A stretch of 64,000 nucleotides of DNA, taken from NCBI GenBank assembly GCA_902801515.1, contig CADCII010000018.1, positions 18,319 through 82,318 on the forward strand. The letters run 5' to 3'. Source of the DNA: an uncultured Lachnospiraceae bacterium. GTDB lineage: Bacteria; Bacillota; Clostridia; Lachnospirales; Lachnospiraceae. The number at the start of each line of letters is the position of its first letter. The first letter of the stretch is position 1. Made by a program: the position numbers and the translations under genes. Below, one piece after another: positions 1 through 64,000 of the stretch. Under the pieces are notes generated by a model. The model searched no databases and was not told where the DNA came from. It was given only the letters and a program-made list of their open reading frames with translations.

Positions 1-1539
1 TTTCCCGTCTCTCACTGTCAGGCACAGGCGAGGGGCTCCTGATACATTCAGTTTACCGAACGTCTTCTGTATCCCCCAGTAGACATTTTTGTTGCCGGAA
101 GAATCCTTCAGCACATTGTAACTGCCGCCCTTCCGTCGGACTGTTCTTACCGCACCGCATCTCTTCCATCCCTTATCAAGTTTCTTTTTCGGCTTATACT
201 TCCCCGACTTCGCAAGGGCACCTCTTTGGATTGTTCGAGTCGCGGATACCTTTTTCCCTGTCATCTTCTCCGACAGTTTCCTCGCTGTATTCAGGACCGG
301 ATCACTCAGGTTTGTATCCATATATTTAAAAACAGACCAGGATGACTTCTTTGAAGTCGCCTTTTCACTCTTCGATACTTTCCACAGGCCATAGCTTGAA
401 CCAAGTTTCGTCAGTAAATTCTGATCGACATGGGAATAGTAGATAAAGGAATCCACCATGGGATCCGCCATCGCCAGATAATACGCCAAAGCAATGGATT
501 CACTCTGTTTGGCAGAAACATTGCCGCCATTATACGTAGAGGAATATCCCTGTTCGCTCAGTATGATCCGCGTGCCGGCCCCATATGTCTTCCTGATATA
601 ATTCGTCAGAACGCTCAGATTCTTCATCGTAATGATCGGCGTGTCCAGATCGTCTGTCGTACCGTATTTCTGCGGAGCCATAACAGACGGTTCATTCATA
701 TCCCCATTATAGGCATGGTATGCCAGATTCCATCTGTAGCCGTCCCTCTTCATCCGATTCGCGAAAGCCGTCAGGCAGTCTCTGCCCTTGTAGGTTTCAT
801 TTCCTTCATAACGAATATTCCAGAAATGATCCAGGGGCACATATAATCTGGCATTGGAGTAGACACTCCTGATGATATCTGAACTTCTCTCGAACATCCG
901 GGCATAGAGATCCATGTATTTTGAAAAGCTCACGTTCCCCGCCCGGTTCCAGTAAGAAGCGGTGTTGATCTCATTTCCGACAACCCATCCGACGATCTTC
1001 CCATATTTGCTGTTTGTATAACGTCTGGCAAGAAAACTGATTGCGGCCTCGATCTGCCTCTGGTTTTTTCCTCCGTCCATGTTCCATGTATAATAACCGG
1101 ATTGAAGTTTTCTTGCAGACGGATAGATCAGGTTCTTAAGGTCAGAGCGCATATCGACCAGAAGGATACCGGTGACGATCACATGATTCTTCTTCAGTTT
1201 CTTCAGAACAGAATCCCATGCTTTGATGTGACCTTTCCGGAACCAGTATTTCTTTCCCTTATACTTATACGAATAAGATCTGGCTTTGCTGCGTTCGGAC
1301 TTCGACGCAATCATATGGGTGATCGGAAAATTGAACGTTGCATGGCAGATATTCAGCTCCAGAGCATCCTCAATCATACCATCCCCGATCATAAGACCCT
1401 TCTTATTTTCGGCTGTCGGGTACGGGAATGTGTATCTGGCGGCATAAACAGAGTCTGCAAACAGGACAGTCAGCATTATGATCAGGACTGCCGGCAATAT
1501 ACTTCTTCCTCGTTTCCAACTCCACCTCAGCCTGTTCAT
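1..1539 (-). CDS. Secreted glycosidase-like protein (DUF5722-like), 3' end cut by window edge
   Basis: Reading leftwards from an ATG at 1539, the frame stays open for 513 codons to the window edge, so the C-terminus is missing. AAGGAG lies 9 nt before the ATG. Residues 1-33 form a signal peptide (basic RGR, then an 18-residue hydrophobic run, then VYA/AR). The body looks like a (beta/alpha)8 glycoside hydrolase: GWVVGNEIN puts a candidate acid/base Glu at 190, and IILSEQGYS puts a candidate nucleophile Glu at 329. I recall this pattern from the uncharacterised DUF5722 family; that is recognition by eye, not a search result. A basic linker (about 390-455) precedes what may be a C-terminal cell-wall or carbohydrate-binding part. 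Only 12 nt separate it from the upstream CoA ligase stop, so the two are probably co-transcribed although their functions seem unrelated. The substrate cannot be predicted. Confidence 0.8.
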   Translation of the reverse strand, partial: MNRLRWSWKRGRSILPAVLIIMLTVLFADSVYAARYTFPYPTAENKKGLMIGDGMIEDALELNICHATFNFPITHMIASKSERSKARSYSYKYKGKKYWFRKGHIKAWDSVLKKLKKNHVIVTGILLVDMRSDLKNLIYPSARKLQSGYYTWNMDGGKNQRQIEAAISFLARRYTNSKYGKIVGWVVGNEINTASYWNRAGNVSFSKYMDLYARMFERSSDIIRSVYSNARLYVPLDHFWNIRYEGNETYKGRDCLTAFANRMKRDGYRWNLAYHAYNGDMNEPSVMAPQKYGTTDDLDTPIITMKNLSVLTNYIRKTYGAGTRIILSEQGYSSTYNGGNVSAKQSESIALAYYLAMADPMVDSFIYYSHVDQNLLTKLGSSYGLWKVSKSEKATSKKSSWSVFKYMDTNLSDPVLNTARKLSEKMTGKKVSATRTIQRGALAKSGKYKPKKKLDKGWKRCGAVRTVRRKGGSYNVLKDSSGNKNVYWGIQKTFGKLNVSGAPRLCLTVRDGK

Positions 1540-1551
1540 GACAGATACTCC

Positions 1552-3186
1552 TTACGACTGATTCTCCTTCGCAACAAGATTCTCTACGCCATAACGTTTT
1601 CTCAGGGCCGGTTTCTCGATCTTGCCTGTCGCGTTTCTCGGAACATCCGCAAAGATGATCTGCTTCGGTCTCTTATAGCGCGGAAGCGCTGCACAGAAGC
1701 GGTTGATCTCATCCTCGGTGCACTTCATGCCTTCCTTGAGCTCGATGATGGCGCCGGTGATCTCGCCCAGACGCTTATCCGGCATGCCGATGACCGCCAC
1801 ATCCTTGATCTTCGGATGCTCTTCCAGGAAGTTCTCGATCTCAACCGGGTAGATATTCTCTCCGCCGGAGACGATGACATCTTTCTTGCGGTCTACCAGG
1901 AAAATGAATCCGTCCGCATCCAGCATTGCCATGTCGCCGGTATACAGCCAGCCATCCTTCAGGACTTCGGCAGTCGCTTCCGGATTATTGAAGTACTCAG
2001 TCATGACACCGGGACCTTTGACACAGAGTTCGCCGACCTCCCCCTGCTTGACTTCATTGCCGTTCTCGTCAGCGATCATGCACTCCCAGCGATAGCCCGG
2101 AACGCCGATGGCACCGACCTTGTGGATATTTTCCAGGCCAAGGTGTACGCAGCCGGGGCCTGTGGATTCTGACAGACCGTAGTTGGTATCGTACAGATGA
2201 TCCGGGAAGTATTCCTTCCAGTGACGGATCAGTGACGGCGGAACCGGCTGAGCGCCGATATGCATCAGCCTCCACTGATCCAGCTTGTAATCAGAGAGTT
2301 TGATATCGCCGCGGTCGAGGGCATCCAGAATATCCTGCGCCCACGGAACCAGCAGCCATACGATCGTGCACTGTTCGTCAGACACAGCCTTCAGGATCAC
2401 ATCCGGCTTAGTCCCCTTCAGGAGGATTGCCTTCGAACAGGTCCACAGAGAACCCATCCAGTGGAACTTCGCACCGGTATGATACAGCGGCGGGATACAC
2501 AGGAAACAGTCATCCTTCGTCGTCTGGTGATGGACCGCCTCCATCTCAGCAGCCTGATACAGAGACAGATGCTTGTGGAGAATAGCCTTCGGGAAGCCTG
2601 TGGTTCCCGACGAGAAATAGATCGCTCCGAAATCATCGTTGGTCAGCGGGATCTGGGGATCCGTGCTGGCATAATCCGCAACCAGTTCGCGGTAGCTCTC
2701 CGCGAATTCCGGGCATCCGTCGCCGACGTAGAACAGAAGTCTTCCCTGCCCGATCGCATCGGAGTTTGTCTGAATACGGTTGATAAACTCCGGCCCGAAG
2801 AACAGAACCTCTACTTCAGCCAGACTCAGGCAGTAAGAGATCTCGTTGGCGGTATATCTGAAGTTGAACGGAACCGCGATCGCACCGGATTTCAGGATAC
2901 CGAAATAAATCGGCAGCCATTCCAGGCAGTTAAACATCAGGATCGCGACCTTGTCGCCCTTCTTCACACCCCGGTCGATCAGCATATTGGCAACGCGGTT
3001 AGCCTTCTCGTCAAACACCTGCCAGGTGATCTGGCGGCGGAAGGGATGCGCGACCGTCTGCTGTACCAGGTCAAACTCCTTGAAGGAGAGCTTCCTCGGA
3101 TCCTCCATGCTGGGGTTCAGTTCCACCAGGGCGACCTCATTTCCATGTTCACGTGCGTTTCTGACTAGTAATTCTGTTACGGGCAT
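1552..3186 (-). CDS. AMP-forming acyl-CoA ligase (class I adenylate-forming enzyme)
   Basis: The 544-residue protein has the whole ANL motif series. The P-loop YFSSGTTGFPKA is at 190-201, the aromatic/Glu motif YGLSEST at 336-342, the hinge-side YTGD at 415-418, RKKDVIVSGGENIYP at 433-447 and the catalytic Lys of RNATGKIEK at 522. Such enzymes make acyl-AMP and then acyl-CoA in the cytosol. An N-terminal stretch (about 28-55) looks like a small insertion before the usual fold start. The start is an ATG preceded by TAGGAGG. It lies downstream of an aminotransferase and IorAB on the same strand, so an aryl-acetate or other organic acid is a likely substrate, but motifs do not give specificity. 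It is separated from the aminotransferase by a highly structured 193-nt spacer, so it may have its own promoter or be read through. Confidence 0.9.
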   Translation of the reverse strand: MPVTELLVRNAREHGNEVALVELNPSMEDPRKLSFKEFDLVQQTVAHPFRRQITWQVFDEKANRVANMLIDRGVKKGDKVAILMFNCLEWLPIYFGILKSGAIAVPFNFRYTANEISYCLSLAEVEVLFFGPEFINRIQTNSDAIGQGRLLFYVGDGCPEFAESYRELVADYASTDPQIPLTNDDFGAIYFSSGTTGFPKAILHKHLSLYQAAEMEAVHHQTTKDDCFLCIPPLYHTGAKFHWMGSLWTCSKAILLKGTKPDVILKAVSDEQCTIVWLLVPWAQDILDALDRGDIKLSDYKLDQWRLMHIGAQPVPPSLIRHWKEYFPDHLYDTNYGLSESTGPGCVHLGLENIHKVGAIGVPGYRWECMIADENGNEVKQGEVGELCVKGPGVMTEYFNNPEATAEVLKDGWLYTGDMAMLDADGFIFLVDRKKDVIVSGGENIYPVEIENFLEEHPKIKDVAVIGMPDKRLGEITGAIIELKEGMKCTEDEINRFCAALPRYKRPKQIIFADVPRNATGKIEKPALRKRYGVENLVAKENQS

Positions 3187-3209
3187 GTTGTTCCTCCTAA
3201 TCGTGTTAC

Positions 3210-3354
3210 TGCATCCCCTGCATGACGGATTCCATAAGCCTGGCGTGTAGTAACGCCGGCACTTGGAACGCGTATTTTGCGTTCCTATGTGTCCGCTGCG
3301 TTACGATTCGAGCGGAAGCGACCAGGCGTTGGAACCATCATGCAAGGGGGTGCA
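3210..3354. repeat. Large multi-stem inverted-repeat element between aminotransferase and CoA ligase genes
   Basis: The spacer folds on itself almost end to end. The outer arms (about 3210-3233 and 3329-3354) pair imperfectly. A second stem pairs GCCTGG (3238-3243) with CCAGGC (3322-3327). Inside are GGCGT/ACGCC (3242-3257), a perfect 7-bp stem GGAACGC/GCGTTCC (3265-3285) and TCCGCT/AGCGGA (3292-3316). There is no T-run of a simple terminator and no open frame. It could be a palindromic intergenic repeat or a structured leader for the CoA ligase. Similar stem-loop-dense spacers occur at about 36.9 kb and at the right edge. Confidence 0.6.
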
Positions 3355-3379
3355 TATTCTCGGTTATGTAGTAAAGATA

Positions 3380-4570
3380 TTACCTGTAGAATGCTGCGAG
3401 CTTTGCGAACGCCTCCAGCGAGCGTTCCGCGCGTTCCGTAGGCACACAATAGCTGATCCGTGTATGGCCGGGGCAGCCGAATCCGGAACCCGGTACGATC
3501 AGCAGATCGAAGTCTTTCGCTTTCTCGCAGAATGCAAGGTCATCCGGGATCAGTGTCTGAGGGAACATGTAGAAGGTTCCTTCCGGCTCCACGCAGGTAA
3601 ATCCAAGGTCTCTGAGACCTTTCACCAGGATGTTCCTGTTCGTCTCATATACGGATATGTCGCTGGTGTCGTCCGCGCACATTGCGCAGACTCTCTGGAA
3701 CAGGCTCGGCGGGCATACATATCCCAGTGAGCGCGATGCTCCTGCTACTGCAGCGTATACTTCATCGTGGTCTTCCATCTCATCCGGAACGGCTACATAC
3801 CCGACACGTTCTCCGGGAAGTGAGAGAGCTTTTGACCAGGAGTAGCAGACCAGTGTGTTGGGATAATAGGAAGGTACCCACGGTACTTTTACTCCGTCGT
3901 ATGCAATTGCGCGGTAGGGCTCATCGGAGATCAGGTAGATCACATGGCCATACTCTTCGCTCTTGTCTTTCAGGATCTGTGCCAGGCGGCGGATCGTATC
4001 CTCGGAGTAAACTGCGCCGGACGGATTGTTCGGCGAGTTGATGAGAACTGCTTTCGTGTTGCTGCTGAGCACTGCTTCAAATCGTTCAAAATCGATCTGA
4101 AAATGTTCGATGTCTGCGGGGATCAGCTGCATCTTTCCCCCTGCGCCTTCAATGAAGACTTTGTATTCCGGGAAGTACGGTGCGAACACTACTACTTCCT
4201 CTCCCGGATTCAAGAGTCCGTTCAGGCAGCCGCACAGTGCCCCGGCGGCACCGGTCGCGATGTACAGGCTGTCCGGGCTGATGGTATACCCGAAATTCTT
4301 CCCGATCGATTCCGCAATCCTCTTTCTGGCGTCTTTGTCTCCCTGTGCGCTGGTATAGCCGTGCACTGCAACGGGATCCATCTCCTGAAGCAGACGGATC
4401 GCTGTCTCATTGACGGAGTCCGGAGCAGGGACTGAAGGATTGCCGATTGAGAAATCGAACACATTCTCCGCGCCGACTTCCGCGATACGCTTCATTCCGA
4501 ACTCAAACAGATCCCGGATGATCGACCGCTGCATCCCAAGTCCCATCGCGCGCTTGTTAACATTTGACAT
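3380..4570 (-). CDS. PLP-dependent class I/II aminotransferase
   Basis: This is a 396-residue fold-type I aminotransferase. NNPSG at 181-185 and SDEPYR at about 215-220 contact PLP, and the Schiff-base lysine is K247 in SWSKALSLPGERVGY. The ATG follows AGAAGAGGAC, a weak but usable ribosome binding site. It sits 66 nt behind iorB on the same strand. Because IorAB acts on aryl-pyruvates, the natural inference is that this enzyme makes indolepyruvate, phenylpyruvate or hydroxyphenylpyruvate from the aromatic amino acid. Closely related enzymes also use alanine or aspartate, so the substrate is inferred from context only. Confidence 0.88.
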   Translation of the reverse strand: MSNVNKRAMGLGMQRSIIRDLFEFGMKRIAEVGAENVFDFSIGNPSVPAPDSVNETAIRLLQEMDPVAVHGYTSAQGDKDARKRIAESIGKNFGYTISPDSLYIATGAAGALCGCLNGLLNPGEEVVVFAPYFPEYKVFIEGAGGKMQLIPADIEHFQIDFERFEAVLSSNTKAVLINSPNNPSGAVYSEDTIRRLAQILKDKSEEYGHVIYLISDEPYRAIAYDGVKVPWVPSYYPNTLVCYSWSKALSLPGERVGYVAVPDEMEDHDEVYAAVAGASRSLGYVCPPSLFQRVCAMCADDTSDISVYETNRNILVKGLRDLGFTCVEPEGTFYMFPQTLIPDDLAFCEKAKDFDLLIVPGSGFGCPGHTRISYCVPTERAERSLEAFAKLAAFYR

Positions 4571-4636
4571 GATGTTGTCCTCTTCTTTCTATATTCATAG
4601 TTATTTATGCCTTCTTGAGTTATCTGCCCCTGAATC

Positions 4637-5209
4637 TCAATCGTTCCGCCCAAGGGAGAACGCCTTCAGGTTCAGTTCCCTGAATTTCTCCGGGACACAC
4701 TCTTCGATTGCCTTCTTCCAGTCCTCTTCCGCTATGTCAAAATACTTTGACAGACGGCCCATGAGAACGATGTTGACTGCTTTTACCGAGCCTGCCTGCT
4801 CTGCTAGTGTCAGGCAATCCATGGCATCCACAAGCGCGCCTTTCTCTTCCATCTTCCCGATCAGATCTTCCGGATAGGACGCGGCTCCCGTGATGACCGG
4901 CATGGGATCGATCTTCTGTGTGTTGGTCACGATCCTTCCGCCCTTTTTCAAAAACGGAAGGTAACGTGCTGCCTCCAGCTGCTCGAATGAAACGATGAAG
5001 TCCGCCTCTCCCGTATCGATGATCGGGGAATAGACCCTGTCGCCGAAGCGCACGTAGGTGACGACCGATCCGCCTCTCTGGCTCATGCCGTGAACCTCAG
5101 ACACCTTGACGTCATATCCCTGTGTGAGAAGAAGGTGGCCAAGCAGTTTGGACGCCAGGAGTGATCCCTGTCCGCCTACGCCGACGATCATAATGTTCTT
5201 TGTCTCCAT
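4637..5209 (-). CDS. iorB: Indolepyruvate ferredoxin oxidoreductase, beta subunit
   Basis: The 190-residue protein matches the gamma-type domain of 2-oxoacid:ferredoxin oxidoreductases. The glycine-rich GVGGQGSLLASKLLG starts at residue 10 and HGMSQRGGSV follows near residue 40. With IorA it converts aryl-pyruvates to aryl-acetyl-CoA, CO2 and reduced ferredoxin. Its ATG is 2 nt past the iorA stop, and its ribosome binding site (GGAGG) lies inside the last codons of iorA, so the two are translationally coupled. Length is normal for the family. Confidence 0.93.
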   Translation of the reverse strand: METKNIMIVGVGGQGSLLASKLLGHLLLTQGYDVKVSEVHGMSQRGGSVVTYVRFGDRVYSPIIDTGEADFIVSFEQLEAARYLPFLKKGGRIVTNTQKIDPMPVITGAASYPEDLIGKMEEKGALVDAMDCLTLAEQAGSVKAVNIVLMGRLSKYFDIAEEDWKKAIEECVPEKFRELNLKAFSLGRND

Positions 5210-5211
5210 GA

Positions 5212-7029
5212 TCAGCCCTCCTTCCTTCTCTTTAATTCTTCTGCAGTGACCAGTGCGTCAAATTTGCACATCTGCTGGCAGATTCCGCATCCGATGCACT
5301 GTGTGCGGTCGATGACTGCCTTCTTGTCCTTCATGCTGATCGCGGGACATCCCACTTTCATGCAGGACTTGCAGCCGACGCATTTATCCGGATCATTGAC
5401 CAGCGGCTTCTTGTGGACGACCGGTTTTCGGTCGACCGTCTTAAGCAGTGCGCAGGGTCTTCTGGAAATGATAACTGAAGGCTCCTTTGCTGCAAGTTCT
5501 TCCTTCACTGCCGCGTCGCACTGTGCCAGATCATAAGGATCCACGGCACGGACTCGCTGTATGCCCATAGCGCGGACCAGAGATTCCAGGTCGATCTTCC
5601 CGCAGGGATCTCCGTGGATATCCAGGCCGGTTGCCGGATTCTGCTGGTGGCCGGTCATGCCGGTGATGGAGTTGTCCAGAATGATGACCGTGGAATTGCT
5701 GAGGTTGTAGGCGATGTCCGCAAGGCTTGTCATTCCGGAATGAATGAAGGTAGAGTCACCGATAACCGCGACTGTGCTTCCTTCCGATTCTTCCTGGCCG
5801 ACTTTGTTAAAGCCGTGCAGCATGCTGACGGACGCACCCATGCAAAGGTTGTTGTCCATGGCAAAGAGCGGCGCCGCTCCCCCGAGCGTATAGCATCCGA
5901 TGTCTCCCATGACACGGACTTTCTGTTTGCTCAGTGTATAGAAGAGGCCTCTGTGAGGACATCCCGCGCACATTACCGGAGGACGGACGGGGATCGTCTC
6001 CTCCAGTTTGTCGCTGCACGGAACTTCCATTCCGTCTCTGTCAATGCCTTCGAGAAGCGGAACTATCTTCTCTCTCAGAAGGTTCTGGCTGTACTCCCAC
6101 TCAAGCGGAAGAACATCCTTGCCATGTACCTTAAGGCCAAGTGCTTTGCAGTGGTTCTCGATGACCGGATCCAGTTCCTCGACGATCCACAGCGACTTCA
6201 CACTATCAGCGAAATCAAGGATCAGCGTGGTCGGAAGCGGATTGACAAGACCGATCTTCAGAACATTTACCTTGTCCCCGAATACTTCCTTCACATACTG
6301 ATAACAGGTGGAATCACAGATGATCCCGACATCCGACGCACTCTTCTCAACACGGTTCAGCTCCACACCCTTGTAGGAGCATTCATTTCCAAGTGTGATC
6401 AGTTTTCTGGTGCGCTCCTCAACGACCGGATGTCTTCGGATCGCATTGGCAGGCGTCATCAGGAACTTCTGCGGATTCTTCTCATAGGGCTTTCTCTCTT
6501 TTTCGACCCTCTCGCCCTTCTCCACCACACTCTGGGAGTGGGCGACGCGTGTGCACGTTTTGATGATGACCGGAGTATCGTACTCTTCGGAAAGGTCGTA
6601 GGCTATTCTTGCAAAAGCCAGCGCCTCCGCGGAGTCTCCGGGTTCCAGCATAGGCAGTTTGGATGCTATGGCATGATGACGGGAATCCTGTTCATTCTGG
6701 GAAGAATGCATCCCCGCGTCATCTGCGACAACTATGACCATGCCGGCATTCACGCCTGTGTAAGATGCGGTATACATGGGGTCTGCGGCTACGTTCATGC
6801 CGACGTGCTTCATTGCGCACATGCTTCGTTTGCCCGCAAGCGCCGCACCGAAAGCCACCTCCATGGCAACCTTCTCATTTGGTGCCCACTCACTGTAGAT
6901 GTCTCTGAACAGAGATATCTCTTCCGTGACCTCTGTACTCGGCGTGCCCGGATAACTGGAAGCGACACAGCATCCGCCCTCATACAGGCCGCGGGCAAGT
7001 GCTTTATTGCCCAGCATCAGTTCCTTCAT
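5212..7029 (-). CDS. iorA: Indolepyruvate ferredoxin oxidoreductase, alpha subunit (TPP and 2x[4Fe-4S])
   Basis: This protein of about 605 residues carries, in order, the pyrimidine-binding domain (SSYPGTPSTEV near residue 27), a central transketolase-C-like domain, the TPP-binding domain (CAGCPHRG, then GDIGCYTLGG, then GDSTFIHSG with LDNS) and a C-terminal ferredoxin module. That module has two CxxCxxC...C sets (CVGCKSC and CIGCGIC, from about residue 548). The longest frame opens with GTG at 7038, overlapping the regulator's TGA. That GTG sits directly against AGGAG, whereas the ATG at 7029 is 8 nt from it, so I choose the ATG. It decarboxylates aryl-pyruvates oxidatively and feeds electrons to ferredoxin. 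Second gene of the yerC-iorA-iorB operon. Confidence 0.95.
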   Translation of the reverse strand: MKELMLGNKALARGLYEGGCCVASSYPGTPSTEVTEEISLFRDIYSEWAPNEKVAMEVAFGAALAGKRSMCAMKHVGMNVAADPMYTASYTGVNAGMVIVVADDAGMHSSQNEQDSRHHAIASKLPMLEPGDSAEALAFARIAYDLSEEYDTPVIIKTCTRVAHSQSVVEKGERVEKERKPYEKNPQKFLMTPANAIRRHPVVEERTRKLITLGNECSYKGVELNRVEKSASDVGIICDSTCYQYVKEVFGDKVNVLKIGLVNPLPTTLILDFADSVKSLWIVEELDPVIENHCKALGLKVHGKDVLPLEWEYSQNLLREKIVPLLEGIDRDGMEVPCSDKLEETIPVRPPVMCAGCPHRGLFYTLSKQKVRVMGDIGCYTLGGAAPLFAMDNNLCMGASVSMLHGFNKVGQEESEGSTVAVIGDSTFIHSGMTSLADIAYNLSNSTVIILDNSITGMTGHQQNPATGLDIHGDPCGKIDLESLVRAMGIQRVRAVDPYDLAQCDAAVKEELAAKEPSVIISRRPCALLKTVDRKPVVHKKPLVNDPDKCVGCKSCMKVGCPAISMKDKKAVIDRTQCIGCGICQQMCKFDALVTAEELKRRKEG

Positions 7030-7034
7030 TTTAC

Positions 7035-7325
7035 TCACTCCTTCTCCTGAGACTGCCTGATCATCTTGTCCATGCAGCCGGTGCCGTCTGAAAATACACG
7101 CTTCACGCGGCTGATCGTCGCGGAACTGGCTCCGGTCTCTTTCATGATGTCCATATAAACTTTACCCTGCGCGAGCATCCTGGCAACCTCGAAACGCTGC
7201 TCCAGAGCTTCCAGCTCCTTCCCGGTGCACAGATCATCAAAGAAATCACAGCACTCTTCGTAGGAACTCAGTTTCAAAATTGTGTCATACATCGCGCGTC
7301 TGCGCTTTCTGCCTCTTCCTGCCAT
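7035..7325 (-). CDS. YerC/YecD (TrpR-like) family regulator
   Basis: This small basic protein (about 96 residues) has the TrpR-superfamily helix-turn-helix. Leu-rich helices (ELEALEQRFEVARML) are followed by KVYMDIMKETGASSATISRVKR as the DNA-reading helix pair. The longest frame starts at a TTG (7343), but AGAGGAAAAGGG sits just before the ATG at 7325, which I take as the start. It is the first gene of the operon with iorAB and its stop lies within the iorA start region. TrpR relatives sense tryptophan, and finding one on a tryptophan-related catabolic operon suggests control by an aromatic amino acid. The ligand is inferred, since YerC-type proteins are poorly characterised. The palindrome at 7445-7482 is its likely target. 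Confidence 0.85.
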   Translation of the reverse strand: MAGRGRKRRRAMYDTILKLSSYEECCDFFDDLCTGKELEALEQRFEVARMLAQGKVYMDIMKETGASSATISRVKRVFSDGTGCMDKMIRQSQEKE

Positions 7326-7361
7326 CCCTTTTCCTCTCTTCAATGCTTCTGATACTTCAAG

Positions 7362-7416
7362 TCTGCCGCTATACCTGCAATGATGTTGTTATACCTGTAG
7401 TGTATAGAAGGCAGAC
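7362..7416 (-). promoter_or_regulatory. Leader stem-loop in the yerC-ior transcript
   Basis: In the roughly 100-nt untranslated leader, GTCTGCC (7362-7368) pairs with GGCAGAC (7410-7416), and inside it CTATAC (7370-7375) pairs with GTATAG (7402-7407). This leaves a loop of about 26 nt. The stem is stable enough to matter for translation or attenuation. There is no U-run after it, so it is not a plain terminator. It matches no riboswitch class I know. Confidence 0.45.
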
Positions 7417-7435
7417 CACGCCATGCATATGAGCC

Positions 7436-7464
7436 ATCATAACACTTTCGTCATTTAAAGTAAA
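7436..7464 (-). promoter_or_regulatory. Predicted sigma-A promoter of the yerC-iorAB operon
   Basis: On the minus strand, TTTACT (-35, 7459-7464) and TATGAT (-10, 7436-7441) are separated by exactly 17 nt. The -10 matches 5 of 6 consensus bases and the -35 matches 4 of 6. It lies about 105 nt before the regulator's start codon. The -35 and spacer sit inside the palindrome at 7445-7482, the usual arrangement for repression by steric block. Confidence 0.65.
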
Positions 7465-7482
7465 CACTTTAAATGACGAAAG
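7445..7482. promoter_or_regulatory. Perfect 17-bp-arm palindrome (candidate operator)
   Basis: CTTTCGTCATTTAAAGT (7445-7461) and its exact reverse complement (7466-7482) are separated by AAAC. All 17 base pairs match. It overlaps the -35 and spacer of the promoter for the regulator/ior operon and has no U-tract, so an operator is more likely than a terminator. The first gene of the operon encodes a TrpR-like DNA-binding protein, which makes autoregulation the simplest reading. Confidence 0.65.
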
Positions 7483-7485
7483 AAA

Positions 7486-7517
7486 CCAGGACCCCTGTTT
7501 TCCGGCAGGAGTCCTGG
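7486..7517 (-). terminator. Rho-independent terminator after the hydrolase gene
   Basis: On the minus strand CCAGGACTCCTG and CAGGGGTCCTGG form a stem of about 12 bp around CCGGAAAA, followed by TTTCTTTCG. It lies 35 nt past the stop of the proB-hydrolase unit and insulates the ior promoter from read-through. Confidence 0.75.
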
Positions 7518-7552
7518 CTATATTTGTTTATTTTCTTATATTAATGCAACGT

Positions 7553-8485
7553 TTATTCTTCCGGTTCACTGTCCTCCAGTTTCCCGAGGAAGTCCCTGAC
7601 AATCTTCGTATACGCCTCTTCTCCAAGGACCGCCCTGGAATGTGCATGCGTCGCACCGTCCACCAGGTGCAGCTCACAATATCCCGAGGTTGCCTTCGAC
7701 AGCATCTCGCTGTTCGCCGGGTCGATGAACTTATCCTCTTTCCCGTGTATCAGGCAGATGGGGACCATATTACCCTTAAGCGCATCTCTTGGTGAAGTGT
7801 CCTTCAGGTCAAAATGATACCGCCTCTTCAGGGTCCGGTTCACTGGTTCCAGCATGAAACCGATGTGCATGTTCCTGTATCCGTCCCGGATCAGCTCATA
7901 CAGATTCGCGAAGCTGCAGTCGGCAACGACGAACCTTACCTTCGGCCGGTATTTCAGGACGATCAGTGAAGTCGCCGAACCCATGGACTCCCCATGCAGT
8001 CCCAGTTCGATATCTTCCCCGTACCTGCTGTAGGTATCTTCGATCACCTTCAGCAGGTCCTGCGCCTCAAAGTTACCGATCGAACATGCGGCTTCTTTAT
8101 TTTCCCCGTGGTCCCTGCAGTCATAGATGATACAGTTGTATCCCAGCTTCTGGTACGTGGGGATGTACTTCACGGTGCCGTAACGGTTCGATGTATAACC
8201 ATGCGTCAGGATCACATATTTCATGCTCTGAGGATCTGTCAGGATCCTCTCGCAGTGAAGCGTATAACCGTCCATTCCCGAAACGGTATAGGATTCACGC
8301 TGTGTCTGGTCAAAATCACCCCACAGACTATTCTTGATCTCCCAGTCTCTCTCCTGGGCCAGCGTCTTCCCCTTCGGTTTCGCAATCTGTCTTGCCAGAT
8401 ACACACTCCCGCCGCCTGCTGCAACCGCAGCTGCTGAGAGTCCGCCCAGAAGCATTGTCTTTGCGGCGTTACTCACTGCATTCAT
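7553..8485 (-). CDS. Alpha/beta hydrolase, membrane-anchored or secreted
   Basis: The 310-residue protein has an N-terminal hydrophobic segment (about 10-28, rich in Ala and Gly) and then an alpha/beta hydrolase core. The oxyanion-side THGYTSNR is near 93, YDCRDHGEN near 118, and the nucleophile elbow GESMG has its Ser near 167. A later HGKEDKFID supplies the acid and ATHAHS the His. This layout is typical of Firmicutes serine hydrolases described as YqkD/FrsA-like; the substrate is unknown. Its ATG is 21 nt past the proB stop, so the two are co-transcribed. A terminator follows. Confidence 0.85.
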   Translation of the reverse strand: MNAVSNAAKTMLLGGLSAAAVAAGGGSVYLARQIAKPKGKTLAQERDWEIKNSLWGDFDQTQRESYTVSGMDGYTLHCERILTDPQSMKYVILTHGYTSNRYGTVKYIPTYQKLGYNCIIYDCRDHGENKEAACSIGNFEAQDLLKVIEDTYSRYGEDIELGLHGESMGSATSLIVLKYRPKVRFVVADCSFANLYELIRDGYRNMHIGFMLEPVNRTLKRRYHFDLKDTSPRDALKGNMVPICLIHGKEDKFIDPANSEMLSKATSGYCELHLVDGATHAHSRAVLGEEAYTKIVRDFLGKLEDSEPEE

Positions 8486-8506
8486 CTGTCATATCCTCTC
8501 TGTCTC

Positions 8507-9310
8507 TCACAGTATTTTTTTACCTGCAAATAAAGTCCCTGTCGGCACTCCATGTACGATGTCATGCAGTGCTTCCGGCCTCTTACCGTTGCAGATCGTC
8601 ACATCGATCCCCTGGCGGGTTGCAAGTTCGGCTGCCTGCAGTTTCGTCTTCATGCCCCCGGTCCCGCGCCTGGATCCTGCACCGCCTGCAAGTTCGTACA
8701 GGGATTCGTCGATCTGGTCGATGCGGCGGATCAGTTTCGCCTGCGGGTTGAATCTCGGGTCAGCTTCATAGAGCCCGTCGATATCTGAGAAGATAACAAG
8801 TTTCTCTGCCCTCACGAGAACCGCAACGACCGCAGACAGCATGTCGTTGTCGCCGAACAGGCGGTCCTTGGATTCGATCTCCGTGTAACTGACAGAGTCG
8901 TTTTCATTTACAATCGGAATGATCCCGTTCTCAAGAAGCGCCTCAAAGGTGTTCGTCAGATTCTCCTTCTTCTCTTCCTGTTCGATGTCCGACGCATTCA
9001 GCAGAATCTGGGCGATCGTATGGCCGTACTCACTGAAGAACTTGTCATACAGGAACATGTTCTGACACTGTCCGACCGCGGCCGCCGCCTGCTTCATACG
9101 CATCGACTCCGGCTTCGTTTTCAGTCCCATCTTGCTCGTTCCCACAGCGATCGCACCGGAAGAAACGAGGATGACCTGATAACCCATATTGGCTACATCG
9201 CTGAGTACGAGCGCAAGCTTATCGAACGAGCGCAGGTTAGTGTTGCCGATATCATTGGTCAGGCTGGATGTGCCGACCTTAACTACAATTCTGTTCTGTA
9301 CCAGAGACAT
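8507..9310 (-). CDS. proB: Glutamate 5-kinase, short form without PUA domain
   Basis: This 267-residue amino-acid kinase phosphorylates glutamate in the first step of proline synthesis. VVKVGTSSL (residue 9 on) is the phosphate-binding start, VSSGAIAVGT follows near 50, NENDSVS near 135 and FSDIDGLY near 175. A glycine-rich GGAGSRRGTGGMKTKL closes the active site. It ends after the kinase domain, with no C-terminal PUA domain, a form common in Clostridia. No proA is adjacent. A perfect TATAAT lies 30 nt upstream of the ATG (9341-9346 on the minus strand) with a poor -35, and AGAGGA acts as the ribosome binding site. Confidence 0.93.
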   Translation of the reverse strand: MSLVQNRIVVKVGTSSLTNDIGNTNLRSFDKLALVLSDVANMGYQVILVSSGAIAVGTSKMGLKTKPESMRMKQAAAAVGQCQNMFLYDKFFSEYGHTIAQILLNASDIEQEEKKENLTNTFEALLENGIIPIVNENDSVSYTEIESKDRLFGDNDMLSAVVAVLVRAEKLVIFSDIDGLYEADPRFNPQAKLIRRIDQIDESLYELAGGAGSRRGTGGMKTKLQAAELATRQGIDVTICNGKRPEALHDIVHGVPTGTLFAGKKIL

Positions 9311-9340
9311 GGTGTATGGTCCTCTCTATAAAAATCTCGA

Positions 9341-9346
9341 ATTATA
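9341..9346 (-). promoter_or_regulatory. Candidate -10 box of proB
   Basis: TATAAT on the minus strand, 30 nt before the proB ATG. No good -35 stands 16-18 nt upstream, so confidence is limited. Confidence 0.35.
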
Positions 9347-9420
9347 TGCACTGCGCAGAGATGACACTCTGCCGCGGCACATGCTTTGTACATTTTATCT
9401 GATTGGTCCAAGGAGTGCAA

Positions 9421-9447
9421 CAGCCCCGGAGTATATCTCCGGGGCTG
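9421..9447 (-). terminator. Terminator hairpin after the giant secreted protein gene
   Basis: CAGCCCCGGAG (9421-9431) and CTCCGGGGCTG (9437-9447) form a perfect 11-bp GC-rich stem with a 5-nt loop, 47 nt beyond the stop of the giant gene. The tract after it is only weakly T-rich, so termination may be partial. Confidence 0.6.
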
Positions 9448-9494
9448 CGATCATAACGCACGAAACTGTTTTGCTTATTGCTGCTTACTGCTGC

Positions 9495-12400
9495 TTATTT
9501 AATCTTGATCTTGAAGGTCTTCTTCTTGCCACTTCCGTCAGTTGCCATCGCAGTGATCGTTACCTTCTTGCCCTTTCCTGCTGCCTTTGTGGTGACCTTG
9601 CCATTTGCCGCAACGGTTGCCCAGGCAGTGTTGGAAGATGTCCACTGAAGTTTCTTGTTGGCCTTGCCCTTTGTGGTCGTAACTTTTGCCTTCAGTTTTA
9701 CAGACTTCCCGGCTTTGGCAGTCTTCTTGCCGCTGATCTTGATCTTCTTGACAGCAATTGCCGTTATGACAACGCTCTTTCCGCCTGCCTTCTTATTAAC
9801 GCTTACCAGCCCTGTCGCACTGACTGTTGCTACACTGGTATTGCTGGACGTCCATCTCAGCGGATAGTTCTTCACGTTGCCCGGAAGAATCTGAGCCGCA
9901 ATCTGCACTTTCTTCCCGGCCGCAATCTGCCCGGATATAGCACTGAGCCGGATTGTCGCCCGCAGTTTCTTCCCGTTAGAACGTGTCTCAGATTTTCCGC
10001 ATCCGCTGCAGGTCCGTTTCTGCTGCTCCGCCTTGAAAATTGTGGCTTTGGAAACAGTTTTCCATTCACTCCAGGTATGTTCGTGGACTGTACTGACATC
10101 CTTATCCGCAAGAGCAGTCCCTTCTGTCATACTCTTCCATTGCTCATTAGTACCTGCAAAGCTGAAGGAGGCTTCACTTACTGTTTTATCATCAAATGCT
10201 GTCGGAGAGATCTCTTCCAGGCTCTTAGGAAGTGAGACGTCCTCTACATTGTCCAGACCTGCAAACGCATTGCTGCCGATCTTCGTGACGCCTTCGGCAA
10301 CCACGATCTTTGTGACTCCAAGTGCCTTAGCTGCTTCGATCCATGGAGCAGGATCTTCATCAGTATACTCATCCTTCGTCGCTCCAGTTGCTGCTCCGTC
10401 TGCCACACTGATCGTAAGGGTACCGTCATCGGAGATGCTCCACGCCAGATTCTCGTCCGCAGTATCACTGGCAGACTTCTTCGGTACATCTGTTTCAGTC
10501 CTAGTCTGCTGCTCAAACGCCTGATTCGTGAAATCTGCGGATGTGTAAGTCGTCTTACCCATCTGTGTATAGGTTGCCGGAGTTGTCACCTCTCCTGTTA
10601 CGTCAACCGTTTCAGTCTCCTTATGGTCTGAATTATTCGCGCAGATCCTTGTCGCAGTCACTGTGCTGTTGTCTTCCGCCCAGGTATAGGTAACTTCTCC
10701 CCAGGCATGGCCAAGCGCAGATACATCTTCAAGCGTCTTCGTCTGTACCTGGAACGCAGGATTCGTAAACGCCTTGGACGTATATGTCGTTTTGCCTATT
10801 GTGTCGCAGGTTGCAGGGATTGTGACCTCTGATGTCACCTTTGCTGTTTCCGTTTCATCATGTTCATGAGCTTTGTCATTCGCGCAGACCCTTGTGGCAG
10901 TCACTGTGCTGTTATCTTTCGCCCAGGTATAGGTAACTTCTCCCCAGTTATGGCCTAATTTGGGGATATTCTTGTCTCGCTTTCTGCCGCAGCGTGAACA
11001 GGTACTGATGCTCCATCCTGCTTTATCACAGGTAGCCGGTCTTTCCGGATCAGGTTCAAATTTGCTCCATTCATGTCCAAGTTTACTGATCGTCTCTGTC
11101 CAGGTCTCACTCAGCGGTTTTCCATCATCCGGTTCGTAAGCTGCTGTATAAGTAATTTCTCCGTCAGCAGTGCATGTAGGCTCGGCAGTCGTTTCAATAG
11201 TTACCGCAGCCTCTTCACGGATCTCTTCATCACAGTTATCACAATACCGGACTGCGTCAGCAGAGTTATCTTCATAATCCACCTCGATGGTCCAGTCATT
11301 CCAGCTGTGACCCTGGGCAGGGATTACTTCTCTGCCGCTTAGAATCTCTCCGCAGACCTCACAGACTGTCCCGGCCGTATATCCGGGTTCTGTACAGGTG
11401 GGTTCTTCCGCGTCCATGTTTTCAGGAGTGTGTCCTGTCGCTGCGAGTACATACACCTTACTGTTTTCAAAGGTCTGCTCTTCATATTCAACCAATGCAG
11501 TGTATGTCACAGAACCTGCTTTCTTACAGGTTGGCTCTGTACGTTCTGTTTCCCGTATCTCTATGTCTTCTTCATTAATCGTATCATTAATGTCCAGGCA
11601 CTTTGCACAGGTTATCTCTGCAGTACACGACGGATCGTCCCCATCGTCATTCCATGTGAATTCTGCCTGGTATACATGGTTTACCACCACCTCATACTCA
11701 AGACAGCCATCATCATACCCGCTGATCCCGTATTCTACTGTAACCCTGTAGATCTCTGCCTGTGTATATGCCAGGGTAAAGAGATTATCGAATTCTGTGC
11801 TTCCGGACAACAGGGGGGAGTCATCTCCCTGACAGTAAATCTCCACATTACAGGAGACACCATCGGGAATGTCTGTGAACTTAACGTTCAGATCTTCTCC
11901 TTCATCCAGGGTTTCCGGAACAATTACTGTAGGTTCAGGTGCGGGTCCCAGAGATTTGATCCGTAATGTCACTTCATCATTACAGTTCTCACTGCCGTCA
12001 AAGAATGTCGCCTCCACATAGAAGGTCACATCATTCCTCACCTCATCAGCTATCCAGCTGTAGGCTATATGCTCCACATCTACATCCGGATCGGAAGCAT
12101 ACCAGGTTTCCAGTGTTTCATCCTCTTCCCCGTCGGAACCGGCTTTCTTCAGCACTACACTGTCAGCAAACGGAGCTGTGATGGTTAATTCGATCGCATC
12201 TCCATATGTATACCTGCTCTTTTGTGTGCTCAGGGTCACAGAGGGTTCCTCAACTATCTGGAAGATCCTGTGTACGCTGTTGTTTTCGAACCCTTCCGCA
12301 GCAAAATCGACATTCAGTTCATAGGTACCTGCATCCAGAACACCTGCAGGAATTGTAAGCGTCAGGTCGCCATAAGGTCTGCCCCCATCACTCTGACCAC

Positions 12401-15400
12401 TGAATGCAATTGCATCCCCTTCCAGGAAGATCTTTCCATCATTATTATCAGTCCGGTTATCTCCATACTGGTAGTCCAGTACATTATGCCAGTATCCCCC
12501 CTGATCAGTGCTGATACTGAGATGGTACCAGGCCTCTCCGGGATCTTCGACAGTAATCACCGTATCCTCTCTGACCAGATTATAACCCGGGACGGTTACA
12601 TCTCTGGGCTCGGCTGGCCCGGCTGATGTGACCGTCACATCTATCTGGTTTGTACTGACCCATTCCTCGCTGTCATCCAGAAGAGCCATTGCAAATACCG
12701 TCTTCTGTCCGGGATCACCATATCCCTGCCATGCAAAGAATCTGCCGTCCTCGTAATATCTCTCATCTTCCCGGACAATAGCATCACCATTTTCCCGATA
12801 GCCATAACCATCGAAAAACTTTACAGCAGTCAGTGTATGCCCTTCCCCGGGACTGACGATAAATCTGACCTGTTTATTTGGAACGATCGAGACTGTTCCA
12901 TTAGCCAGGAGAGACTCACCATATTCATCCACTGCACTCAATGAAACCGTATCCGCCGCTTCGTTCACCACCGGAATATTAAGGTCTATATGAAGGTGTT
13001 CGTAGCCGAGACCTCCTGCCCAGAGATCGAGATGGATCACATCTCCCACCTGGATGGTGTAGTTCTTTGTCTCCTCACCGTCTTCGTATTCCACTGTGCC
13101 GGTCGTAAAGGATATTTCCGCATCTCCCTCTGTATTGTCACTGCGTTTTATATGATATTCTGCTCCTCCTTCAGATGATGGCTGAACGCTGATATCATAT
13201 CCAAGATACTGAACTCCATCGCCCTCCGGCCAGGGCACGGTGAAGGAAACTTCCTGGCCAGCCGGTACAGAGAACGGTATCTGACTGGTATCAAGTGCAA
13301 CATGCCCATCCGCTAATACAGTGATCTTTACCGGATCACTTGAAACCCAGTCTCCGTCGTCCTCATACTGTGCATAAGCAATCACTTCATACGTTCCGGG
13401 GTTATCCCAGGATATAAAGTCGCCGCTCCAGTTGTCTCCTGTATCATCCCACTGATATTCCCCGTCGCCGTCTTGCAGATCATGGCGCCAGCCATCCTGG
13501 GCAATGCCGATTCTCTTTGCTCCTGGCGCAAGGACACTAATGGTCAGATTCTCATGAGTCATCAGTTCGGTGCTATCAACAATCACCCTGATATCATCGT
13601 CCTCCGGCTCAGTCACGGTCAGCCTGATGTTGCTGTCCGACTCTGTCCACTGCCATCCGGGAGCATTGTTACCCGCACGTCCGAATACCACATACTCGCC
13701 CGCCGGCAGATTTACAGTGAGCATCGTCACCGTAGTGCCGCTGCAGCTGCAGCGTGGATTAAAGCTCCTCCATTCCTCATCATCGCTGAATGCATCCGCC
13801 CAGTAGTTATCAGCATATTCTGACTCAGTAAAGAAGAGTGTCACAGGATCACCGCGCTGTACTGTGATCTCATGGTCCATCCGGGTAAAATCAAAGTCAT
13901 ATGTTCCGGTCTTGCCTGTAGCCTTCGCGTGAATCGTAATCGCATTCGTCGTAAACCATTCTTCACTTCCTTCCAGGAGTACCTCTGCGAATACTCTCCG
14001 CGTCTCCGATTCCCCGTACCTCTGGATGGAGAAGAAGTGATCATTCTCATCAAAGCAATAATCATACTCATCCAGATCAGGCTGCATGGCCTTGCCTTCT
14101 TCCCAATATCCATAACCATCGAAGAATCTCACGGCAGCAAGCTTCTGATCTTCCGCTGCAGGTCTGACCCGGAATACGATATTCTGATTGACCAGAACAT
14201 CATATGCACCTTCTTCCCCTTCAGTCGGCGTAAATCCTCCTTCCTCTTCATCCAGGACCAGAACAGCTCCTTCACCGGTCTGGGGAGTCACAGGAATCGT
14301 CTGACCGTCTTCAGCTCTCCCGTACCCAATCGCCCAGGCCTGGAAGTCTATCCGGATCTGATGCCCCGCTGTAAGATTCTCTGCCGGGATCGTAATCACT
14401 TTGTCTTCTGTAAGATCAAACCATTCATCGATTTCATCGCGCCGCCAGCCATCATCCTCTTCATCTTCCGGATCCACCCGGTAATCTTCATGCAGCTGGA
14501 TATTCATTGCTGCCGCATTCTCAGGGAGCTTCACTGTCACACTGACATCTCCTGATCCGGCAGTAATATTGGCCGGCAGAGTGGATCTGTCAAACTCCAG
14601 AATACCTTTGCAGGTTACAGTGACCTTTTGAATATCACTGTAACTCCATTCGCCGTCTTCCTCAAACTGGGCACATCCCTGGAGCGTGTGTTCTCCTGCT
14701 TCCCAGGCGTCCTCCCACCATATATCTTCATAACTCGTCCAGCAGTCACCGTCTCCCCAGCAGTAATTCCCGTCTTCATCAAGGTGCCAGGGCTCTCCGT
14801 CCAGCAGGAATCCGACACGAAGCGCACCGGGAGCATATACCCCTGTATGCAGGCGCTGACTGAGTGCCACGGTATCTTCCTGCGTCAGAAGAATGACATC
14901 ACCTTCTGAAACATCTTCCATCGGTTTCACAGTCAGTTTTACTGCTGATGAATCTCTGCCTTCATACCCGTCTGCACTGGCACGACCACGGATCCAGTAT
15001 TCACCCTCACCCATGCCAAGAGTGTTGATCACAGCAATACGGTTTTCCTCATCCTCCCAGTACCAATCGTAGTCATCGTGGATCCAGTAGTCCTCTGCGT
15101 ATTCTGCCGGTGTGAAGGTAACCTTTACTTTATCACCACGGTTCACTTCCTGCTGATCCAGGCTGATCGTAAATGAGCCGACATCGCCTTTCTTCACAGT
15201 ACGGATCTTCAGAGTATCGGTATAGACCCATGTGCGGGGATCTCCTTCTCCTTCATAGTCTTCCGGCCACGAATCAAATGTCACCATGGCAAAGACAGAG
15301 TATATCCCCTCTTCCCAATAAGACGGTCCTGCGTGGAATACACCATCCTCATCCGGATCTTCATCGTCCCAGAAATCGTAGCCGCCGAAGAAACGAACTG

Positions 15401-18400
15401 TCTGGATCTCATGGCCTTCAGACGCGGTAACTGTCAGATCTACATTCTGGTTAACCAGGGCGTTGATAACCCCATCTTCACCGACCATCGATTCGTCTTC
15501 CACGGAAATGAAAACATCTTCATCCGCTTCCTTAACTACCGGAATCTTCCAGTTGCGGTCTAAACCTTCACGCCCATATGCACCAGCCTGCACATTTATG
15601 TTGATCGAATCACCTGCATGTATTCCCCTGTCAGAGAGTTCATCCCAGCTCAGGAAAACCGGGATGCCGGTCTGCTGTTCATCCTCGTAATCAAATTCTC
15701 TGCTGAAGAGGTTGTCCTCATCGTCCCAATCATCCACGTTGACAAAGACATGACCGCGCTGTGCATTTTCCGGTTTGGTGATCGTAAAGTTCAGGTCCCT
15801 GCCGGCTGTCAGAGATGCAGGGAGTACAGGCTCCGCAAGAGTAATCGGATTCAGTGTACTGTCTGCCGCCACCGTCAGTGTGATGGTTTCAGAGTCTCTG
15901 TAATAATACTGGTACATCGGACGGGGATTCCCGTCATCGTCGAGGAGAAGATTGTCATCTTCATCCCTCTCATAGCAGATTTCACCATTCTCATCGGTTT
16001 CGCACAGAAGTTCACCGTTGTCATCCAGAACAGGGTACCAGGCCCTTGCCATCAGGTAATAAGTTCCTGCTCTGCCATACCCTTGACGATCCTGGATATA
16101 GTCTCTTCCCCAACTGTTCGTTCTCCAGCCCTCATCCGGCCAGTCATAATACACCTCTATCCATTCTGCACCGGGAGCGTAAGCTGAAATATTGACCTGC
16201 TCTTCCGTAACGATCTCAGTCTTATCTGTCTGCAGCAGTATCCCGCTCGCAGGAAGATCTTCTTCAGGATAGTCTTCAACAATCAATTTCAGTGCCGGTC
16301 TTCCGCGATCATCAGTGCAGTATCCCAGCCGTCCTTCTGCCGCTGCTTCCGCACTGATCAGATATTCTCCTGCAGGAAGTCCGACGGTGTGCAGAACAGC
16401 AGTACGTTTTCCATCCGTCCAGTCTCCTGCCCAGTCCCAGGACCAGTCATAATCCCATTCCTCTTCTCCGTCATGCCACAGATTGGGCCAGTACTCCTCC
16501 GCATACTCCGCTTCTGTGAATGTCACAGTCACGTCTTCTCCGCGGATAACTGTATCCGGTTCCATGGTAATCTTGAAGGGACCTACCTCACCAAACTGCT
16601 GAGCCGTGATCTGGATTACATTTGATGTAATCCAATCTTCACTGTCTTCCAGGAGAACCTGCGCATAGAACCGGTAGGTACCAGGCCGGCGGTAACCGCC
16701 GCTCGTGTCATGCATGATCCGATTCCCGTTCTCATACCATGAGTCATACCAGTTATCCGGGCCAAATTCATCTCTCTCATACCACCAGTGATCCCCTGCG
16801 TCAACACGAATCGCCTGGATCGGCTTCTCCGCAGTCAGAGTTACATCGAATCCCTTATTGACCGGAATCGTCAGTTCCTTATCTTCATCTGAGTCTTCAT
16901 CGAATTCTTTAACGGTCAGGCATACCTGGTCACTCGGCTCCGCCAGCAGCACAGGGATATGTTCCTCCCGGATATATTTTTCATTGTAGCCGCGTGCGTG
17001 AAGCCATATCTCCACGTTAATGAACTGACCTTCCCATGTATCGAATGTGAAGGTGTGGTCTTCAGTATAGTCTCTCCAGTCTTCACAAATTGAATCCCAG
17101 CCATGATCTGTCTCTTCGGAGATCTTGACATTCATCCACTCAACCTGCTCATCCGGGAACGGGATTGTCAGTTCATAGCCTTCCTGCTCAGGGAAGAATG
17201 CCGGGATGCCCGGATCATAATCCACCGTCAGGTCCCCGTTTTCAGCATATACGGTAAATTCATGTACCGCACGGGCAATCTCTTCGGGTTCTTCATCTTC
17301 CACATTCTGGTATACAGTTGCTGTCAGCACATAATCACCGCTCTGGGAGATTGAATATCCATCATCCCGGAAATCCGTGCCTTGTCTGTTGTCGTACCAG
17401 TCTTCATCCCAGTATTCATTTTCATAATCTGTCTTCTCATAGATACGAACCTCCATAAACAGACGGTTCTCGTCCAGATCATCCTGGTTGTCAAAATATG
17501 CCGCGATTCGCAGCGGCTCAGAAACCTGATAAGTGTCCTTCATGGAGATTATGACGTCGCTGATACTGTCTCTCTGACCAACGTAGATATCAGCAGCATT
17601 TTCTGCATCTTTCCGGGGGGCACCGACTTTTATCGCATAGACGCGGACCTGGTATTCATGATCAGCTTCGATCTGTGCAACCGGAAATGAAATGAATGTC
17701 TTGCCATCCGCATTTGCTTCCACCCAGTGCGAATCTGCCCGACCGTATTCTGAATCAATATAGGCGCAGTAAAAGTCAACTCCGCTGACAGGATCCACCT
17801 CCAGGGTTACAAGACCATCCCTTGGAACCACAATATTCCCCTGATCGTCAGCCTCATTGGTCACCCGGAAAGTGATGCTGTCTTCGATCCTGCTGTCTGT
17901 CAATACTTTGAAGGAGAGAGAACGGTAACCCATGAGAACATCATCACTGTCATATGCCTGGACATAGACAACGTACTCCTCGACCTCCTCCTCATCCGGA
18001 TTCCAGCCAAACTGGGTATAGCCTTCATCATCCAGCCAGTATTGCTCTGAGCGCCTCCCATCGAAGAACCTGACATAATCAGCTCCGGGAGCCTCTACCT
18101 TGAACTCGATGTGTCCATACAGCATAGCTGTCAGTTCATTTTCATCATCAGGTTCCAGACCTTCTGCCCAGAAACTGATATCATCGCTCTGCTCCGGTGC
18201 TTCGATTGTCTTTTTCACATGCTCAGACTCGGCCGGTGCAAAGCCCGGGACCCAGGATTCCACCCAGAACTCATACTCACCATAGGCGGAGGTCCAGTCC
18301 ATATCATAGTCATCGAACACCTCGCAGGAAGTCTCATTTCCCCCGATCTGTTTTGGTATCGAAAGTCCGTTCGGGAATTTCCACCAGAGCAGATAGTATG

Positions 18401-19253
18401 CTGCACCATCCACCGGTTTCCACGCAACCGTATACGGCTCGCCATATTCCAGATCGTCATCGGACGTGATTACAGGAGCAGGAGCCGCTTCACCGTTCAT
18501 GTCATATACAAACGAATATTTCTGCCATTCCTCATCTTCCGAAAGACGCAGGAAGAGTGAATCCTCCCAGACATCCTCTCTCTCATCCGGGCTGGCCCAC
18601 AGGGAAGCAGTCTGCACCCCTTCGTCATCTACCTTATAGTCATGCCAGCTCTCGAGACTCTGCAGTTCTGAACCATCAGGCACAGTATCTTCAAAGTCAC
18701 CCCAGCCGACCCAGATCTCATCCGATTCGGTGCCGGTGACTATGACATTCCCTATATAGGAGTACTTGCCCCGGTATACACCCTTATCATCAGGCTCTGC
18801 ATTGAAGATCTCAATCCGGACTGACGGAGCCTCTTCTCCGTCCGCAGCCTCGAGGATCTCCTCCTCATCCGAAAGGATCTCCTCCTCGCCTGTAAGAACC
18901 TGCTCTTCGTCTTCTTCCGGAATTCCGTCTTCGACGACCATAATCTCCGGATCTTCCTCTTCTTCATTAACAAGAAGATCTTCTATCTCGACGAGTTCCT
19001 GATCATCTGAAGAAAGATCTTCCCCGTCCGTCACTAAAACATCCGCCTCTCCGGCAGCACTCTCTTCAGGGCTTCCGGGGATATCTGCCTCCTGCAGTTC
19101 AGCACTCTCTTCCGGTACCTCTTCCTCCTGCATGACAAGCAGAGCCTCGCCATATTCCGGCTCGCCCGCAAGAGCGCCTGAGGGCACAGAGGTAAACAGA
19201 AGCGCTGCCACGGATACGGCAGCAAGGATACGTCTGGATCTGATATGCATCAT
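9495..19253 (-). CDS. Giant secreted multidomain surface protein (3252 aa)
   Basis: A signal peptide (residues 1-29, ending in ALA) is followed by a strongly acidic Glu/Asp-rich linker to about 150. From about 150 to 2550 come many beta-sandwich-like modules rich in Asp, Glu, Trp and Tyr. A larger unit recurs about every 430-470 residues, marked by I-x-A-V-R-F-F-D-G-Y variants near 818, 1288, 1711 and 2146, each followed by ...VRxGDxVxVTFTxxEYAxxYW. Residues about 2550-2910 hold Cys-containing repeats ending in GH, with CxxCG pairs (for example CEVCGEIL). About 2930-3070 resembles the BspA-type leucine-rich region (WSISDDGTLTIS, KIGSNAFAGL), and two Big_2-like Ig domains (TWTSSNTSVATVS-type) close the protein at about 3090-3252. 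No LPXTG, dockerin or S-layer motif is visible, so its attachment is unexplained. AGGAGG is 8 nt from the first of two ATGs. The role may be adhesion or glycan binding; this is inference. Confidence 0.9.
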   Translation of the reverse strand: MMHIRSRRILAAVSVAALLFTSVPSGALAGEPEYGEALLVMQEEEVPEESAELQEADIPGSPEESAAGEADVLVTDGEDLSSDDQELVEIEDLLVNEEEEDPEIMVVEDGIPEEDEEQVLTGEEEILSDEEEILEAADGEEAPSVRIEIFNAEPDDKGVYRGKYSYIGNVIVTGTESDEIWVGWGDFEDTVPDGSELQSLESWHDYKVDDEGVQTASLWASPDEREDVWEDSLFLRLSEDEEWQKYSFVYDMNGEAAPAPVITSDDDLEYGEPYTVAWKPVDGAAYYLLWWKFPNGLSIPKQIGGNETSCEVFDDYDMDWTSAYGEYEFWVESWVPGFAPAESEHVKKTIEAPEQSDDISFWAEGLEPDDENELTAMLYGHIEFKVEAPGADYVRFFDGRRSEQYWLDDEGYTQFGWNPDEEEVEEYVVYVQAYDSDDVLMGYRSLSFKVLTDSRIEDSITFRVTNEADDQGNIVVPRDGLVTLEVDPVSGVDFYCAYIDSEYGRADSHWVEANADGKTFISFPVAQIEADHEYQVRVYAIKVGAPRKDAENAADIYVGQRDSISDVIISMKDTYQVSEPLRIAAYFDNQDDLDENRLFMEVRIYEKTDYENEYWDEDWYDNRQGTDFRDDGYSISQSGDYVLTATVYQNVEDEEPEEIARAVHEFTVYAENGDLTVDYDPGIPAFFPEQEGYELTIPFPDEQVEWMNVKISEETDHGWDSICEDWRDYTEDHTFTFDTWEGQFINVEIWLHARGYNEKYIREEHIPVLLAEPSDQVCLTVKEFDEDSDEDKELTIPVNKGFDVTLTAEKPIQAIRVDAGDHWWYERDEFGPDNWYDSWYENGNRIMHDTSGGYRRPGTYRFYAQVLLEDSEDWITSNVIQITAQQFGEVGPFKITMEPDTVIRGEDVTVTFTEAEYAEEYWPNLWHDGEEEWDYDWSWDWAGDWTDGKRTAVLHTVGLPAGEYLISAEAAAEGRLGYCTDDRGRPALKLIVEDYPEEDLPASGILLQTDKTEIVTEEQVNISAYAPGAEWIEVYYDWPDEGWRTNSWGRDYIQDRQGYGRAGTYYLMARAWYPVLDDNGELLCETDENGEICYERDEDDNLLLDDDGNPRPMYQYYYRDSETITLTVAADSTLNPITLAEPVLPASLTAGRDLNFTITKPENAQRGHVFVNVDDWDDEDNLFSREFDYEDEQQTGIPVFLSWDELSDRGIHAGDSININVQAGAYGREGLDRNWKIPVVKEADEDVFISVEDESMVGEDGVINALVNQNVDLTVTASEGHEIQTVRFFGGYDFWDDEDPDEDGVFHAGPSYWEEGIYSVFAMVTFDSWPEDYEGEGDPRTWVYTDTLKIRTVKKGDVGSFTISLDQQEVNRGDKVKVTFTPAEYAEDYWIHDDYDWYWEDEENRIAVINTLGMGEGEYWIRGRASADGYEGRDSSAVKLTVKPMEDVSEGDVILLTQEDTVALSQRLHTGVYAPGALRVGFLLDGEPWHLDEDGNYCWGDGDCWTSYEDIWWEDAWEAGEHTLQGCAQFEEDGEWSYSDIQKVTVTCKGILEFDRSTLPANITAGSGDVSVTVKLPENAAAMNIQLHEDYRVDPEDEEDDGWRRDEIDEWFDLTEDKVITIPAENLTAGHQIRIDFQAWAIGYGRAEDGQTIPVTPQTGEGAVLVLDEEEGGFTPTEGEEGAYDVLVNQNIVFRVRPAAEDQKLAAVRFFDGYGYWEEGKAMQPDLDEYDYCFDENDHFFSIQRYGESETRRVFAEVLLEGSEEWFTTNAITIHAKATGKTGTYDFDFTRMDHEITVQRGDPVTLFFTESEYADNYWADAFSDDEEWRSFNPRCSCSGTTVTMLTVNLPAGEYVVFGRAGNNAPGWQWTESDSNIRLTVTEPEDDDIRVIVDSTELMTHENLTISVLAPGAKRIGIAQDGWRHDLQDGDGEYQWDDTGDNWSGDFISWDNPGTYEVIAYAQYEDDGDWVSSDPVKITVLADGHVALDTSQIPFSVPAGQEVSFTVPWPEGDGVQYLGYDISVQPSSEGGAEYHIKRSDNTEGDAEISFTTGTVEYEDGEETKNYTIQVGDVIHLDLWAGGLGYEHLHIDLNIPVVNEAADTVSLSAVDEYGESLLANGTVSIVPNKQVRFIVSPGEGHTLTAVKFFDGYGYRENGDAIVREDERYYEDGRFFAWQGYGDPGQKTVFAMALLDDSEEWVSTNQIDVTVTSAGPAEPRDVTVPGYNLVREDTVITVEDPGEAWYHLSISTDQGGYWHNVLDYQYGDNRTDNNDGKIFLEGDAIAFSGQSDGGRPYGDLTLTIPAGVLDAGTYELNVDFAAEGFENNSVHRIFQIVEEPSVTLSTQKSRYTYGDAIELTITAPFADSVVLKKAGSDGEEDETLETWYASDPDVDVEHIAYSWIADEVRNDVTFYVEATFFDGSENCNDEVTLRIKSLGPAPEPTVIVPETLDEGEDLNVKFTDIPDGVSCNVEIYCQGDDSPLLSGSTEFDNLFTLAYTQAEIYRVTVEYGISGYDDGCLEYEVVVNHVYQAEFTWNDDGDDPSCTAEITCAKCLDINDTINEEDIEIRETERTEPTCKKAGSVTYTALVEYEEQTFENSKVYVLAATGHTPENMDAEEPTCTEPGYTAGTVCEVCGEILSGREVIPAQGHSWNDWTIEVDYEDNSADAVRYCDNCDEEIREEAAVTIETTAEPTCTADGEITYTAAYEPDDGKPLSETWTETISKLGHEWSKFEPDPERPATCDKAGWSISTCSRCGRKRDKNIPKLGHNWGEVTYTWAKDNSTVTATRVCANDKAHEHDETETAKVTSEVTIPATCDTIGKTTYTSKAFTNPAFQVQTKTLEDVSALGHAWGEVTYTWAEDNSTVTATRICANNSDHKETETVDVTGEVTTPATYTQMGKTTYTSADFTNQAFEQQTRTETDVPKKSASDTADENLAWSISDDGTLTISVADGAATGATKDEYTDEDPAPWIEAAKALGVTKIVVAEGVTKIGSNAFAGLDNVEDVSLPKSLEEISPTAFDDKTVSEASFSFAGTNEQWKSMTEGTALADKDVSTVHEHTWSEWKTVSKATIFKAEQQKRTCSGCGKSETRSNGKKLRATIRLSAISGQIAAGKKVQIAAQILPGNVKNYPLRWTSSNTSVATVSATGLVSVNKKAGGKSVVITAIAVKKIKISGKKTAKAGKSVKLKAKVTTTKGKANKKLQWTSSNTAWATVAANGKVTTKAAGKGKKVTITAMATDGSGKKKTFKIKIK

Positions 19254-19353
19254 CTGATTGTCCTCCTGTATATCTGATCTGTCTGACTGTGAAACTGTAC
19301 ATCTCCGGTCCGCCTCTCATGGCTGTTCCAAGGCCGGTTGGAAATGTGTTTAA

Positions 19354-19383
19354 ACATGTGTATAATTAGGCACATGATAACAA
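19354..19383 (-). promoter_or_regulatory. AT-rich promoter region of the giant gene with nested palindrome
   Basis: CATGTG (19355-19360) and CACATG (19371-19376) flank TATAATTAGG, so a -10-like box is framed by inverted half-sites. TTGTTA on the minus strand (19378-19383) could be a -35, though the spacing to any TATAAT-like box is short. It lies about 100 nt upstream of the giant gene's ATG. The promoter call is tentative. Confidence 0.35.
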
Positions 19384-19384
19384 A

Positions 19385-19431
19385 ATAAAAACGCCAAAAG
19401 GTATGCAGGCTGCATACTTTTCAGCGTTTTC
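19385..19431 (-). terminator. Terminator of the kinase operon, containing the GTATGC-N5-GCATAC palindrome
   Basis: On the minus strand AAAACGC...GCGTTTT is an outer stem and AAAAGTATGCAG pairs with the TGCATACCTTTT side inside it. This is followed by GTTTTTATTTTG, a fitting U-tract 38 nt after the kinase stop. The inner part is GTATGC-N5-GCATAC (19401-19417), the same palindrome with the same 5-nt gap as at 21696-21712. It may therefore be both a terminator and a protein-binding site upstream of the giant gene. Confidence 0.65.
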
Positions 19432-19468
19432 TGATATTTGTTTTCCGCACTGGAATTACCCGTTGTCT

Positions 19469-21193
19469 TCACCCGATATTGACTGAAAACTGAACTTCTC
19501 CGAGTTCATTTACCAGAGGTCGAAGATCTTCACTGATTGTAATGCTCTGAAGCTGCGGAAGCTGAAGGAGCACGCTCAGATCATCGGCAGGTACGGCGAC
19601 TAGATTCAGTATCTTCAGTCCCGTATGGGCTGCCAGCGGAGACAGATCCGTCACTGCTGTGTGCGCGATGTCCAGTTCCTCCAGGCGGGCAACATCGTCC
19701 AGCACATGCAGATCGCTCAGGCCTGTCCAGGCAAGGTGAAGTGACAGGATGCTCTTCCCGCCAAGGTAGTCATAACTCTGCGTCGGATTGGACAGATCCA
19801 GATAATCAAAATTGCCCAGGTTTTCGATCGCCTGCGGATCGTAGGTTCTCACATCACACAGATCCAGAAATGCGAGGTTCGGACAGCTTTGAAGAGGCGA
19901 TATATCCGTCACGGGGTTGTCATTGATGCCCACCGAAGTCAGCCGGTCCATGTCTGACAGCACAGAGATATCCGTAATATAGTTGTGCTTGAACTCAACC
20001 TTGCTCAGCTGCTTCATTGATGCAAGGGCGGAGATGTCTTCCAGCTCCTGGGCAACGATACAGACCTGTTCCATGCCTGTCATCTGTGTAAGTTCGTCCA
20101 GTGTCTGCAGACTTCCCCGGGTACTCCTGCCGTCGGCATACCACTGGTTGATTGCCGGATAAAAACTGTCCGGATCCGGATAGGCCTTGTCCGCCACTAT
20201 ATAGACCGCAGTTACGGAAGGCAGCATATCCTCTGTCAGTCTGTCCCCCTCTTCCAGTCCCAGGTTCAGCCGCACAGCGCTTTCCAGAAGCGGATCTGAA
20301 AAAGTAACTTTCTTCCTGCTCATCTTCGGGAGAAGCACCGCACAGACAACAGCGGCGCATAAGACCCCTGCTGCCAGCAGCCCCCACAGGATGCCTTTAC
20401 TTCTGCGTCCGCCGGACTGTTTCTGTCCGAGTGCTTTTTTGAACTGGGCTGCACTCTCATACCGTTCTCTGGGATCAAATGCAGTGCACCGGACAAGAGC
20501 TTTTTTGAGAGGTGTATCTGTATCCTCCGGAGGAGCAGCCTTTCCAGTGAGCATCCAGGACAGCAGTATTCCCAGAGAATACAGGTCTGACCGTGCGTCG
20601 GTCTGAGCGAAACCGTACTGCTCAGGCGGGGCGAAGCCCTGCGTCCCGAACGGAACCGTATCCATATCCGTATCACGATCCGTGATAACGCGGGAGATTC
20701 CGAAATCGATTAGCACGGCGCATCCGTCCGGACGGATGATCACATTCTGTGGTTTAATATCGCGATGGATAACGGGCGGCGTAAGGCTGTGAAGGATCTT
20801 CAGCTCGTCGCACAGCTGCATACCTGTCCGGATCACGTCTTCTTCGCTGAAATGTGTATGCTTTGCAAGTTCTTCCAGAGTTTCACCTTCCACATACTCC
20901 CGAAGAACACACCTCATGTACTCATTCCGGTATTCTGCCACAAACCTGGGAAATGGGTCCTCGCTCAGTTTCCGGAGGGCTTCGGGTTCGGCCCGGTCAT
21001 AGAACGGGCCTGTCGCAAGGTGGCATTTCACGACATACAGCCTGTCGCTCTCCCTGTCCTTTGCCAGCAGTGTCCTGGTATCGTCCTGTTCACTGAAGCA
21101 TTCCAGCAGTTCGCACCTGGCCAGAAGCGGAGCGGGGTATTCATTTTCATCAGGCAGCTGTGCCGTGAATTCGATGTCTGTTCCTTCCAGCAT
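19469..21193 (-). CDS. Membrane Ser/Thr protein kinase with extracellular leucine-rich-repeat-like sensor
   Basis: The cytosolic kinase domain spans about 28-260. The catalytic Lys is K56 (VVKC), the catalytic loop is HRDIKPQN with D145, the metal-binding motif is DFG (163-165) and APPEQYG lies at 188-194. A single membrane helix (about 267-288) follows a basic stretch. The outside part (290-574) starts like the cap of internalin-type proteins and continues as short leucine-rich repeats built on DISxLxxMxxLxxVxFxxNxI, with 7-8 recognisable units. No PASTA domain is present. It is 12 nt behind the small DNA-binding-like gene, so the pair forms an operon: an outside signal read by the repeats would alter phosphorylation inside. 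Substrates are unknown. Confidence 0.9.
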   Translation of the reverse strand: MLEGTDIEFTAQLPDENEYPAPLLARCELLECFSEQDDTRTLLAKDRESDRLYVVKCHLATGPFYDRAEPEALRKLSEDPFPRFVAEYRNEYMRCVLREYVEGETLEELAKHTHFSEEDVIRTGMQLCDELKILHSLTPPVIHRDIKPQNVIIRPDGCAVLIDFGISRVITDRDTDMDTVPFGTQGFAPPEQYGFAQTDARSDLYSLGILLSWMLTGKAAPPEDTDTPLKKALVRCTAFDPRERYESAAQFKKALGQKQSGGRRSKGILWGLLAAGVLCAAVVCAVLLPKMSRKKVTFSDPLLESAVRLNLGLEEGDRLTEDMLPSVTAVYIVADKAYPDPDSFYPAINQWYADGRSTRGSLQTLDELTQMTGMEQVCIVAQELEDISALASMKQLSKVEFKHNYITDISVLSDMDRLTSVGINDNPVTDISPLQSCPNLAFLDLCDVRTYDPQAIENLGNFDYLDLSNPTQSYDYLGGKSILSLHLAWTGLSDLHVLDDVARLEELDIAHTAVTDLSPLAAHTGLKILNLVAVPADDLSVLLQLPQLQSITISEDLRPLVNELGEVQFSVNIG

Positions 21194-21205
21194 TCCAATG
21201 TCTCC

Positions 21206-21646
21206 TTAGTTTCTCAGACTCCCCAGCAGTGAAAACCCATATCTGGACAACAGTTCCTGCGTATCCAGGACAGAGGCTCCTCTTCTGAGACAATACAGAA
21301 TCACCGCTTCCCTCTTAAGGCGGGGATATAATTCACTCTTGCCGGCCGAACGAAGGAGTTTCTGGGTTTCCTCTACCCCCAATTCCATGCCCAGAGCCAG
21401 CTGGATCACCTTGTCCCTGGAAGGACGCCGTACGCCGCTGAACAGCTGATGACCGTAAGTCCGGTCGATCTCAGCACGAAGGATAACCTGCTCCGGGACA
21501 AGCCCCCGCTCTTCGCACAGGCTCCTGATCATCTGGTCAAATCCCGCCGCCTGCATATTATGCTCATTTTGCTCCAGAAATGCATCCAGATGCTTTGTTT
21601 TGAATAAACGCTTCATCAAGGTGCTGGTATTAATCTTCTCCGCCAT
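21206..21646 (-). CDS. Small helix-turn-helix-like protein paired with the membrane kinase
   Basis: This all-helical protein of about 146 residues has a stretch PSRDKVIQLALGMELGVEE that resembles the recognition part of an XRE-type domain, here embedded in a longer helical protein. I do not recognise a named family. GGGAGG lies 7 nt before the ATG at 21646, which I prefer to an upstream in-frame start at 21670. It is the first gene of the kinase operon. A palindrome matching one in front of the giant gene lies about 50 nt upstream, so autoregulation and control of the giant gene are plausible. It could also be a direct kinase substrate. Confidence 0.6.
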   Translation of the reverse strand: MAEKINTSTLMKRLFKTKHLDAFLEQNEHNMQAAGFDQMIRSLCEERGLVPEQVILRAEIDRTYGHQLFSGVRRPSRDKVIQLALGMELGVEETQKLLRSAGKSELYPRLKREAVILYCLRRGASVLDTQELLSRYGFSLLGSLRN

Positions 21647-21668
21647 GGCAAGCCTCCCTTTGCATTTC

Positions 21669-21712
21669 AATATAGCATAGTAAAGGGAAGAACAAGTATG
21701 CTGTTTGCATAC
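21669..21712 (-). promoter_or_regulatory. Promoter and candidate operator of the regulator-kinase operon
   Basis: On the minus strand TTGTTC (21690-21695) and TATATT (21669-21674) form a -35/-10 pair with a short 15-nt spacer. Directly upstream is GTATGC-TGTTT-GCATAC (21696-21712), followed by more GCATGC-like half-sites to 21724. The same GTATGC-N5-GCATAC occurs at 19401-19417. Confidence 0.55.
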
Positions 21713-21761
21713 ATATGCATGCTACCGAGGCAAATACTTTCCAGTTCGATCCATCACTCTG

Positions 21762-21802
21762 GAAAAAAACAGGGTTTTCAACCCTGAGGTCAAAAACCCT
21801 GT
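21762..21802 (-). terminator. Rho-independent terminator of gdhA
   Basis: ACAGGGTTTT and AAAACCCTGT form a perfect 10-bp stem (21769-21802), followed on the minus strand by TTTTTTT. It lies about 100 nt past the gdhA stop, beyond the short repeats. Confidence 0.8.
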
Positions 21803-21821
21803 CTTACCGCTGATATAGATT

Positions 21822-21881
21822 TGTGAACAAGTGCCTGTCACTTGTGCAGTCACTTGTGCAATGTGAACAAGTGCCTGTCAC
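21822..21881. repeat. Two direct copies of a 20-bp TGTGAACAAG...TGTCAC repeat
   Basis: TGTGAACAAGTGCCTGTCAC occurs at 21822-21841 and identically at 21862-21881, 40 nt apart, between the gdhA stop and its terminator. The reverse complement, with one or two changes, occurs twice at 26135-26180. Related partial forms (CACTTGTGCA) lie between the copies. Confidence 0.8.
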
Positions 21882-21899
21882 CTGTTCAACCTGTTCTGA

Positions 21900-23249
21900 T
21901 CAGAACAGGCCCTGTGCCATCATGGCGTCTGCGACTCTCTCGAAGCCTGCGATGTTGGCGCCTGCCACCAGGTTGTAGCCCAGTCCGTTGCGTTCTGCTG
22001 CCTGTACGCTGTTCTCATAGATGGTGTCCATGATGCGGTGCAGCTGCCTGTCTACTTCGTCTGCTGTCCAGAAGAGGCGCTCGCTGTTCTGGCTCATCTC
22101 CAGTCCGCTGGTTGCAACGCCGCCGGCATTGACTGCCTTGGAGGGTGCAACGATCATATCCGGCTGTTCCATCAGATAGCGGAGCGCATCGTTGGTGGTC
22201 GGCATATTTGCGACTTCGATGTAATAGCGGACCTTGTTGGCGACGATCTTCTCGGCGCTGTCCATGTGCACGTCGTTCTGCATCGCGGACGGCATGATGA
22301 TGTCTGCTTTCACGCCCCACGGTTTCTCGCCTGCATGGAATTCAGCTCCGAACTTGTCTGCGTAATCCTGTACTTTGTTGCGTCCGGAATTTCTCATCTC
22401 GACCAGGTAGTCGATCTTCTCCGGTGTATTGACGCCGTCCGGATCATAGACATATCCGTCCGGACCGGACAGTGTGACGACCTTCGCTCCGAGCTCTGTT
22501 GCCTTCTTGCAGATGCCCCAGGTTACATTGCCGAAGCCTGCGCATGCGATGGTCTTGCCGGCCAACTGTTCTCCATCATGCTTCAGGACATTTTCCAGAT
22601 AGTAGACGGAGCCGTATCCTGTTGCCTCCGGGCGGATCAGGCTGCCGCCGTAGGAGAAGCCTTTTCCTGTAAATGTTCCGTTCTCGAAGTTGCCTTTCAG
22701 CCTGCGGTACTCACCGAACATGTATCCGATCTCTCTGCCGCCGACTCCCATATCTCCTGCCGGGACATCCGTGTCCGGGCCGATGTAGCGGTACAGCGCC
22801 TGGATGAAGGACTGGCAGAAGCGCATGATCTCATCATCACTCTTGCCGGTGGGATCGAAATCCGCTCCGCCTTTGCCGCCGCCCATGGACAGGCCGGTCA
22901 GGCTGTTTTTGAATGTCTGTTCAAAAGCGAGGAACTTCATGACGCTCGGGTTGACGTTCTTCTGGAAACGAAGGCCGCCCTTGTACGGTCCGATCGCTCC
23001 GTTGAACTGGCAGCGGTATCCGTTCTGCGTATGCGCAAAGCCCTTGTCATCCTGCCATACGACGCGGAAAGAGAACATTCTCTCAGGCTCCACCATACGG
23101 CCGAGCAGGTCCACCTTCTCATATTCCGGATGGCGCTCCACTACCGTATCCAGTGAGGAGAGTACTTCCTCAACGGTCTGGCAGAATTCCGGCTGGTACG
23201 GATACTTTGCATTGACTTTTCCGATCACTCGCTCAATATAACTGTTCAT
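21900..23249 (-). CDS. gdhA: Glutamate dehydrogenase (hexameric, probably NADP-dependent)
   Basis: The 449-residue enzyme interconverts 2-oxoglutarate plus ammonia and glutamate. The substrate-binding region is GPYKGGLRF (88-96), the catalytic Lys is K126 in GGGKGGADFDP, and PAGDMGVGGREIGYMFG follows. The Rossmann motif GFGNVTWG lies near 235 and NAGGVATSGLEMSQN near 375. Length and motifs fit the bacterial 50-kDa class. It stands alone on the minus strand, with its own leader and terminator, and diverges from the PEP/pyruvate-binding gene. It could supply glutamate for proB or the aminotransferases, but that is general metabolism rather than a cluster link. Confidence 0.96.
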   Translation of the reverse strand: MNSYIERVIGKVNAKYPYQPEFCQTVEEVLSSLDTVVERHPEYEKVDLLGRMVEPERMFSFRVVWQDDKGFAHTQNGYRCQFNGAIGPYKGGLRFQKNVNPSVMKFLAFEQTFKNSLTGLSMGGGKGGADFDPTGKSDDEIMRFCQSFIQALYRYIGPDTDVPAGDMGVGGREIGYMFGEYRRLKGNFENGTFTGKGFSYGGSLIRPEATGYGSVYYLENVLKHDGEQLAGKTIACAGFGNVTWGICKKATELGAKVVTLSGPDGYVYDPDGVNTPEKIDYLVEMRNSGRNKVQDYADKFGAEFHAGEKPWGVKADIIMPSAMQNDVHMDSAEKIVANKVRYYIEVANMPTTNDALRYLMEQPDMIVAPSKAVNAGGVATSGLEMSQNSERLFWTADEVDRQLHRIMDTIYENSVQAAERNGLGYNLVAGANIAGFERVADAMMAQGLF

Positions 23250-23397
23250 CTCATTTCCTCCATAGAAAATAAATCAGATTCTATCCGATCTGACTCCAGT
23301 ACACTCTGCGACAATCGAAACAACTCACAAAAAACAACAAATCAAAACAACACTTTGCGATATATGGAAAAACAACTCTTCACGATGTATAATCATC

Positions 23398-23434
23398 TCA
23401 GTCTGAAGGGCTTATAAATGCCCTGAAAGACTGA
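23398..23434. promoter_or_regulatory. Nested inverted repeat in the divergent gdhA / PEP-binding gene spacer
   Basis: TCAGTCT (23398-23404) pairs with AGACTGA (23428-23434), and inside AGGGC pairs with GCCCT around TTATAAAT. It lies midway in the 237-nt spacer between two divergent genes. It could be an operator shared by both or a leader structure. No clear promoter pair could be fixed. Confidence 0.4.
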
Positions 23435-23486
23435 ATAATCATACCTCTATTATTATAGCACGCAGTCTGACAGATGAGAAGAATAT

Positions 23487-26138
23487 ATGACTATTTGTGA
23501 GGAAAAAAACCTGAGCCGGATCGCCGCCGCACCTGACGCGGGGAGAAACATTGTTTTCTCGATGGCGGACCTGTCAGATTATCCGATTCTCCTTACCGGG
23601 ATCCTGCATGCCGCGCAGACAGCATCCATACCAGTCGTCCGTTTTCAGTTCATTTCCGACGAAGTCGACGGGCCGGCTCATTCCGTGGTAAAGCCGTCTG
23701 CTGATGGTCAGGAACCGGATCCGGTACTGACGGTCCCGATCATTCTGAATCACAGGTTCCGGAATTTTACAGTTGCAGTTCACAGAGAGATCGCTTCCCG
23801 GGAAAAGGGAACTCTCTTCCTGTTTGACTGCCTGTCAGGCCTGCAGACTGCGTGGGCTACTGACCTCATGATGGTCAACTTCTTTCGCGTAACAACACCT
23901 CTTCTGTCCGCCCGCGGTGATACCGCGCTCTTTCCTCTGAAGGCAGGGATGCACTCAGACACAGCAGCGCGCAAGATCTCGGAGACTGCGGATGTTTTCC
24001 TGAATGTGTGTTCCGACTTTAAAAATGTATATGTCCGTGCGGAGAAGATCCGCGGCGAGGAGGATTCCGAACTGTTCCAGCCGCACATGGTGGATCCTGA
24101 AACAGGCGCTTTCAGGCTGCTCACCGACGGTGTGAAACTCAGCCGGTATCACCGGGCGCAGGATATGACCAGCCGGATGCACCCGGACCTGAGCATGGAC
24201 AGCTGGGACCGGTTTTTCCTGAACACACAGCGCAAATACGAATATGGTGATGATCTGACTGAAGAATGCGCGAGGATGTGCCGGATCATGATGAGCCGGG
24301 ACAAGAGGATGCGCGGACTGATCCTGGAAAACTTCCGTCCGGAAGATTATTTCTTTGTCAAGGAGCATATGGTCGGAAGCGGACAGATCGGCGGCAAATC
24401 CTGCGGCATGCTTACTGCGCGCAAGATCATCGAGAACCGCCGCCCCGAACTGTATGACTACATGGAAGCGCATGACTCCTTCTATATCGGTTCCGATGTT
24501 TTCTCCGGATATCTCGTGGAAAACGGCCTGTGGGAACTGTCTGTGCGGCAGAATACGGAGGAAGAATATTTCTCACTCTCCGATACGCTGCGGGAGGAGC
24601 TTCTCAAAGGCGTTTTCTGGGAGGAGATCGAGCAACAGTTTCTGCATCTTTTGGAATATTACGGGCAGGCGCCGATCATCGTCCGCTCCAGCAGTATCCT
24701 GGAGGATGGGTTCGATAATGCATTTGCCGGGAAATACGATTCTGTGTTTGTCCCGAACGTCGGAACCATGGCGGAGCGGCTCTCTGCCTTTGAGGATGCC
24801 GTCCGTACTGTGTACGCAAGTACCATGTCACTCTCTGCCCTGGATTACCGCAAACGGCGCGGTCTTGCCGCCCGTGACGAGCAGATGGCAATCCTGGTCA
24901 TGAGAGTATCGGGATCTCATTTCGGAAACTATTTCATGCCCTGTGCGGCAGGCGTAGGTTATTCCTACAGTCCATACCGGTTCCTTCCCACACTGGATCC
25001 CGGCGCCGGGATGCTCCGTCTTGTTATGGGGCTCGGGACCTCGGCGGTAGACCGGACAGAAGGCGCCTATCCGCGCCTGGTCAGTCTCGACCAGCCGCAG
25101 GTGACTCCTTACCACTCCGTCTCGGAGCGGCACCGCTACAGCCAGAGGAAGATCTCCCTGATCGACAAGACAAGCGGAACCTTCCGTTATGTTTCTCTTG
25201 AAGAACTGTCACCAAGCCTTCCGGCCTGGCTGAAACGCATCCTCCTGGAACATGATACGGACGCGGAACGCATCTTCCGCGAGCGCGGCAGCATCCGGAA
25301 CATCGAATTCATTTCCTGCCGGGGCATCACCGGAAAGCAGGAACTGATGCAGCTTATGTATGAGATGATGCAGCAGCTGCAGACCTCATACGGACAGAGT
25401 GTGGATATTGAATTTACCATCAACCTCAGCGAAGACGGGGATTATGTGGTCAATCTGCTCCAGTGCCGTCCCCTGCTGATCATGCAGGATGACGCCTCTG
25501 AAGTGGAAGAAGCAGAGGCAGGGGCAGAAGATGTTAATGCGGAGGATGTAAAGGCAGACGGACCGGATGATTCCCACATCTTCCTGGAGACTGTGCGCTC
25601 TTCGATGGGTATGTCGCGCAATGCTCCTGTGGACGGGATCGTTCTGGTAGACCCGGTCGCCTATTATGAGATGCCCTACAAAGATAAACCGCAGGTTGCA
25701 AGAGTCATCGGACAGCTGAACTGGCATTTCAGAGACACCGGGAAGCAGCTCGTCCTGCTGACTCCGGGCCGGATCGGAACCTCTTCCCCGGAGCTGGGAG
25801 TCCCCACAGCCTTCTCGGACATCAGCTCATTCCGCGTGATCTGCGAACTGGCAGAGTCACGGGCCGGATACCAGCCGGAACTGTCCTACGGCAGCCATAT
25901 CTTCCAGGATCTGGTGGAGGCGGATATTCTGTACGACGCCGTCTTCGAAGATGAGAGGCGGGTTCATTTCCGCCCGGAGATGCTCAAAGCTCTTCCGAAC
26001 CGTATCCGGGAGATCGTTCCGGAGGCGGACGAATCCGTGATCATCTACTGCGACACCCAGGATCTGAACGGACGGATCCTGCATGATATGAAACACGAAC
26101 ACCTGACCATCAGCATAGGAAATGGTTTGAACCAGTGA
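23487..26138 (+). CDS. PEP/pyruvate-binding (PPDK-N-like) protein with RecA-like N-terminal region
   Basis: Of 883 residues, 1-270 look like a RecA/KaiC-type fold without a P-loop (LFLFDCLSGLQTA near 110, then ALFPLKAGMHSD). From 295 the protein matches the ATP-grasp pyruvate,phosphate dikinase N-terminal domain: GSGQIGGKSCGM at 298-308, IIVRSSSILEDG at 397-408, FAGKYDSV at 413-420. A C-terminal part has LLTPGRIGTSSPELGVP and SYGSHIFQDL, patterns I recall from uncharacterised PEP/pyruvate-binding proteins of gut bacteria. Both the phospho-His swivel domain and the PEP-forming TIM barrel of real PEP synthase are absent, so a full synthase reaction is unlikely. The start is an ATG with a weak GAGAAG site. 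The stop codon lies within a short repeat. The 1564-residue fusion follows 53 nt downstream. Confidence 0.85.
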   Translation: MTICEEKNLSRIAAAPDAGRNIVFSMADLSDYPILLTGILHAAQTASIPVVRFQFISDEVDGPAHSVVKPSADGQEPDPVLTVPIILNHRFRNFTVAVHREIASREKGTLFLFDCLSGLQTAWATDLMMVNFFRVTTPLLSARGDTALFPLKAGMHSDTAARKISETADVFLNVCSDFKNVYVRAEKIRGEEDSELFQPHMVDPETGAFRLLTDGVKLSRYHRAQDMTSRMHPDLSMDSWDRFFLNTQRKYEYGDDLTEECARMCRIMMSRDKRMRGLILENFRPEDYFFVKEHMVGSGQIGGKSCGMLTARKIIENRRPELYDYMEAHDSFYIGSDVFSGYLVENGLWELSVRQNTEEEYFSLSDTLREELLKGVFWEEIEQQFLHLLEYYGQAPIIVRSSSILEDGFDNAFAGKYDSVFVPNVGTMAERLSAFEDAVRTVYASTMSLSALDYRKRRGLAARDEQMAILVMRVSGSHFGNYFMPCAAGVGYSYSPYRFLPTLDPGAGMLRLVMGLGTSAVDRTEGAYPRLVSLDQPQVTPYHSVSERHRYSQRKISLIDKTSGTFRYVSLEELSPSLPAWLKRILLEHDTDAERIFRERGSIRNIEFISCRGITGKQELMQLMYEMMQQLQTSYGQSVDIEFTINLSEDGDYVVNLLQCRPLLIMQDDASEVEEAEAGAEDVNAEDVKADGPDDSHIFLETVRSSMGMSRNAPVDGIVLVDPVAYYEMPYKDKPQVARVIGQLNWHFRDTGKQLVLLTPGRIGTSSPELGVPTAFSDISSFRVICELAESRAGYQPELSYGSHIFQDLVEADILYDAVFEDERRVHFRPEMLKALPNRIREIVPEADESVIIYCDTQDLNGRILHDMKHEHLTISIGNGLNQ

Positions 26139-26181
26139 CAGGCACTTGTTCATGTGAACCAGTGGCAGGCACTTGTTCATG
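26130..26181. repeat. Two tandem copies of the GTGACAGGCAC repeat overlapping a stop codon
   Basis: Two near-identical units of about 26 bp (TGAACCAGTGRCAGGCACTT, then GTTCATG) run from about 26129 to 26181. The core GTGACAGGCACTTGTTCA is the reverse complement of the 21.8-kb repeat. The first copy contains the TGA stop of the PEP-binding gene, and the second ends 4 nt before the ribosome binding site region of the next gene. Confidence 0.75.
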
Positions 26182-26191
26182 AAGGAGTAAT

Positions 26192-29100
26192 ATGGCAAAG
26201 ATTACCGGTATCAATAGTCGTGAAGATCTTATAAGGTCGATCGTGTCCTCCTGTCCGCTTTCCGGAGACGGTGCGGATCTTTCGATCATGCCTGATCTGT
26301 GCTCAGAGGCGCTTATGCCCCTTCTGGGAAATGCTGCGCCGGACAGCTTCGAAGACTGGAATTCGTACTGCTGTGCGTTTCTGCTGGATGACTACTATCC
26401 CGGCAGGGCACAGGTCCATCTGAAAGAAGAGCGCAGGGAAGCGGTCCTGTTCTATCTGGACACACTGAATGCCCTGTTCGACCGGGAGAAGGCGGAGCTT
26501 GGACCGTGCCGGACCCGGGATCTGGTTCTTCTTGAGGAGGCTGAGTATAAAGGGTTCCGTACCACTGCGGAGTACGAGAAGCTTCTTGACTGTCTGCGCA
26601 GCCGCTATCTGTATGCGTTCATGAGACTGCACCGGGCTGTCACCCCGTTTGAGACATTGGGGCATATCGCCGGCGTCAATTTTGTGTCTGTATACATTGC
26701 GCGCCAGCTGCTCCATACAAACGTCCGGATCGATCCGGCACTCTCTTCAGGTGCGGCAATCCTGCATGATATCGGCAAGTATGGTTGCCGCCCGGAGGAA
26801 TCCAGACGTGTTCCTTATCTGCACTACTACTATACCTATCAGTTCGCCCAGAAGTTTGGTTTTGAATCCATCGGAGCGATCGCATCCGCGCATTCTGTCT
26901 GGGATCTGGAACTTGAGAACCTGAGTGTGGAAAGCCTGATCCTGATCTATGCTGATTTCCGTGTCAAGAGTGTGCGCCTGGAGGACGGGACGGAGCAGGT
27001 CTGCTTCTGGTCCCTGAAGGAATCCTATGACATCATACTCAGCAAGCTCGACAATGTGGATGACGCCAAGAGACGGCGCTACGCAAAAGTGTACGACAAG
27101 CTCAAGGACTTTGAGGACTATCTGATCTCACTCGGAGTATCTGTGGACCTTGAGGACGGATGGCATAAACCCAAAGCTCATACTCCTTTCTCTCTGATGA
27201 GTACCGAGGAGATGGTGCAGGCTTTCAAGTATCTTGCGATCTCACATAACCTGAAGGTCATGTACACCACCGGGCATGACGTCTCTTTCATCAGTCTGCT
27301 GGAGGACATCCGCGGAGAGAAAGACTGGCGTCATGTGCGCGCATTCCTGACCGTTATCGAAGAATACTCCGGCTATCTCAAACAGGATCAGAAACTGGTA
27401 ATCCTTGATTTTCTGTATGAAATGCTTTCCCACCAGGACGGTGATATCCGCCGGCAGGCCGCCAGGATCTCCGCCGTTGTAATGGCCGGTTTCGATATTG
27501 CCTTCAAGAAGGAACTTCCCGAAGATGTGGAGGCTCCGCAGATCGGCCAGCGTATGGCCGATGTCTGGCGCAGTTTTCTTCACCGTATGCTGTTCCCGAA
27601 CCATATGGTCACAGAGCAGCACCGGCGCTGGATCGGCTATGGAATGAAAACTGTCGTGCGCCATCTTCTTCGTCTGACCGAAGGGTCCAGACGGCGCGAA
27701 GTGCTGAATGTGATCCTGGAACATTACAAGTCTTCGCGTTGGGAGGGACTGACACAGTTCCTTCTGCTGGACTGCCTGCCGGAGATTCCTTATGACCTGT
27801 GCAGCGCCAATCAGCGCAAGCTTCTCTTCCGTTTTGACCGCCGGTTCCTGCAGGCAGACGATCCCGAGATCCGGGTGTCCGCGCTGCGGTTTATCGTGTG
27901 CTGGCTCAAGCAGGGCTGCAAACCGGATGATGAGATGATGGACGCACTCAGTTCGCTCACACTGCGCAGCGAAGATCCGGTGTGTATACGATATCTGACG
28001 CTGCAGATACGCAGGCTTGTGTTCGGGGAGGAGGGCTCTCTGGATTACGACGCCAAGTTCCTCTACATCGAGAATCAGCGCTCTGAGATCCCGTGGATCT
28101 TCAAGCTGGTCAACCTGGAGATCCTGCAGAAGGAAATGATGGAGGAGAAGGACCTTCTGAGGGTCTATCAGTATGCTTCCCATCTGCTGAACATCCTGCA
28201 GTTCAATTCCCGTGTGACAAATAAACTGCAGGCCGGTGAGAATCTGGTGCAGATCATGCCGAGGCTCTCCGAGTCACAGCGCTACGAGATCATGCTGGAG
28301 CTCGTGCGTGCCCTCTCCATGGGCCGCTACTCCGTCGCCAAGTACATCCCGCAGTTTATGGGGCGTATCTATGTGATCATGACGCCGGATGAACGTCATG
28401 CTCTGCTTGGTCAGCTGCACGATCTGTACGCGAGCAGCAACCCCGCCGTAGTGATCCTTACCCTGGAGACGGTCAGTGTCATCCTGCAGTATCTGCCCGG
28501 ACACGGCATCGAAGGGGAAGAACTGGAAGCACTGGAGGGAATGCTCTGCTCCGGAACGGTGCACTACGATATGGAAGTTGCCCGGGAAGCCTTTTATTTC
28601 CTGGGATCCGGCCTGTTCGGAAGCAGGCATCTGACGCTGGACCAGAAAAAAGAATACTTCACGGCCATGGCCCGCAAAGTCCTGACCTTTATCTTATGGG
28701 ATCAGGAGATCCCGCTGTGGTATTACAACGCCGCTTCCCTGAACCACATATACAGGTTCATTTCCGATTACCTGCAGGACCACGAGAGGATCGCCTTCCG
28801 GAAACGGGCAAAGATCGCCTTCTTCCCCGGAACCTTTGATCCATTCTCTCTCGGCCACAAGGCGATCGTCCGCGAGATTGCGTCGATGGGCTTCCATGTC
28901 TATCTGACGGTAGACGAATTCTCCTGGTCCAAGAACACCCAGCCGTACCAGATCCGCAGAAAGATCATGGTCATGTCGGTCGCGGACCTCAACGGCGTCT
29001 TCCTGTTCCCGGTCGAGATCCCGGTCAACATCGCTTGCCCGGATGATCTGGCCAGACTGCGCAGCTGCTTCCCCGGCGAGGAAGTCTATATCGTGGCAGG

Positions 29101-30886
29101 CAGCGATGTCGTGGAGCATGCCTCCGCTTACCGGGCTGAGCCATGCGAGAATTCCATCCACACCTTCCCGCATATCCTGTTCGCGCGCAATACCGAAGGT
29201 GCCTGGTCCGACGACAGCACAGCGCGCAGGAAACTGCAGGCAGAGGTCCTGTACCTGAAGCTGCCGGCTTATTTTGAAAATATGAGTTCCACCAGGATCC
29301 GCAGCAATGTGAGCGGCAATAAAGACATTGCGGATCTGGTAGAACCTGTGGTCCAGAACTATATCTATGAGAAGGGGCTCTACACGATGGAGCCCATGTA
29401 CAAGCGCGCCGCCCAGTCCCGCAGGGTGAACACTTACCTGTTCGACTCCCTGACAGAGGAACAGGAAAATGAACTGACAGATCATTTTTCTGATCAGTAT
29501 CTTGCAGGAGCAGGCGGGGAGAAGGCCGTGATCCTGAGAAATGAAGAAAAGGATGACCACATCTGCGGCGCAGTTCTCTACCATGAGCTTGCGGTCGGGG
29601 AACTTTACGAGTCCTGCGGAGACATCGATCTGGCGGCTTCGCTGCGCAATGAGCTCTCTGGCCGGACCTGTGTCCTCACGGATATCCTCGGCGATGCGGA
29701 TCGCTGCAGTGACGACCGCTACACGGTACTCAACGAGATGCTTGCCCATTGCCAGGAGGAAGGGTATTCCTATGCTGTATGCTTCCACGGCAAAGAATAC
29801 GACGACCTGCTCAGGGGAAGCGGCTTCCTGCCGATGCCCCAGATGGAGGACTGCTATGTCACGGATATGCGCAGGCCTCTGGTGCTGATCTTCGATACGC
29901 CATCTTTCATCAAAGACCAGTTTTCAGGAGATCCCGCCGTTCAGGATATACTGTGGGACAGCCATCTGAAACTTCGCCGCGAAGTTGCCATGCTGTTCCC
30001 GGGTCAGCTCTCTCTGTGCTTTGACTCCGAGATCCTGAATCACCGGCTGATCCAGCTGATCATCCAGAACAATCCGGTGGATCCGGAGCAGAGCGGTCCC
30101 AGAAAGCTCGGTCCGAAGATCTGCGTCCCGTTCGGAAAGACCCTGCGGGGCGTCCTGGTCCCGAACTGCGTGACGAAAGACCTGAACACGGAGAAACTCT
30201 ATGACATCGACATGGAGAGCTTCACCATCAAAGAGTTCCCGCATTACGCACCGCTGAAGGTGCAGATCCGGACCATCAAGTCCTTCATGCGTCCCGTAAT
30301 CCTTGTGGATGACCTCTATCACAAGGGGTACCGTCTGCAGGCGGTAGAGCGGGTAATGAAAAATGAGGATCTGAAACTGAATAAGCTGATCGTCGGCGTG
30401 CGCTCCGGACGCGGCAATGACCTTGCAAATGTGCTGGAAGAGCCGATCGAATCTGTCTACTTTGTCCCGAATATGCGCTCGTGGCTCATCGAATCGGATC
30501 TGTATCCGTTCATTGGCGGCGACGGGATCCGGGTCAGAGAGCAGATCCATTCCTCGCCCTCCCTGCCGTCCGTCAACTCGATCCTGCCGTACCAGTTCCC
30601 GTCCTTCATGAAAGGGGCATCCATGGAAGCATTCTACAATTTGTCCGTGGTTTGCCTGGAGAATGCGCGCAACATCTTCCTGGTCCTGGAGAAACTCTAT
30701 CAGGACAAGTACGGCCGGAAGCTGACCATGTCGCGCATAGGCGAGGTCCTGGCAGAGCCCAGGCACCCGGATACCTGTATCCTGGACACCTCGGTGGTAC
30801 AGGAGTCCCCGTCGCTGCTGCTGCGGCGCGAGATGCAGAAACTGCACAGGCTGAAGCATCTGCTTGACGGAGAGTTCCGGATGTAA
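26192..30886 (+). CDS. Giant fusion: HD domain, helical repeats, NMNAT/NadD-like, GNAT-like and PRTase-like domains
   Basis: This 1564-residue protein has several parts. An HD phosphohydrolase domain is at about 150-260 (H157, the H192-D193 pair of ILHDIGK, H234, D255). A long alpha-helical region resembling HEAT repeats covers about 350-860. A nucleotidylyltransferase domain follows: FFPGTFDPFSLGHKAIV starts near 875 with the T/HxGH-type signature, and SSTRIRSN near 1031 matches the ISSTxIR motif of NadD. At about 1070-1220 there is a GNAT-like stretch (YSYAVCFHGKEYDDLLRGSGF). At about 1280-1450 a phosphoribosyltransferase-like domain carries VILVDDLYHKG near 1369. GAAGGAG is the ribosome binding site. 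NadD and an HD protein (YqeK) are neighbours or fusions in Firmicutes, which makes nucleotide chemistry likely. The overall function is unknown. Confidence 0.85.
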   Translation: MAKITGINSREDLIRSIVSSCPLSGDGADLSIMPDLCSEALMPLLGNAAPDSFEDWNSYCCAFLLDDYYPGRAQVHLKEERREAVLFYLDTLNALFDREKAELGPCRTRDLVLLEEAEYKGFRTTAEYEKLLDCLRSRYLYAFMRLHRAVTPFETLGHIAGVNFVSVYIARQLLHTNVRIDPALSSGAAILHDIGKYGCRPEESRRVPYLHYYYTYQFAQKFGFESIGAIASAHSVWDLELENLSVESLILIYADFRVKSVRLEDGTEQVCFWSLKESYDIILSKLDNVDDAKRRRYAKVYDKLKDFEDYLISLGVSVDLEDGWHKPKAHTPFSLMSTEEMVQAFKYLAISHNLKVMYTTGHDVSFISLLEDIRGEKDWRHVRAFLTVIEEYSGYLKQDQKLVILDFLYEMLSHQDGDIRRQAARISAVVMAGFDIAFKKELPEDVEAPQIGQRMADVWRSFLHRMLFPNHMVTEQHRRWIGYGMKTVVRHLLRLTEGSRRREVLNVILEHYKSSRWEGLTQFLLLDCLPEIPYDLCSANQRKLLFRFDRRFLQADDPEIRVSALRFIVCWLKQGCKPDDEMMDALSSLTLRSEDPVCIRYLTLQIRRLVFGEEGSLDYDAKFLYIENQRSEIPWIFKLVNLEILQKEMMEEKDLLRVYQYASHLLNILQFNSRVTNKLQAGENLVQIMPRLSESQRYEIMLELVRALSMGRYSVAKYIPQFMGRIYVIMTPDERHALLGQLHDLYASSNPAVVILTLETVSVILQYLPGHGIEGEELEALEGMLCSGTVHYDMEVAREAFYFLGSGLFGSRHLTLDQKKEYFTAMARKVLTFILWDQEIPLWYYNAASLNHIYRFISDYLQDHERIAFRKRAKIAFFPGTFDPFSLGHKAIVREIASMGFHVYLTVDEFSWSKNTQPYQIRRKIMVMSVADLNGVFLFPVEIPVNIACPDDLARLRSCFPGEEVYIVAGSDVVEHASAYRAEPCENSIHTFPHILFARNTEGAWSDDSTARRKLQAEVLYLKLPAYFENMSSTRIRSNVSGNKDIADLVEPVVQNYIYEKGLYTMEPMYKRAAQSRRVNTYLFDSLTEEQENELTDHFSDQYLAGAGGEKAVILRNEEKDDHICGAVLYHELAVGELYESCGDIDLAASLRNELSGRTCVLTDILGDADRCSDDRYTVLNEMLAHCQEEGYSYAVCFHGKEYDDLLRGSGFLPMPQMEDCYVTDMRRPLVLIFDTPSFIKDQFSGDPAVQDILWDSHLKLRREVAMLFPGQLSLCFDSEILNHRLIQLIIQNNPVDPEQSGPRKLGPKICVPFGKTLRGVLVPNCVTKDLNTEKLYDIDMESFTIKEFPHYAPLKVQIRTIKSFMRPVILVDDLYHKGYRLQAVERVMKNEDLKLNKLIVGVRSGRGNDLANVLEEPIESVYFVPNMRSWLIESDLYPFIGGDGIRVREQIHSSPSLPSVNSILPYQFPSFMKGASMEAFYNLSVVCLENARNIFLVLEKLYQDKYGRKLTMSRIGEVLAEPRHPDTCILDTSVVQESPSLLLRREMQKLHRLKHLLDGEFRM

Positions 30887-30993
30887 ATGAAATCCTCAGG
30901 AAAGAAACAGCCACTCTGTTCCCGGCATTAAAAGACAGAGTGACAGCCCTTTAAGGTATATATGTTTTACCACATGCATAAAGGAGAACTACC

Positions 30994-31980
30994 ATGCATA
31001 AGATCACGGACCTTTGCTCCGCATACCCATACCCAAAAGACCATATTTCTTCGTATCCATGGGTGATGCGGGATGAGACGGATCTGAAGAGAGTTCATAT
31101 CATCGGTCTGGGAGATGTTGGACTGAATGCCGCTCTCGGGCTTCGGATCACAGGAGCAGGCAGTGTTTCAAAGATCGGAATCTATGACATTGACCGGAAA
31201 CTGTGCGACAGGCTGGAGATCGAGATCAACCAGATCCTGTCCCCACTGGGAAAAACAGTTTATCCGGATGTCGTGATCCTGGAAGAGGAGGAACTGTTTG
31301 ACTGTGACATCTTCCTTTTCTGCGCTACAAAAAGTGTACCCCCGCTCGGGGCGGAGGCACACAGTGATGTGAGAATCGCGCAGTTTGAAGCGAACCGGAA
31401 GATCATCGCCGGTTATGCGAAGCAGGCAGCTGATAAAGAATACAAAGGATTGTTCGGCGTTGTTTCTGACCCGCTGGACCTTCTGTGCGGAGTGGTCCTG
31501 GACTATCTGCATCCGGACCAGATCCAGGGATTCGGGTTAGGCGTCATGTTTGCCAGAGCAGCCTACTATGCAAAACGGCTTGCACATACCCATTATGCGG
31601 TTTTTCCTGAGAACGGCCGGGTTTACGGCCCCCATGGGAACGGACTTGTCGCAGTGAACAGCATCCTCCCGGAAGAATATAACGACGAAGCAACCGCACA
31701 GCTGACCCGTCTGACCACCAACGCCAATATCAGTGTTCGGGAGATCGGCTATAAACCGTATATCGCTCCGGGTGTCTCTTCCGTCGCACTGACAATACCG
31801 GAGGTCATTGCCGGCAGCTGGAACGACAGCGCAAGGTTCCTGAACGGAGTCTTCTTCGGAGCCCGGAACCGGCTCACACCGGCCGGTACGCAGTGGGAAG
31901 ATCCACTGCTTCCGGATGAACTGTTCTGCAGGCTGCGGGACAGTTATCTTGATCTGGACCGCAGAACCCATGAGATGTAA
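30994..31980 (+). CDS. Divergent lactate/malate dehydrogenase family protein
   Basis: The 328-residue protein has a Rossmann start VHIIGLGDVGLNAA (34-47) and an acidic YDID ending strand 2 near 65. A later GLGVMFARAAYY (181-192) and YGPHGNG (211-217) align with the LDH motifs containing DSAR and GEHGDS. On that alignment the catalytic His (H214) and substrate Arg (R188) are kept, but the Asp that pairs with the His is Met (M185). An Arg-rich substrate loop (SDVRIAQFEANR) is present. It may have a changed substrate or lack dehydrogenase activity. It follows the giant fusion gene by 107 nt on the same strand, with AAAGGAG before the ATG and a strong terminator after it. Confidence 0.8.
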   Translation: MHKITDLCSAYPYPKDHISSYPWVMRDETDLKRVHIIGLGDVGLNAALGLRITGAGSVSKIGIYDIDRKLCDRLEIEINQILSPLGKTVYPDVVILEEEELFDCDIFLFCATKSVPPLGAEAHSDVRIAQFEANRKIIAGYAKQAADKEYKGLFGVVSDPLDLLCGVVLDYLHPDQIQGFGLGVMFARAAYYAKRLAHTHYAVFPENGRVYGPHGNGLVAVNSILPEEYNDEATAQLTRLTTNANISVREIGYKPYIAPGVSSVALTIPEVIAGSWNDSARFLNGVFFGARNRLTPAGTQWEDPLLPDELFCRLRDSYLDLDRRTHEM

Positions 31981-32053
31981 AATGGGGCAAAACAAAAAAC
32001 GACCTGTCCATTATATGGGTACTGGCTTAAAATACTAGTTTAGTCAGAGATTT

Positions 32054-32086
32054 GGGCACAGAGCCTTCTTACCCGGCTCTGTGCCC
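32054..32086 (+). terminator. Strong hairpin after the LDH-like gene
   Basis: GGGCACAGAGCC (32054-32065) and GGCTCTGTGCCC (32075-32086) form a perfect 12-bp stem, followed by ATAATTCTTGTT. It lies 74 nt past the stop. The tail is only partly T-rich. Confidence 0.7.
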
Positions 32087-32092
32087 ATAATT

Positions 32093-32247
32093 CTTGTTCC
32101 TATTGGGTATAACTGTCACTTTACATGCTTTCTTACCCAATCTTTGCGTTTCTTTTGGGTAAAACTATCACTATATCTGCTTTTCTGCCCAATCCTTGTA
32201 TTTCTTTTGGGTAGGGCTACCACTTTATCTGCTTTTCTGCCCAAAAT
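32093..32247. repeat. Three-copy tandem repeat of about 53 bp with internal inverted ends
   Basis: Three diverged units run from 32093, 32142 and 32195. Each holds TTGGGTA near its start and T-x-CCCAA near its end, around a shared ACT(A/G)TCACT...CTGCTTT core, so each unit can fold on itself. It fills the spacer between the LDH-like gene and the convergent transketolase. The copies abut without unique spacers, so it is not CRISPR. No coding potential was seen. Confidence 0.7.
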
Positions 32248-32291
32248 CCAGAATAAACCACGTATAGCAACTAAGGCTTACTCACTTTTTC

Positions 32292-33272
32292 TCACTTCTT
32301 CATTGCGATAGCTCTCTTTGCCGCCTTGCAGATCTCTTCTGCGTTCAGTCCGTATGCGTTCATCAGTTCATCCGGATCGCCGGACTGTCCGAAACGATCC
32401 TGCACACCGACCATCTGCATCGGAACCGGATATTCTGTAGACAGTACTTCACTGACTGCGCTTCCCATGCCGCCCATCAGCTGATGCTCCTCTGCCGTAA
32501 CGACTGCGCCGGTTTTCTTCGCAGCTTCCACGATCGCTTCCCGATCGATTGGCTTGATCGTATGACAGTTTACGACCATGGCGGAGATTCCTTCCTTCGC
32601 CAGTTCTCTTGCTGCGAGCATGCTGTGATAGACCATGACGCCGCATGCGATCAGTGCAACATCCGTTCCATCCTGCACGCAGTATGCCTTGCCGACTTCG
32701 AACGGCGTGGACTCATCGGTGATCTCCGGAACTTTTTCTCTTCCGAAGCGTACATAGTAAGGTCCGTCGAGTTCCGCAACTGCGCGGGTCGCCTTGCGGG
32801 TCTCCCAGGAGTCTGCAGGAACAATGACTTTCATGTTGGGAAGGCATCTCATGATGGAGATCTCCTCCAGTGCCTGGTGGGTCGCCCCGTCAGGACCTAC
32901 CGAGATTCCGCCGTGGGCTCCGCCCAGTTTTACATTCAGGTTGTTGTAGCATACGGTCGTACGGATCTGATCCCACGCACGGCCTGCCAGAAATACGCCA
33001 TAGTTGCAGACGAAGGGCACCTTGCCCATCAGGCTCATGCCTGCTGCAAATGCCATCTGGTTCTGCTCCGCGATCCCCAGATCATAGAAGCTGTCCGGAT
33101 GCTCTTTCACAAACCAGTCTACTCTGGTGGATGCTGTGATGTCCGCGCCGATCGCCACCACATTGGGGTTCTTCGCAGCTGCGTCATTCAGTCCGTCGCC
33201 ATATCCGTCACGGGACGGTTTCATGCTCGGATTATCAAGATCGAAAGTAAGTTTTACGTTCTTCACAGTCAT
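32292..33272 (-). CDS. Transketolase, C-terminal half (pyrimidine-binding subunit)
   Basis: The 326-residue protein covers the Pyr and C-terminal domains of transketolase. MAFAAGMSLMGKVPFV near 75 and LGIAEQNQ carry the TPP-activating Glu, and a C-terminal transketolase-C domain includes AEEHQLMGGMGSAVSE. With the upstream half it moves two-carbon units between sugar phosphates. Its ATG overlaps the stop of the N-terminal half (ATGA), but AGGAGGG touches that ATG directly. A GTG six bases further (33266) has better spacing, so the true start may be two codons later. Two-gene transketolases are common in Clostridia. Confidence 0.93.
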   Translation of the reverse strand: MTVKNVKLTFDLDNPSMKPSRDGYGDGLNDAAAKNPNVVAIGADITASTRVDWFVKEHPDSFYDLGIAEQNQMAFAAGMSLMGKVPFVCNYGVFLAGRAWDQIRTTVCYNNLNVKLGGAHGGISVGPDGATHQALEEISIMRCLPNMKVIVPADSWETRKATRAVAELDGPYYVRFGREKVPEITDESTPFEVGKAYCVQDGTDVALIACGVMVYHSMLAARELAKEGISAMVVNCHTIKPIDREAIVEAAKKTGAVVTAEEHQLMGGMGSAVSEVLSTEYPVPMQMVGVQDRFGQSGDPDELMNAYGLNAEEICKAAKRAIAMKK

Positions 33273-34099
33273 CCCTCCTGTCCCAGCTCTTTAAGAGCCT
33301 GCTTCAGCTGTTCGTCGTTCGGTGCCGCGCCGTGCCAGCCTGCCTGATTCTCCATGAAGGAAACACCTTTTCCTTTGACGGTCTCAGCGATGATGACTGT
33401 TGGCTTTCCCTTGCACTCCTGTGCCTTTTCGAATGCGTCCAGGATCTGCGCGTAATCATGTCCGTCGATTCCGATCACATTCCATCCGAATGCGCGCCAC
33501 TTGTCAGCGATCGGTTCGATATTCATGACGTCTTCTACATTTCCGTCGATCTGAAGGTGGTTGTGATCTACGATACCGCACAGGTTATCCAGTTTGAAAT
33601 GAGCTGCGGACATGGCTGCTTCCCAGATCTCGCCTTCCTCCTGCTCGCCGTCGCCCATCATGGCGTACACGCGGTTCGGTTTTCCGTCTGCCTTGGCTGC
33701 CGCTGCCATGCCGGCTGCAACTGAGAGTCCCTGTCCGAGAGATCCGGAGGAAACATCAAGGCCTGGCGTCTTGTGCATATAGGGATGGCCCTGTAGGATG
33801 CTTCCGAACTTGCGGAGCGTCATCAGCTCACTCTTCGGAAAATAACCCAGGTCTGCCAGTACGACATACAGCGCCGGGTTCACATGTCCCTTGGAGAGGA
33901 CGAAACGGTCACGCCCATCCCATTTCGGATTCTTCGGATCCTGTTTCATCACGTGATTGTAAAGTACGTAGAGAATGTCAAGACACGACAGAGATCCGCC
34001 CGGATGGCCCGAGCCTGCCGCATTCAGCATCCTGAGAAGATCAGCACGAAGCAGGGTGCAGTGAGCAGCTGCTTCCTGAACATCTATATTCTGTGCCAT
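33269..34099 (-). CDS. Transketolase, N-terminal half (diphosphate-binding subunit)
   Basis: This 276-residue protein is the PP domain of transketolase. GSGHPGGSLS is near 30, SKGHVNPALY near 69, and the TPP/Mg motif GDGEQEEGEIWEA near 148 runs to a HNHLQIDG close. It needs the downstream half for activity, and the two genes overlap by 4 nt. It follows pxpA by 141 nt on the same strand. That spacer holds GC-rich self-complementary stretches (for example CCGGT repeats) but no clear terminator. Confidence 0.93.
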   Translation of the reverse strand: MAQNIDVQEAAAHCTLLRADLLRMLNAAGSGHPGGSLSCLDILYVLYNHVMKQDPKNPKWDGRDRFVLSKGHVNPALYVVLADLGYFPKSELMTLRKFGSILQGHPYMHKTPGLDVSSGSLGQGLSVAAGMAAAAKADGKPNRVYAMMGDGEQEEGEIWEAAMSAAHFKLDNLCGIVDHNHLQIDGNVEDVMNIEPIADKWRAFGWNVIGIDGHDYAQILDAFEKAQECKGKPTVIIAETVKGKGVSFMENQAGWHGAAPNDEQLKQALKELGQEG

Positions 34100-34240
34100 T
34101 GTGTTCCTCCGTTTCAGTTCATTTCACAAGTTTTACGTTTCATAGCCGGTCTGCGTGCTGCTCATGGATGCCGGTGCCACATTCATAACTGCAGCCCGGC
34201 AGGCCACGGTGTTCTGTCAGCTGTTTTCATTCTGAATGAT

Positions 34241-35008
34241 TTATACTCTGTTCTGGAAACTGACAATCTCAATACCTTCCTGCTGGAATCTCTCTCTGAT
34301 CTTCTGTACAAATGCGAGCGCCTTGGGGCCGTCGCCGTGTACGCAGAGAGTGTCTCCGCTTATGTCAAGTTCCTTGCCGCTGCGGGCAGTAACCTTGCCT
34401 TCCTTGACCATGCGCACGCACCGGTCGATCGCGATGCTCTCGTCTGTGATCATGGATCCTTCCTCTTTGCGCGGAACCAGAGACAGATCATCCATATACG
34501 CCCGGTCTGCGAAGATCTCTGCCTTGGCCTGAAGACCGATCTTGACGGCTTCTTCTCCCAGCACAGCTCCTGCACAGTAGTAAATGATCAGTTCCGGATC
34601 GATCTCATAGACTGCCTCGACGATTGCTCTGGATACTTCACGGTCATACTGACACAGATTTCCCAGGGCGCCGTGGGGAGCTACATGCTGCAGTTTCATG
34701 CCTGCGCTGGTGACAAATGCGTTCAGAGCGCCGATCTGATATTTCATGTAATTCTTGACTTCAGCTGTTGAGAGCACCATCTTGCGTCTGCCAAATCCCA
34801 TAAGGTCCGGATACCCCGGATGCGCTCCGATGCTTACTCCGTTTTCCTTTGCCATCTGAACGGTCTTTGCCATAACCATCGGATCACCTGCATGGAACCC
34901 GCAGGCTACGTTCGCGGAACTGACTGACTTGATGATCTGCTCATCTCCGCCCAGCTTATAGGCTCCGAAGCTCTCTCCCATATCACTGTTCAGATCAACC
35001 TGAAACAT
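34241..35008 (-). CDS. pxpA: 5-oxoprolinase subunit A (LamB/YcsF family)
   Basis: The 255-residue protein begins with the family hallmark VDLNSDMGESFG. It continues with NVACGFHAGDP, GAHPGYPD and a VRPHGALG-like motif written here as VAPHGALGN. With PxpB and PxpC it hydrolyses 5-oxoproline (pyroglutamate) to glutamate at the cost of ATP. AAGGAGG lies 8 nt before the ATG at 35008, so the longer frame to 35044 is rejected. It follows pxpC by 26 nt, giving the order pxpB-pxpC-pxpA. Confidence 0.93.
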   Translation of the reverse strand: MFQVDLNSDMGESFGAYKLGGDEQIIKSVSSANVACGFHAGDPMVMAKTVQMAKENGVSIGAHPGYPDLMGFGRRKMVLSTAEVKNYMKYQIGALNAFVTSAGMKLQHVAPHGALGNLCQYDREVSRAIVEAVYEIDPELIIYYCAGAVLGEEAVKIGLQAKAEIFADRAYMDDLSLVPRKEEGSMITDESIAIDRCVRMVKEGKVTARSGKELDISGDTLCVHGDGPKALAFVQKIRERFQQEGIEIVSFQNRV

Positions 35009-35034
35009 GTCTGTATCCTCCTTCTGTGCTGTTT

Positions 35035-36117
35035 TTATTTCCACTTCTGGATCGTGACTTCATAAGCTTTCCCGTTGATGGAGATCGTCACGTCCTTCGT
35101 ATACTCAAACTCATGCTCCGGCACCGGCGCTGCTTCTTCAAAAGCAGGCGTTTTTTCCTCAGGCAGGTGCGAAGGATCCTCCACCAGTTTCCTGAGTTCC
35201 TCAAGCCTGTCTGCCTCCTGCTTCAGAAGATCCTGAGCCGTTTCAACAGACACCTCCTGAAAGCGGATCCTGTCGCCGGCTTTACACTGGCCGATCAGCG
35301 GAAGATCTGCAGTGATCACTGTCGCGATCTTCGTATAGCCTCCGACAGTGGCCCGCTCCGCAGTCATTACGATCGGAAGTCCTGTGCCGGGCACCTGGAT
35401 CGATCCGGTAACAACTCCGTCGGAAATGATATTGCTGTCGGTTTTGTGTTCTATCTTCTCCCCTTCCAGCCGGTATCCCTGGCGGTCGAAATCCTGTCCG
35501 ACCGTATACTCGCTGCTCAGGAAGGTCCGGATGCCCTGTTCCGTAAACCTGTCCTCCTGAGGTCCCATGACCACACGAAGGGTCCGCACTCCTGCAGGTA
35601 CGGTCTCAGGATCGGTAAAATAAGTTTCCGGATGCGTGAACTTATTGCTGCACGGACGAATCTCCAGCACATCATCCTTCTGAAGTTTTCGTCCTTTATA
35701 GCCACCAAAGTTCTTACCCAGCATTGTTGCCCGGCTTCCCATGACCGGATCGGTTCCGATCCCGCCGCGTACCGCCAGGTAAGAGCGGCAGCCGCTCATT
35801 GCGAATCCAAGCTTCAGAACATCGCCTGCCTGAATGCATAACGCCCGGTACATGTCTGTCCTGGTCCCGTTCAGAGTCGCTCCCATATCAGCGCCGGTAA
35901 TCGCGACTACTGCAGCATCGGTGAATGTGAGCTCCGCGCCCATCACCGTCATCTCCAGTCCCGCCTCATCCGGATCATTTCCGACCAGGATATTCGCGGT
36001 TCGGAATGCATGTGCGTCCATCGGTCCTGACGGGGATACTCCGTACTGCTGATAACCGAGCCTTCCGCCATCCTGCACACTGGTAAGGATTCCGGGAGAA
36101 AGTACTACGATCGCCAT
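35035..36117 (-). CDS. pxpC: 5-oxoprolinase subunit C (biotin-dependent carboxyltransferase-like)
   Basis: The 360-residue protein opens with SPGILTSVQDGGRLGYQQYGV and GPMD, the typical start of the KipA/PxpC family. Family members are usually about 300-340 residues. Here a Glu-rich tail (about 290-340) ends in a strand-like TISINGKAYEVTIQ, which resembles the first strand of biotin carboxyl-carrier domains but has no following biotin lysine motif. It is 2 nt behind pxpB, so it is translationally coupled. Confidence 0.92.
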   Translation of the reverse strand: MAIVVLSPGILTSVQDGGRLGYQQYGVSPSGPMDAHAFRTANILVGNDPDEAGLEMTVMGAELTFTDAAVVAITGADMGATLNGTRTDMYRALCIQAGDVLKLGFAMSGCRSYLAVRGGIGTDPVMGSRATMLGKNFGGYKGRKLQKDDVLEIRPCSNKFTHPETYFTDPETVPAGVRTLRVVMGPQEDRFTEQGIRTFLSSEYTVGQDFDRQGYRLEGEKIEHKTDSNIISDGVVTGSIQVPGTGLPIVMTAERATVGGYTKIATVITADLPLIGQCKAGDRIRFQEVSVETAQDLLKQEADRLEELRKLVEDPSHLPEEKTPAFEEAAPVPEHEFEYTKDVTISINGKAYEVTIQKWK

Positions 36118-36119
36118 CT

Positions 36120-36848
36120 TCAGTCCTCCTTCTCCCAGGTCCGGCAGACATAGGTGCCGGCTTCAACCTGTTTTTTAATGTCAAGATACTCTTCCTTGCT
36201 GACCGGTCTGTGGTGGATCCACTGTCCCGCTTTCAGCAGGAACGGATTCTCCTTGCGGTAATCGCAGGCCAGGACCGGCGTGGAGCCGATGATATTCCAG
36301 CCGCAGGGCTGGTCGAAAGGAATGATATCCGACAATGCCAGCTGTACGACGATGCTTCCTCCCGGAATCTTCAGCCTGGGGTTCTCCATTCTCTTGAAAG
36401 AAAACGGATTCTCAAACCTTGCCGTATAGGGATGTCCCGGCGCGAAGCCCAGCATGTACACAAAGTAATCGCTCTGGCTGTGAATTCTGATGACCTCTTC
36501 TTCTGTCGTATGCTCCAGCTGCGCGATATGTTCCAGATCGACAGCGTATTCCTTGTCATAGCAGACCGGGATCTCAGTAACGACCGCCTTCGGAAGGCTC
36601 ACCTTATCCATATGCCCGAGCCTTGACCGGATCTCCTCCTGTGCCGCTTTCATGCGGATCCTCAGGGGATCGTAACCGATCAGAAGGCTCCTGTATGCCG
36701 GCACCAGTTCGCCCATACCCTCGAAAGGCGACTGCTCCAGTGTGTATTTCAGAGCCCGCACCCTGGAATTAACTTCCAGGCTGATCTCATTTTCAAATTC
36801 AACCAGCAGCGCACTGTCCCCTGCCGGGCGGATCACAGCCTCTGACAT
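36120..36848 (-). CDS. pxpB: 5-oxoprolinase subunit B (KipI family)
   Basis: The 242-residue protein has the AHS1 signatures. GDSALLVEFENEIS is near residue 8, and the central GFAPGHPY and a later GGSIVVQLALSDIIPFDQPCGWNIIG form the conserved cyclophilin-like core. It is the first of the pxpBCA genes, with AAAAGGAG before the ATG. A 216-nt structured spacer separates it from the RraA-like gene upstream. Confidence 0.92.
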   Translation of the reverse strand: MSEAVIRPAGDSALLVEFENEISLEVNSRVRALKYTLEQSPFEGMGELVPAYRSLLIGYDPLRIRMKAAQEEIRSRLGHMDKVSLPKAVVTEIPVCYDKEYAVDLEHIAQLEHTTEEEVIRIHSQSDYFVYMLGFAPGHPYTARFENPFSFKRMENPRLKIPGGSIVVQLALSDIIPFDQPCGWNIIGSTPVLACDYRKENPFLLKAGQWIHHRPVSKEEYLDIKKQVEAGTYVCRTWEKED

Positions 36849-36894
36849 GGCAATTCTCCTTTTTGCTTAATATATGCACAGGTCCGTCCTCCAG

Positions 36895-37042
36895 GCCGTG
36901 AACCATCCGCACTTCGTGCGTATGACGGTGCTTCCGCACCTTCTGTTCACGGCTGTTCGGGCGGATCCTGCTCCGCAGGACTCTGCCTGCCGGATAAGCC
37001 AGTCTCTTACAAACACGTTTGACGATCCTGTCTTATCCGTCA
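36895..37042. repeat. Stem-loop-dense intergenic element upstream of pxpB
   Basis: GCCGTGAAC (36895-36903) pairs with GTTCACGGC (36945-36953) and encloses two small hairpins (CGCAC/GTGCG and GGTGC/GCACC with TTC-type loops). GCGGA/TCCGC follows (36961-36976). A longer stem of CGGATAAG with CTTATCCG then encloses CAAAC/GTTTG. There is no open frame. It is either a mobile palindromic element or a structured leader of pxpBCA. Confidence 0.55.
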
Positions 37043-37064
37043 GCCAGCCTGCGCATCAGAATCC

Positions 37065-37745
37065 TTAATCGACAAATTCGAAGCCGACTTTCTCCAGGGT
37101 GTCCTGTACCCACGGACGCGGCCATTCGCCTCTTGTGAGGATGCCTTCCAGCTGTTTCTCTTCGCTGTCGTGATATGCTTTTGCCTTATCAGCGATCTCT
37201 TTCGCATACTGCGGATTGATCACGATGATGCCGTCTGCGTCACCGACGATGATGTCTCCGGGGTTGATAATGATGCCTGCAAATGAGACTGGATAGTTCA
37301 TCTCACCGGGGCCGTTCTTGTAGGGGCCGTTGGGCGTTACGCCTTTTGCGTATACCGGGAAGTCCAGTTCTCTCAGTGCGTAGCTGTCACGTACGCAGCC
37401 GTCGATGATAATTCCGGCAAGTCCTCTCTTCTTCGCGTAGTTGCTCATGATCTCTCCGCACATGGAACGGCTCATGGAGCCTTTATTTGCAAGGACGATC
37501 ACGTCGCCCGGCTGTGCCATATCCAGGGATGCGTGGAACAGAAGATTGTCTCCTGCAGGCGCGTTTACCGTAAATGCAGTCCCGAGCAGTCTCACGTTCG
37601 GATTCAGCGGGAAGATGCTGGAATCCACTGCCGCGATCCTTCCCATGTTGTCATCGATGTTGGCTACCGGAATTCCGCGGAACGCTTCGATCAGTTCCTT
37701 GGAGGGTCTTTCAAAATTCCTTTTGATTCTGCATCCTAAAGACAT
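37065..37745 (-). CDS. RraA-like / 4-hydroxy-4-methyl-2-oxoglutarate aldolase family protein
   Basis: This 226-residue member of the RraA-like superfamily has TAFTVNAPAGDNLLFH near 57. The conserved metal/substrate loop is GxIIDGCVRD near 113, and GDIIVGDADGIIVI follows near 170. In the enzyme members, the Arg-Asp of the GxVRD motif helps cleave 2-oxo-4-hydroxy acids; other members bind RNase E. The substrate here is not predictable. It diverges from a LysR gene and lies upstream of pxpBCA, so it may feed a small acid-catabolism unit. GAGGAG precedes the ATG. Confidence 0.85.
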   Translation of the reverse strand: MSLGCRIKRNFERPSKELIEAFRGIPVANIDDNMGRIAAVDSSIFPLNPNVRLLGTAFTVNAPAGDNLLFHASLDMAQPGDVIVLANKGSMSRSMCGEIMSNYAKKRGLAGIIIDGCVRDSYALRELDFPVYAKGVTPNGPYKNGPGEMNYPVSFAGIIINPGDIIVGDADGIIVINPQYAKEIADKAKAYHDSEEKQLEGILTRGEWPRPWVQDTLEKVGFEFVD

Positions 37746-37882
37746 GATTTATTCTCCTCTTTTAATATTTGCTTGCTTTTATATAAATTATGTTAATATA
37801 TATCTCAGTACTGCTGTCTGTTCCGGCGGGCCTTCTGACCTGTCGGTAAGCACTTCATATGGCCTGTCCCAGGAGGGTTCCC
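37746..37882. promoter_or_regulatory. Divergent control region between RraA-like gene and LysR gene
   Basis: The 137-nt spacer has a very AT-rich core (37770-37805) with ATATAAATTATGTTAATAT, partly palindromic and containing LysR-type T-N11-A spacings. Such regions usually hold the LysR site and both promoters. No single -35/-10 pair stands out. Confidence 0.45.
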
Positions 37883-38800
37883 ATGACACTTGCCGAAGTC
37901 GAAACATTCCTGTCTGTCGTTGCGACCCGGAGCATTACCCGGACCGCAGAACTGCTCTTCCTGTCCCAGCCCACGATCAGCCACCGTCTCTCTTCTCTGG
38001 AAGATGAACTGGGTTTTGAACTTGTCGTGAGGCGCAAAGGCCACAAAACGGTCGAACTTACCCCGAAAGGGGAAGAATTTATTCCCATCGCCGAGCGGTG
38101 GACTTCACTCTGGAAGGAAACCATGGCGATCAGGAGCAGCAGCGACCGCTGTCTTCTGACTGTCGGCTGTACCGACTCTCTCAGTCTGGCCGTGATGGCC
38201 CCTCTGTACAGCCAGCTGCTCGCATCCGATTCCGGGATCGACCTGAGTATCAGGACCCACCACTCTTCCGAGCTGTACGCACTGCTGAACAACCATGACA
38301 TCGATCTTGGTTTCGTCTATCACCACTACCACTACACCGGCATCATCACCGAGCGGCTCTTTGAGGAAAAACTGTATCTGGTTCAGACCGATACGCCTTC
38401 CATCCGGAAGAAGCGTGTCCACACCGATGAACTGGATTCCTTCCGGGAACTGTATCTGTCCTGGGATGAACACTACCAGTTCTGGCATGACCGCTGGATG
38501 GCGGAGTCGCCGAGGGCTCACATTCAGGCGGACGCGATCGGCATTCTGGAACTGCTGTGGAACCGGCCGGACAACTGGATCATCGCTCCGGAGTCCGTAG
38601 TGGTCGCTCTCGCAAAACAGCGTCCTGTCTTTGTGAGCGAACTCGTCAACCAGCCGCCCAACCGTGTCTGTTACCGAATCAGACACCGCTATCCGAAGCT
38701 GACCAGCCAGAAGGCTGTGGAGATCTTCGAAAATGCACTGTCCGGTTATCTTGCCTCACGCCACACACAGATACCTGTCGGAGCGATATGGCAGCTGTGA
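37883..38800 (+). CDS. LysR-family transcriptional regulator
   Basis: The 305-residue protein has an N-terminal winged HTH (TLAEVETFLSVVATRSITRTAELLFLSQPTISHRL, given here in two parts: residues 2-18 and 19-36) and a C-terminal two-lobe ligand-binding domain. AGGAGG lies 6 nt before the ATG at 37883, which I prefer to an in-frame ATG eight codons upstream. It diverges from the RraA-like gene, the standard arrangement for a LysR regulator and its target. The ligand is unknown. It ends 4 nt from the convergent aminotransferase. Confidence 0.9.
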   Translation: MTLAEVETFLSVVATRSITRTAELLFLSQPTISHRLSSLEDELGFELVVRRKGHKTVELTPKGEEFIPIAERWTSLWKETMAIRSSSDRCLLTVGCTDSLSLAVMAPLYSQLLASDSGIDLSIRTHHSSELYALLNNHDIDLGFVYHHYHYTGIITERLFEEKLYLVQTDTPSIRKKRVHTDELDSFRELYLSWDEHYQFWHDRWMAESPRAHIQADAIGILELLWNRPDNWIIAPESVVVALAKQRPVFVSELVNQPPNRVCYRIRHRYPKLTSQKAVEIFENALSGYLASRHTQIPVGAIWQL

Positions 38801-38804
38801 GCGT

Positions 38805-39989
38805 TTACTTGCCGGCGCGCAGGTCTTCAACCGCTTTGCGGATACGCTTGCATGCCTCAACCAGCTGCTCCATACTGGTCGCATAAGAGATTCTCAGATA
38901 TCCTTCGCCCTCGCTACCGAATGCAGAGCCAGGGACCAGAGCGATCTTCGCGTTCTCCAGCAGATACTCAGCCATCTCCATGGAAGTCTTTCCGAGGCTT
39001 TTGATATTGACGAAGATATAGAACGCTCCTGTCGGATGGTTAGTGCTGATCCCCTCGATCGAATTGAGTTCTTTCACCAGATAATCCTTGCGCTTCTGGT
39101 ATTCCTGGCGCATGATCTCGACATCCTCGTCGCACTCTTTCAGCGCAGTCACGCTGGCATCCTGGACAAATGAAGATGCGCAGGTAACGGTATACTGATG
39201 GACGCGTACTACTGCGGAGATAATCTCCTTCGGAGCGCAGAGATAACCGATACGCCAGCCTGTCATGGAATATGCCTTGGAGAATCCGCCGAGCTTGATG
39301 GTGCGCTCCGCCATGCCCGGAAGTGTCGCAAGCGAGGTATGCTTCTCTCCGTCATAGAGCAGCTGCTCGTAGATCTCATCCGAGATTGCGATCAGGTTAT
39401 GCTTTACGCAGATCTCAGCCAGACGCTCCATCGTCTCTCTGGAGAATACGCCGCCTGTGGGGTTGCTGGGATCAACGACTACGATCATCTTGGTACGCTC
39501 TGTGATCTTGCTCTCCAGCTCCTCGAAATCGATCTGGAAGTCATTTTCCTCCTTCAGGCTGTAAGTAACCGGCGTTGCCCCAAGCGCTGTCGGCACATGA
39601 ATATAATTCAGCCAGACGGGGTTCGGCACCAGTACTTCGTCGCCCTTCTCAAGGTATGCATCCATGGCACACCAGGTCGCTTCAGACACCCCGATCGTAA
39701 CCATGACATTTGCTGCCTCGTAATGAGCGCCATTGTGCGCGTTCTCCCACTCAGCGATGGCTGCCCGAAGCGCCGGCGTACCATAATTGGATGTATAAAA
39801 AACATGCCCTGCCTTCAGGGATTCTTCTGCTGCTTTCTTGATCTTCTCCGGAGTATCAAAATCCGGACGTCCGATCTCCAGATGAACGATATTCTCGCCT
39901 GCTGCCTGCATCGCGTTTGCCTTTTCCATAACGGCGCGAATACCTGAAAACGGAAGAGCATCCATCCTTCCGGCGGTCTTGAATTCCAT
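38805..39989 (-). CDS. Class I/II aminotransferase (aspartate-aminotransferase-like)
   Basis: This 394-residue fold-type I enzyme has DPSNPTGGVFS near 172, SDEIYEQLLYDG near 205 and the PLP lysine in GGFSKAYSMTGWRIGY near 236. A C-terminal Arg (LRISYA, near 366) binds the substrate carboxylate. The ATG follows AAGGAGG. It stands 72 nt behind the PfkB kinase on the same strand. It may be the last gene of the sugar cluster or independent; substrate specificity is not evident. Confidence 0.88.
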   Translation of the reverse strand: MEFKTAGRMDALPFSGIRAVMEKANAMQAAGENIVHLEIGRPDFDTPEKIKKAAEESLKAGHVFYTSNYGTPALRAAIAEWENAHNGAHYEAANVMVTIGVSEATWCAMDAYLEKGDEVLVPNPVWLNYIHVPTALGATPVTYSLKEENDFQIDFEELESKITERTKMIVVVDPSNPTGGVFSRETMERLAEICVKHNLIAISDEIYEQLLYDGEKHTSLATLPGMAERTIKLGGFSKAYSMTGWRIGYLCAPKEIISAVVRVHQYTVTCASSFVQDASVTALKECDEDVEIMRQEYQKRKDYLVKELNSIEGISTNHPTGAFYIFVNIKSLGKTSMEMAEYLLENAKIALVPGSAFGSEGEGYLRISYATSMEQLVEACKRIRKAVEDLRAGK

Positions 39990-40061
39990 GCTGCAATCCT
40001 CCTTACAATCTATCGATCCCTGTCGATATCTGCGTTCATTATTTCATTTCGTTTGATCTGT

Positions 40062-41036
40062 TCAGTCCTGCTTTGCGAGTTCCTGAAGGTAATCTGCATA
40101 TCTCTCATCCGCCAGGGCACGGGAAGTGATCCCGGTGGTGGCTCCGATCTTCTCGATCGCCAGAGACGCTGCACAGTTCGCGAACTGAGAAGCTTCCTTC
40201 AGGCTCTTTCCCTCCATGATGAAGGACAGGAAACCGGACGCGAAATTGTCGCCGGCGCCCGTAGTATCGACGACAGTCGCCTTCGGATAAGAGGGTGTGA
40301 TAAAGCGCTCTTCTGCATTCTTGACCAGGCATCCTCTCTTGCCGATCTTCAGGATCACATTCTTTACGCCGCAGGAGAGCAGAACGTCCGCGATCTCGTC
40401 AATATCGGTCTTTCCTGTAAGGGCAGCCGCCTCATCGTAATTCGGGAAGAAATAATCGATATAGGAGAGTGCCTCTCTCACGTCTTCGATCGTCTCCCCA
40501 TTTTTTGCGGCAACGATATCCGCAGCGATCTTCATCCCCTGGGATCTCGCCCTCTCAAAGAGCTGTACCATGAAATGTCCGTCAAGAAGCGGATTGTTGA
40601 AGATACTCGCGAAGCACAGCATCTTTGCTCCGTCTATCGCCGACAGATCCACGTCTTCAGGGCTGAAGGTCCAGATACTGCCGCTCTTGTTGTTGATAAA
40701 TGTCCTCTCTCCGTCTTCCCAGATCAGGCCGACATTCAGCGAGGTGATCTTCTCCGGATCGACCTTGATGTGATCAGCGGATACTCCGTTTTTTTCGCAC
40801 TGTCCCAGAAGAAACTTTCCTGTGCTGTCGTCCCCGATACAGCTGATCAGGCGGACTTTATGGCCAAGTTTTGTTATGACAAATGACTCATTGATGGCGT
40901 CTCCGCCAACCTTCATCTCCATGCCCTTCGCAGAGTAGGAAGCAACATTCGTAATCTCTTTTGTGACGGGATATACCTGCAGATCCGCGATCGCGGCTCC
41001 GACTATTGCAATATCACAGCTATATTCTGTACTCAA
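40062..41036 (-). CDS. PfkB-family carbohydrate kinase, TTG start
   Basis: The protein of about 324 residues is ribokinase-like. GGDAINESFVITKLG lies near 40, NVGLIWEDGERTF near 100, and the C-terminal signature VDTTGAGDNFASGFL holds the catalytic Asp near 249. The longest frame begins at 41102, but AGGAG sits 7 nt before a TTG at 41036, and that start puts the beta-strand CDIAIVGAA at the expected N-terminus. It phosphorylates a sugar, nucleoside or sugar acid. Context (aldolase, dehydrogenases) suggests making a ketose 1-phosphate-type substrate for the neighbouring class II aldolase. Confidence 0.88.
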   Translation of the reverse strand: MSTEYSCDIAIVGAAIADLQVYPVTKEITNVASYSAKGMEMKVGGDAINESFVITKLGHKVRLISCIGDDSTGKFLLGQCEKNGVSADHIKVDPEKITSLNVGLIWEDGERTFINNKSGSIWTFSPEDVDLSAIDGAKMLCFASIFNNPLLDGHFMVQLFERARSQGMKIAADIVAAKNGETIEDVREALSYIDYFFPNYDEAAALTGKTDIDEIADVLLSCGVKNVILKIGKRGCLVKNAEERFITPSYPKATVVDTTGAGDNFASGFLSFIMEGKSLKEASQFANCAASLAIEKIGATTGITSRALADERYADYLQELAKQD

Positions 41037-41125
41037 AACGTGTCTCCTGTCCGTTTCAGCAGACAAGGGGCACATGTCCGGCCGAAATCGCCCGTCCAGC
41101 ACCCCTGCGCTGCACTTATTTCATC

Positions 41126-42115
41126 TTATTTGTCAAGCGCTTCTGCCATATCACGCATCATCGCGACATCTTCCGGTTCCAGCTCAAGCTGGGCGGACTG
41201 CGCATTTTCACGGATCTGGTCTACGGTTGTGGAACCGGACAGCAGAGTGATGAAATCGCCCTGTCCCAGGATCCATGCGAGTGCCAGGTTCGCGATCGTG
41301 CAGTCGTACTTCTCAGTCAGTGGCTTCCATGCATCCATCATATCCATGGCTTTCTGCATGTTCTCCGGCTGGAACCACTTCTTCGGGATCTGCGCGCCTA
41401 CTGGCTTGTAGTCTCTCGGCATGGTTCCGCTCAGCAGACCCATCTCCAGCGGAGAATATGCCTGAAGCGTGATACCGTTTTCTTTACAGCAGGGAATGAT
41501 GTCTTCCTCGATAGCGCGGTCAAGTACACTGTACTTTGCCTGGACGATATCCAGGTCGCCCCATTTCAGATACTCTTCAATGTGATGAATATCGACGTTG
41601 GCTGCACCGATCGCACGGATCTTGCCCTGTGCCTTGAGGTCGTTCAGGACTTCCATCGTCTTCTCGATCGGCACATAGTATTCGTCATCCACGCTCTGCC
41701 AGTGGGTCATGTAGACGTCTACGTAATCCGTTCCCAGGCGCTCCAGGCTGGCGTCGATCTCGCGGCGGATCGATTCGCTGTTCAGGTTCTTGTACAGCTG
41801 GATCCCGTTTACGACGTTGAACAGGGAGCCCTTCATCTCCTGGTCCCAGGTAACTCCACACTTGGTGATGATCGTAACGTCTTCTCTCTTCATCTTCTTA
41901 AGAGCCATTCCGACGATCTTCTCACTGTTTCCGAAGTTGTATCCAGGAGCTGTATCGATCAGGTTGATCCCGACCTTCGGAGCCTCGCAGATCGTGTCGA
42001 CGACCGTCTGCAGATCATGGTCTCCGCCCCATGCGGAACCCCCGCCGATAGACCAGGTGCCAAGTCCCATCTTCGAGATATCTTTCCCAGTCTTGCCAAG
42101 TTTGATCATTTTCAT
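41126..42115 (-). CDS. Aldo/keto reductase
   Basis: This NADPH-type reductase of about 329 residues starts MIKLGKTGKDISKMGLGTWSIGGG. It has the catalytic Tyr in DTAPGYNFGNSE near 57 and RREIDASLERLGTDYVDVYMTHW near 110. AAGGAG lies before the ATG at 42115, so the longer frame is rejected. The family interconverts aldehydes or sugars and alcohols. It lies between the aldolase (13 nt upstream) and the PfkB kinase, within a sugar/polyol operon. Confidence 0.9.
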   Translation of the reverse strand: MKMIKLGKTGKDISKMGLGTWSIGGGSAWGGDHDLQTVVDTICEAPKVGINLIDTAPGYNFGNSEKIVGMALKKMKREDVTIITKCGVTWDQEMKGSLFNVVNGIQLYKNLNSESIRREIDASLERLGTDYVDVYMTHWQSVDDEYYVPIEKTMEVLNDLKAQGKIRAIGAANVDIHHIEEYLKWGDLDIVQAKYSVLDRAIEEDIIPCCKENGITLQAYSPLEMGLLSGTMPRDYKPVGAQIPKKWFQPENMQKAMDMMDAWKPLTEKYDCTIANLALAWILGQGDFITLLSGSTTVDQIRENAQSAQLELEPEDVAMMRDMAEALDK

Positions 42116-42128
42116 GGTAGATTCTCCT

Positions 42129-42968
42129 TTACTCGTCAGCTCTTCCTGCGTCGCCGAACAGGTTGATCTTATACATCGCACGCTCTTTGACTGCCTTGCG
42201 GACTTCGCGCTCTACGGCGAGGAACGGCTCATCCTTGTGCGCGTTGATCGCTTCCATGGCTGCCTGGCACAGTTCGGTGTGGATGTTGATCTTCGCGATT
42301 CCAAGAGAGATTGCTTTCTTGATGTCTTCATCGCCGATTCCGGAAGCTCCGTGAAGGACCAGCGGGACGCTGACTTCTTTGTGTACCTGTTCCAGGATCT
42401 CGAAGTTCAGCTTCGGCTCGGAAGAATAAACGCCATGGACATTGCCGATTGCGACTGCAAGAGAATCGCATCCGGTCCTCTCAACGAATTCCTTCGCCTT
42501 GTCCGGTTCGGTGTAGTGGTAATCAGACAGAGCCTCTTCATAGACGGTCTCATTTCCCACATGACCAAGTTCAGCTTCAACCGGGATGTTCAGCGGATGG
42601 AAATAATCCACGCAGCGTTTGATCTCCGCAACGTTCTCTTCAAACGGAAGAGCGGAAGCGTCACGCATGACGGAATTCATGCAATGGTTGACTGCGTTCT
42701 GAAGGATCGTCATGTTGCGGCCGTGATCCCAGTGCTCGATGACCGGAACAGAAGCTTTCCTTGCCATGGAGTCCATCATGTAGCAGAAGTCTTCAAAGAC
42801 CGTATTGCCTGTGAATCCGGTTCCGAAAGAGATGATGACCGGTGCGCGCAGTTCCTCTGCCGCATCGATAACACCCATGAGCATCTCAGCGTTCCATACA
42901 TTGAAATGCGGGATCGCATAATGTCCGTCGCTTGCCTTCTTTTCCCAATACCTGATGTCAGATAACAT
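42129..42968 (-). CDS. Class II (zinc) ketose-bisphosphate aldolase
   Basis: The 279-residue protein has the class II aldolase layout. HFNVWNAEML is near 19, the zinc-binding EHWDHG near 78 and VEAELGHVG near 134 follow, then NVHGVY near 175, LHGASGIGDEDI near 207 and KINIHTE near 229. It splits a ketose phosphate to a triose phosphate (DHAP) and an aldehyde. Members of this class act on fructose, tagatose or other bisphosphates, and exact specificity cannot be read here. Co-directional with the dehydrogenases and the kinase. Confidence 0.92.
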   Translation of the reverse strand: MLSDIRYWEKKASDGHYAIPHFNVWNAEMLMGVIDAAEELRAPVIISFGTGFTGNTVFEDFCYMMDSMARKASVPVIEHWDHGRNMTILQNAVNHCMNSVMRDASALPFEENVAEIKRCVDYFHPLNIPVEAELGHVGNETVYEEALSDYHYTEPDKAKEFVERTGCDSLAVAIGNVHGVYSSEPKLNFEILEQVHKEVSVPLVLHGASGIGDEDIKKAISLGIAKINIHTELCQAAMEAINAHKDEPFLAVEREVRKAVKERAMYKINLFGDAGRADE

Positions 42969-43019
42969 ATTTATTTTCCTCCTGATGGAATTGATTGTCT
43001 GTGTTCTGCGCCGGTCAGA

Positions 43020-44066
43020 TCACTCTTCCGGCATATGGATGACGGACTTGATGATCTCTGCCTTCTTGTTGACGGAGTCGTCAAATGCCTGCTGCACATC
43101 CTTGTAGTCATAGGTTGCGGTAACCATGGATTTCACATCAAATCTTCCGCTGCTGATCGCGGCGATAACTGCCGGATAGCAGTTTCTGTAGCGGAAGCTG
43201 GTCTGGATCGTCACTTCGCGGTTGATCTTGAGGAAGTCAACCGGCACTTCTTTGGACTGGGTGCCGACCTGCATGATCTTGCCGCCTCTGGCGACGATCT
43301 TCACTGCCTGCTGCGCTGTAATCACTGCACCGGCGGTTTCGAACACATAATCAGCTCCCATATCATCGGTAAGTGCTCTGCAGACCGCCACGGTATCTTC
43401 TTTCATGCCATTGACGGTGTGTGCGGCTCCAAGCTTCTTAGCCAGTTCAAGACGGTTGTCCATGACGTCGACTACCGTGATATCGGTTACACCGCAGGAT
43501 ACCAACCCCTGAAGGGTCATCAGTCCGATGCAGCCTCCTCCGAGGATCACTGCCGACTCTCCCGGGCGGATTCCGGACAGGAGCGCTGCGTGCATGCCGA
43601 CAGACGCCGGCTCTACAAGAGCACCTTCCACAAAGTCCATGTTATCCGGCAGGTGATAGGTAAACTCTTCCGGATGTACCAGATAGTTGGTCAGGGCGCC
43701 GCGGTAATTCGGCTGTGTTGCCATGAAATCCACGTCCGGGCAGAGGTTATAACGCCCTGTGCGGCAGTATTTGCAGTGGCCGCAGGGAACGCCGGGCTCG
43801 ATGCAGACACGGTCGCCTTCCTTGAAGTTCTTAACCTTGGGACCGACCTTGACAACCACACCCGCGCATTCATGTCCGAGTCCGATCTCCTGATTCGGAT
43901 CTTTCGGAGGAATGAACGGACCGAACTGGAATCCGTGGACATCCGATCCGCAGACTCCGACTTCTCTTACCCGGATCATTACATCTGTATCTTTCAGTAC
44001 CGGCATGTCCGCCTCGCGGATCTCCATGAGCCCAGGATGGACAAGTATTGCCTTGGAATTTTTCAT
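43020..44066 (-). CDS. Zinc-dependent medium-chain dehydrogenase (sorbitol/threonine dehydrogenase-like)
   Basis: The 348-residue MDR-family enzyme has VGVCGSDVHGF (catalytic zinc Cys) near 36, GHECAGVVVKVG near 64 and the structural zinc cluster CGHCKYCRTGRYNLC near 95. The NAD loop is AVILGGGCIGLMTLQG near 172. Such enzymes oxidise polyols or amino alcohols to ketones with NAD. Its start is 16 nt past the stop of the second dehydrogenase gene, so they are co-transcribed. Confidence 0.92.
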   Translation of the reverse strand: MKNSKAILVHPGLMEIREADMPVLKDTDVMIRVREVGVCGSDVHGFQFGPFIPPKDPNQEIGLGHECAGVVVKVGPKVKNFKEGDRVCIEPGVPCGHCKYCRTGRYNLCPDVDFMATQPNYRGALTNYLVHPEEFTYHLPDNMDFVEGALVEPASVGMHAALLSGIRPGESAVILGGGCIGLMTLQGLVSCGVTDITVVDVMDNRLELAKKLGAAHTVNGMKEDTVAVCRALTDDMGADYVFETAGAVITAQQAVKIVARGGKIMQVGTQSKEVPVDFLKINREVTIQTSFRYRNCYPAVIAAISSGRFDVKSMVTATYDYKDVQQAFDDSVNKKAEIIKSVIHMPEE

Positions 44067-44082
44067 TTATCAATTCCTCCGA

Positions 44083-45183
44083 TCAGTCGTCATAGTCATA
44101 GGTGAAAATGACCTTGATTGCTTCCTTCTTCGCCATCGCGTCGAAGCCCTCTTTCCACTGGGACAGTCCCAGTCTGTGAGTAATCATCGGCTGAACCTGG
44201 ATCTGTCCGGACGCCAGCAGGCGGATGCAGTTTCTCCAGGATGTGGAGTCATACGCCATATGTCCGATGATGCTCTTATTCCAGGATGTAATGTCGTTGA
44301 TAGAGAACTCAAGCGGACGGAATCCCATGCCTACGCGGACGACTTCGCCGTTCGGACGAAGCATCTCGATCGCCTGTTTCAGGGCGATGTTCGCGCCGGA
44401 GCACTCAACGACCAGTCCCAGGTTGTCTCTGCCGCAGATCTCTGTGCAGCGGGCTACAACATCTTCGACTGAACCATTTACACAGTGAGTTGCGCCGAGC
44501 TGTTTCGCGATATCGAAGCGGACCTTGGTATCTTCCTGAAGTCCAACCATAACGATGTTAACGGCGCCCATCAGCTTCGCGATCTGCAGGGAGAATAGTC
44601 CGAGCGGGCCTGTGCCGAATACGACAACATCCTGACCCGGCATCAGGGAGGACTGCTGCGCGACTGCCTTGTAGGCATTGCAGATCGGATCGAGGACTGC
44701 TGCCTCTTCATACTTCACATTCTCCGGAATCTCCCAGATCGCATGTTTGTGGATGCGCAGGATCTCTCCGGGGATCTTGCAGTATTTGGAGAAGCCGCCG
44801 CCCCAGGTGTTCCAGTCAAGTCCGAGGTTGATCTTGTTCTCGCAGCAGAGGAAATCTCCGCGTTCGCATGCCGGGCATTTTCCGCAGACATATGCGGAAT
44901 TGTCAGATACGATTCTCTGTCCCACATGCCAATCTTTGACAAGTTCTCCGACCTGTACGATGTCGCCTGCAAATTCATGGCCGCGGACTGACTGCTGCTG
45001 ATCCGGCGGGCAGTTGGTGTCGTCGTAGCCGGTATCCACTCCCCAGTGCTTCATATCTGCTCCGCAGATAGCCGCGGCACGGATCTGAACAATAATATCC
45101 TCGGGGCCGCACTCCGGCTCCGGATAATTCTCCATCATCTTATATCCGCCAAATGCTGTTCCAAATCTCTTCAATGCATGCAT
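44083..45183 (-). CDS. Zinc-dependent medium-chain dehydrogenase (polyol dehydrogenase-like)
   Basis: This 366-residue second MDR enzyme has AAICGADMKHWG near 37 (catalytic zinc), GHEFAGDIVQVG near 68, the structural zinc cluster CGKCPACERGDFLCC near 98 and VVFGTGPLGLFSLQ near 184. The shape recalls tetritol/erythritol-type dehydrogenases, but this is recollection, not a search result. It is the first enzyme gene after the DeoR regulator. Two such enzymes in one operon suggest successive or alternative oxidations of a polyol. Confidence 0.88.
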   Translation of the reverse strand: MHALKRFGTAFGGYKMMENYPEPECGPEDIIVQIRAAAICGADMKHWGVDTGYDDTNCPPDQQQSVRGHEFAGDIVQVGELVKDWHVGQRIVSDNSAYVCGKCPACERGDFLCCENKINLGLDWNTWGGGFSKYCKIPGEILRIHKHAIWEIPENVKYEEAAVLDPICNAYKAVAQQSSLMPGQDVVVFGTGPLGLFSLQIAKLMGAVNIVMVGLQEDTKVRFDIAKQLGATHCVNGSVEDVVARCTEICGRDNLGLVVECSGANIALKQAIEMLRPNGEVVRVGMGFRPLEFSINDITSWNKSIIGHMAYDSTSWRNCIRLLASGQIQVQPMITHRLGLSQWKEGFDAMAKKEAIKVIFTYDYDD

Positions 45184-45223
45184 AGCAGTCTTTCCTCCTT
45201 GTCTGCCTGAGATGCAAGTTCAG

Positions 45224-45997
45224 TTACGTAAAGTCAATCCCCGGGTAAAGGATCCTTACGTCGTATTCCTTCATCCGGTCGATCCATTCATCGGACGGTT
45301 TCTGGTCTGTTACCAGAACATCCACCTTGTCGTATGACAGGGTCCGGATCAGTGACGTTTTGTTGAATTTCGTATGGTCGGCTATCAGGATGACTCTTCT
45401 TGAATGCTCGACCATCACATTTTTAAAATAAGCTTCTTCCTCATCGCCTTCATAGATTCCGTTGGTAAGATCCAGCGATCTGCAGCTGAGTACACAGACG
45501 TCCAGGAAATAACCTTCCATCGCCCGGGTGGTCACTTCGCCCTGCAGGGACTGTGTCCTGCTCCTCAGGTTTCCGCCTGTGGAAATGATCCGGATCTTGT
45601 CATACATGTAATCATTCGGAATCCGGATGGAGTTTGTCAGCAGTGTGATCCCGGCATTATCCTTTATGTATGGGATAACAGCCAGCACCGTCGTACTTGC
45701 GTCACATCCGATGGCACCTGAGGCGGGAAGAATGGCTGCAGTCAGTTCTCCCATTCTGTTCTTCGCTTCCACATTCTGGATAGCGCGTTCTGTATAGTTC
45801 ACATGTCCCGGAGGCTGCTGGATCAGGACCGCGCCGCCGTACGTGCGGGCAACATATCCTTCTCTTTCCAGCCTTTCCAGATCCCTTCGGATCGTCTCTC
45901 CTGTAACCTGGAACTTCTCACTCAGCTCAGAGACATTCACCTTCTGCTTCGCACGGATCAGGTCAAGTATCTGAAAAACTCTATCCTTCTGTGTCAT
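45224..45997 (-). CDS. DeoR/GlpR-family transcriptional regulator
   Basis: The 257-residue protein has the N-terminal DeoR HTH (VNVSELSEKFQVTGETIRRDL, near 20-40) and a C-terminal sugar-phosphate sensing domain, with GCDASTTVLAVIPY near 93 and LIADHTKF near 209. It usually represses sugar catabolic genes until a phosphorylated intermediate binds. It sits between the ABC importer and the dehydrogenases on the same strand and probably controls that cluster. Confidence 0.92.
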   Translation of the reverse strand: MTQKDRVFQILDLIRAKQKVNVSELSEKFQVTGETIRRDLERLEREGYVARTYGGAVLIQQPPGHVNYTERAIQNVEAKNRMGELTAAILPASGAIGCDASTTVLAVIPYIKDNAGITLLTNSIRIPNDYMYDKIRIISTGGNLRSRTQSLQGEVTTRAMEGYFLDVCVLSCRSLDLTNGIYEGDEEEAYFKNVMVEHSRRVILIADHTKFNKTSLIRTLSYDKVDVLVTDQKPSDEWIDRMKEYDVRILYPGIDFT

Positions 45998-46072
45998 GTA
46001 AGTACCCCATTTTCAAGCCAGCCCCTGCGCCGGGGTGCCGGACATGCACCGCACCACAGAGGCTTATCTGCG

Positions 46073-46804
46073 TCAGCCTCCCAGGTAGGCCTTCTTAACA
46101 TCTTCATTTGTAAGAAGTTCTGCGCCGGTTCCGCTGATGACGGTTTCACCGTTCTGGATGACATATGCATAGTCACAGAACTTGAGGGTTTCAGATGCGT
46201 TCTGCTCAACGATCAGGATGGTGATGCCCATCCGTGCGATCTCCTTGACAAACTCGAAGATCTCTCCGACCAGTTTCGGCATCAGGCCCAGCGACGGCTC
46301 GTCAAGGATCAGGACCTTCGGATTCATCATCATACCTCTGGCGATAGCGACCATCTGCTGCTCACCGCCGGAAAGTGTTCTTGCTGTCTGTTTCGCACGT
46401 TCCTTGACTCGCGGAAACAGCTTGTAGACTTCCTCCAGGTTCTTCTGAAGCTGGTTCTGGTCTTTGATCAGATACGCACCCATCAGCAGGTTGTCCTGCA
46501 CCGAGAGATTGCCGAACAGATGACGTCCCTCAGGAACCATGGACATCCCCATCTGGGCCAGCTTATAAGGCTTGACTCCGACGATGGATTTTCCTTCGTA
46601 GAGGATCTCGCCGCCCATCGGTTTGATCTCACCGGTAAGAGCGCGCAGAGTGGAGGTTTTACCCGCTCCGTTGGATCCCAGGATCGCGAGGATCTCGCCT
46701 TCTCCGACGGAGAAAGATACATCGTGTACAACTTCTACAAAACCGTATCCGGCACGAAGGTTCTTAACTTCGATAATCTTTTTCTTATCATTCATCTGAC
46801 TCAT
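46073..46804 (-). CDS. livF: ABC importer ATP-binding protein, branched-chain amino acid type (LivF)
   Basis: The 243-residue ATPase has Walker A GSNGAGKTS near 44, signature LSGGEQQM near 144 and Walker B ILDEPSLGL near 166. The C-terminus ...AYLGG is typical of LivF. AGGAGG lies 8 nt before the ATG, which overlaps the end of livG. Powers uptake together with LivG, LivM and LivH. Confidence 0.9.
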   Translation of the reverse strand: MSQMNDKKKIIEVKNLRAGYGFVEVVHDVSFSVGEGEILAILGSNGAGKTSTLRALTGEIKPMGGEILYEGKSIVGVKPYKLAQMGMSMVPEGRHLFGNLSVQDNLLMGAYLIKDQNQLQKNLEEVYKLFPRVKERAKQTARTLSGGEQQMVAIARGMMMNPKVLILDEPSLGLMPKLVGEIFEFVKEIARMGITILIVEQNASETLKFCDYAYVIQNGETVISGTGAELLTNEDVKKAYLGG

Positions 46805-47525
46805 CCTTCGAACCTCCTCCCAGATATGCGCTGATAACTTCCGGATTGGAAACTACTTCCTGCGGGCTTCCCACCATAAGCAGTCTTCCGGAAACAAGGA
46901 CGACAACTCTGTTGGAAACACTCATGACAACGTCCATGTTGTGCTCGATCGTCAGGATCGCGACTCCCATGGAATTGATCTTGCGGATCAGGTCGACAGC
47001 TTCCTTTCGCTCTGTAGCCGTCAGGCCTGCCATGGTCTCGTCCAGAAGCAGAAGTTTCGGATCGGTCGCCATCGCGCGGGCGATCTCAAGACGCTTCTTC
47101 TGAGCGACATTCAGTTTTCCGGCCAGCATATCGCGGAACTTTTCCATGCCGCACAGTTCCAGGACTTCATTGACCTTGTTCATAGCCTCGCCCATGTTGG
47201 AAGTGTGGCACAGCGCGCCGACGATAACATTTTCCCATACCGTCATCTCATTGAGTGACTGTGGGATCTGGAAGGTTCTTCCGATACCGATCTTCGCGCA
47301 CTCATGGGCGGGAAGGCTGGTAATGTCCTTTCCGTTGAATGTAATGCTGCCGCTGGTCGGCAGGAACGCGCCGGAGATCGAGTTGAAAAGCGTTGTTTTT
47401 CCTGCGCCGTTGGGGCCGACAACACCGACGATCTCGCCTTCTTCTACGTCGAAGCTGACGTTTTCATTTGCGACAAGGCCGCCGAACTTTTTTGTAATCG
47501 CGTTTAATTCGAGGATCTTACTCAT
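46788..47525 (-). CDS. livG: ABC importer ATP-binding protein, branched-chain amino acid type (LivG)
   Basis: The 245-residue ATPase has FGGLVANENVSF near 14, Walker A GPNGAGKTTLFN near 38, LNVAQKKRLEIARA in place of the usual LSGGQ near 137, and LLLDETMAGLT near 159. The altered signature (NVAQKK) is worth noting, although degenerate signatures are seen in LivG proteins. Its start overlaps the livM stop by 4 nt. Confidence 0.9.
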   Translation of the reverse strand: MSKILELNAITKKFGGLVANENVSFDVEEGEIVGVVGPNGAGKTTLFNSISGAFLPTSGSITFNGKDITSLPAHECAKIGIGRTFQIPQSLNEMTVWENVIVGALCHTSNMGEAMNKVNEVLELCGMEKFRDMLAGKLNVAQKKRLEIARAMATDPKLLLLDETMAGLTATERKEAVDLIRKINSMGVAILTIEHNMDVVMSVSNRVVVLVSGRLLMVGSPQEVVSNPEVISAYLGGGSKDESDE

Positions 47526-48535
47526 TTTGCCACCCCCGTATTCTTCCTGTTCTTACTCTCGCGGATCTTAGCCGGAAGTGTAAGAAGGCCGCCCGGCAGG
47601 AACAGGACTATGATGATGACCAGGATGCCGTACAGAACCATGTCGAGGCCGCCGAATTTGCCCAGGAACGATCTGGTGTACTCGGAGAGGCACTCGATGA
47701 TGACTGCGCCGAGGATCGGACCAAGGACGGTTCCGATACCACCCATGACCGCGACCAGAACGATCATCATGGATACGTTCAGTGTCATCATGCTTGCAGG
47801 ATCAAAATAGAGCATGTACTGCGCGTACAGGCTGCCGCCAAGGCTTACCAGAGCTGCGCTCAGCATGTATGCGCGGATCTTGTACTTGGAAACATCAATG
47901 CCGACACTCGCTGCCGCGTCTTCATTTCCGCGGATCGTTCTCAGATAGTAGAAGAACTTTCTCTTGCTGAGGACCTTGATCACAGCCAGTACGATCAGCA
48001 TGATCACCAGGAACAGGTAATAATAGATCCTGGAATCCTTGAACTGCAGGTACAGAACCGAGTTCAGGCTCTTGTTGAACATGGAGACGCCCTTTGCGCC
48101 GTTGGTGAACTCGAGGTTTACGCAGATATAGCGCATGCACTCTGCCAGAGCCATGGTGCAGATTGCGAACGCATGGCCTTTCAGTCTCAGGATCGGCTTG
48201 CCGATCACCCATGCGAAGCAGGCAGCCAGGCACATTCCGAACGGAATCGCGAGCCAGGGTGTCAGTTTGAAATACTGAAGCGTCAGTCCTACAGAGTAGG
48301 CTCCGAGTCCGTAATACATGCTGTGTCCGTTGGAGACCTGTCCGCAGTAGCCGCCCATTACATTCCAGCCCATTCCCAGGATCGACCAGATGACGATCAG
48401 GATCAGAAGGTTGCGGACGAACAGGCTCGTAAAGATCTGCGGAGCGATCACTGCAAATACAAGGAGGACTGCCAGCAAGATGACCTGTTTTTTATTCATA
48501 TCACCAAAAATAGCTTTCATCTTATTTTCCTCCAA
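47522..48535 (-). CDS. livM: ABC importer permease, branched-chain amino acid type (LivM)
   Basis: The 337-residue permease has about nine hydrophobic segments, and the family motif GQVSNGHSMYYGLGAYSV near 64-81 matches the LivM GQ(x)SxGHAxFxGxGAY pattern. RTIRGNEDAAASVGID near 195 is the cytoplasmic coupling region. The gene overlaps livH by 14 nt. Confidence 0.92.
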   Translation of the reverse strand: MEENKMKAIFGDMNKKQVILLAVLLVFAVIAPQIFTSLFVRNLLILIVIWSILGMGWNVMGGYCGQVSNGHSMYYGLGAYSVGLTLQYFKLTPWLAIPFGMCLAACFAWVIGKPILRLKGHAFAICTMALAECMRYICVNLEFTNGAKGVSMFNKSLNSVLYLQFKDSRIYYYLFLVIMLIVLAVIKVLSKRKFFYYLRTIRGNEDAAASVGIDVSKYKIRAYMLSAALVSLGGSLYAQYMLYFDPASMMTLNVSMMIVLVAVMGGIGTVLGPILGAVIIECLSEYTRSFLGKFGGLDMVLYGILVIIIVLFLPGGLLTLPAKIRESKNRKNTGVAK

Positions 48536-49382
48536 ACAATCCCTTAGGCTTGAACTGCAGTATCAGCATGAAGATCAGGCAGACGCCCAGATACTTGAAT
48601 GCGGTATTGAAATAAACACCGGTCAGGGAGTCAACAAGTCCCATGATCAGGCCGCCGACGATAGCGCCTTCCACGGATCCGAAACCGCCCATGACAACTG
48701 CGATGAAACCAAACAGCTGGAAGTTTCCGCCGACACTCGGGTAGCAGTAATAGTAGTAGGAAAGCGCGCATCCCGCGGCTCCCGCGACAGCGGCTGACAG
48801 GCCGAATGCCAGAGCATAGGACTTCTCGGTATTGATGCCCACATGTTCGGCAGCTGTCTTATCCATGGATGTCGCACGGATCGCTTTACCCTGTCTTGTC
48901 TTATTCAGGAACCACAGCATGAATGCGAATACGCAGACAGCTATGATAAACGGGATGATTCTGTTCTTCGCGATGACAAGAGGCCCGAGATTGACGGAGC
49001 CTTCCATGCCGGTGTGCTGGATCGTCTTGAATGTTCCGCCGAAGAGCATCAGCATGCCGTTGACAAGCACAAGGCTGAGAGCGAATGTGATCAGTCTCTG
49101 TGAAAGGGTCGGGCCCTGCAGAGCCTTGTAGATGATCGTCTTGTAGATTCCCAGACCGAGCACGAACAGGACGCCCATGCAGAGCGGAAGCGCAAGAACG
49201 GGCGGCAGGCCTGTCGCTGTCGAGAAGAAATATGCCACGAACATAGCGATCATCAGGAATTCACCCTGTGAGAAACTCAGGATTCCCATGACGCCCCAGA
49301 CCAGTGCAATGCCCATGGCGATCAGCGCGTAAATGGTGCCATTGATAATGCCCTCATACAGCGCCTGAAGTAAAGTGGCCAT
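48522..49382 (-). CDS. livH: ABC importer permease, branched-chain amino acid type (LivH)
   Basis: The 286-residue permease has about eight membrane segments. LYEGIINGTIYALIAMGIALV at the start and FSQGEFLMIAMFVAY near 36 are typical of LivH, as is a coupling region RQGKAIRATSMDKTAAEHVGI near 170. It follows the binding-protein gene by 95 nt, a spacer holding a GC-rich hairpin (GGCTGCCGC/GCGGCAGCC, about 49416-49442) that could reduce read-through so that the binding protein is made in excess. Confidence 0.92.
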   Translation of the reverse strand: MATLLQALYEGIINGTIYALIAMGIALVWGVMGILSFSQGEFLMIAMFVAYFFSTATGLPPVLALPLCMGVLFVLGLGIYKTIIYKALQGPTLSQRLITFALSLVLVNGMLMLFGGTFKTIQHTGMEGSVNLGPLVIAKNRIIPFIIAVCVFAFMLWFLNKTRQGKAIRATSMDKTAAEHVGINTEKSYALAFGLSAAVAGAAGCALSYYYYCYPSVGGNFQLFGFIAVVMGGFGSVEGAIVGGLIMGLVDSLTGVYFNTAFKYLGVCLIFMLILQFKPKGLFGGK

Positions 49383-49415
49383 ATATGTACCTCCTGGTTG
49401 CCTGTTTATCGGAAA

Positions 49416-49442
49416 AGGCTGCCGCGAAACTGCGGCAGCCTC
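49416..49442 (-). terminator. Hairpin between binding-protein and livH genes (attenuating)
   Basis: GGCTGCCGCG and CGCGGCAGCC-like arms pair around AAACTG. There is no clean U-run, so partial termination or a 3' mRNA stabiliser is more likely than a full stop. Such hairpins often sit behind binding-protein genes. Confidence 0.55.
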
Positions 49443-49477
49443 GCCAATCGTTCCTTAACTTGGTAAGGGTCTGTCAG

Positions 49478-50752
49478 TTATCTCTCAGACCATGTCGGTG
49501 CTTCGAAGATTGCATCAACAGTCTTGACATCTTCCGGATATACGGTCTTGTATTCGCCGCCCTGCACCTGCATGACTACGCCGGTAGCTGCGGTGTTCTG
49601 GTTGTTCTCATTCATCTCGATGGAAGTCCAGGGCATGAAGATCTGTGCACAGTCTGCATCCGGAGCCTTCAGTGCTTCTGCAAGTGCTGCGGAATCAGTG
49701 GAGCCAGCCTGGTTGATGCAGTATGCGATCAGCAGAACGTCTGCGCAGTCTTTAGACATACCTTCGTTGAACGCGATTCCCTTGGAGTAATCCGGATACA
49801 GTTCCTGCAGGGACTGGATGCAGTCCTTCTGGATATCTGCTGCCCATCCGCCGGTAGAGAAGATGTATTCGGTCTTGTCGCCGAGTGCGGAGAAGAAGTC
49901 AGCTGTCACGAATCCGCCTCTCTGTCCGATGAGCATCTTCGGGAACCAGTCCTGATCGCTCATGGTGTTGATCAGAAGGATAACGTCGGTAGCATAGCCG
50001 GCAACCATCAGGCAGTCCGGATTAGCTTCTTTAAGTTTGATGACCTCAGAAGAAAGGGAGGTGGAGTTTGCTGCGTAGGTCATATTCTCAACCACTTCGT
50101 AGCCATACTCTTCAGCCTTCGTCTCTTCGACGGTAACGATGTTTGCGCCGAACTCAGAGTCTTCAGAAAGGAATGCGACCGTCTTGATCTCGCTTCCTGC
50201 TGCGTTTGCCTCATCCATGAGCTTGTAGGAGTCATCGATGTAGGTGTCGTCGGTCAGGTTATATCTGAACAGCCAGTCATAATCTTCACTTCCGTCAGTC
50301 AGTGTGACAGCGGAACCAGCAGTTACAAGCGGAATCTCATACTGCTCTGTGATAACGGAGATTGCCTTGGACATTCCAGAAGTAAGCTGTCCGGTAAGTG
50401 CTACACATCCTTCTTCAGAGATAAGTCTTCTTGCTTCGGAAGTAGCAACAGTGGTGTCGCCCTTTGTATCAGCCTCAACCAGTTCGATCTGAGCGCCGTC
50501 CAGGTTCGGAAGGCCTGCGTCAGCTGCCAGAAGCATGTTGATGTCTGCGTGCTCCTCATTGATCAGGTCTACGATCATCTCTGCTGCCCAGGTTACCTGC
50601 TGACCATTCTCAGCAGCGGTTCCGGTAAGCGGTGCCAGCCAGCCGATCTTGATGGTATCAGCTGCATAGGTAGTTGTGGTTGCCATTCCGGCTGCGAGTG
50701 TTCCGACCATTGTGCCGATCATAACGACACTGATTGCCTTCTTCAGATTCAT
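49478..50752 (-). CDS. ABC importer substrate-binding protein, branched-chain amino acid type (LivJ-like)
   Basis: This protein of about 424 residues has a signal peptide (1-29, ending in TYA). The type I binding-protein fold starts with IKIGWLAPLTGTAAENGQQ, and mid-protein GCVALTGQLTSGMSKAI and MLIGQRGGFV motifs follow. CACAAGGAGG precedes the ATG at 50752, so the 45 extra codons upstream are rejected. There is no lipobox cysteine near the cleavage site, unusual for a monoderm binding protein. Two palindromes lie just upstream. Ligand unknown; the adjacent catabolic genes argue against assuming leucine. Confidence 0.9.
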   Translation of the reverse strand: MNLKKAISVVMIGTMVGTLAAGMATTTTYAADTIKIGWLAPLTGTAAENGQQVTWAAEMIVDLINEEHADINMLLAADAGLPNLDGAQIELVEADTKGDTTVATSEARRLISEEGCVALTGQLTSGMSKAISVITEQYEIPLVTAGSAVTLTDGSEDYDWLFRYNLTDDTYIDDSYKLMDEANAAGSEIKTVAFLSEDSEFGANIVTVEETKAEEYGYEVVENMTYAANSTSLSSEVIKLKEANPDCLMVAGYATDVILLINTMSDQDWFPKMLIGQRGGFVTADFFSALGDKTEYIFSTGGWAADIQKDCIQSLQELYPDYSKGIAFNEGMSKDCADVLLIAYCINQAGSTDSAALAEALKAPDADCAQIFMPWTSIEMNENNQNTAATGVVMQVQGGEYKTVYPEDVKTVDAIFEAPTWSER

Positions 50753-50847
50753 GTGTATTCCTCCTTGTGTGCACATGTATTTACCTGACATGTAGTTACG
50801 CATTGCATTGAATTGATTTGTTGTTTTCCCATCTTCTGTTTCAGTTG

Positions 50848-50887
50848 TCAATGCCACTTTAGCATTGATTGTGTTGGAAATCAACAC
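50848..50887. promoter_or_regulatory. Two adjacent palindromes upstream of the ABC importer genes
   Basis: TCAATGC-N7-GCATTGA (50848-50868) and GTGTTG-N5-CAACAC (50871-50887) lie about 100 nt before the binding-protein start. Each is perfect. They are candidate operators for the DeoR-family protein encoded at the other end of the importer genes, or for another regulator. Confidence 0.5.
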
Positions 50888-51213
50888 GAAAATGTGGATT
50901 TTAAAATATTTATGAGTTTTTCACAAATATTAAGTTGGATTATTGAGCAATTTGCCCCCAGATAATGGTATTGCGAAGGCACTTTGAAACTGATACTATA
51001 TAAGAGGATATGCGAAAAGCCTGAATATTATTTGGTTTTTAAACATTCTTATCCTTAATATTTCAGTTGGTTCGCATATTCGCGCCCTTTCATAATTCGT
51101 TGTTTTCCATTTATTTCTGTCTCATCACAACAGTCAGCACGCAGAATATATATTATGAATGTTGTTTTTCAACATTTGTGGTTCTGAATCCCAACACTAT
51201 GGAGGTGCGGATC
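50888..51213. promoter_or_regulatory. AT-rich divergent region with a 72-bp inverted repeat
   Basis: Inside this divergent region ATATGCGAA (51008-51016) pairs with TTCGCATAT (51071-51079). Next to these, CTGAATATTA (51021-51030) pairs with TAATATTTCAG (51056-51066) with one bulge. The rest is AT-rich with several TATA-like boxes (for example ACTATATAAG at about 50995). It probably holds promoters for both binding-protein genes; the inverted repeat may be a leader hairpin of the rightward gene. Confidence 0.5.
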
Positions 51214-52490
51214 ATGAAATTAATGAAACAATTGATGTCAGTCATTCTTGCGGCATCCCTGGCAGCTTGACTGCAGGGGTTATGGCTTCAGAAACAGAGG
51301 CAGACAGCACTTCTTCAGGCGACACCGTCAGACTTGGCCTGATGATCGCCAAGAACGGACAGTCATTGTCCAGTGATGAGTGGGAAGTCCTGGCGGATAT
51401 CTTCGAGGATGTAATCAACAACAAACATGAAGATCTCAGTCTTCCCTTTGCTGCAGATGAAGGACTTCCGAATCTCGGCGGAGCCAAGGTTGAATTCGTT
51501 ACCGGCGAACAGATCGATACTCAGACAGCGGTTCAGGTAGCTGAACACCTGATCCTGGAAGAAGGCGTCGTCGGCCTGTTTGGTCACTTCACTTCCACTA
51601 CCACGGCAGCTGCGATGGTTGCAGCTGAGAAGAATTCTGTACCGCTTCTCTCCGAAGGTACTTCCATGAGTCTTCTGAACGCAGGATATGATTACTGGCT
51701 CAGAAGCTTCGGAGGCGATGATTTCTATGTGGAAAGCTCCATGGAATTTATTGATTCTGTTAAGGAAGCTTCCGGTGACATCTCTACTATCGCTCTGTGC
51801 TCAGAGAATTCCGATTTCGGTACAGGTATTGCTTCCCTTGAGAAGGCAGCCGCCGAGGAACACGGATATGAAGTGGTGGAGAATGTATTTTATGATTCCA
51901 CAGACCGCGATGTGTCGTCCAAGGTCAGACTTCTGAAAGATGCCGGTGCGGATGTAGTCATGATGAGCTCCTACGCGACGGACGCAGTTGCTTTCATGGA
52001 GGAATTCAAGGCCCAGGATTACTTCCCGAAGATGCTCCTCGGACAGCGCGGCGGTTTTATGTCCTCCGGTTTTGCCAAGACTCTCGGAGCTGACGCTGAC
52101 ACGGTCCTGACCACCGCCCGCTGGTGCACCGCCATGGACAACGAGGCATCTGTGCAGATCGCGAAGCTGTTTGAAGAGAAGACCGGCTCTGCACTGATCG
52201 GCGACGTTCTTGTCGACGTATGGAACGGTGTTCTTCTGGCAGTCGCCATCAATCAGGCAGGCTCCACAGACAGCAAAGAGATCCGTGCAGCCTTCGCCCA
52301 GGGTCTGGATCTTGATCCGGCACTCGACCCCATGGCTCTTGACGGCTATGTTTACGGTGAGACTGGCGAAAATGAAAACCACGCATGCGTTATCGTCCAG
52401 TACGCAGACGGCGCTCTGGGTACCGTATATCCGGAAGACAAGGCAGTCGCTGAACTGACCTATCCTTCCGAAACCTGGAGCGAAAGATAA
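51214..52490 (+). pseudogene. Second LivJ-like substrate-binding protein, frameshifted in the signal peptide
   Basis: GGAGG and an ATG at 51214 start a normal signal peptide (MKLMKQLMSVILAASLAA) that meets TGA at 51268-51270. The mature protein continues one frame over (LTAGVMASETEADS... to 52490). Restoring one T in GCAGCTTGAC (51263-51272) gives ...LAALTAGVMAS and joins both parts, so a single-base loss is the simplest explanation. The mature part is a clear paralogue of the protein encoded at 49478-50752 (shared LLGQRGGFM, INQAGSTDS and a terminal PSETWSER like APTWSER). An ATG at 51282 could start a cytoplasmic, unexported form. A sequencing error remains possible. A terminator follows. 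Confidence 0.8.
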
Positions 52491-52515
52491 AACAGGCATT
52501 TCTACTCACCCTTTA

Positions 52516-52566
52516 CCCCGGAACAGTCCTCCCACTATCTGAGCTGTTCCGGGGCTTTTAATTTTG
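52516..52566 (+). terminator. Rho-independent terminator after the frameshifted binding-protein gene
   Basis: CCCCGGAACAG (52516-52526) and CTGTTCCGGGG (52544-52554) form a perfect 11-bp stem, followed by CTTTTAATTTTG. Confidence 0.85.
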
Positions 52567-52712
52567 TAAATAATAAAAATATTCTATATTTAAGATAACT
52601 TTTATTACTTTTACTTTTATTATTTTCTATGCTACTGTGACCGTGACAGACAGATCCGGGAAGGCTCAGCAAAGCGCTCCGGCCTTTCAGAATATATGCT
52701 TCGGAGGAAATT

Positions 52713-54029
52713 ATGGATACCAGGAACGGTGTGTTTTTTTCAGATGAATACCAGGAATATCTTAAGAGTCAGTTCAGCTATGCAGATTCGGACCCTGAGT
52801 ACGGGCATCGTCTTTTCTTTGAGAATTCAGGGGGATCTCTCCGCCTGAAGCAGGCTGTTGAGATCAAGCGGGAACTTGAAGAGTTCCCCGACTGCCCCGA
52901 GCGCGCAAGAGGCCGCGGCAGAGACCTGGGAGTATTCGTCACAGAAGGCACCAGAGAGATCATGAACATCGTCTTCGGTACTTCCCAGGGAGCCCTGGTC
53001 ACTGATCTGACCGCATCCCAGGCCATGTTCCACGCGGTCTCTACGATTCTGGACAATGTTAAGTGGGGAACCAACGCAGTGACGACTCAGCTGGAGCATC
53101 CCTCGGCTCACGACGCCGTGGAATACGCCTGCATCCGGACCGGAAGAGAATTCCGCGAGATTCCGGCCAATCCAAAGACCGGCGGCATAGATGTGGAAGA
53201 AGTCCTGAAGCATGTTGACGAAAACACTGTCCTTGTGAGCGTCATGGCAGCATCCAACATTTCGGGAAATATCATGGATATCAAAGAGATCTCACGCCGT
53301 GTGCACGAGATCAACCCGGACATCTATGTGGTAAGCGACGCTGTTCAGCACGCCCCGCACTGCGTGATCGATGTCGAAGACTGGGATGTCGATGTCTGCA
53401 ATTTCGCTCCCTATAAGTTCTTCGGCGTTCGCGGCTGCGGTTTTGCCTACGTATCACACCGTGTCGCCAATATGTTCCACGCAAAGCTCCTGTTCAAAGC
53501 TCCCGATGTCTGGGCACTCGGAACTCCCGCACCGGGCAACTTCGCGGCTATGATGGCAGTCATTGACTATGTATGCAGCATAGGCCGTCATTTCACACCC
53601 GACAAGCAGGGGGCAAGGGAGCTGTTTGTCGAAGGAATGAACAGGATCCACATGCAGGAACGCGCACTGCTCCACCGGATGCTGGAAGGGACAAAAGAGC
53701 TTCCTGGCCTGCGCCATATTCCGGGAGTGCATGTGTATACGGATATCGAAGATCTGACAAAGAAAGATCTCATCGTCGCGATGAGCATCGACGGAATCGG
53801 CCTTGTGGAACTGGCTGAAGAGTACATGAATCACGGAGTTACTGTTTTCGAGCGTCTCAGCAGCAGCCAGTATTCAGAGAGAATCGTAGGTACACTCGGC
53901 ATCAAAGACGGAGCGATCCGTGTATCGCCGCTCCACTGCCACGGCAAGAAAGATATAGACGAGTATCTGCGCATAACAAGATCGATCGCAAGAGCGGCAG
54001 GGAACACACAGAAAAATGCAGAAGGCTGA
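52713..54029 (+). CDS. Class V aminotransferase / cysteine-desulfurase-like PLP enzyme
   Basis: This 438-residue fold-type I PLP protein has TEGTREIMNIVFG near 77, EHPSAHD near 128, SDAVQHAPHCVIDV near 209 and the PLP lysine in NFAPYKFFGVRGCG near 235. The overall form fits class V enzymes that act on serine, cysteine or related amino acids. No active-site Cys loop typical of IscS/NifS is obvious. CGGAGG precedes the ATG. The ThrE-type exporter gene starts 14 nt before its stop, so the two are coupled and a Ser/Thr-related substrate is a reasonable guess. Confidence 0.85.
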   Translation: MDTRNGVFFSDEYQEYLKSQFSYADSDPEYGHRLFFENSGGSLRLKQAVEIKRELEEFPDCPERARGRGRDLGVFVTEGTREIMNIVFGTSQGALVTDLTASQAMFHAVSTILDNVKWGTNAVTTQLEHPSAHDAVEYACIRTGREFREIPANPKTGGIDVEEVLKHVDENTVLVSVMAASNISGNIMDIKEISRRVHEINPDIYVVSDAVQHAPHCVIDVEDWDVDVCNFAPYKFFGVRGCGFAYVSHRVANMFHAKLLFKAPDVWALGTPAPGNFAAMMAVIDYVCSIGRHFTPDKQGARELFVEGMNRIHMQERALLHRMLEGTKELPGLRHIPGVHVYTDIEDLTKKDLIVAMSIDGIGLVELAEEYMNHGVTVFERLSSSQYSERIVGTLGIKDGAIRVSPLHCHGKKDIDEYLRITRSIARAAGNTQKNAEG

Positions 54030-54771
54030 CGCGGAAAAATATCTGTATACCGCCATGGCTGTCGGGGAAGCCATACTGGAATACGGCGGCGAAGTAAGCC
54101 GTGTCGAGGACAGCATCCACAGGATCTGTGCCTCCTATGGTTTTGACAGAACAGACGTATTCTGTATCACATCCTCCATCATCACCACTGCCTGCTTTGA
54201 CCATGGTGAATGCTGCACACAGACATGCCGTATCACTCATTCTGAAAATGATTTTGACAAGCTGGGACAGGTCAATGACCTGTCCCGGACCATCTGCCGG
54301 GACCATGTTGCGCCGGATACGGTCCTTGCCAGGCTGGATGAGATCCGCCGTCTCAAGGTCCGGCCCATGCCTGCGCAGATACTGATCTATGCCCTGGTGC
54401 CGGCATCCTTCACCGTCTTCTTCGGCGGAAATACGGCGGATATGGTAATCTCGGGACTGATCGGTGCAGTCCTTCTGTGCCTGAACCGGCGCCTCAAAGA
54501 CGCAAGGTTCAGCGGACTGTTCATCGCTCTGGCCTGTTCACTTGCGGGCGGATTTCTGGCAAATCTGCTTACACTTGGGATAGAGAATGCCAGTGCCACG
54601 CTTATAAGCATCGGCAATGTGATGGTCTTCATCCCCGGCGTCAAACTGACAAACTCCATACGGGACCTGCTGACCGGAGAAACTATAACGGGGCTGATCT
54701 GCCTTGCGGAATCACTGCTGCTGTCCGTTGTAGTCGCGATCGGATTCGCAGTCTCCGCCCTTTTGCTGTGA
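54016..54771 (+). CDS. Threonine/serine exporter, N-terminal-type subunit (ThrE/DUF1212)
   Basis: The 251-residue protein has a soluble start (AMAVGEAILEYGGEVSRVEDS near 13, then a conserved ITSSIITT near 51). About five membrane helices follow, including YALVPASFTVFFGG and VMVFIPGVKLTNSIRDLL. It matches the first half of ThrE. The gene overlaps the aminotransferase gene by 14 nt and precedes the second half by 27 nt. Predicted to export small hydroxy amino acids or a related product across the membrane. Confidence 0.9.
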   Translation: MQKADAEKYLYTAMAVGEAILEYGGEVSRVEDSIHRICASYGFDRTDVFCITSSIITTACFDHGECCTQTCRITHSENDFDKLGQVNDLSRTICRDHVAPDTVLARLDEIRRLKVRPMPAQILIYALVPASFTVFFGGNTADMVISGLIGAVLLCLNRRLKDARFSGLFIALACSLAGGFLANLLTLGIENASATLISIGNVMVFIPGVKLTNSIRDLLTGETITGLICLAESLLLSVVVAIGFAVSALLL

Positions 54772-54798
54772 ACTCAGGCCGGAGTAAATAAGATAACT

Positions 54799-55251
54799 AT
54801 GAATGAATATCTTCAGCTTATTGCAGCCTTTACAGGTTCTGCAGGATTTGCTCTCGCGTATAACTTTCGCGGACGCAGACACATACTGATGGCCGGCCTG
54901 GGAGGATTCCTGGGGTGGCTGTGCTATCTGACCGTATATCATATTTCCGGAAACGGATATCTTGCAGGCTATACCGGAACGGTACTTGTCTCTCTCTATT
55001 CAGAGGCTGCCGCGCGGATCCTCAGAACTCCCGCGACCGGTCTTCTTATCGTAACCTCTATACCCATGATCCCGGGCGCCGCGCTGTACCGCTGCATGCA
55101 TTCTCTGCTGCTGTCGCAGATCTCACAGTTCCGGAAGGAAGGACTTTATACCATCCTGTTCGCCAGCTGCATGGCTGCCGGATTTGTCACAGTGACGATC
55201 CTGTTCCGACTGCTCTTCGAATCAGACAGAGGTACAACGCCCACTATTTAG
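54799..55251 (+). CDS. Threonine/serine exporter, C-terminal-type subunit (ThrE_2/DUF3815)
   Basis: The 150-residue protein has four to five membrane segments and the family stretch GLLIVTSIPMIPGAALYR near 91. It is the separately encoded second half of ThrE, as in many Firmicutes, and should work as a complex with the upstream protein. No hairpin terminator is evident directly after it. Confidence 0.9.
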   Translation: MNEYLQLIAAFTGSAGFALAYNFRGRRHILMAGLGGFLGWLCYLTVYHISGNGYLAGYTGTVLVSLYSEAAARILRTPATGLLIVTSIPMIPGAALYRCMHSLLLSQISQFRKEGLYTILFASCMAAGFVTVTILFRLLFESDRGTTPTI

Positions 55252-55389
55252 CGGTATCTGTCCGGTTTTCAGGCTGATGCTTCTACAAGGAATTTTGCCG
55301 GAGTTCATTTATTGGTCGATTATTCTCTGGTTGTTTAATTCTCTTTCATGGATTTCACACTAACTGCACGTAAATATAACTATACGAAC

Positions 55390-55423
55390 TTGATATTACT
55401 GTTCATCAATACGGATATATCAA
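55390..55423 (+). promoter_or_regulatory. Candidate promoter/inverted repeat upstream of the L,D-transpeptidase gene
   Basis: TTGATAT (55390-55396) and ATATCAA (55417-55423) form an inverted repeat. TTGATA also serves as a good -35, with GGATAT or GATATA 17-18 nt later. It lies about 45 nt before the start codon. Confidence 0.4.
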
Positions 55424-55463
55424 AATAAAAGCAGTACATCACTTAATCCTGAAAGGAGACATT

Positions 55464-56252
55464 ATGAAAAGAATAATCCCTATGATCCTTGCGTGTACCA
55501 TGGTCCTTGGCACAACTGCATGGGCCGAAACAGAAGACGCAGAAAATGAGACTGTAACTGCTGCGCAGGCAGATGATGGTCTGTTTGCATCTACTCATGA
55601 AGAAACCGATTCCCCCGACTGGCTCAAAGAACTGCCTTCCGCCCAGAATGAAGCTGTCTCCCAGCTCTTCATAGTGGCGGGAATGAGTACCGAGACCACA
55701 ACTGCGACAGTTTCCATGCATGAAAGAGATGAGAACGGAGAATGGAAGCAGATCCTTTCCACCCCTGCTTTTGTAGGAAAGAACGGACTGTGCGCGGACG
55801 AAGATCACAAAGAAGGATGCGGGCAGACTCCTATGGGCGTCTTTAAGTTCAACAAGGCTTTTGGCATAGCTGATGATCCCGGCTGTGCGATCCCCTATAT
55901 AAAGGTGGATGAGGACACCTACTGGTCCGGAGATGCGCGCGAAGGCATGCATTACAACGAGATGGTTGACATCAAGGATTTCCCTGACCTGCAGATGGAC
56001 GACAGCGAACATATCATGGATTACGACTATCAGTACCGGTACTGCCTGAACATCAGCTTCAATGAAGACGGAACTCCCGGAAGAGGCTCTGCCATCTTCC
56101 TGCACTGCTTCGGACCGGTCAAGCCTTATACCGGAGGCTGTGTTGCTCTTCCTGAGAATATCATGAAGATCGTCATGCAGAGAGTAGATCCGGACTGTGT
56201 CGTAGTGATCGACACTCTGGAAAACCTGACCGGAAGCCCCACAATCAGCTGA
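55464..56252 (+). CDS. Secreted L,D-transpeptidase-type (YkuD) protein
   Basis: The 262-residue protein has a signal peptide (1-22) and a YkuD catalytic region. H214 (AIFLHCFG) and C226 in TGGCVALP form the His...Cys motif, and TPMGVFKFNKAFG near 126 is the family's conserved substrate-side strand. Such enzymes make 3-3 cross-links in peptidoglycan or modify wall peptides outside the cell. An acidic linker (23-60) follows the signal peptide. CTGAAAGGAG precedes the ATG. The gene is alone, with a promoter-like repeat before it and a bidirectional terminator behind it. Confidence 0.88.
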   Translation: MKRIIPMILACTMVLGTTAWAETEDAENETVTAAQADDGLFASTHEETDSPDWLKELPSAQNEAVSQLFIVAGMSTETTTATVSMHERDENGEWKQILSTPAFVGKNGLCADEDHKEGCGQTPMGVFKFNKAFGIADDPGCAIPYIKVDEDTYWSGDAREGMHYNEMVDIKDFPDLQMDDSEHIMDYDYQYRYCLNISFNEDGTPGRGSAIFLHCFGPVKPYTGGCVALPENIMKIVMQRVDPDCVVVIDTLENLTGSPTIS

Positions 56253-56314
56253 AGGCAGGTAACATACAGTCACAGAACCATACCTCAGCACAGATACTTC
56301 CGCTGAGAAAAAAC

Positions 56315-56349
56315 ATCCCGGCCGCTCCCATGATGGGAGTGACCGGGAT
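56315..56349. terminator. Bidirectional terminator between convergent genes
   Basis: ATCCCGG...CTCCC and GGGAG...CCGGGAT form a stem with a small internal loop. It is preceded by AAAAAACATC and followed by ATTTAGTC, so it can serve both the L,D-transpeptidase gene and the convergent phosphatase gene. Confidence 0.75.
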
Positions 56350-56406
56350 ATTTAGTCATTATTCAGAAAACCTGTCTGACAGCCACAGTAAAGATATTCC
56401 CGTGCC

Positions 56407-58368
56407 TTATGAGTCGGAAGATACCTGGCCTTTGTAATACTCCAGGCAGAGCATCGTCAGGTCGTCAAACTGAGGCGCGCTGCCGGTGAACTTCAGCACC
56501 TGCTCCCTGACAGTTTTCACGATCTCCGATGCCGGCCTTTCTTCACACGTGCGAAGTGTATCAATGATTCGCTCAACCCCAAAGAATTCACCCTGTGCGT
56601 TCGTGGCTTCCGTTGCACCGTCTGTGTAAACGAACAGCTTCGAACCAGGCTCCAGAACCACTTCATACTCACGGTAATTTATCATGTCCATACCGCCCAG
56701 GACAAATCCGTGTTTATCCTTCAGCAGCTCAAAACTGCCGCCTGCACTCTTGATCGCCGGATGCTCATGCCCGGCGTTGGAGGCTGTCAGCTTTCCGGTG
56801 GAGATCTCGAGGATTCCGAGCCAGACCGTGACAAACATTTCCTCCGGGTTCCTGGAGCAGAGCTGCTTATTGACATTTGCCAGAACTTTTGCGGGGCTGC
56901 ATTCATTTTCCGTACTCATGGCCGCGTTCCGAATCAGCGACATCGAGACCATCATAAACAGCGCAGCCGGGACGCCCTTGTCGGACACGTCCGCAATAAC
57001 AAGTCCCAGATGATCATCATCGATCAGGAAATAGTCATAGAAGTCACCGCCGACTTCTTTTGCCGGAGTCATGGATGCATAGAGCTCGAACTCATCCCTC
57101 TCCGGAAATGAAGGATCATCCTTCGGAAGAGCACTAAGCTGGATGCGTGATGCCAGAGCCAGCTCCGCGCCGATCCTCTCCTTCTCAAGTGCGAGTGCCT
57201 GTCTCTCCCGGACCATTCGGATATAGTGATCTCCCAGCGCAAGGATATAGAGCGCCAGCAAACCTGCCGGAAACCAGAGCACATGTGTTACGTAACCGAC
57301 CTTGTACAGGAGAAATGAAGCTGCCAGGCACACAACGATAAGGACTGCACATACCATGCCGCCCCATTGGATCCTTTTCTTCAGGAATATGTTCATGGCA
57401 GCTGCGCCCAGCACAAACAGGATGATCAGCTGAAGCAGATCAGACACTTCCGTCTTGTTATTTCCCTCCAGGAGACTCTGGACCACATTCGCCTGGATCT
57501 CAACGCCATACATCTGCCTGCCTTTGTCAATGGATGTAAAATAAGCATCCTGCAGAGCTGCAGCATATGGTCCGATCAGAACGATCTTGTCCGCCCAGTA
57601 ATCCGGCGGTACCTTGCCGTCAAGGATCATGGCGACCGAAACATCATCATAATAATCTCCGGGGCGGCCGGTAAACGGAATATAGAAATGCCCCGCGGAA
57701 TTGACAGTCGGAAGCTTCACTTCCTGATCATGCTGCGTAAGGTATCTTCGGGCAGTCTCGTATGCCATGGAATACACCCGGCTGTCCTCTTCTCCGTCCG
57801 GCTCCACATAGAGAAGAGCATGCCGCATCACACCGTCTTTATCCGTCATGGCATTAATATGCCCCTGCGTTGTGCAGGCACGCAGTTCTTCGTATGGCTG
57901 TGCATACCCAACCACAGCTGAAGAGTTGACTGCAGTTACCCTGCCGTCCTCAAAGACCATCTCCTCTCCATACTCAGCCATAGCTGCAGTGATCACATTT
58001 CCGAGATTCTCAGCGGCTGACGCAAGATGTTCATCAGCCTCCTGCGAACTATGCCCCGTATAGAGGATATCTAAAGCTGTGACGGCTGGTTTTTTATCCG
58101 GATCGGCAGCAAGAGCCTCCAGCACAGAAGCAATCACATTCCTGTCCCAGGTATTGTATGGTCCCAGCTCAGAAAGCGCATTTTCATCAATTCCGATAAC
58201 CAGAATATCTCTGGATGCTGAACCGGGTTTCTGGAACGTCCAGTCCTGAGCCCACTTGTCAACACGGTGAAGAGCGCCCAGTCCGATCAGTACTGTGACC
58301 AGGATCACAGCTGCCAGAGTATACAGATAAGATCTGAAACGTTTCATGAACGATATGATCCCTTTCAT
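56407..58368 (-). CDS. CHASE2 sensor with SpoIIE-type PP2C phosphatase domain
   Basis: In this 653-residue membrane protein the first helix (about 15-33) leads to an outside CHASE2 domain (DILVIGIDENALSELGP near 48, ALDILYTG near 98, KIVLIGPYA near 265). Three closely spaced helices at about 315-390 follow. The inside part is a SpoIIE/RsbU-like phosphatase: EVGGDFYDYF near 444 and VIADVSDKGVPAALFM near 460 hold metal-binding Asp residues, and FDDLTMLCLEY ends the domain. It likely dephosphorylates an anti-anti-sigma-type partner in response to an outside signal. No such partner gene is nearby. The start could also be seven codons later (MKRFRS). The small monooxygenase gene ends 8 nt upstream. 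Confidence 0.9.
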   Translation of the reverse strand: MKGIISFMKRFRSYLYTLAAVILVTVLIGLGALHRVDKWAQDWTFQKPGSASRDILVIGIDENALSELGPYNTWDRNVIASVLEALAADPDKKPAVTALDILYTGHSSQEADEHLASAAENLGNVITAAMAEYGEEMVFEDGRVTAVNSSAVVGYAQPYEELRACTTQGHINAMTDKDGVMRHALLYVEPDGEEDSRVYSMAYETARRYLTQHDQEVKLPTVNSAGHFYIPFTGRPGDYYDDVSVAMILDGKVPPDYWADKIVLIGPYAAALQDAYFTSIDKGRQMYGVEIQANVVQSLLEGNNKTEVSDLLQLIILFVLGAAAMNIFLKKRIQWGGMVCAVLIVVCLAASFLLYKVGYVTHVLWFPAGLLALYILALGDHYIRMVRERQALALEKERIGAELALASRIQLSALPKDDPSFPERDEFELYASMTPAKEVGGDFYDYFLIDDDHLGLVIADVSDKGVPAALFMMVSMSLIRNAAMSTENECSPAKVLANVNKQLCSRNPEEMFVTVWLGILEISTGKLTASNAGHEHPAIKSAGGSFELLKDKHGFVLGGMDMINYREYEVVLEPGSKLFVYTDGATEATNAQGEFFGVERIIDTLRTCEERPASEIVKTVREQVLKFTGSAPQFDDLTMLCLEYYKGQVSSDS

Positions 58369-58376
58369 TTATCCCT

Positions 58377-58661
58377 TTATATTTCAACAAACAATTCCAC
58401 TTCACCCTCACGGGCACACAACTGTCCCAGTTTTGGAACAATGCCTGTGAAATGTTCTGATTTATTGTGGGATTCGATAGCTGCCTGGTCTTTCCAGTTT
58501 TCAATGAAAACCAGCGTGTTGGGATCATTTACAGATACATTCAGCGTATAAAAGATGTTTCCCTCTTCAGCGCGGGACTTCTCAATCAGCTCTTTCGCCG
58601 TGTCCTTAAATGCCTGTACACATTCCGGTTTTACATAATTCTTCGCTACGATTTTAATCAT
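58377..58661 (-). CDS. Antibiotic-biosynthesis-monooxygenase (ABM) fold protein
   Basis: This 94-residue single ABM domain runs from MIKIVAKNYVKPE to a FIENWKDQAAIESHNKSEHF motif near 52, which is typical of YgiN-type quinol monooxygenases and related dimeric ferredoxin-like proteins. AAGGAG precedes the ATG. It is directly upstream of the CHASE2-phosphatase gene on the same strand, probably in one transcript. The actual substrate is unknown. Confidence 0.85.
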   Translation of the reverse strand: MIKIVAKNYVKPECVQAFKDTAKELIEKSRAEEGNIFYTLNVSVNDPNTLVFIENWKDQAAIESHNKSEHFTGIVPKLGQLCAREGEVELFVEI

Positions 58662-58742
58662 GCTGGTTTTCTCCTTGATTGACGAGTATTTGTCCTTATT
58701 CTAGCTGAGTATCTGATCATAGGCAATGGTGAAAAAGGACGT

Positions 58743-59369
58743 TTAGAATATCTGTCCCGGAAGCCTCAGCTTCTCCTTGGGCGGGAATCCCTTGTCAAAT
58801 TCCTCCACGTCGCATTCTTTCACATAATACCCCTGTGGTGTCTGGTATACACCGGTGATGCCATCAAGGTATCCCGGAATCAGTTCTTTGCAGAGAAAGA
58901 ACGAGTCATCCGCGTCCTCCGGCAGGTCGTGGTAGCGAATACCAAACTCACGAGCATAGGTAAAGCCGCACTTGCCATAGAAGCCAATGTTGCCCTCAAA
59001 CAGAACAGCACCATAGCCAAGACCTGCTGCTTTCTCCAGGGAATAATCGAGCAGAGCTTTTCCATAACCCTTGCGTTTGAGCTCCGGCGTAATGCAGATC
59101 GGTCCCATCGTCAGGACAGGGATCACCCTGCCGTCATCCGCTTCGATGATCGTATTCATAAACATATTTTGCCCGATCAGCCTGCCATCCTGCTCCATGA
59201 CAAAATCCAGTTCCCTGATGAAAGCAGGATTATTTCGAAGCACATGGATCACGTAATGCTCGCTGCATCCCGGCCTGTACACGTTCCAGAACGACTCTCT
59301 GACGAGATTCTCGATTTCTCTATAGTCTTCGGTTTTTTCAAAACGGATGGTGTAGTCATTTGTATTCAT
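58743..59369 (-). CDS. GNAT-family N-acetyltransferase
   Basis: The 208-residue GNAT protein starts YTIRFEKTEDYREIENLVRESF. It has MGPICITPELKRKGYGKALLDYSLEKA near 87-113 (motif A, with the acetyl-CoA loop RKGYGKA) and GFYGKCGF near 126. It matches the subgroup that acts on small molecules or ribosomal proteins; the substrate is not predictable. GGAGG is close to the ATG. Co-directional with its neighbours. Confidence 0.88.
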   Translation of the reverse strand: MNTNDYTIRFEKTEDYREIENLVRESFWNVYRPGCSEHYVIHVLRNNPAFIRELDFVMEQDGRLIGQNMFMNTIIEADDGRVIPVLTMGPICITPELKRKGYGKALLDYSLEKAAGLGYGAVLFEGNIGFYGKCGFTYAREFGIRYHDLPEDADDSFFLCKELIPGYLDGITGVYQTPQGYYVKECDVEEFDKGFPPKEKLRLPGQIF

Positions 59370-59439
59370 TGTTTTTCCTCCTAAACATTGTTGGCTGCCA
59401 ATTGCTTTACAGCGGGAGGTTTGTTTTGATTGCTGTGTC

Positions 59440-60048
59440 CTATTGTTGTTTCACTTTGGTAATCAGAAAGCCCTTCATGACCAAAAACAGGAAACAGACA
59501 ATGCCTGCGTATGGCTGCCTCGTTGCTATAAACACGATGACCGCAAGTATTGACAGGGCTGCTCCTGTAATAAGCCGGTGCCTGTTCCAAACCGGTTTGT
59601 TAAAATTGGCAATGATCACACCACAGATCCCATTTATGATCGTAATGACGATAATCACAATAAAAACAGTTTTCACCCAAAAACTGATTCCCGTCAGTCC
59701 AAACAGAGATACTGTCACGGAAGATTCCGACCCATTTCCAAATGCAGGGATAAACAACAGTATAGCCAGAAGAACATCCAATATATTACATATGAGCGAG
59801 ACGTACTTGTCAGCAAACTCCCGCTTTTCAATCTCCGCCACAGTAATCATCTCATCTGAACAGATCAGATCGTCAATCGTAACGGAGAAAAAACGGGAAA
59901 TCTCTTTTAATGAATCAATGTTCGGATACCCTCTTCCGGATTCCCACTTTGAAATGGCAGTTCTTGAAACAAACAGGGCCTCGGCAAGCTCTTCCTGCGT
60001 CATCGACCTGCTTTTTCGTAATTCCTGCAACTTCTCATTGAACTCCAT
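59440..60048 (-). CDS. XRE-family regulator with C-terminal membrane segments
   Basis: In this 202-residue protein, residues 1-65 are a standard XRE HTH (LRKSRSMTQEELAEALFVSRT near 10, AISKWESGRGYPNIDSL near 31). The rest has four hydrophobic segments (about 85-105, 120-142, 156-172, 176-195). Membrane-tethered XRE proteins are common in Clostridia. The ATG overlaps the end of the PAP2 gene by 14 nt, so the two are coupled and the regulator may sense a membrane or lipid signal. Confidence 0.88.
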   Translation of the reverse strand: MEFNEKLQELRKSRSMTQEELAEALFVSRTAISKWESGRGYPNIDSLKEISRFFSVTIDDLICSDEMITVAEIEKREFADKYVSLICNILDVLLAILLFIPAFGNGSESSVTVSLFGLTGISFWVKTVFIVIIVITIINGICGVIIANFNKPVWNRHRLITGAALSILAVIVFIATRQPYAGIVCFLFLVMKGFLITKVKQQ

Positions 60049-60736
60049 CTGGCTCCTCCGCTTTCAGGGTCGTTTTCTTTAAGTCGAAATAATCCGCCAT
60101 GTACCGATAGATCAGAAACAGACCTAAGCTCAGGAAAACAGAGCCTGCAATATCCGTTGCCCAGTGAACGCCTGAGATCAGCCTGCCGATCACCATAAAT
60201 GCTGAAAATACGATTACAAATACCGTTATCGCTTTCCGTGTCACCGGATTCACGATTCTTCGGTCTGACTGATACTTCAATGTGGGCATCACGCTCAAAA
60301 CCAGGAGCGTAGTTGAAGACGGATAGGACGCTTCCAGATTTCCGTTTATTAAGATCGGCCTGTAATTGATCGGTACCATCTCGAACAGCAGGTAGCACAG
60401 AATGACCAGTACATAGTAGGCTCCTAACATAAGGATATCAGAGTCAACTCTCGGCAGGCTTTTTCGTTTCACCAACTGTACAAGCCCCAGCACTCCAAAG
60501 CACATGCATATGATGATTGGGACGAAGCCAAGCCAGTCGGTCATCGTATAGATCAACATATGTACCCCTGTCAGTCGGTGAAACCACACATTAATCGCAG
60601 CAAAGCCGATCTCCGTTCCATTTGGACCTGCATTCTGTACATCGATATGCCGGATCAATACAGTCCATAGGGCAAACTCCGTCAGCAGCACGATTCCTGC
60701 CAACAAATCTTTTCTTCTGATTTTTTTCACTTTCAA
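60035..60736 (-). CDS. PAP2-family membrane phosphatase
   Basis: The 233-residue protein has about six membrane helices and the PAP2 motifs. NLEASYPSSTTLL near 133 supplies the PSGH-like central motif (here PSST) and SGVHWATDIAGS near 193 supplies the SRxxxxxHxxxD motif with its His and Asp. It would dephosphorylate a lipid phosphate or pyrophosphate at the membrane. The central motif reads PSST rather than PSGH; this class (YSSPSxHT variants) is known to be active, but the missing His should be checked. It is translationally coupled to the XRE regulator. Confidence 0.85.
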   Translation of the reverse strand: MKVKKIRRKDLLAGIVLLTEFALWTVLIRHIDVQNAGPNGTEIGFAAINVWFHRLTGVHMLIYTMTDWLGFVPIIICMCFGVLGLVQLVKRKSLPRVDSDILMLGAYYVLVILCYLLFEMVPINYRPILINGNLEASYPSSTTLLVLSVMPTLKYQSDRRIVNPVTRKAITVFVIVFSAFMVIGRLISGVHWATDIAGSVFLSLGLFLIYRYMADYFDLKKTTLKAEEPDGVQ

Positions 60737-61026
60737 TCCATCCTTTCGTTGACCTCTGTTCAGATCAACTGTAATGAATGGTCATGAAAAATGGAAGAAT
60801 CGCTCCGTCGCATCACTGATACGAATCGTGTCACTGTGTTTTTCAGAGCTTTTCCGGCAAAAACTATACTGATTGCTGACTCAACCCCGTGACATCGATA
60901 CTACCGTCTCGACATGGCACGAGGAAATGAAACTGCTAATTCATACCCCTTGTTGGTAAAGGGAAACATGTCCACGGGTTTTGGTTTCCGGACGTTCGAG
61001 GGAACATATCGGCAAACTTGATTTGT
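60737..61026. other. 290-nt spacer with a possible gene remnant
   Basis: No intact gene was seen. On the minus strand, about 60991 to 60901 reads RKPKPVDMFPFTNKGYEL... to a TAG. The PVDMFPFT part resembles the C-terminal motif of RlmD-type methyltransferases (compare PVDLFPFT in the gene at 61619-62947). GGAAAC...GTTTCC (60962-60989) can form a hairpin. The match is short and may be chance. Confidence 0.25.
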
Positions 61027-61572
61027 CTACAGCTTCAGCATCATATAAACCAATTCCTGATATCCGGAGGTTTGCGAGTTAAAACCCCTTGGATTTCGGC
61101 CGAATTCCTCAAAGCCCAGACTCCGGTACAAAGACAAAGCCCTGTTGTTATCGGCTACCACATTCAATTCCAATTGATCGTAGCCGGCATTTTTGGCGCA
61201 TTGAATGCAAGCCTTAGTCAGTGCTTTGCCCAATCCAAGTCCCCAGTACTCCATTAACACACTGATGCCGAATTCAGCCCTGTGCTTTACCTTATACTTC
61301 TTCCCTACAGCCTCGATCCCGGCAGTCCCTGCGACTTTTCCGTCAATGATGGCAATAAGCTCTGTTTCATTTGGGCTTTCAGCTTTTTCTTCCAGAAACC
61401 GCGCTTCCTGTTCCGGATCAAAACTGTTTTCATCGGGATATGATAACAGATAATCGGTCTCTGCATGTGTGAGATTAAAAACCTCATAAACAGCAAGGCC
61501 ATCTGATGCATTACCATTCCTGATAAGAGCCTCTTTGCTGTTTTTCAGAACAATCTTCTGCTCGTATTTCAT
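61027..61572 (-). CDS. GNAT-family N-acetyltransferase
   Basis: The 181-residue protein has the GNAT core. ELIAIIDGKVAGTAGIEAVGKK near 71 is strand 4-5, FGISVLMEYWGLGLGKALTKACIQ near 102 is the acetyl-CoA loop region (WGLGLGKA), and LNVVADNNRALSLYRSLGFEEFG near 136 is motif B. The shape is that of YjaB/PaiA-like small-molecule or protein acetyltransferases; the substrate is unknown. It stands alone after a 46-nt gap from rlmD. Confidence 0.88.
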   Translation of the reverse strand: MKYEQKIVLKNSKEALIRNGNASDGLAVYEVFNLTHAETDYLLSYPDENSFDPEQEARFLEEKAESPNETELIAIIDGKVAGTAGIEAVGKKYKVKHRAEFGISVLMEYWGLGLGKALTKACIQCAKNAGYDQLELNVVADNNRALSLYRSLGFEEFGRNPRGFNSQTSGYQELVYMMLKL

Positions 61573-61618
61573 CTCTTAATCCCTATCAATTTAAAAGGCC
61601 ATAACAATAATTCTATAG

Positions 61619-62947
61619 TCACAACCCGGCTCGGGTGAGTTTCACAACTGATTCCACGTGCTCAGTAAACGGAAACAGGTCTACGGGCTGTGCCTCCAGT
61701 GCCTTGTATCCTTTCTTCCTGAACAGTTTCAGGTCCCGGGCAAGCGTGTCCGGTCCGCACGATACATAGACGATCCTCTCCGGGGCCATCCGTGATACGG
61801 CGTCGATAAATTTCTGGGTCGTTCCTGTCCTTGGCGGATCCAGGATCACCACATCCGGAAGCACTTCCTCCCGGCTCTGCGACAGTTCATCCATATAATC
61901 CCCAGCGTCTTTATTGACGAACCGGACATTCTTAATATCGTTCCTGCGCGCATTCCATATGGCATCTCTCACTGCATCCCGGTTCAGTTCCACACCGTAC
62001 ACACTTCCGGCATGCCTGGATGCTATGATGCCGATCGTACCGGTACCGCAGTAGGCATCCATCACTGTCTCCTGTCCGGTCAGACGGGCATAGCGGATCG
62101 CAGTATCATACAGAATCTGCGTCTGAGGCGGATTGACCTGGTAAAATGAACCGGGCGAGATTCTGAATCTGCAGCCGCACAGCTCATCTTCTATGAAGCC
62201 CCGCCCGTACAGCGTGATATTCCTCTCTCCAAGTACCATTGAAGTGGATTTGTCATTAATATTCAGGATCACTGTGGAGATCTCCGGATGATTCTTCCGG
62301 AGTGCTTTTACAAAATTATTCTTGGAGGGAAATACCGGATCCGTACAGACCAGAGTGACCATGTACTCTCCTGTAGCATATCCCTTCCGGACCTGTACAT
62401 GGCGCAGGAAGCCATACCCGGAATCTTCATCATATGTTCGGATACGAAATGAACGCAGCATGGACCGGATATCCCGGATGATGGCATCCGCCTTCTCATC
62501 CTCGATCATACAGGAATCCACAGAGACTATCCTGTGAGAATTCTTCTCGTAATTTCCGCTGACCGGATACCCTTTCTTGTCCAGTCCGAAAACAGCATTC
62601 ACTTTGCAGCGGTAATGCATCGGATCCTTCATCCCGATGATCGGATGAACAGTATCCACAATACCGCCAAGAAGTTTGTGCATCTCTTTATCTTTTCTCT
62701 GGAGCTGTTCTTTATATTCGACTCCCTGGTAGTCACAGCCCCCGCACTTTCTGTACACCGGACATACGCCTGCCGGGGTATTCGTATCTTTCCCTCTCTC
62801 ATCGGCTCCGGACGGCCTGTTCACGGAGACCCTCCCCGCTGCATCGGGTCTAAACTGCCTGCTGCCCGTCCTCTTATCAGGTCCCTTCCCCGTTCCAGGA
62901 CGGGATGAAGCTTTCCTGCGCGGTCTTTCCTTCCTGTATGAATCCAT
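61619..62947 (-). CDS. rlmD: 23S rRNA (uracil-C5)-methyltransferase, RlmD/RlmCD type
   Basis: This 442-residue TrmA-superfamily enzyme has an N-terminal basic region of about 60 residues. The [4Fe-4S] set CPVYRKCGGCDYQ lies near 62-74, without a separate TRAM domain. The SAM-binding VMDAYCGTGTIGI lies near 295, DPPRTGT near 371, and the catalytic Cys is in VYVSCGPDTLARDL near 397. It methylates uridines in 23S rRNA. The start (GGAG 6 nt before the ATG) overlaps the preceding radical SAM gene by about 70 nt, an unusually long overlap. The overlap encodes only the low-complexity basic N-terminus. Confidence 0.9.
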   Translation of the reverse strand: MDSYRKERPRRKASSRPGTGKGPDKRTGSRQFRPDAAGRVSVNRPSGADERGKDTNTPAGVCPVYRKCGGCDYQGVEYKEQLQRKDKEMHKLLGGIVDTVHPIIGMKDPMHYRCKVNAVFGLDKKGYPVSGNYEKNSHRIVSVDSCMIEDEKADAIIRDIRSMLRSFRIRTYDEDSGYGFLRHVQVRKGYATGEYMVTLVCTDPVFPSKNNFVKALRKNHPEISTVILNINDKSTSMVLGERNITLYGRGFIEDELCGCRFRISPGSFYQVNPPQTQILYDTAIRYARLTGQETVMDAYCGTGTIGIIASRHAGSVYGVELNRDAVRDAIWNARRNDIKNVRFVNKDAGDYMDELSQSREEVLPDVVILDPPRTGTTQKFIDAVSRMAPERIVYVSCGPDTLARDLKLFRKKGYKALEAQPVDLFPFTEHVESVVKLTRAGL

Positions 62948-63887
62948 TGACTACTCCGATCTCCAATGCATATTGGACCAGTCTCTCATATTCCCTCTTT
63001 GTCACCCTGCGGCCAAGAAGCGGATCATGCTTCATTGCCGGCATGGGCGTATACTGGTTCATCAGACTGATATAGATGCTCTCTTTGTAAGTTTCATGCA
63101 GATACTTTACGATCTTTTTCGACTCTTCCACGTGTCCCGGAAGAAGGAGATTCCTTACGATCACTCCTCTTGTGATCAGCTGGTTCTCTTCATTTCCCCG
63201 TTCGGGACAGAACTGCGGTTCGCCGGTCTGCCGGACCATCTCTTCAATCGCTTCCTTTGCTCTGTCCGGATAATCCCCAGCATGAGAATACTTCCGGGCA
63301 AGTTCCGGCGTAAGATATTTCAGATCCGGGAGATATACATCCACCAGGCCGTCCAGTATCTTCAGTGAAGATACTTTCTCATACCCGCTCGTATTGTAAA
63401 CTACGGGAATCTCCAGCCCCTTCTTTTTTGCAATCTTTAAAGCCTCTGCTGCCTGCGGTATAAAATGAGTCGCCGTGACAAGATTGATGTTATTTGCTTT
63501 CTCAAGATCCTGCAGTCTCAGAAATATATCTGCCAGATGTTCCACGCTGACACTCTTGCCTGGCAAAGACTCCGGCGGATTTGTATCCGCTGTGTCTGAC
63601 ATCATGCGGCCTGTCTGCGTATGGTCTGCTGTACCTGTCTGCCTCCGGCCTGCAATTGTACCGGAGATTATATAATTCTGACAGTAGACACAGCCCAGAC
63701 TGCAGCCGGAAAAGAACACTGCCCCGGACCCGTTCTTTCCGGAAATGACAGGTTCTTCCCATGCATGGAGCGCAGCCCTGGCAACCAGGATCTCCGCCCC
63801 TGCACAGCAGATTCCGTATCTTCCCGCAGTCCTGTCTGCCCCGCATTCTCTCGGGCAGAGCCTGCAGTTTTTCATCTCATCCCTCAT
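62877..63887 (-). CDS. Radical SAM protein, PflA-like
   Basis: In this protein of about 336 residues the N-terminal Cys-rich segment CRLCPRECGADR and GICC precedes the radical SAM signature GCSLGCVYCQNY (CxxxCxxC) near 75. The barrel follows, with NLVTATHFIPQA near 135 and DVYLPDLKYL near 190. It resembles proteins described as PflA-like or AmmeMemoRadiSam-type activators; the substrate is not known. The longest frame begins with GTG at 63914 without a ribosome binding site. An ATG at 63887 after AAGGG, or at 63875, is more likely. It precedes rlmD and overlaps its start. Confidence 0.82.
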   Translation of the reverse strand: MRDEMKNCRLCPRECGADRTAGRYGICCAGAEILVARAALHAWEEPVISGKNGSGAVFFSGCSLGCVYCQNYIISGTIAGRRQTGTADHTQTGRMMSDTADTNPPESLPGKSVSVEHLADIFLRLQDLEKANNINLVTATHFIPQAAEALKIAKKKGLEIPVVYNTSGYEKVSSLKILDGLVDVYLPDLKYLTPELARKYSHAGDYPDRAKEAIEEMVRQTGEPQFCPERGNEENQLITRGVIVRNLLLPGHVEESKKIVKYLHETYKESIYISLMNQYTPMPAMKHDPLLGRRVTKREYERLVQYALEIGVVNGFIQEGKTAQESFIPSWNGEGT

Positions 63888-63913
63888 ATAACAGCCCTTA
63901 CATGAACTACCCA

Positions 63914-63998
63914 CAACCGACTATCGTCGGATGGAGTTTCTATGCTGGCACATTCCCGTGCCAGTCCCTGTGAGGGTCGCTTACGCGATCTTCACAGC
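63914..63998. repeat. Three successive hairpins at the right edge
   Basis: CCGAC/GTCGG (about 63917-63930), CTGGCAC/GTGCCAG (about 63945-63964) and CTGTGA...TCACAG enclosing GGTCGC/GCGATC (about 63969-63997) follow each other upstream of the radical SAM gene. The style matches the stem-loop elements at 3.2 and 36.9 kb. The element may run past the window. Confidence 0.5.
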
Positions 63999-64000
63999 AT

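Follow-up and report, generated by a model that had tools for sequence, protein, structure and literature searches.

A five-part HD and NadD-like fusion protein and its redox-protein partners in Lachnospiraceae and other families of the phylum

What is the role of a 1564-residue fusion protein with HD and NadD-like domains encoded by an uncultured Lachnospiraceae bacterium, and which neighboring genes form a unit with it? The gene (p2) lies in a stretch of 64,000 nucleotides (the window) of a 3.08 Mb genome, where p1, p2, and p3 are consecutive on the forward strand, with intergenic gaps of 53 bases (p1/p2) and 107 bases (p2/p3). An earlier note on this DNA had proposed a two-gene unit of p1 and p2; both open reading frames are present where it placed them and are conserved, but the p3 gene (30994-31980), which it missed, also belongs to the unit. 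Near copies of the locus come from records whose titles name uncultured Lachnospiraceae, Clostridia, or Clostridiales, and some of these records carry the label Reindeer, Rumen, or RUG. The features of the locus are:

21900..23249, - strand: gdhA-like gene, divergent neighbor of p1 in eight loci of the genus (context only)
23487..26138, + strand: p1, 883 aa, P-loop-less KaiC/RecA-like front followed by PPDK_N ATP-grasp domain and C-terminal part
23487..24161, + strand: p1 residues 1-225, KaiC/FlaH/RecA-like fold lacking Walker A (Foldseek; motif scan)
24384..25502, + strand: p1 residues 300-672, PPDK_N ATP-grasp domain (Pfam, E 7.4e-42)
26192..30886, + strand: p2, 1564 aa, five-part fusion
26552..27361, + strand: p2 residues 121-390, HD domain (Pfam; alignment; motif rule from PMC8177086)
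27362..28795, + strand: p2 residues 391-868, scaffold of helical, HEAT-like type (weak support)
28796..29386, + strand: p2 residues 869-1065, NadD-like nucleotidyltransferase (Pfam; NCBIfam below cut-offs; hhalign)
29387..29875, + strand: p2 residues 1066-1228, GNAT-like fold (Foldseek on model)
29876..30883, + strand: p2 residues 1229-1564, putative PRTase-like C-terminal part (motif level)
30994..31980, + strand: p3, 328 aa, constant p2 partner from the LDH/MDH superfamily

All five parts of p2 are under purifying selection (dN/dS 0.05-0.12 in comparison with locus L024, and 0.10-0.20 with L021, where synonymous sites are near saturation), and thus p2 is no chance open reading frame; against L024 the values are 0.08 for p1 and 0.14 for p3. 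The multiple alignment of p2 contains 27 rows from a set of 54 genomes, which includes Acetoanaerobium noterae. It leaves out disrupted and incomplete genes (for example L048, L063, L071, and L075, as well as fragments at contig ends) along with L065, L066, L069, L105, L107, L109, and L110, which are full-length, and it does not include the loci L122-L139.

The HD domain announced in the earlier note is confirmed by a Pfam match of 25.7 bits (cut-off 22) and by the six dimetal ligands H158, H192-D193, H211, H234, and D255, all kept in 27/27 aligned proteins. According to PMC8177086, this H..HD..H..H..D set is diagnostic of a dinuclear site, and all such phosphohydrolases have an arginine three residues before the first histidine; that arginine is found in 0/27 aligned p2 proteins. 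Comparison of the p2 HD part with four YqeK proteins gave an hhalign probability of 0.2%, although Pfam sees an HD domain. The same method found NadD in p2 and yet missed this HD similarity to YqeK, so that its negative results count for little. Together with the NadD-like part, the HD part is the most conserved in p2 (mean identity 0.53; 43/270 positions invariant). The scaffold that follows it was also predicted by the earlier note, and here the helical, HEAT-like character holds weakly: HEAT matches occur in relatives and are below cut-off, and residues 395-441 match a designed protein (PDB, E 1.5e-5).

The assignment of the NadD/NMNAT-like transferase stands as well, with a cytidylyltransferase-like domain at 23.2 bits (Pfam cut-off 21) and an hhalign probability of 98.3% (E 1.5e-14) against housekeeping NadD; TIGR00482 scores 39.4 bits on p2, its cut-off being 112.45. 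Mean identity in this part is 0.58, with 43/197 positions invariant. The residues of SSTxIR and the second histidine of HxGH are kept in 27/27 proteins, which together with the match to NadD makes ATP use plausible. The first histidine of HxGH is replaced by Ser (18/27) or Thr (9/27), and the PPHK motif, invariant in four housekeeping NadD proteins, is absent from 11 p2 rows examined for it; NaMN is therefore a doubtful substrate, as judged from these motifs. We also considered p2 as the housekeeping NadD and rejected it: a separate NadD above cut-off is encoded in 15/15 genomes tested, including 13/13 with p2.

The two remaining parts of p2 are less clear. The structure models were built from 9 and 7 rows of window and related-locus sequences, and that of the p2 C-terminus is useful mainly for the GNAT-like part. 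Of the Foldseek matches listed for this part, 49/50 are acetyltransferases or acyl-amino-acid/acyl-homoserine-lactone synthases, with a best E of 1.7e-3 and none at 0.001 or below. Residues 1066-1228 gave no PDB profile match, no acetyl-CoA pyrophosphate loop was seen by eye, and none of the other three named p2 domains is conserved as poorly (4/163 positions invariant). The GNAT-like part of the earlier note is thus retained, with moderate confidence, as a predicted fold, and gains nothing from PDB profiles. Its PRTase-like part is not established. PDB profile matches to the C-terminal part, located at the DD motif, have E 0.14 and 0.59; hhalign against three PRTases gave 0.2-1.6%, no better than an unrelated p3-family control (1.0%); and about two thirds of this part of the model is below pLDDT 50. 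Each D of the DD motif is present in 26/27 proteins, and the residues of the TGxT-type PRPP loop after it are replaced, so that the label PRTase-like remains an unproven, motif-level call.

The p3 protein belongs to the LDH/MDH superfamily by profile (best PDB match E 1e-11). With L-lactate and malate dehydrogenases it shares, besides the profile, the Rossmann GDVG and two arginines and a histidine aligning with those of LDH; Asp65, Arg127, Arg188, and His214 are kept in 17/17 aligned proteins. It differs from these enzymes in a rearranged active site. The positions aligned with Asp168 and Asn140 of LDH, which we take to be catalytic with the usual numbering, are occupied by Met185 and Asp159 in 17/17 proteins, so that of the LDH His-Asp catalytic pair His214 is kept and the Asp position is Met185. 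Dehydrogenase activity of p3 is uncertain because of these replacements, and the protein may act as a sensor or catalyze a new reaction. A further partner encountered in other genomes, p4, is a flavoprotein of the FMN-reductase family. It has PF03358 (FMN_red) in its C-terminal half in common with NADPH-dependent FMN reductases and iron-sulfur flavoproteins, and differs from them in an additional N-terminal half of about 170 residues. Four cysteines, CxxCx4Cx8C, are invariant in 12/12 aligned proteins, a spacing unlike that of Isf; p4 possibly binds FMN and an Fe-S cluster. The alignments of p3 (17 rows) and p4 (12 rows) were selected by us.

Distribution across genomes shows which of these genes travel together. 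With the genome of the window included in each sample, p2 was detected in 21/397 genomes of the family, 9/196 of the order, and 4/299 of the phylum; outside the family but within the phylum it occurs in several families, including that of A. noterae. Searching by the C-terminal part gave 8/388 phylum genomes (own included; this sample overlaps the 4/299 one), all inside frames of at least 1567 codons, and no standalone copy in the 388 genomes. Within the window's genus p2 is present in 12/18 genus mates (the 23/61 matches of that search also comprise the own genome and ten genomes with the NadD-like stretch only), and in the family of genome G916 in 8/13 genomes.

The p3 gene was found in the identical 21/397 family genomes, and in 20/21 further p2 genomes compared with 0/5 lacking p2, the p2 genome without a p3 match (G981) being 79% complete. 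It is located directly downstream of p2 on the same strand in 45/48 loci whose flank is 600 nt or longer, the flank being too short in six of the 54 p2 genomes; in the exceptions G916, G982, and G983, p3 and p4 lie together on another contig. Pairwise distances of p2 and p3 in 40 genomes are correlated (r 0.905; maximum of 1000 permutations 0.18), which may reflect mere species descent. In the other genera of the family, all 19/19 genomes with p2 also have the p4 gene. In the window's genus it was found in 1/13 p2 genomes (G010) and 0/6 genus mates without p2, and it is missing at the window locus; since it is absent from 12/13 p2 genomes of the genus, p4 is dispensable.

For p1 the pattern is nearly the opposite. 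Among the 38 genomes searched, p1-type genes occur in 13/13 p2 genomes of the genus, 0/6 genus mates without p2, and 1/19 p2 genomes outside the genus; in G006 the sole p1-type match begins like the paralogs, and the p2 fragment there has no flank. Where upstream flank is available in the genus, p1 is directly upstream of p2 in 11/12 loci, although it is interrupted by a stop in G016; in the twelfth locus (G010) p4 and p1 converge on p2-p3. Both p1 and p4 are found together only in G010 and G266; otherwise a family genome with p2 tends to have one or the other. It is therefore p2-p3-p4 that make up the wider unit, to which p1 was added at the level of the genus. Accordingly, the p1-p2 linkage of the earlier note is true of the genus and fails for 18/19 p2 genomes of other genera of the family.

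The reading of p1 itself in the earlier note is borne out. Its PEP/pyruvate-binding ATP-grasp domain is recognized as PPDK_N at residues 300-672 (E 7.4e-42), and K304, R400, D640-I-E642, and Q659-C-R661, which we take from PPDK to be the ATP-grasp set, are invariant in 7/7 aligned rows (L029, with a stop codon, was dropped). The PPDK_N domain is common to p1 and PEP synthase or pyruvate phosphate dikinase; p1 differs from these in its KaiC-like front and in the lack, among Pfam matches up to E 1, of the swivel-His and PEP-barrel families. To the eye, an invariant stretch GRIGTSSPELGVP looks like a swivel motif that lacks the histidine. The front, residues 1-225, is RecA-like with no P-loop, again as the note had it. 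Foldseek matches listed for it range from E 1.4e-8 to 1.9e-6, including KaiC (1.4e-8) and FlaH (7.6e-8); the model is of moderate confidence in this region and usable for about these residues only (mean pLDDT 44); a Walker A motif is present in 0/7 aligned rows, the window included. We suggest that p1 may contribute an input or a step that depends on ATP, and this in the window's genus only.

Paralogs of p1 are found away from p2 at L087:8911-11523, L088:1807-4380, and L086:8774-11407, the last being a second p1-type copy in the window's own genome; those in L087 and L088 adjoin a gene that resembles, by eye, an ammonium transporter. The gene at 21900-23249, presumably gdhA-like (named by recognition), is divergent to p1 in eight loci of the genus, window included. 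In G012 and G010 no such gene was observed although the flank is present there; it is also located near p2 in G266 and G246. This neighbor may point to a connection of p1 with nitrogen.

The presence of a NadD-like site in addition to the housekeeping NadD, the fused HD domain, and the partners p3 and p4 lead us to favor, tentatively, the possible reading that p2-p3-p4 form a redox-linked module in which an adenylylated compound, different from NaAD, is made and broken down. We infer activities, substrates, and physical association of the three proteins from the domains, each to the degree stated above, and from the invariant residues, gene order, and co-occurrence. The helical scaffold of p2 would carry the NadD-like and HD sites. 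The former would transfer AMP from ATP to an acceptor other than NaMN, yielding the adenylylated compound, and the dimetal HD site would cleave this product or side products. The redox step would be supplied by p3, NAD-binding and LDH-like with a changed active site, and by p4, with FMN and possibly an Fe-S cluster; the window's genus has for the most part lost p4, and p1 has joined the operon. The lack of the upstream arginine in the HD domain (27/27) and the replacement of the first histidine of HxGH (27/27) speak against this module, as do the altered active site of p3, the one p2 genome without a p3 match, and the absence of p4 from 12/13 p2 genomes of the genus. The main rival is a somewhat unlikely sensor complex, with p2 as a scaffold whose enzyme domains, decayed in part, bind ligands and read the nucleotide or redox state, p3 as an NAD(H) sensor, p4 as a flavin or thiol redox sensor, and output via the HD site. 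It agrees with the catalytically altered look of the GNAT-like part (4/163), the PRTase-like loop, the p3 site, and the p1 front without P-loop; however, the six HD ligands and SSTxIR, invariant in 27/27 proteins, exceed what a mere sensor needs, and Pfam matches of p1, p2, p3, and p4 include no DNA-binding or kinase domain.

An unlikely alternative to the adenylyl make-and-break module is NAD metabolite repair, in which dinucleotides would be made and wrong ones destroyed by the HD part, p3 and p4 treating damaged NAD(P)H. HD and NadD-like domains within one chain are in agreement with it, as is the proofreading activity of the mycoplasma NadD-YqeK fusion given in PMC9426524. However, a housekeeping NadD stands beside p2 in all 13 p2 genomes tested, PPHK and the first histidine of HxGH are missing from p2, and its HD part is unmatched to YqeK by hhalign. 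The order of parts is also reversed, NadD being first in the known NadD-YqeK fusion, and NF005519 aligns by its N-terminal part. It is very unlikely, in our estimate, that the operon makes and uses a private NAD-like redox cofactor: the PRTase-like part would build a mononucleotide from a base, the NadD-like part would adenylylate it, the HD part would remove wrong products, and p3 as dehydrogenase and p4 as flavoprotein would use the cofactor. The energy-state unit of p1 and p2 from the earlier note is most improbable. The position of p1 upstream of p2 in 11/12 testable genus loci and its absence from 6/6 genus mates without p2 favor it, but 18/19 p2 genomes of other family genera have no p1, and p1-type copies also occur away from p2. 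As a general unit it is largely refuted, and p1 could still serve as a genus-specific input. Its broader idea, that the system makes, modifies, or degrades a nucleotide, is still the best broad guess, whereas PEP or energy state is unlikely as the core function, because p2 genomes of other genera mostly lack p1 and have p3 as the constant partner.

The closest known system is the NadD-YqeK pair or fusion of mycoplasmas and Gram-positive bacteria, which like p2 can combine HD and NadD-type domains in one chain and has the six-ligand set. It differs from p2 in the order of the two domains, between which p2 has a scaffold of about 480 residues; p2 has in addition GNAT- and PRTase-like parts, the constant partner p3, and usually p4, and it lacks the PPHK of NadD and the HD arginine. 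None of the family libraries, which are dated (Pfam, NCBIfam, PADLOC, and PHROGs), names the whole assembly, and a limited search of open-access literature found no description of the p2 fusion. Taken whole, NadD, YqeK, PPDK, and LDH each fail on defining features that were checked; within the reach of that search and those libraries, we regard the assembly as a new one, composed of parts of known kinds. The joint gain and loss of a fusion of about 1560 residues and of redox proteins in several families of the phylum suggests that they serve a common task in anaerobes, as yet undescribed, in nucleotide or cofactor metabolism, or in sensing. The private cofactor, if true, would mean a new cofactor pathway; a modest reading still provides specific active-site residues and, in A. 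noterae, a host with a species name.

Several other identities were considered and rejected. A defense system is contradicted by the lack of PADLOC matches up to E 1 for p1, p2, and p3, and a phage system by the lack of PHROGs matches up to E 0.1 for the same proteins and of relatives in two viral-contig scans. As for a mobile element, the single match in the plasmid collection is a 2.63 Mb A. noterae record, a "plasmid" of chromosome size. An association with Ter (tellurite) genes was seen at one locus (G916), other loci being inspected by eye, and Ter-type PRTases gave hhalign probabilities of 0.2 and 1.5%. In G916 (L123:1-5801) the unlinked p2 is located beside two TerD genes and TelA, YceG_bac, and C-C_Bond_Lyase genes (Pfam), a set of Ter stress type.

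Other neighbors of p2 vary. PerR-like and/or rubrerythrin-like genes (by eye) are located upstream of p2 in several of the loci L064-L069 and L075, which represent one group of genera. In this group, LarB/LarC-like genes (L065:3623-5750) and a LarC-like gene (L066:15840-17201), also identified by eye, lie within a few kilobases of p2; the nickel-pincer cofactor of LarB/LarC is made from NaAD. In the window, further upstream on the minus strand, a small protein with a helix-turn-helix match below cut-off precedes a Ser/Thr kinase with leucine-rich repeats (Pfam; 19469-21670), and an open reading frame of 3252 residues occupies positions 9495-19253.
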